Program-made: the position numbers and the translations under genes
The notes under the pieces: model-generated
The model's database searches: none
What the model was told of the DNA's origin: nothing
The model's input: only the letters and a program-made list of their open reading frames with translations
Shown here: piece after piece, positions 1 to 30,350 of the stretch
How the letters are laid out: every line of letters begins with the position of its first letter
Position numbering within the stretch: position 1 is the first letter of the stretch
From: a virus
DNA: 30,350 bases
IMG/VR virus record: IMGVR_UViG_3300025889_000622
Coordinates: 1 to 30,350 of that record
Direction: 5' to 3' (one strand)

Positions 1-46
1 GCCAAAAAACGCAAACTATACACTTAGGTGTAGAGATTTTTTGGCG
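1..46. terminator. terminator-like inverted repeat at the left edge
   Basis: The nine bases GCCAAAAAA at 1-9 are exactly complementary to TTTTTTGGC at 38-46. Between them lies a small hairpin, TACAC-TTAG-GTGTA, followed by a T-run. Because both arms carry A/T runs, it could end transcription from both directions. It precedes terL and may insulate it from whatever lies to the left. It could instead belong to a packaging site; nothing decides this. Confidence 0.45.
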
Positions 47-110
47 GCCGAGTCGGCAGCAACCCCCTCGCAGCCGGTATTGCGACAATTTTTTGTGCTA
101 CAGTTAATGC

Positions 111-2210
111 ATGCCATCAATATCATACGATCAAACTAGCCAAACGCATTCGCATCAACAGGCAAAGTTGTGGGCAGCCGATGCGTCTAAAGAATGTCCG
201 TCACCGCTGACGGGTGAACTGCTCGCCGTTCGGCAAAACCTCGACGCAGATTTGGGGTTTTTCCTCTGGACGTTGTTTCCCGAGGCTTTTCCGCTGGAAC
301 CATCCCCCTCACATCTGCGGATGATATCGGAGATCCAGAAGTCGGTTGATCACGGTGGGTTGAAAGCAATCGCGGCTCCGCGAGGATCGGGCAAAACGTC
401 GATCATGCTTCGGGCGGCATTGTGGGCGATGCTTTCCGGCCGCCGTCGGTACGTCTGTTTGGTCGCGGCCGATGCCGATTCCGCGATCAGCAACTTGGCA
501 ACGGTTAAAGCCGAAATCAACCATAACGAGCGGATTGCTAAGTATTACAGGCGAGAGACTTGGTGCGTACGTCAGCTGGGTGGCGAACCTCGCCGCGCGG
601 CGACTCAGCACTACGAAGGTCGGCAGACTGGCGTCGAATACAGTCGAAACGGATTGTGCCTGGGGACCATCCCCGATTGTCCGATCAGCGGTGCCCGCAT
701 CTCTACTGCGGGCATTACCGGCCGGATTCGGGGCCAGCAGGCGTTGACTCTGGATGGCGAAATCTTGCGACCGGACTTCGTTCTCGTCGATGATCCAAGC
801 ACTAAGCTATCTGCCGCCAGTACCAGTCAAAATAAAAAACGACATGAAACCATGATGGGCGACATTCTCGGGCTCGCCGGGCCGGGAGTGAAAATTGCGG
901 GTTTCTGCACCTGCACAGTGATCTACCAGGATGACCTTGCCGATCGAATCCTCGACCGAAAGCTATCGGCGGACTGGAATGGCGACCGAATTGCCATGGT
1001 CAAAAGCTGGCCCACTTGGATGGATGGTTGGGATCAGTACAACCAAATGCGAGTCGATGAACTCTTGCAAGAGCGAGATCATGAGGGATCGCGGCAATTT
1101 GTTCGCGATAACTTCGATCGCTTGCATGAAGGTGCGGAGGTCTATTGGGAGGCTCGCAAAAGCGAACATGATGTTTCCGCGTTGCAGCATGCAATGGATC
1201 TGTATTTTCGGGATACCGGAGTCTTCGCCGCCGAATATCAAAACGCACCGTTAGACCAAGTCGCTACCAGTCCCTACGACATCCAAACCGAAGCGATCAT
1301 GCGACGAATCACGGGGATCCCCCGAGGTGCCGTACCTGAAGACGTAGACAAGATCACCGCGTTTATCGATACCCAACGGGAGTTGCTGTATTACGTCGTC
1401 GTCGCATGGTCGATTACTGGTCGAGGGTACGTTATCGATTACGGTGCCTGCCCCGATCAAAAGCGTCATCATTGGGCGAAACACTCGGTTCCATACACGC
1501 TATCGCAGATTTACGGTGATGATTTCGAAACCTATTTGCGATCGGGACTTGACTGGTTGATCGGTGCGATTCTTGAAAACGAATACACTACCGAAAACGG
1601 TGCGAAGGTCATGGTTGACCGATTAGCAATCGATGCTCGGTGGGGGGAGTCAACCGCGATCATCCGAAAGTTAGCCAGGGAATCCCGGCACCGCGCTCGT
1701 CTGCACCCGTCCATGGGTATGTTCGTCGGGGCCAACAGTAAACCGTGGCAACAACTCAAGAGTTCTAAAGAGCGACGAAGCGATCGGCGCGGAGTTCATG
1801 CCAAACTGGTTACGCCTAAAGACGGCGGCCGTCGCGAGTTGCTTTACGATTCAAATTACTGGAAGTCATTCTGTGCTGATCGATTGCTTTGCCATGAGGG
1901 TTCGCCTAAAGCAATTATGCTGTTTGACGCGGAGCCCCACAAACATCGAATGTTTGCCGAACATTGTGCGGTCGAGGAACCAGTGCGGGTGCTAGGCAAA
2001 GCTAATAACGAAGTGGTTGAATGGCGAACGTCAAGTTCCCAGGTTGAAAACGATTTTTGGGATTGTCTGGTCGGCAATGCTGCCCTGGCATCGACCATCG
2101 GTGTCGAAACTCATTCAGGTAACCGAAAAGGTGGTCAGGGCATGAGTCGCGCGATTGAGAGCGTACTCAAACGAAAACCGTCAACCCAGTTTTTCCAAAC
2201 GCGAGGATAA
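111..2210 (+). CDS. terL: phage terminase large subunit
   Basis: This is the ATPase-nuclease motor that packages DNA into the prohead and cuts it. The N-terminal half has a Walker A loop APRGSGKTS at residues 89-97 and a Walker B strand FVLVDDP near 223-229. The C-terminal half looks like the RNase H-like nuclease, with likely acidic metal ligands in AFIDTQ (about 419), LAIDARWG (about 540) and ENDFWD (about 675). The length of 699 residues suits the larger terminase families. No small-subunit gene is visible, so it may lie to the left of the window. There is no good Shine-Dalgarno sequence before the ATG at 111. The next gene begins six bases after the stop. Confidence 0.93.
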   Translation: MPSISYDQTSQTHSHQQAKLWAADASKECPSPLTGELLAVRQNLDADLGFFLWTLFPEAFPLEPSPSHLRMISEIQKSVDHGGLKAIAAPRGSGKTSIMLRAALWAMLSGRRRYVCLVAADADSAISNLATVKAEINHNERIAKYYRRETWCVRQLGGEPRRAATQHYEGRQTGVEYSRNGLCLGTIPDCPISGARISTAGITGRIRGQQALTLDGEILRPDFVLVDDPSTKLSAASTSQNKKRHETMMGDILGLAGPGVKIAGFCTCTVIYQDDLADRILDRKLSADWNGDRIAMVKSWPTWMDGWDQYNQMRVDELLQERDHEGSRQFVRDNFDRLHEGAEVYWEARKSEHDVSALQHAMDLYFRDTGVFAAEYQNAPLDQVATSPYDIQTEAIMRRITGIPRGAVPEDVDKITAFIDTQRELLYYVVVAWSITGRGYVIDYGACPDQKRHHWAKHSVPYTLSQIYGDDFETYLRSGLDWLIGAILENEYTTENGAKVMVDRLAIDARWGESTAIIRKLARESRHRARLHPSMGMFVGANSKPWQQLKSSKERRSDRRGVHAKLVTPKDGGRRELLYDSNYWKSFCADRLLCHEGSPKAIMLFDAEPHKHRMFAEHCAVEEPVRVLGKANNEVVEWRTSSSQVENDFWDCLVGNAALASTIGVETHSGNRKGGQGMSRAIESVLKRKPSTQFFQTRG

Positions 2211-2216
2211 TATCCG

Positions 2217-2501
2217 ATGATCTGCGAAAAGTGCGGATGCCATGACCGAGTGATGAGAACAGTTCGCCGACAAGATCGGGTCGTTCGCATACGTCGTTGC
2301 ATTACTTGCGGTCACATGGTGACTACCGAGGAAACCAAGATCGAAAACCCAACGACAACCAAACCCGCACCCAAGCGGGTTCCCGAACCGACTCCAGTCA
2401 AGTCTGCCAAACCGCGTAAGCGCAAACAAAAAGCCGAACCACCTAAAAAAGATGATTCGGCCAAAGGTGCGTTAGCTCAAGCAATGGCCCAAGCAAGGTA
2501 A
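2217..2501 (+). CDS. small zinc-ribbon protein, NrdR-type finger
   Basis: The protein has 94 residues. Its first 35 or so form a zinc ribbon with C3-x2-C6 and C28-x2-C31, and the basic stretch and RRCITCGH context resemble the N-terminal finger of NrdR regulators. The ATP-cone that completes real NrdR is absent. It is replaced by a Lys/Pro/Thr-rich, probably disordered tail. The finger suggests nucleic-acid binding, either in packaging beside terL or as a late regulator; the role is inference. GAGGA near the end of terL serves as ribosome binding site. Its stop directly abuts the stop of the opposing gene, leaving no room for a terminator. Confidence 0.75.
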   Translation: MICEKCGCHDRVMRTVRRQDRVVRIRRCITCGHMVTTEETKIENPTTTKPAPKRVPEPTPVKSAKPRKRKQKAEPPKKDDSAKGALAQAMAQAR

Positions 2502-2825
2502 TCACCGCTTTTTTGGTTTGCCTTCGAGAGTGAGAGGCACTGGGGCGCACATCCGATTCCCGTTAGCGTTTCGGATCACGCCTGAAGACCAAGGTGCCTT
2601 CGTCTTTCCCGACTCTACTCCACGCAGATATGCGCGGAGTTTTTTCGAGATCGGAATCTTCGCTGGTTTCTTACGGTCAATTGCCCCGTCGCAATCGGGG
2701 CAAAGCAGCGTATCGGACAATGCGTGAATCGCGTAACCCGATTTGCATCGCAATCGATCGGTGAATTTATCCGCTTCGAATTCAACGCAGCACCAATCGC
2801 AAAAGTGCTTTCCGTCAACTTTCAT
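2502..2825 (-). CDS. small cysteine-rich putative zinc-binding protein
   Basis: This 107-residue protein has cysteines at 9, 12, 13, 27, 42 and 45 in a pattern (FCDWCC, RLRC, LLCPDC) that suggests one zinc-binding module. A basic region (KKPAKIPISKKLRAYLRG) follows. I do not recognise the family. It is the last of four reverse-strand genes joined by overlaps: its ATG at 2825 shares ATGA with the stop of the 35-residue membrane protein. It ends exactly against the stop of the forward zinc-ribbon gene. Binding of nucleic acid is likely but unproven. Confidence 0.7.
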   Translation of the reverse strand: MKVDGKHFCDWCCVEFEADKFTDRLRCKSGYAIHALSDTLLCPDCDGAIDRKKPAKIPISKKLRAYLRGVESGKTKAPWSSGVIRNANGNRMCAPVPLTLEGKPKKR

Positions 2826-2929
2826 TGTTTATCTTTCAATTCAGGAGCGTAAACACAACTGGCGATGAACGTGATCAACGTCAGTACCCAACAAACGACC
2901 AAACCAAACACTACCCACCAAGCATCCAT
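2822..2929 (-). CDS. 35-residue single-pass membrane protein
   Basis: A very short gene read as MDAWWVVFGLVVCWVLTLIT and then a short tail ending ELKDKQ. Residues 4-27 form one uninterrupted hydrophobic segment with a charged C-terminal tail, as expected for a single transmembrane helix. Support comes from exact coupling on both sides: its ATG shares an A with the TAA stop of the 47-residue gene (TAATG), and its TGA overlaps the ATG of the 107-residue gene (ATGA). Function is unknown; a small membrane effector, for example in superinfection exclusion or lysis control, would fit. Such short genes can be chance, but the double overlap argues against that. Confidence 0.62.
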   Translation of the reverse strand: MDAWWVVFGLVVCWVLTLITFIASCVYAPELKDKQ

Positions 2930-3072
2930 TATTTACGTCCTCCGTTCACGTCTTTTTTCGCTTGTTCTCTACGCTTCTTTTTGCTGATCTTTTTCAGCAC
3001 CGCAGTGCGATCGTAGCGGTTCTTTCCGCTGTTCGATCCGCCCATTCCTTTTTTGATTTTCGGGTAGCTCAT
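2929..3072 (-). CDS. 47-residue lysine-rich basic protein
   Basis: The product begins MSYPKIKKGMGGSNSGKNRY and continues with a run of lysines and arginines (KKISKKKRREQAKK), so it is strongly positively charged and probably binds nucleic acid or a membrane surface. It has no cysteines and no known motif I can name. Its ATG at 3072 overlaps the TGA of the upstream 107-residue gene as ATGA, and its TAA shares a base with the next ATG. This chain of overlaps is the main evidence that it is translated. Confidence 0.62.
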   Translation of the reverse strand: MSYPKIKKGMGGSNSGKNRYDRTAVLKKISKKKRREQAKKDVNGGRK

Positions 3073-3392
3073 ATTGCAATCTTCCGCAATCGAGAACTGA
3101 GATTAAATCCGGTGACCATTCTACCGTCGGCATCATAGATATTTCCGCAGCAGTCGAGCGATTGCTCGGGATAGACGGCATGACAACTGCCGACTGAATA
3201 AGAGTTGCCGCCAACATGCACCTGCATGTTTCGGCCAATGCGACCGATACCGTACTTCTGAGCGCGGCCGCAAGATGAATAGAGTTTGATGTCGCCCACA
3301 TCGGCGAGTTTTTTGTACCAGCGGCCGTCAGTGCCGAGAATAGCGTCGTCCAAAGATCGCCGCACAAACCATTTTGCTTTTTGGTTGGTCAT
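3069..3392 (-). CDS. conserved-looking protein of unknown function, first gene of the reverse operon
   Basis: The product has 107 residues from the ATG at 3392; an in-frame TTG directly before it is less likely. GGAG at 3400-3403 is spaced seven bases from this ATG. The sequence is rich in aromatic and polar residues, with SLDDAILGTDGRWYKKL near the start and YPEQSLDCCGNIYDADGR later, and has four or five cysteines. It looks like a small folded beta-rich domain. I do not recognise it. The structured RNA at 3428-3872 lies directly upstream on the same strand, so this gene may be read from the same promoter with that RNA as its leader. Confidence 0.65.
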   Translation of the reverse strand: MTNQKAKWFVRRSLDDAILGTDGRWYKKLADVGDIKLYSSCGRAQKYGIGRIGRNMQVHVGGNSYSVGSCHAVYPEQSLDCCGNIYDADGRMVTGFNLSSRLRKIAI

Positions 3393-3427
3393 CAAAAATC
3401 TCCGTTGAGGTTGAAAGTGGATGAAAG

Positions 3428-3872
3428 GGTGAGACTCACTGACGTGTTGAGATTGTTTGTTAACCTGTCATCCCGATGCCCTCTCAACACTTGCTGTTTA
3501 CCGCAGCTAGCGTAAGCATCGGGCAGGTCACAGTGAGCCTCACCTTTCCATCGATCTGCTACCACTACACTCTCTCCCCGAAGGGTTGTAGGCGTTGGTA
3601 GTCTTGCTGCCGGGCAGCTCTGACGCCTCGTTATTCAGTCGCTGCTGCGACCTACGGTGTATGCTAGGGATGCTTGGATTCGAACCAAGAACTTCACAGT
3701 TGGATCCGGCCTGACCCGTGCCGTGAGAGATCAAGCTCACGCACCTTCAACCATTCGCGACTGGCGTCTGGTGTAGGATCGCAGGTGATCAAACTTGCTT
3801 GCCGGACTGCGATGTGATGCCAATTTCACCACATCCCCGTATTGGATTGTTTCAGTTAAGTCTCCTTAACTA
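3428..3872 (-). ncRNA. large structured RNA with tRNA-like, UUCG and pseudoknot domains
   Basis: No convincing protein gene lies here, but the reverse strand holds many long complementary segments. At the 5' end is a hairpin, AGTTAAG-GAGA-CTTAACT (3854-3871). Next is the tRNA-like domain 3665-3838. The middle has stem 3559-3569 with 3587-3601 capped by a cUUCGg loop (3576-3585), plus hairpins 3606-3618 and 3638-3651. The 3' domain pairs 3428-3441 with 3531-3544, 3463-3467 with 3524-3528, 3472-3479 with 3516-3523, and, crossing these, 3444-3452 with 3482-3490 (nine perfect pairs). GNRA and UUCG loops and G-U pairs appear only when the reverse strand is read. It could be a stand-alone ornate phage RNA, loosely like GOLLD or ROOL, or a long leader of the operon at 2502-3392. 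The ends are estimates. Confidence 0.62.
3665..3838 (-). ncRNA. tRNA-like domain with about 100 extra nucleotides
   Basis: Read on the reverse strand, GGGGATG (3838-3832) pairs with CATCCCT (3672-3666) as a seven-pair acceptor stem ending in discriminator A at 3665. A D-arm with GTG and CAC around a loop containing TTGG follows (3829-3814). The T-arm CTTGG-TTCGAAT-CCAAG (3689-3673) matches the tRNA consensus exactly and joins the acceptor directly. A GTGA-capped mini-stem (3701-3690) sits where a type II variable arm would be. An ordinary anticodon arm cannot be drawn: TCGCAG pairs with CTGCGA (3812-3807/3784-3779), while the adjacent TCCGGC pairs with distant GCCGGA (3806-3801/3710-3705), which forms a pseudoknot. 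CCA is not encoded. It may be a tRNA mimic or an interrupted tRNA gene. Confidence 0.6.
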
Positions 3873-3878
3873 CAGACC

Positions 3879-3907
3879 AGTTTATGACATGCAAAACTTG
3901 CCGTCAA
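3879..3907 (-). promoter_or_regulatory. sigma70-type promoter for the structured RNA
   Basis: On the reverse strand TTGACG (3907-3902) is a near-perfect -35 box. After exactly 17 bases comes TAAACT (3884-3879), a four-of-six match to the -10 consensus. Transcription would start near 3872, just before the GAGA-capped hairpin and the tRNA-like domain. Position, spacing and orientation all fit. Confidence 0.55.
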
Positions 3908-3937
3908 CCGCCGATAAAAGCTATTTCGGCACTTTTT

Positions 3938-3971
3938 TTGACAAAAACCAGCAAATATGCGCAGATATGCG
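3938..3971 (+). promoter_or_regulatory. possible divergent promoter/operator with direct repeats
   Basis: A perfect -35 hexamer TTGACA at 3938-3943 faces the late genes, but a good -10 box at 17 bases is missing; AGATAT at 3963-3968 is 19 bases away. Two copies of ATATGCG start at 3955 and 3965, ten bases apart or one DNA turn, as operators often are. The site lies between two divergent transcription units. Confidence 0.3.
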
Positions 3972-4013
3972 TTTTCGGTTTGCAAACGTAGCTAATTTTG
4001 GTACTGAAAAGGT

Positions 4014-4241
4014 ATGGCAGACTTAACAAATCAATCGATTGCGGACGCATTACTGGCGATTGGCCCCAGAACGGTCGAGGGGGACCAGGGACGGGTGAGC
4101 ATGCACTCGGTGCATGATGTCATCGCCGCGATGGAATATGACCGCAAACGAAACCGCATGAAGGACCGAGCTTCGGTTCGTCATGCCCTTCTCACTATCT
4201 CGAACCATAGATTGGCAACTCACGATGGTCGAGCTTCGTAA
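4014..4241 (+). CDS. gpW-like head-tail joining protein
   Basis: The 75-residue product lies between the terminase and portal genes, the position of gene W in lambda, and has the right size (lambda gpW has 68 residues). The middle reads GRVSMHSVHDVIAAMEYDRK, which resembles the short beta hairpin followed by a helix in gpW-like joiners. gpW-type proteins plug the portal after packaging and let the connector bind. Assignment rests on position, size and this local similarity. The stop lies within the start of the portal gene. The ribosome binding site (AAAAGG) is weak and close to the ATG. Confidence 0.6.
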   Translation: MADLTNQSIADALLAIGPRTVEGDQGRVSMHSVHDVIAAMEYDRKRNRMKDRASVRHALLTISNHRLATHDGRAS

Positions 4242-5871
4242 ACGGATTCAGGCATTCCTGAATCCGCCCCCGCAACCGCAACCACCTCGCAACGTATCGC
4301 CCGAGCGCATGGATGACGTAGCGTTATCTATGCGGTCGATCTTGCGAGGTAGTTACGATTCGGTTTCGCGTACCCCCGAGAATGCTAGACATTGGGCATG
4401 GGCCGATAACCTTTCGGCAGATGCTTCGCTGGTTCCCGAAGTTCGTATCCGGTTGCGAAGTCAATCAAGATACGAGTTGATAGAGAACAACTCGTACGGA
4501 CGAGGCATGGTCGATACGGTCGTCACCGATACGGTCGGCACGGGTCCGCGATTGCAGATGCAACAATTTCGGTTTTCAACAAATCAAGAAATTGAAAAAG
4601 CATGGTATCGGTGGTCATTGGCTGTTGGCCTTTGCGAGAAACTGCAAACCATTCGATCAGCTAAACTGGTAGATGGTGAAGTGGTAATCCGCTTCGTCAA
4701 CAACCTGACCGTCGAGGACGCGGTTCAACTTGACATTCAACTCATTGAGTGCGATCAGTTACGCTCACCGCAATTCGAATTGCAGATCAGTGAAAACTAT
4801 GTTGATGGGGTTCACTTAGACCGCTTCGGCAACCCCTATGCATACGACATCCTGCAACATCATCCCGGTGCTAACTATTGGAATTCGGTAGACCTGTATG
4901 CGCATGACACATACGGTTATGACCAAATCATCCATGCGTTTACTCCGACTCGTCCAGGGCAGCACAGAGGTGTTGCTGAGTTTGCACCGGCGTTGCCACT
5001 CTTCGCGTTTTTGCGACGGTTTACCCTGGCAACTGTTTCCGCCGCAGAAACGGCAGCGTCGGTGTCTCAGGTAATTGAAACCGATGCTCCGCTGCCCGAA
5101 GAGTTGGAAGAGCAGTACGCAGCAACTTCTTTCGACAAGTATCTCGATACGATTCCGGTTGATCGCAACAGTGCAACCGTACTTCCAAACATGTGGAAGT
5201 TACGGCAGTTTTCCGCCGAGCATCCGACGACTACTTACAAGATGTTCAAACGGGAGTTGATCAGCGAGATCGGTCGTACGTTGTGCATACCTTGCAACAT
5301 CGCTACCGGCGACAGTGGCGAATCTAATTATTCGTCTGCTCGATTTGATTGGCTCGGGTATGAGAGAAAAATCAAAACCGAACAGAGCTATCTTTCGCAT
5401 CGCGTTCTAGATCGAATCTTTGCGGAGTGGCTAGTAGAAGCGTCATTGACCGGCTCGATTCCAAAAAGCGCGGCGAATGTGGTCCTGGCCGATTTCGATC
5501 GGTACGGCAAACGCGGGATGGCAAACCGCGTGGAGCATTCTTGGTACTGGGATGGAATGCGGGATGCAGATGCAAAAGATGCGGCCAATGCTCAAAAAGT
5601 TCGATTGCAAAACGGATCTACGCAGCGGGCTCGCGAGTACGCATTGCAGGGACTCGACATCGAAGTTGAAGATGCAAAAGCCGCAGCTGGTTTCGGCGTG
5701 ACGCTTGAGGAATACCGTCAGGCAGTTATGGCGAGCGTATTCACCAACGGTAACATGTTGGCTCCCGGCACAACCGCAGAAGAATCAGAAGAACCTACAG
5801 AGGATGGCGAATATGGCATCGACGAGAACGAAGAAAATGAAACAGAAACCGAAACAGCGACCAGCGAGTGA
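4225..5871 (+). CDS. phage portal protein, lambda gpB family
   Basis: The portal is the twelve-fold ring at the capsid vertex through which DNA enters and leaves, and it docks the terminase. At 548 residues the protein is close to lambda gpB. Typical features are the early RHWAWADNLSADASL segment, the NNSYGRGMVDTVVTDTVGTG stretch near residues 85-105, and the later PCNIATGDSGESNYSSARFD segment near 370, all characteristic of lambda-type portals. The acidic C-terminal tail (EENETETETATSE) is usual. I prefer the ATG at 4225; an in-frame ATG at 4183 would add 14 residues but overlaps the joiner gene more. Neither has a clear Shine-Dalgarno sequence. The end overlaps the protease-capsid gene by 59 bases. 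Confidence 0.9.
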   Translation: MVELRKRIQAFLNPPPQPQPPRNVSPERMDDVALSMRSILRGSYDSVSRTPENARHWAWADNLSADASLVPEVRIRLRSQSRYELIENNSYGRGMVDTVVTDTVGTGPRLQMQQFRFSTNQEIEKAWYRWSLAVGLCEKLQTIRSAKLVDGEVVIRFVNNLTVEDAVQLDIQLIECDQLRSPQFELQISENYVDGVHLDRFGNPYAYDILQHHPGANYWNSVDLYAHDTYGYDQIIHAFTPTRPGQHRGVAEFAPALPLFAFLRRFTLATVSAAETAASVSQVIETDAPLPEELEEQYAATSFDKYLDTIPVDRNSATVLPNMWKLRQFSAEHPTTTYKMFKRELISEIGRTLCIPCNIATGDSGESNYSSARFDWLGYERKIKTEQSYLSHRVLDRIFAEWLVEASLTGSIPKSAANVVLADFDRYGKRGMANRVEHSWYWDGMRDADAKDAANAQKVRLQNGSTQRAREYALQGLDIEVEDAKAAAGFGVTLEEYRQAVMASVFTNGNMLAPGTTAEESEEPTEDGEYGIDENEENETETETATSE

Positions 5872-8011
5872 TTTGATCTTCGCTGCTTCGGAAGTGACCA
5901 TCGAGGCAGCGGGAGAGAATTCGCCCGAAGTAAACGTGACCGCGTATACCGGCGGCACGTTGTCCCTACCTAACTACCCGAACCCGGTGGTGATCAACCT
6001 TTCGGGTGTTCGGGCAATGAGTGACGAACAAATTCCGTTTCTCCGCGATCACCAACAGCAAAGAGTGGTTGGTCATGGGCAACCGGAAGTCGGCGAGAAG
6101 CAGTTAACCCACAGGGGCAAACTGTCGATCGCTGGCGAAGAACGCGATAACATTATCGCGGCGAGCAAAGAGGGTTTCCTCTGGCAGGCGTCTGTCGGAG
6201 GTCGCGTACCTGATGTTCGCAAAAACGTGCAAACGATCGCCGCTGGTGATCGAGTGCGGGTCAACGGAAAGTCTTTCGCTGGCCCAATTCATGTCGTTAA
6301 TGCTTTCCTCTGGAAAGAAACTAGTTTTGTCGCAGTCGGTGCGGATGAAGGCAGAGCGTCTGCCTCGATCGCTGCGGCGCAATCATCGGGAGTTTCCCCC
6401 ATGACCAAATTCGAAAAGTGGCTTGAAGATTCGGGGATCAACTCCGACGATTTGTCCGTAGACCAAAAGAAGAGTCTGGAAGCGGCGTACAACGCGCTGC
6501 CTTCCGAGGCACCGGAGCCTGCTCCTGCGAGTTCCGCCGTCGATATGGACTCCGTTGTCGCGTCCGCCACTAAAGCGGCCGTTGAAGCGGCCCAGCAGCA
6601 ATCGCAGCGTGATCGTCGTATCGATCGCCTGTTCGCAAACTACTCGGACGCTTCGGTGTCGAAAGAGTCGATCGATTCGCTTCGCGCTCAACTGGAAGGC
6701 GGCGAAATCAGCGAAGAAAAAGCTCATCTCGAATTGCTGTTGGCAAGTCGCGGACGTGGAAGTACCAGCAATGTTCATTCGGGGAGTCGAAGCGTGGGCG
6801 ATAATTTCGGGTTGGAACTTGAGGCTGCCGTTTGTCGCAACGGCGGTTTGAGCGATGAGCAGATTCACGGCAACCTCGTTGAAGCGGGTGCCTCTGCTGA
6901 TCAAGCCGAGTCGGCAGTCGAGCGATCTCGCAAAAACAGCAAAGGCCTGAAAAGCGTGATCATGGCGATTTGCCGCCAGGAAGGTCATCACGCCGATGAG
7001 GTCGATGACGACGCGATTCGTTGTGCCATGCGAGCCTCTGAGCGTGACAACGGGATGATCCAAGCGTCTTCGGGATTCAGCACGGTGGTTCTGCCGGGCA
7101 TTTTGAGTCGCTTGGCGAACAAAGCAATGCTCGCCGCGTACGCGGAAGCAGACAATGGTGGCGTTGCGACTCAAATCGCATCGACCACTTCGACTCGGGA
7201 CTTCAAAAAGTTCAATCGGTATCGAATGACTGAGAGCGGTGTTCTCTCTGAAGTTTCGGCAGCGGGCGAACTGCAACACGGTTCCCTGGTCGAAGAGGAG
7301 TACGAGAACCAAGTCAAGACGTACGGCAAAATCATGTCGCTGACGCGGCAGATGATGCGAAACGACGACTTGGATGCGTTCCTCCAAATCCCCCGTATGA
7401 TCGGCCGCATGGGGCGTCATGCGTTGGAGCAGTCGGTCATCACCACCTTGGTGGATGCTTCGACCAGTGCCGGTGCGGGAACCACTGAGTTCTTCCACGG
7501 TGCCGCTCGGGGTAACCAAGAGCCCAACTACTTGGAAGGTGCGGCCACTGCTTTGGGTTTCGACGCTTTGGAACCTGCCTATGAGTTGTTCCTGAATCAG
7601 GTCGATGCTGACGGCAAGCCCTTGATGATCGATCCAGGTCTGTTGCTCTGCACCAACGCGGACATCATCGCGGCTCGCAAACTGTACTCCGATACTCAGT
7701 ATCGGTTCACCGCAGCGGATCGTACGGAAACGATCAACAACCAGTGGGAAGGTATGTTTGAGCCTGTTAAGTCGAGCTACCTGCATCGACTTGGGGCATC
7801 GCCAAGTTCCACGCAGTGGTATCTGTTGGCTCGTCCATCAACCGACGTTAGTGCGATTCAGATCGCGTTCCTCGACGGTCAGCAAACCCCGACGATCAAT
7901 TCGTCGGAGACTCAGTTCAATACGCTCGGCATGCAGATGCGAGGCGTGTTTGACTTCGGTGTCGCATTGCAAGATCCGCGAGCGATCGTCAAGTGCAAAG
8001 GCGCAGCGTAA
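5813..8011 (+). CDS. prohead protease fused to HK97-fold major capsid protein
   Basis: One gene of 732 residues combines two virion functions. Residues about 20-190 are a prohead maturation protease: the likely catalytic histidine is in LRDHQQQRVVGHG (H80 or H88) and the likely nucleophile is S127 in WQASVGGRV. A helical, Ala/Gln/Glu-rich region about 197-310 probably acts as the scaffold or delta domain. From about 325 to the end is the major capsid protein, with FSTVVLPGILSRLANK and a C-terminal FDFGVALQDPRAIVKCKGAA. The start at 5813 has AGAGG nine bases upstream; the frame is open further up inside the portal gene. Cleavage between the domains is expected from the family. A separate scaffold gene is not seen. 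Confidence 0.88.
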   Translation: MASTRTKKMKQKPKQRPASDLIFAASEVTIEAAGENSPEVNVTAYTGGTLSLPNYPNPVVINLSGVRAMSDEQIPFLRDHQQQRVVGHGQPEVGEKQLTHRGKLSIAGEERDNIIAASKEGFLWQASVGGRVPDVRKNVQTIAAGDRVRVNGKSFAGPIHVVNAFLWKETSFVAVGADEGRASASIAAAQSSGVSPMTKFEKWLEDSGINSDDLSVDQKKSLEAAYNALPSEAPEPAPASSAVDMDSVVASATKAAVEAAQQQSQRDRRIDRLFANYSDASVSKESIDSLRAQLEGGEISEEKAHLELLLASRGRGSTSNVHSGSRSVGDNFGLELEAAVCRNGGLSDEQIHGNLVEAGASADQAESAVERSRKNSKGLKSVIMAICRQEGHHADEVDDDAIRCAMRASERDNGMIQASSGFSTVVLPGILSRLANKAMLAAYAEADNGGVATQIASTTSTRDFKKFNRYRMTESGVLSEVSAAGELQHGSLVEEEYENQVKTYGKIMSLTRQMMRNDDLDAFLQIPRMIGRMGRHALEQSVITTLVDASTSAGAGTTEFFHGAARGNQEPNYLEGAATALGFDALEPAYELFLNQVDADGKPLMIDPGLLLCTNADIIAARKLYSDTQYRFTAADRTETINNQWEGMFEPVKSSYLHRLGASPSSTQWYLLARPSTDVSAIQIAFLDGQQTPTINSSETQFNTLGMQMRGVFDFGVALQDPRAIVKCKGAA

Positions 8012-8026
8012 GCAACTCCACTTCGG

Positions 8027-8052
8027 CTAAAGCCTCGACAACGAGGCTTTAG
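8027..8052 (+). promoter_or_regulatory. perfect 11-bp hairpin between capsid and cement genes
   Basis: CTAAAGCCTCG and CGAGGCTTTAG pair perfectly around an ACAA loop, just after the capsid stop. No T-run follows, so it is not a complete intrinsic terminator. It may protect the abundant capsid mRNA end or mark a processing site. Confidence 0.5.
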
Positions 8053-8092
8053 ATTTCACCAAACCACAAAGTGTTTTTAAGAGGTAATAACC

Positions 8093-8434
8093 GTGGCAAA
8101 GTACTTGCAAGATTCACGTCATGTGAACATCCAATTGGCAGCGGAGACTGCTGCCGGTGCGTTGGTTCAGATTGGCAATACCGTTGGTATTGTTGATCCG
8201 AAACCAGATGGAACCAATTGGGCGATTGGCGAGTTGGGAAGCATCTCAATTCGTTGCATTGTCGAACTGGACAACAGCGGCGTTGCGTTCGCTTACGGAG
8301 CTACCGTCGGCTATGACGCGACTGATGACGATGCAGTCGCCGCCGCTGGTGGGGATTTCGATTGCGGCGTTTGCGTGAACCCCGGTGGAGCCGGAACGAC
8401 TGACAAAGTTCAGGTTCTGCTTTTTGTTGATTGA
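8093..8434 (+). CDS. capsid cement/decoration protein, DUF2190-like
   Basis: The 113-residue protein follows the capsid gene, the usual place of the decoration protein that stabilises the expanded shell. It has the small Gly/Ala/Val-rich beta pattern of DUF2190 proteins: an early AETAAGALVQIG, a middle VAFAYGATVGYDATDDDAV, and a closing DKVQVLLFVD. The start is GTG at 8093, with AAGAGG correctly spaced upstream. The hairpin at 8027-8052 separates it from the capsid gene. Confidence 0.78.
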   Translation: MAKYLQDSRHVNIQLAAETAAGALVQIGNTVGIVDPKPDGTNWAIGELGSISIRCIVELDNSGVAFAYGATVGYDATDDDAVAAAGGDFDCGVCVNPGGAGTTDKVQVLLFVD

Positions 8435-8440
8435 TGAAGT

Positions 8441-8842
8441 ATGACGAACTACCTCAGTATGGGAGCAGAGAAACTCCAACAGTTGATGGAAAATTATGGT
8501 GGCGTTAACGTCACCTACCGTCGAACTGGAGTGTTCTCGTTTACCGTCGCCGCAGTGCCCGGTCGTAATCCGACCGACGTATATGATCAGCGAGGTGTTC
8601 TCTTACGAGGTCAGATCCAAGACTTCACAATCGCAATAGCGAAGTTAACTGCCGGAATGACTTCCGGCTCGGCCCGACCGCTGCGTGGCGACGAAATTGT
8701 CATGCAGGTCGGGGAGTATAGTACCGTCTTCGTCGTTAACGGCGAAGACTTTTCGACAGGGCATTATCAGCCCTCTGATTCTTACGGGATCGCTTGGCGG
8801 ATCCATACAAAATCGGATCGAATAGATGCCTCGGGATGCTGA
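8441..8842 (+). CDS. putative head-tail connector/stopper protein
   Basis: This 133-residue protein is placed where lambda has FII and HK97 its head-closure proteins. The sequence is beta-rich, with VNVTYRRTG near the start, a GRNPTDVYDQRG loop, and a later RGDEIVMQVGEYSTVF. It resembles small connector proteins that close the portal after packaging and receive the tail. I recognise the type mostly from position and size. It overlaps the next gene by 17 bases. Confidence 0.55.
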   Translation: MTNYLSMGAEKLQQLMENYGGVNVTYRRTGVFSFTVAAVPGRNPTDVYDQRGVLLRGQIQDFTIAIAKLTAGMTSGSARPLRGDEIVMQVGEYSTVFVVNGEDFSTGHYQPSDSYGIAWRIHTKSDRIDASGC

Positions 8843-9263
8843 TTACGGTCGAGAACTAGCAAAGCGATTATCGGCGTTGTATTCCGGCAGGATTACAAAT
8901 GTCGAATTCACTTATGACGCTTTTCTGGAACTAGACCGTCTATCTGAATCCGAGCCTTATTGCAAGATTTCGCCGACGTTGTACGAGCAACTGCGGGAAG
9001 GTCGAGCAATCTGGCGAGAGTCTATCCAGTTGACGGTGACCTTAGTCAGCGCAGTTGGTTTGATCGATGAAAGCGTATGGGTTGACGATTGGTTGGACAG
9101 CTGGGATTCGACGATCAAACAACTTCGGGAAGTGAAGTTGTTTGACCGACATGTCCCTCTTTCGATCGATATTGATGAGCGATATGACAACAATATGTTT
9201 CACAATAATCGTCGGTTGGTCACTCAAGCGGCAATTCACTACGGCAATGTTGAGGTGAGGTAA
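8826..9263 (+). CDS. putative tail terminator/completion protein
   Basis: The product has 145 residues. It begins with a helical DADYGRELAKRLSALYSGRI segment. It continues with alternating strands and helices (ESIQLTVTLVSAVGLIDESV, then KLFDRHVPLSIDIDERYDN) and ends in a strand NRRLVTQAAIHYGNVEVR. This order matches the alpha/beta tail terminators that cap the tail tube and bind the head connector. It sits directly before the tail tube gene, as expected. The stop shares a base with the tube gene start (TAATG). Confidence 0.6.
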   Translation: MPRDADYGRELAKRLSALYSGRITNVEFTYDAFLELDRLSESEPYCKISPTLYEQLREGRAIWRESIQLTVTLVSAVGLIDESVWVDDWLDSWDSTIKQLREVKLFDRHVPLSIDIDERYDNNMFHNNRRLVTQAAIHYGNVEVR

Positions 9264-9739
9264 TGGCAGACGGAATCGTACTCGGGCTAAACGCGGTAAC
9301 TGCCGAGAATACCGGCACAACTGCGGCCCCGGTTTGGGTTACTTTGGTTAACGTCAAAGATGAAACCCTGAATATGGAAACCGCTCTCAGTGACGTAACT
9401 AACCGAGCAGCGAACGGGTGGCGATTGCAAGTAGGTACGCTTTCCGAAGCGTCAGTCGATACCCAGATGATCTACCAAGCGGGTTCCGATGTAGCTCAGG
9501 CTGAATTCGCAAACATCAGAGATGCGTTTTTGGACAAATCACGGATTTTGATGGGATTCTTTGACGACGATCCCGCCGCAGCCAGTACGACAGTTAATGG
9601 TTTGATCGGCGGTTTTGGGGTGACTAACTTCTCCATCGGTCGCCAACTCGAAGAAGCGATGATGGTTGACGTTACGTTTACTGCGCGCGAAGATGATGCA
9701 GGAAATGGTCCGCAATGGTTGACCATCACTAATCCTTAG
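9263..9739 (+). CDS. major tail tube protein
   Basis: The 158-residue protein forms the stacked rings of the tail tube. The pattern ETLNMETALSDVTNRAANGW near residues 35-55 is the segment typical of siphovirus tube proteins, where a loop is followed by a strand with an Arg/Gly pair. Later come SASVDTQMIYQ-like strands and a final strand EAMMVDVTFTARED. Placement between the terminator and the chaperone genes agrees. GAGGT precedes the ATG at 9263, which overlaps the previous stop. No C-terminal Ig domain is present, so this is a minimal tube protein. Confidence 0.82.
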   Translation: MADGIVLGLNAVTAENTGTTAAPVWVTLVNVKDETLNMETALSDVTNRAANGWRLQVGTLSEASVDTQMIYQAGSDVAQAEFANIRDAFLDKSRILMGFFDDDPAAASTTVNGLIGGFGVTNFSIGRQLEEAMMVDVTFTAREDDAGNGPQWLTITNP

Positions 9740-9755
9740 TCATTTGAGAGTACGC

Positions 9756-10073
9756 ATGTTCCAGTATCAAATCGATTCGATGCGGGAAACGATTAATCGC
9801 CTTTTGCGAGCTACCAATCCTCCTCAACGGGTTGCGATTTTGCGGGAACACGCTGAATTCTTAGGGATTGACTTCCACTACTCCAAACCCCTGAATGAGG
9901 TTCGCCCATCGGGGTTAGTCGCCGGAGTAGCGTATGGGAGTGTAGCGATGGTTAAGTTGGCGGACGTGTTTACGGCACTCCAAAACGCAGTAGGAATCGA
10001 TGAGCAAAGACAAAGCGAAGAGCCAAGTGGTTCAGTTGGGGAAACTCAAGCTGAAAACGCGGATAACGATTAA
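9756..10073 (+). CDS. small hypothetical tail-module protein
   Basis: A 105-residue protein of unknown function lying between the tube and the chaperone genes. It is helical at both ends, with a short middle EVRPSGLVAGVAYGSVAMVK and an acidic tail. GAGAG precedes the ATG at 9756; an in-frame TTG at 9744 is less likely. Its last 74 bases overlap the chaperone gene in another frame, which is unusual for unrelated genes and could reflect coupled translation. Confidence 0.55.
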   Translation: MFQYQIDSMRETINRLLRATNPPQRVAILREHAEFLGIDFHYSKPLNEVRPSGLVAGVAYGSVAMVKLADVFTALQNAVGIDEQRQSEEPSGSVGETQAENADND

Positions 10074-10431
10074 GCATCTCAAGAGGCTGAAAGAACTAAC
10101 GGGTATCGACTTTACGAGTCAAGATACCGGTCCCATGCTTGACTTTGCCGTGGACCCGACATGCGTAGCAACTGCTTGCTACGCTTTGTATGAGGATCAG
10201 TTCACCGGCGCAAAGATCGACGAAGATGGGTTGGATGAATTGCTCGGCCCCGAAGAGATCGCAGCATTGCGAGAGGAGGTAACCGAACAGATGAAATCTT
10301 TTTCCAAATTCTGGACGATCCTCGCTACCGAGATGGAGGGCCTCCAGTCTGGGAATATCGACCTAGTAGAAAGGGCAGCCAAAATTCAGGAAGCAAATCT
10401 AACTCAGGGAGTTTCTGGACCTTCGTCCTGA
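10000..10431 (+). CDS. tail assembly chaperone, upstream frame (gpG-like)
   Basis: The 143-residue protein has the profile of gpG-type chaperones that coat the tape measure protein during tail assembly: a short strand region GKLKLKTRITIKHLKRLKEL, then helices (LLGPEEIAALREEVTEQMKS) and a soluble tail. It lies between the tube and the tape measure, the diagnostic place. A second open frame, shifted by -1, begins inside its end and continues to 10709 with convincing chaperone sequence. A fused G-T product made by programmed frameshifting is therefore expected. Confidence 0.72.
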   Translation: MSKDKAKSQVVQLGKLKLKTRITIKHLKRLKELTGIDFTSQDTGPMLDFAVDPTCVATACYALYEDQFTGAKIDEDGLDELLGPEEIAALREEVTEQMKSFSKFWTILATEMEGLQSGNIDLVERAAKIQEANLTQGVSGPSS

Positions 10432-10709
10432 CCGCAACTCAGTGTCTCGGTTTTCCCCTCGACGACTACACTGCCGCTGAAGCGTATCAGATGTGGGCAG
10501 AGCGAATGAGGCAAGACTGGCAGCATACATCCGCAATCGCAGCGTATTTGATCGCAGTCAATCGAACTGAAAAGAGAGGGCGACAAACAACTCCTGACGA
10601 AATCAATCCGATGGAAACGGGATCTAAAACCTCGCAAGGGATATCGCTGAACAGTGCAGAAGGGTTTCGCGCATTGCAAAGCGTAGCAGGACTATGCCCA
10701 AAACGCTAA
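10407..10709 (+). CDS. tail assembly chaperone, -1 frame extension (gpT-like)
   Basis: The reading frame one base back from the gpG-like gene is open across its end and reads FWTFVLTATQCLGFPLDDYT, then EAYQMWAERMRQDWQHTSAI, and later TPDEINPM. This combination (short helix, W..RM...W..T, then N and P near the end) is typical of the T part of G-T chaperones. The first ATG in this frame is at 10491, but good coding sequence begins earlier, so translation probably enters by a -1 frameshift. No perfect X-XXY-YYZ site exists in the overlap; GGGAGTT at 10407-10413 is the nearest. The start given is therefore approximate. Confidence 0.62.
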   Translation, partial: GSFWTFVLTATQCLGFPLDDYTAAEAYQMWAERMRQDWQHTSAIAAYLIAVNRTEKRGRQTTPDEINPMETGSKTSQGISLNSAEGFRALQSVAGLCPKR

Positions 10710-11401
10710 AGTTCAAAAAGTTAAAATTCGATCGACCGTATAAAGGGATTTTGCGGTCGTTTCAACGTGATGCGAAGAAGTTGCCTGAACGCGAGGCGGC
10801 ATTCACTCGCCGCCGTGCGAGAAGCATCATGAAAAAGGCTCCAAAAAAGCCGAAAAGCCGATACGGCAATTACCGGATGTACTCGACGACGGTTTACAAT
10901 CGCCGTCAGCAGCGAATGGCTGCCAGGGGCAAGTCATCGAGCCAAGGCTATTGGCGAAAAGGGCTTTACTCTCGCCCTGGGCAGCCTCCGTTCTACCATG
11001 ATTCCCAAGCGCAGTTTAATTTGCGAACCATTGTGTTCGGTGCGATAACGGGATCTCCAAAAATCCCAACCCCCTCACGCAGAAATGCCGATATTTACGC
11101 TTGGCGGGTTGGGCCGGTTTACAATGTCAATGGCCCGATGCGGTCAACTCCGATCCCATCACTGCATGAGTACGGCGGCACGGTTCGACTGCAATATAAT
11201 CGGCGGCGAGCGACGTATAAGGATCGCGGCATTCGGCAGCGATATCGCAACCAACGGAAAGGAGAGTTGGTACGCTATCCGGCTCGACCGTACATGCGGC
11301 CAGCGGCAAAAGAAGCAAGGGAATCGGCTGCCAGGAAAGCCCCCAATTCACTAAAGAAAATTGCTCGCCTCGGCGGGTGGCGAGGTAGGAGAATTTACTA
11401 A
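10694..11401 (+). CDS. basic minor tail protein, HK97 gp10-like
   Basis: This 235-residue protein is very rich in Arg, Lys and Tyr. It holds the pattern PGQPPFYHDS near residue 95, VGPV and SLHEYGGTV in the middle, and YPARPYMRPAAKEARES near the end, which recalls tail completion or minor tail proteins of the HK97 gp10/virion morphogenesis group (PGxPP, E-x-GG, RPFMRPA). The N-terminal half is an unusual basic extension. It overlaps the chaperone frame by 16 bases and joins the tape measure gene by TAATG. Function within the tail remains inferred. Confidence 0.6.
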   Translation: MPKTLKFKKLKFDRPYKGILRSFQRDAKKLPEREAAFTRRRARSIMKKAPKKPKSRYGNYRMYSTTVYNRRQQRMAARGKSSSQGYWRKGLYSRPGQPPFYHDSQAQFNLRTIVFGAITGSPKIPTPSRRNADIYAWRVGPVYNVNGPMRSTPIPSLHEYGGTVRLQYNRRRATYKDRGIRQRYRNQRKGELVRYPARPYMRPAAKEARESAARKAPNSLKKIARLGGWRGRRIY

Positions 11402-13371
11402 TGAGCGGTGGAGCGGGTGGAGCAGTTAGAGCGGGTGCCGCTTACGAAGCGGTTTTAGTCGATAAAGTTACCAACAGAGTCGATAACATCATCGATGCTT
11501 TAGATCGATTGCAGGATGCGTTCAGGCAAACGGCGCAGGGAGCGGCACCATTAACGGTATCCGTTAACGCGACTGGTGCGGGCATGCGGAAGTTATCGCA
11601 GAACGTCCAGTCAACTGGCGACAAATTTAAGGCGTTTGCTCGCAAAATGCGAGTTGCCCAAACGCAAGTCAACTCGTTTGGACAAGCAATGGGTCAGGCC
11701 GCTATCCATGTCGGGAACGCGATGATGCGTATGGGCCGCCGATTCACTGTCGCCTCGTTAGGCATTGGTGCGTTTATCGCCACGTCTATTTCCGAAGCTG
11801 ATCGGCACCGGCAAGTCGTAGCATCTTTGGAAGAGTCTTGGGGGGAGGGAACTCAAGGCGCGTTGGCTTTTGCGGAAGACTACGCGCGACGTATGCGGCG
11901 TAACGTAACCGATGTCATTGAAGGGTTGTTGCAACTTCGCGGCGTTATTAGCGGCCTTGACAAAGCGGGAAAGTCAGCGGAAGAGATTGATGAGCTTGCA
12001 AAGTCGCTGTATGCATTGGGGATTGATTTCGCTTCGTTCGGCAAAGGCATGTCTGATGAAGAAGGCATCTTAAAAATCATTCAAGCGTTGGGCGGCGAGG
12101 CTCAAGAATTAAAAAGATTCGGCATTAACGTAATGCAGAAGGATCTGGAAGAATATGCCGAAACGCAGGGATTAGTTTTTTCTCAACTGAGCAACGCGGC
12201 TCAGATGATGTTGCGAATTGAATTGCTCCAAAAGCAGATGCAGGAGAAAGGTCGCACCGGTGCGGCCTTTCGGGAGCGGTTCGGTTTCCAGGCGATGACG
12301 AAAGCCGCATTAGCGGCGTTTAAGACGTTCCAAAAACAAGTCGGCGAGGAGTTAGAACAATTCGGAATCACTGTTGCCAAAGTAGTGTCAAAAGCTCTTG
12401 CCGCTCTGACCCAAATAAAAGATGTCGGCAAAAAAGTTCTTGGTTCGATGGTCGCTTTAGGCGCGGCGGGAGTATTGTTAACCGGTTTTGGTTTTGCGTT
12501 GGTTGGTTTTGGAATCTTATTCTTGGCAACCACTTCGCTAATCACTTCCGCAATGGCTGTTGTATCAGCGATCATCACTGCTGGGGTAGGAGCGGCAACT
12601 GTGGCACTGCTACCAATGGTCGGTGTCGCTGCTGCGGTTGCGATGGTGGTGAGTGCTTTGGCGGCCCCTTTTGTATTGGCGGCAATTTCCGCAATTGATT
12701 TCAAAAGCGCGATAGCGGGGATAGCGGGCACAATGGGCGAGATACTCGCGGTGTTCGGCCGAGCTACAACGCTGGCGGTTTATTTTGGCAGTAAAGGCGA
12801 TTGGGATCGCACTTTTGAAGCGATCACTATTGCTGGCAGAATCGCGTTTATCAAATTGGGCGACAGTATTAGAACCATCATCAAAAGAGCCCTGTTCGAA
12901 GGCGTGATGGGCGCGGTGAAACTTGCCGACCGAGTCCAAAACGAAGTGCTGAAAGGTCTTACGCGAGGCGGCCCCATCGGGGCTTGGGTAGGGTTGATGC
13001 GAGGACTCGGGGAAGGGGCAGCCAGCGGATTGTTTGATGCACTTCAGACCGGTCAACCAGGAGAAATTGCTTTCTTGGAGCGGCGATTAGGCCAACTAGA
13101 AGCGTTGATGAACCTCGGTACGCAGACTCCCGACGAGGGCGGCGGCCCCGGCGGCAGCGGCGGCAGTGGCAGCGGCGGCGGCCGGTTCCCTGGAGCGGCA
13201 GACTCCGTCGGCGGTTTTGGTGCGAGCTTTGCACTCAATACGGGACTGTTTCGTCCGCAGATAAGTGCGCAAGAGCGAGGCAACCAAATCGCTCAAGAAC
13301 AGTTATCTGAGCAAAAGAGAACGAACACGATTCTAACAAGCCGACCACCCACAGAATTGGTGATGCAGTAA
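11401..13371 (+). CDS. tail tape measure protein
   Basis: At 656 residues this is the longest gene between the chaperones and tail-tip genes, as expected for the protein that sets tail length. It has a helical N-terminal part (KAFARKMRVAQTQVNSFGQA), the conserved-looking block SISEADRHRQVVASLEESWG near residues 130-150, a hydrophobic region of about 80 residues (about 350-430) that would enter the host membrane, and a Gly/Ser linker near 580-600. At the usual 0.15 nm per residue the tail would be about 100 nm, a rough estimate. No peptidase or lysozyme domain is seen. Confidence 0.85.
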   Translation: MSGGAGGAVRAGAAYEAVLVDKVTNRVDNIIDALDRLQDAFRQTAQGAAPLTVSVNATGAGMRKLSQNVQSTGDKFKAFARKMRVAQTQVNSFGQAMGQAAIHVGNAMMRMGRRFTVASLGIGAFIATSISEADRHRQVVASLEESWGEGTQGALAFAEDYARRMRRNVTDVIEGLLQLRGVISGLDKAGKSAEEIDELAKSLYALGIDFASFGKGMSDEEGILKIIQALGGEAQELKRFGINVMQKDLEEYAETQGLVFSQLSNAAQMMLRIELLQKQMQEKGRTGAAFRERFGFQAMTKAALAAFKTFQKQVGEELEQFGITVAKVVSKALAALTQIKDVGKKVLGSMVALGAAGVLLTGFGFALVGFGILFLATTSLITSAMAVVSAIITAGVGAATVALLPMVGVAAAVAMVVSALAAPFVLAAISAIDFKSAIAGIAGTMGEILAVFGRATTLAVYFGSKGDWDRTFEAITIAGRIAFIKLGDSIRTIIKRALFEGVMGAVKLADRVQNEVLKGLTRGGPIGAWVGLMRGLGEGAASGLFDALQTGQPGEIAFLERRLGQLEALMNLGTQTPDEGGGPGGSGGSGSGGGRFPGAADSVGGFGASFALNTGLFRPQISAQERGNQIAQEQLSEQKRTNTILTSRPPTELVMQ

Positions 13372-14372
13372 TGACCCTCCAAGCACATATCAAATGGGAC
13401 GAAGGTGAACTGACAACGGCTCGCGGTCCTGACGATTCAGCAGTGCTGAATTATTTTGTTCATAGCGACAACAATACCGACACTCGTACTGAAGTTGTGG
13501 ATTATCTTTCCACTACCGCACCTTCTTCGTTTAACGGCATGTTGCAAAACAAGATCACGGTGCGATCGCGAATTGCGGATACTGACAATTCCAGTGTCAC
13601 TGAGCAGATTTGGGATGCAGTGGTTGAGTATGTTCCGCCTCAAAAGGCGAAACAGAAACCGATGACTCCGCAAGACGGCAGCGCGGGATCTAAAGCGACT
13701 TTCCGTTTATCGATCCGCAGTTCTGCTGGCGAATCGAAGCTCATGACTTACAGCAAAGCACTAATCGACTCAGTCGAATACAACGAAGCGATGTGGAAAT
13801 GGAGCGAAGAACCCCCAAGCAGGCTGTTAAACCTGCAACTGGATAATTCGTCGGGCACTGCTGGCGGAATGTTCACCGCGAAAGGGATAACGGTGCCTAT
13901 CGGTGGCGTTGAGATTGTTGTCGAGAAACGATTTGAAGATACGTTTTTGATCGGCCCCACTTTTAGTGTCTTGCAGGACATGGCGTCTTACGCCGGTAAA
14001 CAGGTGGTCAATTCAGACAACTGGAAGGGTTGGGACGCGGGTTCGCTGAAGTTCATCAACTTTGAGTGTTCGCAGGAAGGCGGACAAGACTCATCGACGC
14101 AGCAAAACACTGAAGCGTGGAGTTTTACTTATACTTTCGCCTATTCACCCACTATTACTGCCGCAGAGTTAAACGAGAATTTAGCACCGGGTTTAGTGCA
14201 AGGACCGGATCGATTCACCTTAGATAAAAAGGGTTGGCATTATTTGGATACTTTGTTTGTCGATAATGTCGTAAATTTTGGCGGTTTTGATTTCAAGATG
14301 CCAGTTGCTAGACGTATGGCGATTCAGCAGATTTACGACGAAATCAATTTCTCTAACGAGTTGTACATCTAG
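13371..14372 (+). CDS. tail protein of unknown function after the tape measure
   Basis: The 333-residue product occupies the position of distal tail or tail-tip hub genes. It is rich in beta-strand patterns and aromatic residues, with GWDAGSLKFINFECSQEGGQ near residue 225 and a helix-forming end ARRMAIQQIYDEINFSNEL. I do not recognise the family and see no catalytic motif. Its start overlaps the tape measure stop (TAATG) and its TAG shares a base with the GTG start of the next gene, so it is translated with the tail genes. Confidence 0.6.
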   Translation: MTLQAHIKWDEGELTTARGPDDSAVLNYFVHSDNNTDTRTEVVDYLSTTAPSSFNGMLQNKITVRSRIADTDNSSVTEQIWDAVVEYVPPQKAKQKPMTPQDGSAGSKATFRLSIRSSAGESKLMTYSKALIDSVEYNEAMWKWSEEPPSRLLNLQLDNSSGTAGGMFTAKGITVPIGGVEIVVEKRFEDTFLIGPTFSVLQDMASYAGKQVVNSDNWKGWDAGSLKFINFECSQEGGQDSSTQQNTEAWSFTYTFAYSPTITAAELNENLAPGLVQGPDRFTLDKKGWHYLDTLFVDNVVNFGGFDFKMPVARRMAIQQIYDEINFSNELYI

Positions 14373-17155
14373 TGGATATCCCTCCTAAGCCGACTAAGGG
14401 GCAGCCTGCGATCCCGTACATCACAAACGCTGCCCTGTGGGGCGTTTTGATTGACATGGCGAATGCGTGGCAACGCGGTGAGATTGGTCCGCCGCCAGAG
14501 ATAACCACTGCGCAGGTCAACCCGCTCGGTCTTAACCCAGACGACGAAAATCCGATCACTGATCTCGTTCAAATTCTTGGACGGTTAAAGGATCCGACGC
14601 GCAATACTAGTGATCCAGCGGGAATGAACTTGGCGTTTGCCAAACCGACATTTGAGCTAGAGGATCCGGTTTGGCCCAACTCTTTTGACAAACTGCACGT
14701 CATGCGGCGGGATCTACACCCGTCAGGAATCGACCCGGCGCGAACCGGCCGATATGTAACGGTGCCTGTTGGCGGAGATGGTCCGTATGCGATGGTTGAT
14801 CCAATCAACCCAACGCAACTGACTAACCTGTACTCGGGTGAGTTTCGCCAACTAGATAGCTTCGGGGATCCCGAGGCGCATAGCGTTCTCGACCTGCAAG
14901 ACTCGCAGCGTATTTACACGTTTACGGTTTCCGAAGAACGTGGCGATTACTACGGACAATTCCAGGCGGAAGTTAAGGACATTTCCGGTGCGACGTTTAC
15001 GACGAATCAGGTCACGATCCATGACCCGATTGGATTCTCAGCCAACATGCGGCCGGGCGATACCGGCACATGCAAGTTGGTTGGCGATAAATGGTTCGTT
15101 ATCGGTCAGCAGGGACTCGATACGGTACTTATCAAATTTCGCATCCACCACCCAGCAGCAGACATTCGCTCTTATGTCGCTAGTATCGAACACATAACGG
15201 GTCGAGTTTTGGATCCCGAAACCGGCGATGCGTGGAAGAGGCTCGACTTTACATATGTTTACGACGTTGAAAACCAGTTCACCATGGCGGAATTCGGTGC
15301 CTATGGGTGGGCTGTTTGGGTGGTGAAAGAAGCAGATAATCCCGACGACCCACCAATTCAGCGTTGGGAGATGATCTCTTGCACTCTGCCGATCGAAGAG
15401 ATCGAGGTAGAGACTGAAGAGTGCATGTACAAAACTAATAGTGATACTTGGTACGGGACATTCACTTGGAACAACGAAACGCCAACCACCAATTGGAATC
15501 GCGGCACCGGAACAAATGTCGATTTTGATCGCCGCGATTCGGCATTTACCTCATTGCCTAACAACAAGTGGCGATTGGATTTTGAAAACCCATACGGACT
15601 CGATTGCATCGGCGGATCTAAAGTACGAGTCCGCCGCGTAGCGGATAAGCAACCGACGTACGAGTCTCTTCCTCGTGACACTGAAATTAAAACATACGGT
15701 GGTCACCAGACCAACGTACGCTGGGAAGTTGTTGACGTAACCAAACCGATCGCTCGTTGGATTTGCGTGCAGTGGGATGGTCAAGAATTTGAGATTTACG
15801 GAGGGCCAGGGTATTGGGAAGGGGAGGATCCCCGCGAGTGCGACGGGCAACCTATCGTTAGCACAGGTTGCTTGGATGTGGATTTGGACTGCGTCGAACC
15901 GCTCAGTAAGTTCATCTGTTGCTGGAATCCCGAAGCCGAGGTGTACCACATCGTATCGAGCATCAGCGGCGTTCTCGGTAATCCGGTAACTAAAAAGGTG
16001 CCCACAGGCGAGCCTACAGTCAGCACTGATCCCGAAGATTGCGAGGCCGGGAATTATTGTTTTGAGTGGCCGGTCACAAACATGCTATCATGGACTTGCG
16101 ACGACAATAAAGACGAAGACGAGCCCAAGCCCGATCCCATAAAACAGTGCATTAATGGGGCAGACTTCTTTCATTGCGTCGATCTTTGCCAATACATTTG
16201 CACCTATTGCGAATCGTATGCTGATGATCCTGAGTGCGATGACCCACCATGTTTAGAGTACTGTCTCTACGAGTGGGACGGGATAAACACTTGGACGCAA
16301 GTCGCGGACTACTGTACTGACGAGCCCGACTGCCAGTGTCCTGGCGAACCGGACTTTGACGGCACTAAAGTTGGTCAACTAGAACCGGTTCCCTGTGAGA
16401 AGGTTCCAGAATTTACCGATTGCCCTAATTGCACGGCATGTCATCCAAATCTGCTGATGCTGATTAGTACGCTTAACTTCAATCACAGTACCAGTTCTGT
16501 GGACAATGCAATCGGTGGGTTGATCGATGGGGAGGGCGCAATCGCCGCTTATTTGCAGGACGGTGACGCTATTCCGAGGTCGCAATGCGAGTGGCGAGTC
16601 CCGATTCGCTGGAGAGTAACGGGTAAACTGTCTAGGGTGGACGTTTTTGAAGACGACATGGCAACCGTTTCTTACGACCATGGAACGAGTACATGGACAG
16701 TCAATGTCGATAACGGATCGCCCGCAACGCCTGACACTGGCGATTACGAGGGCATCGGAGACTGTACCGGGTTGACTTGCGGACCTTTCGGGAATTGCAC
16801 CTGGGTCGATGGGACTTTCCCACTTCAGACTCTCGGGGGGCAGATTGGGACTACTACAGAACCGTGCCCACCGGCACAAGCAGTGTCAACGCTGATGTTC
16901 CAAACCCGATCGGTGCCTGATGTCACTAAGTTCGGGGATTATTTTAAGAATGCAAACCCCGAGCTATTCGCTAACTGTACCGGATGCAGTAACGGGTTTG
17001 TGGCAACACTGAACCGCATGGGCTCGGACTTGCGGGATACCACCGTGGATAAAGTGGCGGCCGGTATCGCTAAGAAGTCAAAACAAGCGGATGCGGAAGA
17101 AGTTAAACAGCGTATTCGCAACGCTCACGCTAGCTGGTTATCTTCACAGTTATGA
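14372..17155 (+). CDS. large cysteine-rich tail tip/fibre protein
   Basis: The 927-residue product starts at GTG 14372, sharing a base with the previous TAG. The first 330 residues contain almost no cysteine and look like a globular structural domain. From about residue 335 onward there are more than 30 cysteines, densest at about 593-695, where motifs such as CTYC, CPNCTAC and PDCQC occur. Such density means disulfides or bound metal, both rare in phage tail proteins made in the cytoplasm. The C-terminus is helical and basic. Position makes it a tail-tip or host-contact protein; the fold is not recognised. Confidence 0.6.
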   Translation: MDIPPKPTKGQPAIPYITNAALWGVLIDMANAWQRGEIGPPPEITTAQVNPLGLNPDDENPITDLVQILGRLKDPTRNTSDPAGMNLAFAKPTFELEDPVWPNSFDKLHVMRRDLHPSGIDPARTGRYVTVPVGGDGPYAMVDPINPTQLTNLYSGEFRQLDSFGDPEAHSVLDLQDSQRIYTFTVSEERGDYYGQFQAEVKDISGATFTTNQVTIHDPIGFSANMRPGDTGTCKLVGDKWFVIGQQGLDTVLIKFRIHHPAADIRSYVASIEHITGRVLDPETGDAWKRLDFTYVYDVENQFTMAEFGAYGWAVWVVKEADNPDDPPIQRWEMISCTLPIEEIEVETEECMYKTNSDTWYGTFTWNNETPTTNWNRGTGTNVDFDRRDSAFTSLPNNKWRLDFENPYGLDCIGGSKVRVRRVADKQPTYESLPRDTEIKTYGGHQTNVRWEVVDVTKPIARWICVQWDGQEFEIYGGPGYWEGEDPRECDGQPIVSTGCLDVDLDCVEPLSKFICCWNPEAEVYHIVSSISGVLGNPVTKKVPTGEPTVSTDPEDCEAGNYCFEWPVTNMLSWTCDDNKDEDEPKPDPIKQCINGADFFHCVDLCQYICTYCESYADDPECDDPPCLEYCLYEWDGINTWTQVADYCTDEPDCQCPGEPDFDGTKVGQLEPVPCEKVPEFTDCPNCTACHPNLLMLISTLNFNHSTSSVDNAIGGLIDGEGAIAAYLQDGDAIPRSQCEWRVPIRWRVTGKLSRVDVFEDDMATVSYDHGTSTWTVNVDNGSPATPDTGDYEGIGDCTGLTCGPFGNCTWVDGTFPLQTLGGQIGTTTEPCPPAQAVSTLMFQTRSVPDVTKFGDYFKNANPELFANCTGCSNGFVATLNRMGSDLRDTTVDKVAAGIAKKSKQADAEEVKQRIRNAHASWLSSQL

Positions 17156-18153
17156 CCAAGAATTTAAAATACCGCACAGATCAACGTCTGACGTTCGCCG
17201 ACGTTGATGCTAACTTCGATGCACTACAGCACTACAGCGGTTCGCATACCGCAGCTTCGCTGTACCGAGTTAATGAAGTAGTGCGGAGCATGGGCGGGGT
17301 ATGGATATGTTTGCAGAACACGGTATCTCTGCCATACCTGTCTCCCGCTGATTGGTCATTGATCGGTACTACTCCAGGCCGCATTGGGATGCAGTTGGAT
17401 ACTCCAACTGCTGGGGCCAATCTTGGCGGAACGTATGTTGTTCCCCCGTATGACAATTCGTCGCGATGGGGAGAAGGCGCAGCGGTAGACCTGTCCACGG
17501 GGAAAGCGACTATTAGCTGGCCGGGATTGTGGTTGCTGCATGTGAGCATCTCTCTAGAGCATGACGAATCAACTAGTGCCCGGCAGACCATTGTGCGGTT
17601 GTACAACGTCACGCAAAGTTCATCGGTGCAATCAATCACTGTACCGATCGCGAAGAATCAACCAGCGACATTCATCTCGACAACTTTCGCCGTGCAGATT
17701 ACTGCGGCGACGATCGGGGATGAGTTTCGCGTCGAGTTGGGAGGCGGATCGACCGTATCGTCGATCATTTACGAGTCGAACACTTTTGCCGCCGTGCAGC
17801 ATACGCCGGTAACAGACGGCACTTACACGCTGACCGCTGCAAGCGAAACAGATTCGGTCACATGGTTGACTGTTTTGGACGGCACCTACCCGCTGACCGC
17901 AGCAACCGAAACGGACGCTGCCACCGCCATCGCGGCCGTCGTCAATCCTCGAACTTATCAACCGGTGTTCCCGATCAAACGCGAGGCTAACCATGCAGTC
18001 GGTTTGACGGTCGTCAATCCTCGGGTGTATCCGCTGACGGCCGCCAGCGAAACCGATTCTGCGACCGCGTTGACGGTCATGGACGGGGTTTACCCCCTGG
18101 GGGCCGCCACCGAGGTCAGTGTCGCCGAGCCGATGAATGTATGGATTATCTAA
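17152..18153 (+). CDS. tail fibre protein with C-terminal E-T-D repeats
   Basis: The 333-residue protein begins MTKNLKYRTDQRLTFADVDA-like sequence followed by a domain with AASLYRVNEVVRSMGGVWIC, the short carbohydrate-binding-like or fibre-attachment pattern common in tail fibres. Residues about 85-220 resemble a C1q/TNF-like beta domain (LSTGKATISWPGLWLLHVSI). From about 225 come four to five repeats of about 21 residues with the core LTAASETDSATALTV. The same repeat makes up most of the gene at 25661-26488. ATG overlaps the previous stop as ATGA. It ends the tail operon before the terminator at 18169. Confidence 0.65.
   Translation: MTKNLKYRTDQRLTFADVDANFDALQHYSGSHTAASLYRVNEVVRSMGGVWICLQNTVSLPYLSPADWSLIGTTPGRIGMQLDTPTAGANLGGTYVVPPYDNSSRWGEGAAVDLSTGKATISWPGLWLLHVSISLEHDESTSARQTIVRLYNVTQSSSVQSITVPIAKNQPATFISTTFAVQITAATIGDEFRVELGGGSTVSSIIYESNTFAAVQHTPVTDGTYTLTAASETDSVTWLTVLDGTYPLTAATETDAATAIAAVVNPRTYQPVFPIKREANHAVGLTVVNPRVYPLTAASETDSATALTVMDGVYPLGAATEVSVAEPMNVWII
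17830..18140 (+). repeat. degenerate E-T-D repeats in the fibre gene
   Basis: Four to five units of about 63-72 bases encode the pattern L-T-A-A-x-E-T-D-x-A-x-x-L-T-V followed by a tyrosine-containing turn (GTYP, PRTYQ or PRVYP). One middle unit has diverged. The units are related to those at 25748-26275 but more degenerate. Confidence 0.65.
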
Positions 18154-18168
18154 TGTGGGCAGCAGTTA

Positions 18169-18202
18169 AATCGCGCAGATGTGCGATTGTTTATTGATTT
18201 TT
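18169..18202 (+). terminator. intrinsic terminator after the tail genes
   Basis: AATCGCGC (18169-18176) pairs with GTGCGATT (18181-18188) around an AGAT loop, eight pairs with one G-U on the forward strand. The T-rich tract GTTTATTGATTTTT follows. It lies 16 bases after the fibre gene and ends the head-tail operon. Confidence 0.65.
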
Positions 18203-18227
18203 CCCCCTAAATAGGTACAAGAGCATC

Positions 18228-18953
18228 ATGATTATGCTCCCACATTGCCTGATTTCGCTGGCCGCATCACTGCTGCTAGCTACCTGCTGTTTCGGTCAAT
18301 TAACCGTTGATTTACGATCAGCGGTTCAGCTTTCCGGCATTGAAGGCGCGGAGAAAATCGGCGATGCCGTGTTTGTTGCTTCGGATTCCGAAGTCGTAAA
18401 AACGCCGGTAATTCTCATTACTGCGGAAACTGAAGCGGCGAACGTCACCTTCGAAGTTAGCGACCAAGATCGCATCCCGGTCGCGTTTGACCAGCTTACT
18501 GCAAGCACGATTTTGATCTCTAAGCCGGGAAAGTCTTGGGTGCGAATTGTTGCTATCGACTTCGATAAAAATTTGTATGCAACCAAGTTGTTGCCAGTCG
18601 AATTGGGTCCGAGCCCAACCCCTCCTGATCCGTCACCCGATCCCCCAGATCCGCCTCTGCCGCCCGATGGGCCTTTTGACGCTTTAGCGGTGCGGGTTGC
18701 GGCGATCGCAGCACAGATGTCCGCGAGCGAGCGGGACGAGCTATCGAAACTGCTAGCGGATGTAATTGATAAAATGGAGCGGTACGAATTCCGTACGCTT
18801 TCCCAGGCAAGAGATTTCGTCGAAGCGGGTTGGACGAATACTGTACCTGCAAATCAACTGCTTGAATTGCTGGCCGAAGATTCTAAAGACCGACTACTCA
18901 GTTGGGATCAAGCAATCGCGTACTACCGAGAACTGCTGAAGGGATTGCAATGA
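18228..18953 (+). CDS. secreted protein with proline-rich hinge, unknown function
   Basis: The 241-residue protein has an N-terminal signal-like segment (LISLAASLLLATCCFGQ) with a likely cleavage after FG or an unusual lipobox with LATC. A beta-rich domain (residues about 25-125) is joined by a proline/aspartate-rich hinge (about 127-150) to an alpha-helical C-terminal domain (AQMSASERDELSKLLADV). This architecture resembles secreted planctomycete-type proteins more than classic phage proteins. Its end overlaps the peptidase gene as ATGA, so the two are probably made together. It starts the cassette after the terminator at 18169. I do not recognise the fold. Confidence 0.6.
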   Translation: MIMLPHCLISLAASLLLATCCFGQLTVDLRSAVQLSGIEGAEKIGDAVFVASDSEVVKTPVILITAETEAANVTFEVSDQDRIPVAFDQLTASTILISKPGKSWVRIVAIDFDKNLYATKLLPVELGPSPTPPDPSPDPPDPPLPPDGPFDALAVRVAAIAAQMSASERDELSKLLADVIDKMERYEFRTLSQARDFVEAGWTNTVPANQLLELLAEDSKDRLLSWDQAIAYYRELLKGLQ

Positions 18954-19945
18954 GCGCAGAGTTTATGGGACCGGGAGGTTGGCTCGGATCGGTTGACGGT
19001 GAACGTCGGGCTTTCGGCGAGATGGGCAACTCCATGCCCGAGGTGGTTTGCCGTCATGTTGCCAAGAGAACACTAAACGATCAATTGCTAGAGCAGACAA
19101 AGCTCTTGCAAGATGAGAACGGGATTGATGACGGTTTTAGCTTTTTGCATTTCAGCGAAGCGATCTTCGGCAATGAACTGCCATGGAAAAAACAACTCAT
19201 AGGGAGTTGCGTGGCAAGCGGCGATATGCGAACGACTAGCTATCGGATGTTAGCCGAAGTGTTTTTGTTGGGTGATCCAGAAATCCTCCCCGGCATTGAT
19301 ATCGAGGGGACTGATGCATTTGCTCCGTTTGCACCGTTCAGTTATCGGGCAGGCCGCAAGCGAGGAAATCTTAACGGTCGATCTGACGGCAGCTACTGTT
19401 CGGTGCATATGCAAGGGAAGATCGAAGATGGCATCTTGTTTTGCAATAGCGGAGTTCAGTCGGACACTTATCCCGAACCGCAAAACACATCGCTTTATCG
19501 GAAGTGGGGAGGCGACGATAATCTCTACAACCAGTGGAAAGATAAAGCGGGCGAAATCAAGCAGATAGAAACCGAAGAGGTCAGGACGTTTGATGACGTT
19601 AAAGAACTGCTGACTGTTCACTACAAGCCGATGAACATTTGCAGCAGTTGGGGGTTTGCACCGAGTCACAAGCATCCGACTTGGCGACTCGATAACGGCG
19701 ATCCCGTTTGGGTTTACAAACGCAGCGGTTCATGGGCACATAACATGTCGTTGGTTGCGTGCGTCGAAATCAAAAATGAATGGTTTGTAGTGGTAGAGAA
19801 CTCATGGGGTAGCACCCATAAGAACGGTCGGTGGTTTGTTGTCACCGAATCGACAATGAATAGTTGGTTGCGTTCTGCCTCCTGTTTGTCAGTAGGCGAA
19901 ATCGACCTGAAAGATCAGTTGCCAATTTTTACTGGAGCAAATTAA
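18950..19945 (+). CDS. papain-like cysteine peptidase
   Basis: The 331-residue protein has the catalytic order of the papain (C1) superfamily: a Gln in KKQL five residues before Cys87 in IGSCVASG, His264 in SWAHNMSLV, and Asn284 in VENSWGSTHKNGRW. The last two motifs fit C1 peptidases very well. No signal peptide is visible, so release would need lysis, a holin, or packaging in the virion. It sits in a cassette of secreted and small membrane proteins, where a lysis enzyme is expected, and no lysozyme or amidase is seen in the window. It may cleave envelope proteins or peptides; this is inference. The ATG at 18950 overlaps the previous TGA. Confidence 0.78.
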   Translation: MSAEFMGPGGWLGSVDGERRAFGEMGNSMPEVVCRHVAKRTLNDQLLEQTKLLQDENGIDDGFSFLHFSEAIFGNELPWKKQLIGSCVASGDMRTTSYRMLAEVFLLGDPEILPGIDIEGTDAFAPFAPFSYRAGRKRGNLNGRSDGSYCSVHMQGKIEDGILFCNSGVQSDTYPEPQNTSLYRKWGGDDNLYNQWKDKAGEIKQIETEEVRTFDDVKELLTVHYKPMNICSSWGFAPSHKHPTWRLDNGDPVWVYKRSGSWAHNMSLVACVEIKNEWFVVVENSWGSTHKNGRWFVVTESTMNSWLRSASCLSVGEIDLKDQLPIFTGAN

Positions 19946-20274
19946 TGTCGGACTGTTGCGACTTTCAGCCTGAGTTCAAACTGGAGTGCATTACCGAGAT
20001 CATCCGATTGCTGCGAAGTGGCAATATGGATCGGGACAAGACGCTTGAAGTGGCGAAGCATGCTGCCTGTTTCATCGGTTGCGGTGCCGCGTTGATGCAA
20101 GGCAACAACGAGCCCGCTGGACCTTTCGGTGCCTTGGAGGCGGCCGATAAACTTGAAGCGTTGGTTCCGCAAAACGACACTCTTGCTAAGGGACCGGCGC
20201 AGGCTGTTCCTTGGCTTTCGATCATCCAAATTCTGTTACCGATTCTGTTAGACCTTTTGAAGGAAGAAAAATGA
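19945..20274 (+). CDS. small protein with C-terminal membrane segment
   Basis: The 109-residue product opens with a cysteine-containing helical region (SDCCDFQPEFKLECITEIIR) and ends with one hydrophobic segment (VPWLSIIQILLPILLDLLKE). This tail-anchored form is compatible with a holin partner or spanin-like role, but I recognise no family. It starts inside the TAA of the peptidase gene (TAATG) and ends in ATGA overlap with the next gene, firmly within the same operon. Confidence 0.6.
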   Translation: MSDCCDFQPEFKLECITEIIRLLRSGNMDRDKTLEVAKHAACFIGCGAALMQGNNEPAGPFGALEAADKLEALVPQNDTLAKGPAQAVPWLSIIQILLPILLDLLKEEK

Positions 20275-20645
20275 ACCGTAAATGGACTACGATTTTGGTC
20301 GCCATCGCAGTGATGTTTTTCGTTGCTGCTAATTTGGTCAACGATTCTGTCGCTGGCGAGTCAGTAGCGCAACCTGTGCCCGTTGCCGAAGTCGGTTGTG
20401 CAGGCAGCAGTCAACCTGCATTGTTGGTTGCGAGATGGACTCCTGTTCGCGATCTATTCACCAGGGCTAGGATTCGCCGGGCCGCACGCAGAAGTTGCAG
20501 TGGTTACTCTGCACCCAGTGGATGCTCCGCACCGCAGGCAGCACCGAGTTGCTCCGGTTCGGTTGAGATCCTTCAACCGGTACAAGTGATTTCGGTCGCG
20601 CCGATTCGCTTGTTCCGAAACTGTGCTAACGGTCAATGCCGTTAG
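20271..20645 (+). CDS. small secreted cysteine/arginine-rich protein
   Basis: The protein has 124 residues. An N-terminal signal peptide (KWTTILVAIAVMFFVAAN) is followed by a mature part with many cysteines and the arginine cluster RARIRRAARRSCSGYSAPSG. It closes with RLFRNCANGQC. Small exported proteins of this make-up are common in planctomycete genomes, from my general knowledge, which is one of the reasons to suspect such a host. Function is unknown. The start at 20271 overlaps the previous stop as ATGA; an upstream in-frame start at 20211 would lie inside the previous gene. Confidence 0.6.
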   Translation: MNRKWTTILVAIAVMFFVAANLVNDSVAGESVAQPVPVAEVGCAGSSQPALLVARWTPVRDLFTRARIRRAARRSCSGYSAPSGCSAPQAAPSCSGSVEILQPVQVISVAPIRLFRNCANGQCR

Positions 20646-20723
20646 TATTTGGCATGCTGTAGCGATCGAGTGGCTATTGCTGCTCATCGCTACACTTTTG
20701 ATTTGCTGTTTTGGGGATGGATC

Positions 20724-20933
20724 ATGACATCGACCAACGATCCCGACTTTAAGAAACTGCAAATCATTTTAGCAACGCTGCGATTCTGCATCGTTATGCT
20801 CGTCTTAGTGTTCATTTTGTACGCGAAAGCGGAGCATTTTGACAAAACGGAATTAATCGCCATCGTCACCGTGGCGTTTGCTGCGGCAGCGGGCGAATCT
20901 TTGACAGGATGGTTTTCGAGAGGCAAAGAATGA
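20724..20933 (+). CDS. holin-like small membrane protein
   Basis: The 69-residue product begins MTSTNDPDFKKLQ, then has one clear membrane helix (ILATLRFCIVMLVLVFILYA) and a second weaker hydrophobic stretch (LIAIVTVAFAAAAGESLTGW), and ends with a charged tail. Two helices and a basic tail fit small class II or III holins, which make the membrane hole that releases the lysis enzyme. GGGGATGG lies upstream of the ATG at 20724. The frame is open further up to a TTG at 20649, but that extension lacks a ribosome binding site. It ends in ATGA overlap with the next gene. Confidence 0.6.
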   Translation: MTSTNDPDFKKLQIILATLRFCIVMLVLVFILYAKAEHFDKTELIAIVTVAFAAAAGESLTGWFSRGKE

Positions 20934-21301
20934 GATTCTTATTTTTGCTTGCGGCGTTGATTTGCGTTCCGGTGCAGGCTCAGGTTTGCCAATCGTGCGG
21001 ACGGGTACACGGACCAAAGGTGTCTGGTGTTGCAATCGCTGCGGACGGTTACCCCGTAATCTGTCGGACAGATGAGCGAGCGTATCAGCACGCTTTGCGA
21101 GAGGCACAAATACTGGCATCGCAAGGCCGGGTGTACCATCCGCTGGGTTGTGCCCCCGGTACAAGAGCGAGCGGTTGCGGGTCGAGCTTCGATGGCAATA
21201 GGCCGAATCATTGTTACTTTCGCAGTGGCAAACGGCTTGTTGCCAGGGCGAGAGTCCAAGGCCGAAACGGACGTTGGTATTTCTCAGCACATTACAGGTA
21301 A
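20930..21301 (+). CDS. secreted protein with C-terminal HCYFRSGKR motif
   Basis: The 123-residue protein has a textbook signal peptide (MRFLFLLAALICVPVQAQ) with cleavage after AQA. The mature part starts VCQSCGRVHGP, contains a helical ERAYQHALREAQILASQGR and ends with NRPNHCYFRSGKRLVARARV and a short strand ending FSAHYR. The closing segment recalls a motif I have seen in planctomycete exported proteins (N-H-C-x-F/W-x-G-x-R). No enzyme motif is visible. It overlaps the holin-like gene as ATGA, so it is probably expressed with the lysis cassette. Confidence 0.6.
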   Translation: MRFLFLLAALICVPVQAQVCQSCGRVHGPKVSGVAIAADGYPVICRTDERAYQHALREAQILASQGRVYHPLGCAPGTRASGCGSSFDGNRPNHCYFRSGKRLVARARVQGRNGRWYFSAHYR

Positions 21302-21306
21302 TTGAC

Positions 21307-21543
21307 ATGGCAGCACCAGACCCAACAACGATCGGAATGTTTGTCTCTGCCATCGGAGGTTTGAGTGGCGTAATCGGGATTTTGTGGAAACAGATTCAGT
21401 CACATTTTGCTGATATAGAAAAGAAACTCGATCTCAGCGAACAACGCTACCTAGATTGCGAGCAGGATCGTCTGCGTATCTGGCAGAGACTTGCAGAGCA
21501 ATCAGGTAAGGACGTACAAGACCTTAAAAGCGATACCGAGTAA
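21307..21543 (+). CDS. small membrane-anchored coiled-coil protein
   Basis: The 78-residue product has one hydrophobic N-terminal segment (IGMFVSAIGGLSGVIGILW) followed by a heptad-like helix (QIQSHFADIEKKLDLSEQRYL) and a charged tail. This form resembles phage spanin or hemolysin XhlA-type lysis accessory proteins. The ATG at 21307 is preceded by only a weak ribosome binding site. It stands at the end of the lysis cassette, which supports a role in envelope disruption. Confidence 0.58.
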   Translation: MAAPDPTTIGMFVSAIGGLSGVIGILWKQIQSHFADIEKKLDLSEQRYLDCEQDRLRIWQRLAEQSGKDVQDLKSDTE

Positions 21544-21567
21544 CCGATCTTCTGAGGGGGATTACAA

Positions 21568-21810
21568 GTGGCAAAGAAAAAAGCGAAAAGCAAAACGATT
21601 GTTAATCCGAAAACTGGTCGGAAGAAAACTGTTCACTACGGGCAAAAAGGTGCGAAGGTAAAACCTGGAACATCAAAAGGTGATGCGTACTGTGCGAGAA
21701 GCGCGGCTCAAATGAAAGAGCATCCTAAAGCCGCAAAAGATCCCAACAGCCCACTCAGGTTAAGTCGGAAACGCTGGAAATGTTCTGGTAAGAAATCAAG
21801 ACGCTCATAA
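21568..21810 (+). CDS. small basic protein frequent in aquatic phages
   Basis: The 80-residue protein is lysine-rich and carries the block AKVKPGTSKGDAYCARSAAQ and the ending LSRKRWKCSGKK. I recall this combination (KPGT-x-RGDAYCARS, then LSRKRWKC-x-G) as a short protein found repeatedly in aquatic phage genomes, with no known function. The two cysteines could bind a metal. It starts at GTG 21568 with a strong GAGGGGG Shine-Dalgarno sequence, which suggests high expression. Confidence 0.65.
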   Translation: MAKKKAKSKTIVNPKTGRKKTVHYGQKGAKVKPGTSKGDAYCARSAAQMKEHPKAAKDPNSPLRLSRKRWKCSGKKSRRS

Positions 21811-21833
21811 AAGTTAATTAAGGAAACGGACAA

Positions 21834-22493
21834 ATGGTTGATTACCTATCCCAAGTGAAACCGCTGGAAGATGCGGGAATGACAGATGCAGAAATCGCAG
21901 CATTACTCGCAGCGAGTACCGCATCCGACATTCCGATTGCAGACTTAGAAAACTTCCTTGACTTTGAATCGCTGGCAAAACGCAATGCGATTACGGGAGC
22001 ATGGGAGGGCGTGTTGCCAGATGAAATTATCAACAATGCGTTTGGCTTGTCCGATGGTTTAAGTGCGATTTTCAATCACATCAACAAGCCACGATCAATA
22101 GTCATTGATACAACAGTATCACCGTGGGCAAGTGACGCAGCAGCACTGACTAATGGGTTAGTCGCAGCAGGACTGATTACTGCGCAGCAGCAAACCGACT
22201 TCTACAACCTCGGGGGTGGCTTACCAAACGCCGGTCTAACAGAAGCAGAAGTCACTCAGTCGCGAGTCGATTGGGAAGCGGCAGAGGCACAACGGCAAGC
22301 AGAAGAAGCTGAAAGACAAGCCGCCTTGCTTGCGATGCAGCAGCACATGGATTGGGTATCCGATTACCAAGGTCGTTTCAACTTAAATGTTGCGGCTGTT
22401 TTGGACGACTCTCCAAGCCGAGACAATGCAGCACTTGTTGCAGCACTGCGGGCACTTGCTGACGACCTAGAGACAAACCCGTGGAGTGCTTAA
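21834..22493 (+). CDS. hypothetical phage protein
   Basis: A 219-residue acidic, helical protein. The first 60 residues (SQVKPLEDAGMTDAEIAALL, then DIPIADLENFLDFESLAKRN) look like a small folded domain. The last 80 contain a coiled-coil-like helix (EAAEAQRQAEEAERQAALLA). It ends NPWSA. AAGGAAA lies upstream of the ATG. Similar proteins occur beside tail-appendage genes of aquatic phages, as far as I recall; the role is unknown. Confidence 0.6.
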   Translation: MVDYLSQVKPLEDAGMTDAEIAALLAASTASDIPIADLENFLDFESLAKRNAITGAWEGVLPDEIINNAFGLSDGLSAIFNHINKPRSIVIDTTVSPWASDAAALTNGLVAAGLITAQQQTDFYNLGGGLPNAGLTEAEVTQSRVDWEAAEAQRQAEEAERQAALLAMQQHMDWVSDYQGRFNLNVAAVLDDSPSRDNAALVAALRALADDLETNPWSA

Positions 22494-22496
22494 CCT

Positions 22497-22541
22497 ATGG
22501 CAATGACAGGCGGCTTAAAAAACAACGGATGGAGTGCGTAG
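22497..22541 (+). CDS. 14-residue mini-frame, possible remnant
   Basis: MAMTGGLKNNGWSA fills the gap between two genes. Its end NGWSA echoes NPWSA at the end of the preceding gene, and the DNA around both (GTGGAGTGCT and ATGGAGTGCG) is similar, so it could be a small duplication remnant. There is no good ribosome binding site. It may not be translated. Confidence 0.25.
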   Translation: MAMTGGLKNNGWSA

Positions 22542-22544
22542 CAA

Positions 22545-23696
22545 ATGGCTTGGGATACATACAATGAGTGGTACACGGGCACTGGAGGCGATGACACTAC
22601 TGGAGATGGAACCAGTCATGCCACTCGCTGGCTAACGGTGCAGAAGGCACTCGACTCAATGACCACTGGGCAAAGAAACCGACTCAACTGCACTGGGTCT
22701 GAAACACTTTCCTCAACATTGAATCTAACGACCTACGGTTCCCCTGGTTTGGGAACAGAGTTGTTGATTCAAGGCTACACATCAACCGCAGGGGATGGCG
22801 GGGTATTTGCGATTAACGGCGGAACGAACTCTATTTTCAACGAAGGCAAGCCAAACATAGGCTGGAGGAACCTGAAGTTCACAAACTGGGGCAGCAGCAA
22901 CCGATGTATCAACACAGGTGGTGCCAACGTCATAACCGAATGCGAGTTTGATGGCGAAGGTTCGCACGCTCTCGTAGGCGACTTTGAGGGTTTCTTTACA
23001 TTTGCGAACAACAAAGTGCACGGAATCGTTGGTAGTTCAACGTCAGCAACTTTTAATCTCAACGGCGGATATTTCGCCAATAACTACATTCAGCAAGACT
23101 CCGCAACGCAGGCTCACGACACGCTTTACGTTCAGGGAGGCAGTATGAGAATAGAAAGCAACGTATTTTCACTGAACACGACTGTTGCGGTGAAAGTCAT
23201 CAATCTGATTAGTGATAATAACCAGGTTTACCACAACACTATATTCAACCAAGCCGCTTGCACTGGAACAGGCATTAATCTTGGCAGAACGACTGATGAC
23301 TACGGATCAGCATACAACAACATAATTTGCGGGTTCAGTGGAACTGGCGGCGTAGGCATAAAATCCACTGTTCAGACTGTGAACTTGTACGGCAACAATA
23401 AGTTTTGGAACAATACAACAGACGAGGATGTTGTCGGGGATTTGATAATAGACATTGGCGGATCTGAGTCGCTTTTGTCCAACCCATTCACATCGACTGG
23501 AAATGCCGATCATAACGATGACGACTTCACGCTGTTATCGGGTGTCCGAGGCGACGCCTGGTCTGGCGGTTTATATGATCCAGACGATGCCTTCGGGTCC
23601 AGAAACTTAAATACAAGAGATGTTGGAGCTTTGCAGAGTGCTGCTGCAGGCGGCGGCGGCGGAACATCACCAAAGCATCCACTAGGGAGGTTTTAA
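22545..23696 (+). CDS. right-handed beta-helix virion protein (tailspike-like) 1
   Basis: The 383-residue product shows many short repeated strands with Asn, Gly and small hydrophobic residues: ITECEFDGEG, FTFANNKVHG, YFANNYIQQD, RIESNVFSLN, QVYHNTIFNQ and YNNIICGFSG, each about 20-25 residues apart. This is the pattern of a pectate-lyase-like parallel beta-helix, common in tailspikes and receptor-binding appendages. The N-terminal DTYNEWYTGTGGDD and WLTVQKALDSM are the usual entry to the helix. No catalytic triad can be assigned. A poly-Gly linker leads to a C-terminal SPKHPLGRF. A related gene follows three bases after the stop. Confidence 0.75.
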   Translation: MAWDTYNEWYTGTGGDDTTGDGTSHATRWLTVQKALDSMTTGQRNRLNCTGSETLSSTLNLTTYGSPGLGTELLIQGYTSTAGDGGVFAINGGTNSIFNEGKPNIGWRNLKFTNWGSSNRCINTGGANVITECEFDGEGSHALVGDFEGFFTFANNKVHGIVGSSTSATFNLNGGYFANNYIQQDSATQAHDTLYVQGGSMRIESNVFSLNTTVAVKVINLISDNNQVYHNTIFNQAACTGTGINLGRTTDDYGSAYNNIICGFSGTGGVGIKSTVQTVNLYGNNKFWNNTTDEDVVGDLIIDIGGSESLLSNPFTSTGNADHNDDDFTLLSGVRGDAWSGGLYDPDDAFGSRNLNTRDVGALQSAAAGGGGGTSPKHPLGRF

Positions 23697-23699
23697 GAT

Positions 23700-25070
23700 A
23701 TGGCACTTGCAGATACCTATGTAGACCCTAGCAAGCAAACACGCACACCTGTAACTATTGCTAATAGCACAACAACCGCAACTGTTACTCAAGCATCTCA
23801 CGGTTACTCAAACAGTGATGTTGTGAAGATACACAACGCAAACGAATCGGAGTACAACGGAAACTTTACGATCAGTAACGTCACAGCAAACACTTACGAC
23901 TACACGATGGCAAGCGATCCAGGGGGATCTGCCACTGGGTCGCCTGTTGCCTCCAAGCTGAATCTGTCTGGCGATGATGGTTCAACATCTGCACTTGCAT
24001 ATGCGGATTTACAGTACGCATTTGACCAGACCACTAGAGACACTACGGATGGAAACAGATTCCTCATCAAGAAAGGGACGGCAGAAGTTCTGGCAAAATC
24101 TATAGACCTAAGTGGATGGGCAATAAGTTTTAGCTACGGAACATGCTTTGAAGGATATGAAACGACCGCTGGCGATGGAGGCATTGCTGAGATAGATGTA
24201 AACGGTGGACTCCTGCTCAGTTCTCATATCAACTCTTCATTCAAGTATCTAGAGATTCACAACGCAGATGTTGCCTCTAGTGCTTCAACCATCAACGCTG
24301 CAAACGTGTGGGCACATGCGTACCGATGCTATTTTCACGACTGTGGTGCATTTTCTGCTGGAACCATGTTTCTACATGAGTGTGCCTTTTCGTCAGTTGG
24401 GAATACGGGAGGAGTAGCATTTGGGGGGCAGCAGACGATGAGGATGGTGGGTTGTTATGTGGAGGTCGATTCCGCAGAAGGGATCGCAACCGTATTCAGC
24501 AACAATGCTTCGTCCACAGAAATTAGAGGCAACTGCATCCTGATAAAGTCTGGGGAAACTTCCGTCGATATAATCAAGACGAACACTGGCAATGACAGTA
24601 CGATATTCAATAACAATTCAATCCTGTGCTTGGGTGCAAACACAGGTTCAGGGATTGAATTGGGGAACGCTGGGTGGAATCGCCAAGTGATGTACAACCT
24701 AATTGAAGGTTGCTCTGGGACTGGTGGCATTGGCATCAACTATGGAGCCAGACAGGAGGTGCTTGGAACGTCTGGCAAGAATGCTGTTTACAACTGTGCT
24801 ACAGAATATACCACCAGCGGTGCATCGCTTAATGACATCGGTGACGACGAAACACTTAGTGCCTCGCCGTTTGCTAAGTCAGGGACGATCACTTTAAGTC
24901 ATTTCGTTTCCGACAATGCGGGGTTCTGGTCAGATGTCGCTGCTTACTTTGAGCCGCAAGACACTGGCAATGTGTTTGGTAACTTCGGCTTTAACGCTTT
25001 GACCAAAGGTGCAGTACCCCGCCCAGCCGGTACAACAACATACTCACTACATCCATTAGCGTACAACTAA
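23700..25070 (+). CDS. right-handed beta-helix virion protein (tailspike-like) 2
   Basis: The 456-residue paralogue of the preceding gene has an added N-terminal beta domain (residues about 14-65, SHGYSNSDVVKIHNANESEY, then FTISNVTANTYDYTMA), a small module often attached to phage adhesins. A beta-helix follows with repeats such as FKYLEIHNADV, YRCYFHDCGA, LHECAFSSVG and IRGNCILIKSG. The C-terminus is TYSLHPLAYN, again with HPL near the end. Both genes probably encode host- or glycan-contact spikes; which glycan is unknown. TAAGATATGG separates the two reading frames. Confidence 0.75.
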   Translation: MALADTYVDPSKQTRTPVTIANSTTTATVTQASHGYSNSDVVKIHNANESEYNGNFTISNVTANTYDYTMASDPGGSATGSPVASKLNLSGDDGSTSALAYADLQYAFDQTTRDTTDGNRFLIKKGTAEVLAKSIDLSGWAISFSYGTCFEGYETTAGDGGIAEIDVNGGLLLSSHINSSFKYLEIHNADVASSASTINAANVWAHAYRCYFHDCGAFSAGTMFLHECAFSSVGNTGGVAFGGQQTMRMVGCYVEVDSAEGIATVFSNNASSTEIRGNCILIKSGETSVDIIKTNTGNDSTIFNNNSILCLGANTGSGIELGNAGWNRQVMYNLIEGCSGTGGIGINYGARQEVLGTSGKNAVYNCATEYTTSGASLNDIGDDETLSASPFAKSGTITLSHFVSDNAGFWSDVAAYFEPQDTGNVFGNFGFNALTKGAVPRPAGTTTYSLHPLAYN

Positions 25071-25079
25071 GGCAGGACA

Positions 25080-25661
25080 ATGGAACAAACAGTCGAAGCG
25101 GGATCGGTAGCGAGTATCGTTGTCAATGTAATTGACGATAATGGCGACCACGTTGCAGCAATAATCGACCAAACAACGACTCGATTGCAAAAGGGGAATG
25201 CAAGCGACACAACGTGGAACAGCGTTGCTCCAACGTCTGTAGATGAAATTACAACCGGCGTGTACCGAATACGCTTCACCAACGTCACTCCCGAGCTTAC
25301 GTTGACCGACAACGACGAGGCGATCCGGCTAAAGATCAACGGCACGATTTCGGGGACTGCCTGGACCGAATACCACATGCCTTTGCGAGTCGTTCCTGCA
25401 ACTCCGAGAGCAGTGGTGAAGGGCGAAGTCGATACCGGCATAACATTGCCAACGACCAGTCAGTTTTCGACCACTGCAACAACTAACGAGCCTTACGAGG
25501 GTAGGACGCTGGTTTTCACCAGCGGTAACAACGAGCATCTAGCAGTAAAAATTACTGGCACTTCGATTGTCAGCGGACAACTTAGCCTGGCAGTTGAAAC
25601 ACATGATGGATCAGCAATGCCTCTCCCCCCCGCTGACGGCGATACCTTTGAGGTGATTTGA
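25080..25661 (+). CDS. virion appendage protein with two beta-sandwich domains
   Basis: The 193-residue protein has an N-terminal Ig-like domain (VASIVVNVIDDNGDHVAAII to RLKI, about residues 8-90) and a C-terminal domain (GEVDTGITLPTTSQF, then YEGRTLVFTSGNNEHLAVKI and PPADGDTFEVI) of a type often found in phage neck or tail appendages. AGGAC lies before the ATG. Its TGA overlaps the next ATG as TGATG. It is likely an adaptor or decoration part rather than an enzyme. Confidence 0.62.
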   Translation: MEQTVEAGSVASIVVNVIDDNGDHVAAIIDQTTTRLQKGNASDTTWNSVAPTSVDEITTGVYRIRFTNVTPELTLTDNDEAIRLKINGTISGTAWTEYHMPLRVVPATPRAVVKGEVDTGITLPTTSQFSTTATTNEPYEGRTLVFTSGNNEHLAVKITGTSIVSGQLSLAVETHDGSAMPLPPADGDTFEVI

Positions 25662-26488
25662 TGCCGATTGGCTTGACTCGAATCGGATTATCGACTGCTC
25701 CCCGAACCGATTACTTTTGGGGAGAAGCACCGACGGGGATAGTCTCGCTGACTTCGGCGGCCGAAACCGATTCCGCGATTACGCTTGCCGTCGCTAATCC
25801 TCGCAGCTACCAGCTGACTTCGGCAGCCGAAACCGATTCGGCCGTTGCGATTACGGTCATCAACCCGCGCAGCTACCAACTAGCTTCGGTAGCGGAAACC
25901 GATTCGGCCGTTGCGATCACGGTCGTCAATCCTCGCAGCTACCAACTGACTTCGGTAGCTGAAACCGACGCTGTTGCTCCGCTGACCGTCGAACTGTCAA
26001 AGATAGTCTCGCTAGCTTCGGTAGCTGAAACTGATTCCGCCATCGCGATCGCCGTCGCTAATCCTCGCGGTTACCAACTAGCTTCGGCAGCCGAAACTGA
26101 TTCCGCCATCGCGATCTCGCTGGTCAATCCCCGCAGCTACCAACTAGCTTCGGTAGCGGAAACCGATTCGGCCATTGCGATTACGGTCATCAGTCCGCGC
26201 GAGTACCAGCTAACTTCAGCGGCCGAAACTGATTCCGCCACCGCAATTTCGGCAATACACAAAACAATCACTGTTGGATCCGGCAACGAAATCGATGATT
26301 CCTCGTTGCTGACCGTGCGAAACACTGTACTATTGTCTGGTGTATTTGAAGTCAATACCGCTCCAGAGATAACGGTAGTTTCTGTTGCGGCCGTCTGTAT
26401 TCACGTTGGATCGGCGACTATTGCTACTTCTAAAGCGACAGGGCACATTGCCACCGCTAAAGCAACCGGTTTCTTTAAATGTTTGTAG
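25661..26488 (+). CDS. fibre-like protein of eight E-T-D repeats
   Basis: The 275-residue protein consists largely of eight 22-residue units with the core LASVAETDSAIAITVVNPRS followed by YQ (residues about 30-205). A unique start (LTRIGLSTAPRTDYFWGEAP) and a less repetitive C-terminal part (about 206-275) flank them. Repeats of this A-x-E-T-D-x-A type occur in phage tail and fibre proteins and probably build an extended beta structure. The same unit appears at the end of the fibre gene at 17152-18153, linking the two products. The preferred ATG at 25661 overlaps the previous stop. Confidence 0.68.
   Translation: MPIGLTRIGLSTAPRTDYFWGEAPTGIVSLTSAAETDSAITLAVANPRSYQLTSAAETDSAVAITVINPRSYQLASVAETDSAVAITVVNPRSYQLTSVAETDAVAPLTVELSKIVSLASVAETDSAIAIAVANPRGYQLASAAETDSAIAISLVNPRSYQLASVAETDSAIAITVISPREYQLTSAAETDSATAISAIHKTITVGSGNEIDDSSLLTVRNTVLLSGVFEVNTAPEITVVSVAAVCIHVGSATIATSKATGHIATAKATGFFKCL
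25748..26275 (+). repeat. eight tandem 66-bp coding repeats
   Basis: Exactly eight 66-base units run from 25748 to 26275, each encoding 22 residues. The ETDSA core is conserved in seven units; unit 4 reads ETDAVAPLTVELSK and has lost the NPRSYQ turn. Units differ by scattered base changes, with alternating LTS/LAS and AAE/VAE blocks that suggest past exchange between units. Confidence 0.85.
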
Positions 26489-26498
26489 GAGATTTCAA

Positions 26499-26954
26499 AT
26501 GGCAAATTTCGTTTTTAATGTTGCGTTGGGTCGAGTCGCTGAAAAGATTAGTGACGGTGCTACGCTTCGCATCCTGGTCCTAAAAGCGGCCGGTACAGAT
26601 GCCGCGTTGAAAGACTTGGATACGGTATCAGCAGTTTTGGCAGAAGGTTCAACGACCGAAGCTGATTTCACCAACTACCCAGCTACGCGAAAAGCGTTGG
26701 CGGCAGTCACCGCGACGGTTGATGACGCAAACGACAAAGTGATTTGTGATGCTGACAACGTGACCTACACGTCAGCTGGCGGCGCGACCAACAATACCAC
26801 TACCTCGGTTGTCATCTTTGAGGACGTTGCCGGGAGCGACAGTAACGATGCGACCGCTGTTCCGCTCGTCAAACTCGATGCCGTTTTTACGACAGACGGT
26901 AATGATGTTACGCTTCAATTCGATGGAACTGACGGTTTCTATACTGCGAGCTAA
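26499..26954 (+). CDS. phage virion protein of the neck/tail appendage group
   Basis: The 151-residue product begins MANFVFNVALGRVAEKISDG and contains LAEGSTTEADFTNYPATRKA near residue 55, then DDANDKVICDADNVTYTSAG. The sequence EA-x-F-T-N-Y-x-R-K-x-L, followed by an aspartate-rich strand and a W/Y-T position, is typical of a structural protein I know from several aquatic phages, of unknown exact role. The start at 26499 has AGGAG eight bases upstream. The frame is open further up inside the previous gene, but without a ribosome binding site. Confidence 0.62.
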   Translation: MANFVFNVALGRVAEKISDGATLRILVLKAAGTDAALKDLDTVSAVLAEGSTTEADFTNYPATRKALAAVTATVDDANDKVICDADNVTYTSAGGATNNTTTSVVIFEDVAGSDSNDATAVPLVKLDAVFTTDGNDVTLQFDGTDGFYTAS

Positions 26955-26957
26955 TCC

Positions 26958-27353
26958 ATGGTACGCGAACTGTTGAAAGACTCCACTGGTTGCAAACAAC
27001 TAGTGGATGAGGGCGAGAGCGCGGTCATCACCGCGACTCTGGTAGATATCGGAAATGCGCCGATCGTTAAAGCGGCGATACAGACGCTGACGCTGACTCT
27101 GGTCAACGCCAGTGACCTATCGGTCATTAACGGACGAAGTAATCAAGATATCCTAGATGCTAACGACGGGACGGTCGCTGAGGATGGTACGGTCACGCTC
27201 AAGCTCGGGCCAGCAGATAACCCGGTGGTTGGTACTGCGGAGTACGGCATCGAGGATCACTACGCCACCATGCGGTGGACGTGGATCGATCCCGATGGCG
27301 ATACCCTTTCGGGGGCGCAGCAATGGATCATCCAAATTCTGGCATCCGCGTAA
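26958..27353 (+). CDS. small Ig-like virion protein
   Basis: The 131-residue protein starts three bases after the previous stop. It has a beta-sandwich pattern (VITATLVDIGNAPIVKAAIQ, TLTLTLVNAS, VTLKLGPADNPVV, ATMRWTWIDPDGDTLSG, QQWIIQILA) with INGRSNQDILDANDGTV between strands, which I associate with appendage proteins of aquatic phages. It is the last forward gene. Its stop lies eight bases from the stop of the opposing replication operon, with no strong terminator between. Confidence 0.6.
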   Translation: MVRELLKDSTGCKQLVDEGESAVITATLVDIGNAPIVKAAIQTLTLTLVNASDLSVINGRSNQDILDANDGTVAEDGTVTLKLGPADNPVVGTAEYGIEDHYATMRWTWIDPDGDTLSGAQQWIIQILASA

Positions 27354-27361
27354 CCGGCAGG

Positions 27362-27649
27362 CTACCGGCTTTCCCTCCAAGCATCGTAATTCATGTCATC
27401 GGCGACATAGTCGTAATCGTCGGCAGCGTCGTCATGCCGCATCGGCGTGATGCGGTACTCAATGACTTTCACGCTTTCATGGGCGAAGATTACCCCGCGA
27501 GATTCATCGCGGGTTTCGATCACTGAATGGCTGAAGGGGTATCGCCTCGCATGCTGCTCCGCAGCGGCGATGTGAGTCACATCTCCGTAGTCTTCCCAAG
27601 CATACGCATATCCGTTTCGCGACTGCACTCGGGCTTGGATGTTGGTCAT
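27362..27649 (-). CDS. hypothetical small acidic protein, end of replication operon
   Basis: The 95-residue protein begins TNIQARVQSRNGYAYAWEDY, has a His-rich stretch (THIAAAEQHARRYPFSHS), and ends in an acidic, tyrosine-rich tail (DDAADDYDYVADDMNYDAW). It has no recognised motif. Its ATG overlaps the stop of the 97-residue gene as ATGA. Being last in the operon of the polymerase, it may be a small accessory protein. Confidence 0.55.
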   Translation of the reverse strand: MTNIQARVQSRNGYAYAWEDYGDVTHIAAAEQHARRYPFSHSVIETRDESRGVIFAHESVKVIEYRITPMRHDDAADDYDYVADDMNYDAWRESR

Positions 27650-27939
27650 TTTGATTTCTCTGCGGGATACCAGAGTCGTCGTCGAGCATCGCCATCTTCG
27701 CCCCCAGCGGGGATTTCGGCAAATACCTGATCCCGTTCGAATAACACTTTCATGGCGCGAACGATCGTTTCCTTACTAGTGAAATGATCTGGGTCTTCCG
27801 CATTATGAGCGGCGACCAGTTCATCGTAGTGCATGCCTGGATTCTGCTCAACAATCCACTGCATCAGTCGCAATCGAAAGACTTTGGGTGGTTCGTCGAA
27901 AAGGGGTTCAGGTTTCTCAGGTTTTGTAGAATTGGTCAC
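27646..27939 (-). CDS. putative winged-helix small protein
   Basis: Read from the GTG at 27939, which overlaps the polymerase stop as GTGA, the product has 97 residues. After a proline-rich start it has FRLRLMQWIVEQNPGMHYDE, then LVAAHN and SKETIVRAMKVLFERDQVFA and a closing RRRLWYP strand, matching a small winged-helix fold (helix, helix, recognition helix, wing). DNA binding is likely. A longer reading from ATG 27999 lies inside the polymerase gene and is less likely. Confidence 0.55.
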   Translation of the reverse strand: MTNSTKPEKPEPLFDEPPKVFRLRLMQWIVEQNPGMHYDELVAAHNAEDPDHFTSKETIVRAMKVLFERDQVFAEIPAGGEDGDARRRLWYPAEKSK

Positions 27940-29873
27940 TTGGTATATCTCCGAGAGAAATGGGTTTCTGCTTCCAAGGGCAGATCCGAATCTGCCCAAC
28001 TGGGATTAGTAGACATTATTTGATTGACAGTCGCAAGAGCTTTGGGTTCGCCTTCGACCAACACTTCATCGTGTACGTGACCGACGATTTTGTGACCGTC
28101 TTCATCGAGGCGAATCATCGCGTCCATCAGCACATCGCGGGCAACCGCTTGCGTGATGTTCTCGCAGAGTTTGCCGCCGTAGAGATATCCCTCGGCATTT
28201 TTGGCAGTAAGAAACGTCAGACTGTTTTCTTTAGGATCAAACTTCAAATTTGGATAGTGCAGGGTTCGTCCCGAGGGTAGCGTCACCACCACCTCACCAG
28301 TATTAGCGTTGCGACGAATCAGCACTTTTCCTACGGTTCGAACCGGGTTAGCCATATCGACCGTCACGTCGGCAAACGCTCGATCCAGGGCTCGCCAGAA
28401 CGCGGGTATTTCTTCAAACGCAGATCGGTAGGTATCAATGATTTGCCCCGACTGCTCCGCGTCCAACTCGATGCCGATCGTACTGCGGACAGTTTCGGCA
28501 AACTTGTCTTTGCCCATTCCGTATCCGGCACCGAGGATGCATGCTTTCCCGAGTTGCCGTCCCTCGGTGCCCTTACCAAACTCGGTTGCTGGTCGATGGT
28601 AGATTTCGCCTGCCATCTCCGAATAGGGATCACGATTTGAATCGGCGAATAGATCGATTAGCCGGGTGCATCCGGCTAGCCAAGCGGCGACTCGACATTC
28701 GATTTGCGCGAGATCCGATACGATCAATACTTTGCCTTCAGGAGCGCAAAACATCGGGCGAATCATCCTCTTCGCGATCTCCAGGGGATCCCCGAAAATG
28801 ACGCGGATAGCATCGAGGTTTCCCAACTCAAACATCTTCAGAATCGATTCGATGCTCTCATCACTAAGCGACATGCGGGGCAGGTTCTGGAACTGCACCA
28901 ATCGACCTGCCCATCGGCCGGTTTGGGATGCTCCGTACAACTGGAACAGACCTCGCATTCGGTTATCACTTGGATCGGCGGCCGTCGCGATTACCCCGTA
29001 CTTCGCCAGGGATCCCAGTGCGAGCGTCTGCCGTATCCGCAATACCTCCATCGCCTCGGTCGTCATGCCGGAGGGGGACGCTAGAGAGGCTCGGACGGTG
29101 CCCGCCTGTAGATCGCTGCCAGGGTAGCCTTGCGTCTGCAACCAACCAAGCATCTTCGCCTGTTGGCGGCCGGTCGTCACTTCGCCACCAGTCAACTCGG
29201 GTAGGCGTTCGGCTTGTCGCTTTGCTTCCTGGCGGACTGCCTTGTCGATTGTCTTAGCGGCCGCAACATCGCAGTACACTCCGTTGTCATTGATTTTTTG
29301 ATCGAGTCGGAATTCAGTCGAATCGACCGGGAATCCGCCGAAGTGTTTTTCGATTGCCATCTCGGTGCGAACATCCTGCTCGCAGTATGCGATCAGCGTT
29401 TTCATATTTTCGGCGTGATTCTTATGCGCGGTCGATCCTGCTTTGGTGGGCTCATAGGTTTTGCGGTTCGCCATGCGGACCATCATCCGCGATGCGGTCA
29501 CGTCTTTTTTCTGATCTACGCCCAGACGCTCGGCGAGCGTTGCGAGAGCGGCCGGAAGGTTACGCCGCATGGCAGTCACCATGGTGCAGCGATACGCGGC
29601 AGGAGCGACCGAGAAGCGGTAACGGGGCATCAAGATATTCGCCCATATCGCTGCTTCAAATCGGTAATTGTGGGCGGCCAAAACAAACGGCTCGGTGAAA
29701 ATATCCGGCACCGGATCACCGGGGAGCCACGTCCGCACATCATCGGCATCGGTGGCGTAGCTCATGCACCAGATATCGGTACTCGCATCCAGGGAGTATG
29801 CCCAAGTACCGAGCTTTTGCAGCGATGCCAATGATCGCGTTTCAAAATCGACGTGGATGATGGGATGATTCAT
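27936..29873 (-). CDS. family A DNA polymerase with 3'-5' exonuclease
   Basis: The 645-residue protein is a phage replicative polymerase of the PolA type without the 5'-3' nuclease. Residues 1-180 are the DEDDy proofreading domain: VDFET (8-12), AHNYRFEAA (67-75) and AYCEQDV (162-168). The polymerase part has TGRWAGRLVQFQNLPR (318-333), motif A with D387 in SDLAQIECR, motif B with R439 and K443 in RQLGKACILGAGYG, the ENITQAVARD helix (571-580), and motif C HDE at 601-603. All key residues are present, so it should be active. The ATG at 29873 overlaps the stop of the repeat protein. In motif A the usual Tyr/Ser-Q-I-E is AQIE. Confidence 0.93.
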   Translation of the reverse strand: MNHPIIHVDFETRSLASLQKLGTWAYSLDASTDIWCMSYATDADDVRTWLPGDPVPDIFTEPFVLAAHNYRFEAAIWANILMPRYRFSVAPAAYRCTMVTAMRRNLPAALATLAERLGVDQKKDVTASRMMVRMANRKTYEPTKAGSTAHKNHAENMKTLIAYCEQDVRTEMAIEKHFGGFPVDSTEFRLDQKINDNGVYCDVAAAKTIDKAVRQEAKRQAERLPELTGGEVTTGRQQAKMLGWLQTQGYPGSDLQAGTVRASLASPSGMTTEAMEVLRIRQTLALGSLAKYGVIATAADPSDNRMRGLFQLYGASQTGRWAGRLVQFQNLPRMSLSDESIESILKMFELGNLDAIRVIFGDPLEIAKRMIRPMFCAPEGKVLIVSDLAQIECRVAAWLAGCTRLIDLFADSNRDPYSEMAGEIYHRPATEFGKGTEGRQLGKACILGAGYGMGKDKFAETVRSTIGIELDAEQSGQIIDTYRSAFEEIPAFWRALDRAFADVTVDMANPVRTVGKVLIRRNANTGEVVVTLPSGRTLHYPNLKFDPKENSLTFLTAKNAEGYLYGGKLCENITQAVARDVLMDAMIRLDEDGHKIVGHVHDEVLVEGEPKALATVNQIMSTNPSWADSDLPLEAETHFSRRYTK

Positions 29874-30350
29874 CCGATTAAACCGCCAGAAACCTCGGCA
29901 TTGCCAGAAACCTCGGCATCGCCAAAGACCTGGGCATTGCCATAGACCTTGGCCTTGTCAGAGACCTTGGCATTGGCAAAGACCTCGGCATCGCCAAAGA
30001 CCTGGGCATTGCCATAGACCTTGGCCTTGTCAGAGACCTCGGCATCGCCCGAGACCTCGGCATTGCCATAGACCTTGGCATCGCCAAAGACCTTGGCATC
30101 GTGAAAGACCAGGGCATTACCATAGACCTGGGCATTGCCATTGACCCAGGAGTCGCCAGAGACCTTGGCATTGCCACAGACATTGGCATCGCCATAGACC
30201 AAGGCATTGCCAAAGACCCAGGCATCGCCAGAGACCTTGGCATTGCCATAGACCAGGGCATTGCCATAGACCTGGGCATTGCCATAGACCAGGGCATTGC
30301 CATAGACCCAGGCATCGCCAGAGACATTGGCATTGCCATAGACCCAGGCA
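29870..30350 (-). CDS. hexapeptide-repeat beta-helix protein, partial at right edge
   Basis: The frame is open to the window edge on the reverse strand, so the N-terminus is missing; 159 residues are visible. They are made of about 26 hexapeptides of the form A-x-V-x-G-[ND], for example AKVYGNAEVSGDAEVSDKAK. Such repeats build a left-handed beta-helix as in acyltransferases, but the His and other catalytic features of those enzymes are not seen. Similar V-x-G-[DN]-A proteins occur in phages, probably as structural or binding proteins. The stop overlaps the polymerase ATG as ATGA. A TTG at 30202 is not a likely start because the repeat continues upstream. Confidence 0.72.
   Translation of the reverse strand, partial: AWVYGNANVSGDAWVYGNALVYGNAQVYGNALVYGNAKVSGDAWVFGNALVYGDANVCGNAKVSGDSWVNGNAQVYGNALVFHDAKVFGDAKVYGNAEVSGDAEVSDKAKVYGNAQVFGDAEVFANAKVSDKAKVYGNAQVFGDAEVSGNAEVSGGLIG
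29880..30350 (-). repeat. 18-bp tandem repeat array
   Basis: About 26 units of 18 bases, consensus GGCATTGCCATAGACCTT on the forward strand, run to the window edge. The codons GCC, GTC and GGC are almost invariant; the variable codons nearly always end in G or T. This repeat also opens other reading frames on the same strand, which are by-products. Confidence 0.88.

Follow-up and report, generated by a model that had tools for sequence, protein, structure and literature searches.

The window, the whole 30,350-base stretch of DNA analysed here, is an IMG/VR virus record from an uncultivated phage in which the large terminase (terL), the portal and a fused protease/major head protein were assigned with PHROGs (Table 1). 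Between terL and portal, on the strand opposite to the packaging genes, lies a cassette that reads, in reverse-strand order, as a promoter-like site, a candidate structured RNA, three small genes and a terminator-like hairpin. The end of the RNA is ∼25 nt from the ribosome site of the first small gene, with no terminator in between, and searches of the small genes next to the RNA against phages gave no matches. Both the RNA segment and the three-gene cassette are absent from the four nearest relatives (L006, L015, L016 and L017; terL 56–59% and portal 51–57% identical). Because the terL–portal spacing is only ∼500–590 nt in these relatives compared with 1976 nt in the window, the cassette is an addition in the window's phage. 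The bacterial genomes that contain relatives of its terL belong for the most part to Planctomycetes, Lentisphaerae and related lineages, so a host from this type of group is likely. In three other relatives (L034, L039 and L059), small genes with integron attC-like flanks (GTTRRRY / RYYYAAC type ends) occur on the reverse strand downstream of terL. At the far end of the window, a reverse-strand frame (29878–30339) is built of a repeated motif like MAMPRSLAMPRSM and may reflect a repeat-rich contig end.

Table 1. Genes, sequence signals and predicted RNA elements in the window.
Feature	Position	Strand	Basis and remarks
Large terminase (terL)	111–2210		PHROGs
Portal	4183–5871		PHROGs
Fused protease/major head protein	5705–8011		PHROGs
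Promoter-like site, TTGACG-17-TAAACT	3879–3907	−	Consensus scan; points into RNA
5′ hairpin, AGUUAAG-GAGA-CUUAACU	3854–3871	−	Fold
Acceptor-like 5′ strand, GGGGATG (G1 to 7)	3832–3838	−	Sequence, stem scan, blastn to phage tRNA-Leu 5′ ends, model R2
Positions 8–9 (T8) and D-arm, GTG-AAATTGGCAT-CAC	3814–3831	−	Sequence, blastn, model R2
Anticodon-like stem, ATCGCA/TGCGAT, in register	3778–3813	−	Sequence
Enlarged variable region, ∼90 nt, further possible hairpins	3690–3777	−	Sequence, folds; z not significant
T-arm, CTTGG-TTCGAAT-CCAAG (G53 at 3685)	3673–3689	−	Stem scan, model R2
Acceptor-like 3′ strand, CATCCCT, and A73; U72 opposite G1	3665–3672	−	Stem scan, model R2
Domain 2 (middle), candidate helices	3547–3660	−	Drawn from sequence
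Domain 2, possible pseudoknot, AGGCGT/ACGCCT	3628–3623/3595–3590	−	Drawn from sequence
Domain 2, candidate stem CTACCA/TGGTAG and cUUCGg hairpin	3601–3596/3564–3559	−	Drawn from sequence
Domain 3	3417–3551	−	Fold z-score; helix shuffle test
Domain 3, predicted outer stem with 14-bp core	3551–3531/3441–3417	−	
Domain 3, predicted inner stem	3528–3516/3479–3463	−	
Domain 3, predicted pseudoknot helix, A-rich linker	3490–3482/3452–3444	−	
Small gene, start ATG 3392, ribosome site GGAG 3403–3400	3069–3392	−	ORF list, codon usage
Small basic protein, 46–47 aa	2932–3072	−	Codon usage; without matches
Small protein with two CxxC pairs	2502–2825	−	ORF list; faint HNH-endonuclease similarity, E = 0.019
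Terminator-like hairpin, 13 pairs and T-rich tail	2432–2462	−	

The initial annotation had proposed that positions 3428–3872 hold many complementary helices and no convincing protein gene. The helices are present where it had placed them, including an exact 14-bp stem (3428–3441/3531–3544) whose one G–U pair becomes A–C on the opposite strand, and the G1–U72 acceptor pair, the GAGA loop (3864–3861) and the cUUCGg loop are all found on the reverse strand. There is no protein frame: an ORF at 3540–3740 on the reverse strand has a codon usage score below that of the phage's genes, and the two overlapping ORFs have no PHROGs match. A promoter with 17-base spacing, also claimed to point into the RNA, exists as a sequence with nine of 12 consensus matches, but sites of this quality are about as many as chance predicts. 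By folding energy, the reverse strand of the whole stretch (z = −3.75, with none of 100 shuffles as good) does better than the forward strand (z = −2.60), and the best score among 604 windows of 200 nt on both strands (z = −5.8) falls at 3401–3600 on the reverse strand. The second-best fold score of the window (z = −5.78; 8601–8800, forward strand) lies within and slightly past the gene at 8441–8842. Folding thus supports the prediction that the stretch encodes a structured reverse-strand RNA of ∼445–450 nt.

The strongest structure of the window is domain 3, for which the strand asymmetry put forward earlier was supported (z = −7.46 on the reverse strand vs −3.92 on the forward strand); the tRNA-like and middle domains fold equally well by energy on the forward strand. 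The four longest helices of 3423–3556 total 30 pairs, vs a mean of 17 and a maximum of 29 in 2000 shuffles. In the fold, a long stem encloses an H-type pseudoknot whose linker is rich in A. A covariance model of the domain (R1), run against 89 sources, matched only the window, more weakly also on the opposite strand, and L120, whose match at E = 2 was taken as chance and rejected as a homologue; nothing convincing was found in 14 further records or in 294 genomes of the planctomycete phylum. For domain 2 we can draw possible helices from the sequence, with a fold score that is not significant (z = −0.8) and equally good on the forward strand.

The 5′ domain (3838–3665, reverse strand) has the upper half of a tRNA: a 7-bp acceptor stem with G1–U72, a D-arm, a T-arm and A73, after which CCA is not encoded. 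It differs from a canonical tRNA in its lower half. From position 1 to G53 it measures 153 nt, compared with a normal 52–67, because the anticodon loop and the variable region are enlarged. The loop (3807–3784), which includes TTTGAT, has 24 nt rather than 7, and with the ∼90-nt variable region this means that the element cannot decode normally. Of the features expected of a canonical tRNA, the acceptor, the D-arm and a T-arm with consensus T-loop are present, and normal length, a 7-nt anticodon loop and recognition by a tRNA finder are lacking; ARAGORN called no tRNA in the stretch, and the Rfam tRNA model (RF00005), whose cut-off is 29 bits, gave the element only 14.6. Its folding energy is not unusual (z = −1.3, with the forward strand doing equally well), so the assignment draws on sequence and covariance-model matches. 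A stem scan for paired acceptor and T-arm found no equal of this element in the reversed control. In blastn comparisons with phages, the 5′ part matched tRNA-Leu 5′ ends and the T-arm part matched a tRNA-Trp and unannotated sequences, the whole stretch yielding only such tRNA fragments and unannotated 27-nt matches; there was no match to plasmids. The D-arm 21-mer TGTGGTGAAATTGGCATCACA is identical in two phage tRNAs of normal length that we read as tRNA-Gln, and a scan with a D-arm 17-mer returned coding sequences and ordinary tRNAs, with no homologue. We conclude that the 5′ domain is a tRNA-derived element with its upper half intact, perhaps descended from a tRNA-Gln. The fold drawn earlier showed the acceptor pair without recognising this tRNA origin. 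The T-arm/acceptor pattern is absent from the 294 genomes of the planctomycete phylum, and an attachment site in a host tRNA was rejected on this ground.

Compared with phage tRNAs (RF00005; Leu and Gln types), the element shares the 7-bp acceptor, a D-arm with GG, the TTCGAAT T-arm, A73 and the common D-arm 21-mer, but is ∼100 nt longer, with its 24-nt loop, very large variable region, G1–U72 pair and no CCA. Natural tRNAs that depart from the cloverleaf, among them tRNA-Sec, allo-tRNAs and tRNA-Pyl, are known partly from metagenomes (PMC7609411); these are mostly translational, with altered stem lengths or a long variable arm, whereas the window's element has ∼100 additional nt and decoding looks impossible. 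Copies of the RNA occur in three other contigs, and in L011, for which the full comparison was made, the sequence does not differ from that of the window over 369–3911. All copies found are near-identical, and the searches gave no diverged homologue.

Comparable elements are found in other phages. The acceptor and T-arm scan of terL-relative loci revealed abnormally built tRNA-like elements in L025, L038, L058, L062 and L075, with no or one match when the same scan was run on reversed sequence; further matches in L032, L042, L046 and L121 look like chance. Scanning viral contigs for widely spaced D-arms and T-arms gave at least 120 loci. Among the loci listed, 37 of 159 T-arms unexplained by ARAGORN come with a D-arm as well as a complete acceptor partner 75–250 nt upstream, vs an average of 2.05 and a maximum of 6 with permuted acceptors, a proportion that is no estimate of frequency because the loci were picked by the pattern itself. 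By a separate, looser acceptor and T-arm criterion applied to all the loci listed, CCA is encoded in 56 of 103 normal-length elements and in one of 36 long elements. The Rfam tRNA model accepts several oversized elements over 106–158 nt and matches little of their anticodon arm. A group of 22 matches, one of which spans two elements, is spread over eight contigs and has a common upper half and unrelated middles. Judged by these matches, many uncultivated phages carry oversized tRNA-like RNAs. The window's element is like them in keeping the upper half intact, in the enlargement of the lower half or variable region and in the lack of an encoded CCA.

One family of such RNAs covaries strongly. 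A scan from one conserved insert found at least 120 viral DNA stretches, and those listed comprise 81 distinct sequences, 78 of them full length and 38 remaining after thinning at 90% identity. Among the 38 aligned sequences, 27 of 38 pairs vary on both sides and pairing holds in 98.0% of cells, and shuffled and slid controls gave far lower pairing and covariation scores. Members (for example, L379:1338–1510 on the reverse strand and L167:2645–2817 on the forward strand, with others within L288–L403 and beyond) are ∼145–180 nt long and encode no CCA. They have an acceptor with a G after it, a D-arm, an anticodon loop with GUC and a structured variable domain of ∼80 nt that contains GGGGTWGACCACCAGCTTGCAAGC. 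No Rfam model gave a covering match in L167 or L209, and blastn of the family core against 50,697 phage records gave no match. The family shows that structural selection can act on oversized tRNA-like RNAs in phages.

A covariance model (R2) built from this family alone, that is, from the RNAs of other phages, gave a single match in the window, end to end on the reverse strand at 3838–3662 (E = 0.0038, 21.2 bits). Among 52 terL-relative loci it matched only L058, L062 and L025, all earlier finds of the stem scan. Since R2 also scores ordinary tRNAs, the match supports a tRNA-like upper half and not family membership; the score of 21.2 bits, from the upper half only, compares with 116–180 bits for true members. 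Neither the family's conserved inner domain (GGGGTWGACCAC.AGCT..CA) nor its GUC anticodon loop is present in the window's RNA.

What might such an RNA do? The tRNA-like anatomy, the structure and strand preference of domain 3, the arrangement of the cassette and the similar RNAs elsewhere are observations, and from them we think it rather probable that the window encodes an expanded, non-decoding tRNA-derived RNA, processed by the host into a decoy or scaffold and fused to a pseudoknotted leader of the three small genes, with more confidence in the anatomy than in the decoy or scaffold step. Once transcribed, the RNA would be cut by host RNase P and the tRNA 3′-end enzymes to release a stable tRNA-like RNA, whose most likely action would be to engage host tRNA-binding proteins as a decoy or scaffold, its enlarged part perhaps carrying the specific activity. 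The remaining transcript, with the pseudoknotted domain 3, would stay attached to the three small accessory genes as their 5′ leader.

A partly compatible but, in our judgement, unlikely reading is that the whole RNA, chiefly the domain-3 pseudoknot, is a cis-acting regulatory 5′ UTR and that the tRNA-like part is only a processing or sensing site. The short, terminator-free distance to the first gene and the strength of domain 3 fit such a leader; it leaves the retention of a whole tRNA-like upper half unexplained. Another reading is that a tRNA pseudogene in decay, into which sequence was inserted by chance, has as its neighbour an inverted-repeat DNA element unrelated to it. In its favour, phage tRNA genes are gained and lost, and the inserted part lacks a significant fold; each arm of the 14-bp stem is itself near-palindromic (GTGAG-N-CTCAC), as paired operators could be. 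We regard this as improbable, given that the acceptor, D-arm and T-arm are intact and only the lower half differs, that similar elements recur in many phages with one family covarying, and that one strand of domain 3 clearly folds better than the other. Less probable still is a Gln-like tRNA gene from which one or more introns are removed to yield a normal tRNA: the anticodon stem TCGCA/TGCGA is in register and the loop has TTTGAT, as in a phage tRNA-Gln loop, but two excisions (loop and variable region) would be needed, there is no group I intron match, and other oversized elements have unrelated middles with no common splice signature.

The possibility that the RNA is a member or close relative of GOLLD, ROOL or tmRNA must also be weighed. 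GOLLD and ROOL, which are structured, pseudoknotted RNAs of large size, are found in phages and often lie close to tRNAs or tRNA islands (PMC12286853), and like them the window's RNA has a phage location and pseudoknots; like tmRNA (RF00023), it has a tRNA-like domain with a large insert and pseudoknots elsewhere in the RNA. In one contig (L228), a tmRNA and a GOLLD RNA are accompanied by oversized tRNA-like RNAs (3921–4312 on the forward strand; 7086–6680 and 10825–10710 on the reverse strand). Searching the stretch with Rfam covariance models, a check named in the initial annotation, gave no match at gathering level and, for GOLLD (RF02032), ROOL, tmRNA and the group I intron core, none even at E ≤ 10, and the GOLLD model did detect the GOLLD RNA of L228. 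ARAGORN called no tmRNA, and reading the insert revealed no usual tag frame. The window's RNA is shorter than GOLLD and ROOL and of another architecture; unlike in tmRNA, its tRNA halves do not enclose the pseudoknots, which lie 3′ of the tRNA-like domain, and it has a D-stem. On this evidence of model, length and architecture we rejected GOLLD, ROOL, tmRNA and canonical tRNA as identities and give even a close relationship with the large RNAs very little probability. The 'new ornate phage RNA' of the initial annotation therefore survives as a structured reverse-strand RNA and not in the GOLLD/ROOL sense, there being no Rfam match at gathering level and a shorter length.

In addition to the expanded tRNA-derived RNA with a leader that we favour for the window, we tentatively suggest, with somewhat less than even confidence, that tRNA-scaffolded noncoding RNAs form a broad class in phages, for the most part unannotated, in which the upper half would be kept for maturation by the host's enzymes and diverse functional domains would replace the lower half, the window's RNA being a single-copy member with a pseudoknotted leader. 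Oversized tRNA-like RNAs escape annotation because tRNA finders expect normal lengths. We found no description of such a class in the open-access literature, which does not prove novelty. If processed and stable, these RNAs would be a reservoir of phage noncoding RNAs that may engage the host tRNA machinery or defences based on tRNAs. Direct tests are possible with the covarying family, and the window adds an example that is present in single copy and joined to a strong pseudoknot.

Other arrangements were seen among the contigs. In L176, L178, L194, L206, L221, L225, L238 and L264, tRNA-like elements with the upper half AGTCAGG...CCTGACTA are repeated several times per contig with wholly different middles, and some adjoin the hairpin GCTCG-GAAAGA-CGAGC; L176 is a distant relative of the Lak megaphages. 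Very short or odd tRNA-like elements occur in L025 (194–146, reverse strand), L044 (∼5208, reverse strand), L079, L080 and L085, either with little sequence separating the acceptor from the T-arm or with an additional spacer ahead of the D-arm; some directly follow the stop codon of a gene.

Follow-up and report, generated by a model that had tools for sequence, protein, structure and literature searches.

A tRNA gene with a 102-nucleotide insert in its anticodon loop in a probable tailed-phage DNA

Results and Discussion

The phage DNA and its minus-strand cassette

The DNA analysed here (the window) comprises a single linear IMG/VR virus record, 30,350 bases long. Its plus strand carries a tailed-phage head and tail module in which cement, head-tail joining and tail tube proteins are encoded in addition to the three genes listed first below, and a family A DNA polymerase is encoded on its minus strand. 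A scan of genome contigs with a terminase alignment found 60 relatives, among which singletons lie in Elusimicrobia, Clostridia, Alphaproteobacteria and Acidobacteria assemblies; because the relatives with a named group are mostly Planctomycetota or Lentisphaerae, the host of this phage probably belongs to the planctomycete circle. Repetitive coding regions are present elsewhere in the window: minus-strand positions 29870-30339 are a coding region of short-period repeats, where one frame is similar to YdcK beta-solenoid repeats, with a weaker match to bactofilin, and another frame gives MAMPxS repeats, and 25658-26488 encodes a protein built of repeats of ~25 amino acids with the core AETDSA, a core that also occurs in 17152-18153. 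The genes and features of the window that are used in the following sections are:

111-2210, plus strand: terminase gene
4183-5871, plus strand: portal gene
5705-8011, plus strand: protease-capsid gene
3879-3907, minus strand: promoter-like site ahead of the tRNA gene, TTGACG-17-TAAACT (consensus scan)
3665-3838, minus strand: interrupted tRNA gene, 174 nt including the discriminator base (ARAGORN with introns, fold, contig identity)
3426-3558, minus strand: stable long stem with a predicted pseudoknot, between the tRNA and the next gene (z-scores)
3490-3482 with 3452-3444, minus strand: candidate pseudoknot strands GTGTTGAGA and TCTCAACAC (loop-loop complement)
3069-3392, minus strand: ORF of 107 amino acids, no known family, downstream of the structured domain
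2502-2825, minus strand: ORF of 107 amino acids with Cys pairs, no known family (sequence)
2432-2462, minus strand: terminator-like stem, 13 pairs long, with which the minus-strand unit ends (structure scan)

The single promoter-like site is no more than chance would give (1.5 such sites are expected in shuffles), and five terminator-like sites were found in the region where 2.1 are expected. Searches of viral contigs, phages and Pfam with both 107-amino acid ORFs gave no informative match.

The nearest relatives of the phage are contigs L016, L024 and L025, whose portal proteins are 55-57% identical to that of the window in the best segment. The genes that flank the minus-strand cassette are 64, 70 and 64 bases apart in these three relatives, respectively, versus 1,512 bases in the window, and the whole ~1.5 kb cassette is absent from all three. 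Because the flanking genes are separated by 64-70 bases in three relatives, the minus-strand unit (tRNA, structured RNA and two ORFs) is, by this comparison of gene neighborhoods, accessory. The same relatives, all without the whole cassette, speak neither for nor against a plain tRNA at this site in related phages, an arrangement that the first-pass annotation of this DNA had considered. Three contigs of the same population as the window (L004, L005 and L006) have no differences from it at 3665-3838, and L004 and L005 were aligned. Contigs L005 and L006, which come from different metagenomes, terminate with their position 1 at the same base, window position 3645; this shared boundary a short way downstream of the tRNA hints that the junction varies within the population.

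An interrupted tRNA gene at 3838-3665

ARAGORN in its default mode reports no tRNA gene in the window. When introns are allowed it calls a single gene, exactly at 3665-3838 on the minus strand, with an insert of 102 nt, and its search for a tmRNA, which would combine tRNA-like ends and a region that codes for a tag, gives nothing; there is also no Rfam tmRNA match, so the idea that the locus is a tmRNA was rejected and the first-pass statement that it is neither a normal tRNA nor a tmRNA holds. To estimate the chance level of such a call, the 30,350-base window was dinucleotide-shuffled 200 times and scanned with inserts of 0-400 nt allowed: one insert-bearing gene was called in total (its insert was 19 nt long), and none had an insert of 60-150 nt. 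When ARAGORN with introns was run on natural DNA (159 loci, 1,367,409 bases), it called 11 copies of the 3665-3838 locus and three other insert-bearing genes (in L098, L122 and L124) that fold badly, and with one of the settings it also produced an artefact that spans tandem tRNAs in L014; it thus errs more often in natural DNA than in shuffles. The Rfam tRNA model (RF00005) gives a sub-threshold score of 14.6 bits (the cut-off is 29) to 3665-3746, the 3' part of the gene, and this is its only match in the window. The parts of the gene, all on the minus strand, are as follows, from 5' to 3':

3832-3838: acceptor stem 5' strand GGGGATG, seven pairs with CATCCCT at 3672-3666
3814-3829: D-arm GTGAAATTGGCATCAC (fold)
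3806-3812: anticodon stem 5' strand TCGCA(GT), pairs with 3700-3694 (probability ~0.77 over six pairs)
3804-3806: TCC, 5' copy of a direct repeat flanking the insert (sequence)
3704-3805: 102-nt insert in the anticodon loop (ARAGORN insert length)
3801-3805: CCGGC, 5' end of the insert, predicted to stack on the anticodon stem (pairs with GCCGG at 3710-3706, 0.92)
3779-3784: CTGCGA, the partner earlier assigned to TCGCAG (pair probability 0.08)
3750-3772: predicted insert hairpin 1, ACCA GA CGC ... GCG AA TGGT (fold)
3718-3744: predicted insert hairpin 2, GTGC GTGAG ... CTCAC GCAC (fold)
3706-3710: GCCGG, 3' end of the insert (fold)
3702-3704: TCC, 3' copy of the direct repeat (sequence)
3694-3703: CCA, a possible anticodon, and anticodon stem 3' strand (AC)TGTGA (ARAGORN, fold, excision registers)
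3673-3689: T-arm CTTGG TTCGAAT CCAAG, 5-pair stem (fold)

The four tRNA stems have canonical lengths (acceptor 7, D 4, anticodon at least 5 and T 5 pairs), the D-arm reads GTGA-AATTGGCA-TCAC with a 4-pair stem, and the variable loop is AGTT. Bases T8, A14, G18, G19, A21, T54, T55, C56 and A58, which we take to be the consensus bases of tRNA D- and T-arms, are all present. The anticodon loop as encoded is 109 nt long rather than 7 nt, and it becomes 7 nt long only after removal of 102 nt. Both the fold and ARAGORN bear out the minus-strand limits 3838-3665, the acceptor stem, the D-arm and the T-arm as first annotated, and the roughly 100 extra bases that had been seen between the D- and T-arms are the 102-nt insert. 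The possibility that two half-tRNAs lie in tandem here was rejected; the halves pair together in the acceptor and anticodon stems and therefore form one gene. The main part of the first-pass observation is real, and a tRNA whose anticodon loop is filled with extra bases is the better description of 3838-3665.

The acceptor end is an A followed by GCA, with no encoded CCA. The 19-mer GTGGTGAAATTGGCATCAC of the D-arm is also found within ordinary tRNA-Gln and tRNA-Asn genes of other viral contigs, so that the D-arm is Gln/Asn-like, and the T-arm resembles those of Asn tRNAs. The acceptor end without CCA and this mixed picture of D-arm and T-arm point to no single isotype.

The anticodon arm is predicted to persist

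In an unconstrained fold the anticodon stem TCGCAG/CTGTGA has a pair probability of ~0.77 and the CCGGC/GCCGG helix of the insert ends 0.92, while TCGCAG/CTGCGA reaches 0.08. The first-pass annotation had placed a pseudoknot where the anticodon arm should be, with TCGCAG paired to CTGCGA and the adjacent TCCGGC paired to GCCGGA. The second of these helices stands as a prediction in its CCGGC/GCCGG core, but it stacks on the anticodon stem and makes no pseudoknot. The first does not, since the nested anticodon stem is strongly preferred (~0.77 versus 0.08) and its partner hexamer CTGCGA is no rarity, being present in 633 of 20,000 shuffled inserts. The GTGA that had been taken for a mini-variable arm belongs to the anticodon stem, being the last four bases of its 3' strand, (AC)TGTGA, which immediately precedes the variable loop. 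From these folding calculations we judge a pseudoknot alternative to the nested anticodon arm unlikely, and word this no more strongly because the folding program does not model pseudoknots and cannot score them.

It could nevertheless be argued that the locus encodes a pseudoknotted tRNA mimic in which TCGCAG/CTGCGA and TCCGGC/GCCGGA form together in an HDV-like strand order and there is no anticodon stem. Both helices can be drawn and their a-b-a'-b' order is that of a pseudoknot, but the pair probabilities and the commonness of CTGCGA given above leave this mimic unsupported, there is no Rfam ribozyme match, and a home-made descriptor run over 3880-3400 gave no HDV-like candidates, where 0.1 per shuffle is expected and the descriptor has little power. 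We consider it very improbable. HDV-like theta ribozymes are reported as another structured RNA at phage tRNAs (PMC10879173) and resemble the present locus in that respect; their hallmark is a nested double pseudoknot with P3 and a catalytic C. The other explanation offered in the first pass, a tRNA gene with an unusual insertion, fares better: all of the tRNA parts are present, the anticodon stem included, and excision of the insert gives a tRNA that ARAGORN calls Trp(CCA) (below).

The insert and its possible removal

Is the insert a distinct element, and could it be removed from the transcript? Its ends form a 5-base terminal inverted repeat, which was reached in 177 of 20,000 shuffled inserts. 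Its own fold is unremarkable, as 66 of 500 shuffles are equally stable, and 52 of 400 shuffled inserts preserve the acceptor, anticodon and T stems at least equally well, so the fold makes a weak argument for the insert. The stability of the complete 184-nt fold is also not unusual (z -0.95).

Eight excision registers remove 102 nt and leave a 7-nt loop, and all eight keep U33 and a purine at position 37. The resulting loop is GTCCAAC in four and ATCCAAC in one of them (anticodon CCA), and the anticodon is CCG in the other three. After removal of the 102 nt at the TCC repeat ARAGORN calls the gene tRNA-Trp(CCA), and it calls the uncut gene tRNA-Arg(CCG). The insert might therefore be a ~102-nt intron that is removed from the precursor to give a working tRNA with the anticodon CCA (Trp) or CCG (Arg). 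The eight registers and the acceptance by ARAGORN of the spliced form as a tRNA agree with this, as does the site, since the anticodon loop is the usual place of tRNA introns. In addition, TCGCAG can pair with the 3' exon (CTGTGA) or within the insert (CTGCGA), as competition between an exon and a guide would need. Such an intron would be of a new, very small type because no known splicing signal fits it, as is set out in the next paragraph, and we think it unlikely.

Group I introns of bacterial tRNAs are likewise insertions in the anticodon loop with an exon strand that has two possible partners, but here the insert is 102 nt long and no Rfam group I match was found at E values up to 5 over 3300-4100. 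The group I model RF00028 gave no match in the window at E values up to 10, although it gave a hit in only 8 of the 14 genomes used as controls. The 5' exon of a group I intron ends in U and the intron itself ends in G; in the register after U33 the insert ends in T, not G. The junction is similar in its helix-bulge-helix shape to that of archaeal tRNA introns, whose strict bulge-helix-bulge has 3-nt bulges separated by a 4-bp helix, but here a 7-bp stem, a 5-nt bulge and a 5-bp helix are predicted, and the terminase relatives of this phage are in bacteria, mostly Planctomycetota and Lentisphaerae. Finally, a review states that the phage introns known at its date were all within protein-coding genes (PMC3984707), and the titles and abstract openings of the papers surveyed on phage tRNA introns and tRNA inserts contain no described case.

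Searches for relatives of the interrupted tRNA

Two pattern scans of viral contigs yielded no second member of the interrupted tRNA. A scan with the D-arm 19-mer found eight stretches, namely three of the window's own population, three ordinary tRNAs and two without a tRNA, and a scan with the insert ends found 34, of which three are again of the own population. Seventeen of the 31 others have tRNAs that ARAGORN finds in its default mode and 14 do not; among these 14, 12 are coding or unrelated by eye and two (L174 and L185) share a tRNA that has a 31-nt insert. In L174:4170-4300 and in L185 ARAGORN places the extra 31 nt in the anticodon arm of this second viral tRNA, part of which is similar to mycobacteriophage tRNA-Tyr genes.

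A covariance model of the interrupted gene (CM R1) matched none of 20 viral records, and with strict filters its only matches in planctomycete genomes, apart from an odd array tRNA, are to tRNAs of ordinary length (18 of 392 genomes). When the insert was searched against the 392 planctomycete genomes, 38 gave matches with E values up to 0.1, all of them short and at chance level for so large a number of genomes, and a search against plasmids gave no relative above chance level. A blastn search of phages with a longer query from the region, the insert included, found mostly D- and T-arm matches to ordinary tRNAs and no relative of the insert, and the same kind of search of plasmids gave nothing informative. 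By sequence comparison, then, the insert appears as an orphan in all of the collections searched. Because these collections contained no uninterrupted copy and no independent relative of this tRNA, its insertion history is something that we infer.

A structured RNA downstream of the tRNA

The fold of 3400-3664 has a z-score of -5.05 (none of 200 shuffles is as stable) and that of 3430-3555 a z-score of -4.71. The 9-base loop-loop complement in the 3426-3558 domain, which provides the strands of its predicted pseudoknot, was reached by 8 of 20,000 shuffles. As modelled, this structured RNA is directly upstream of the ORF at 3392-3069 and might be either a leader with a regulatory role or an independent RNA. 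A covariance model of this domain (CM R2) matched none of 294 planctomycete genomes, and its three matches in 55 loci fall on the domain itself, on the opposite strand of the domain and, weakly, in L125. One Rfam match, to IRES_Bip with an E value of 0.23, was taken to be chance. The large phage RNAs GOLLD and ROOL are similarly described as structured RNAs beside or around tRNAs (PMC12286853), but they are far larger, and no Rfam match was found here at E values up to 5 over 3300-4100.

The interrupted tRNA could be a purpose-built non-decoding RNA in which the tRNA shell is a stable scaffold or decoy and the insert is the working part, acting together with the structured leader downstream. 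The tRNA body is intact and the strongly structured RNA (z -5.05) is its direct downstream neighbor. Phage tRNAs in which the anticodon loop is altered have been suggested to evade host anticodon nucleases (PMC10264068), and a supply of phage tRNAs is reported to counter tRNA-cutting defences (PMC11555353). The sequence is also identical across the population contigs, but within a single population such identity is poor evidence of selection. Neither a second member nor covariation support was found, and the z-score of the whole tRNA fold is just -0.95. On balance we consider such a purpose-built RNA quite unlikely.

Interpretation of the interrupted tRNA

The 3838-3665 locus is, in our opinion, probably a tRNA gene into whose anticodon loop 102 nt have been inserted; its transcript would be trimmed, would carry a long branched arm and would most likely be unspliced and non-decoding. 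It would be the first element of an accessory minus-strand unit that consists of the promoter-like site, the tRNA, the structured leader, the two ORFs and the terminator-like stem, and its transcript would be trimmed at 3838 and 3665 as ordinary tRNAs are. The RNA is predicted to take a tRNA fold in which the anticodon arm is much longer than usual and the acceptor, D- and T-arms are where they would normally be; the anticodon stem would persist, and CCGGC/GCCGG would continue it into a branched pair of hairpins. In its unexcised form such an RNA would keep the shape of a tRNA and could not decode, and codons would be read only if the insert were removed. The acceptor, D-, anticodon and T-stems are common to this gene and ordinary intronless phage tRNA genes, which differ from it in lacking the 102 extra anticodon-loop bases and in being called without introns allowed.

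As for its history, the most likely course is that a small structured element, with a 3-bp repeat (TCC), entered a tRNA whose anticodon was CCA or CCG. If it stays unspliced, the product would be a tRNA-shaped non-decoding RNA, either a recent casualty or one that is kept for its shape, in the latter case for example as a target or decoy for tRNA-handling enzymes. A bolder view, which we hold as a tentative and lesser possibility, is that the locus represents either a very small intron of a new class or a tRNA-scaffolded RNA of natural origin. In it, a structured domain of 102 nt mounted on the anticodon stem would serve the phage and be made in one transcript with a second, strongly folded RNA. 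If this is true, the tRNA shell would present that domain, perhaps for use against tRNA-cutting defences. A spliced insert would make a ~100-nt intron that belongs to no known class; an unspliced one would be a natural counterpart of the engineered tRNA scaffold and would give a handle on the role of non-decoding phage tRNAs. Phage tRNA genes are normally plain, and default gene finders skip interrupted ones, so such genes may be undercounted.

Hairpins inside planctomycete tRNA genes

Run on four planctomycete genomes, CM R1 hit tRNA-Gln genes of the ordinary kind; it also hit a tRNA of 95 nt that lies in a tRNA array of Planctomycetes bacterium K23_9. This 95-nt tRNA was followed through 199 genomes of its family, and 118 of them contain some match. 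The tRNA-Lys slot of 29 array loci is occupied by a tRNA with a hairpin in its anticodon arm in 11 (L221-L227, L229, L235, L237 and L248), by a plain tRNA-Lys(TTT) in 15 and by another form in three. The hairpin has the form GGGC-ACCGACGC-loop-GCGTTGGT-C and is ~24 nt long; its stem is kept and its loop varies. The same dispersed hairpin occurs elsewhere in the genomes, and also in the D-loop of an array tRNA-Phe, the variable loop of an array tRNA-Asn and the anticodon loop of another tRNA in L254 (the loci outside the tRNA-Lys slot are L254, L261, L270, L274 and L275). It resembles the short palindromic repeats of the REP type described in PMC3733652, with an apparent preference for RNA loops.

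Hairpin-bearing tRNA genes exist and recur in the group of the putative hosts, so this group appears, from these genomes, to tolerate structured insertions in tRNA loops. The planctomycete hairpin and the phage insert are alike in being structured insertions in tRNA loops, the anticodon arm included, but the former is ~24 nt long and of one sequence family and the latter is 102 nt long and not demonstrably similar: the similarity of the phage insert to the hairpin pattern CACCGACGC-n-GCGTTGGT is reached by 721 of 3,000 shuffled inserts, and there is no demonstrable kinship. The recurrence of hairpin insertions inside the tRNA loops of planctomycete arrays also bears on the purpose of these arrays. 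Planctomycete arrays in L193, L195-L198 and L213 have 17-19 tRNA genes in 3 kb, many of them with unusual D-arms. The same hairpin is also present inside stretches of L252 and L253 that match the group II intron model RF02001, with a score above the cut-off in L252 only.
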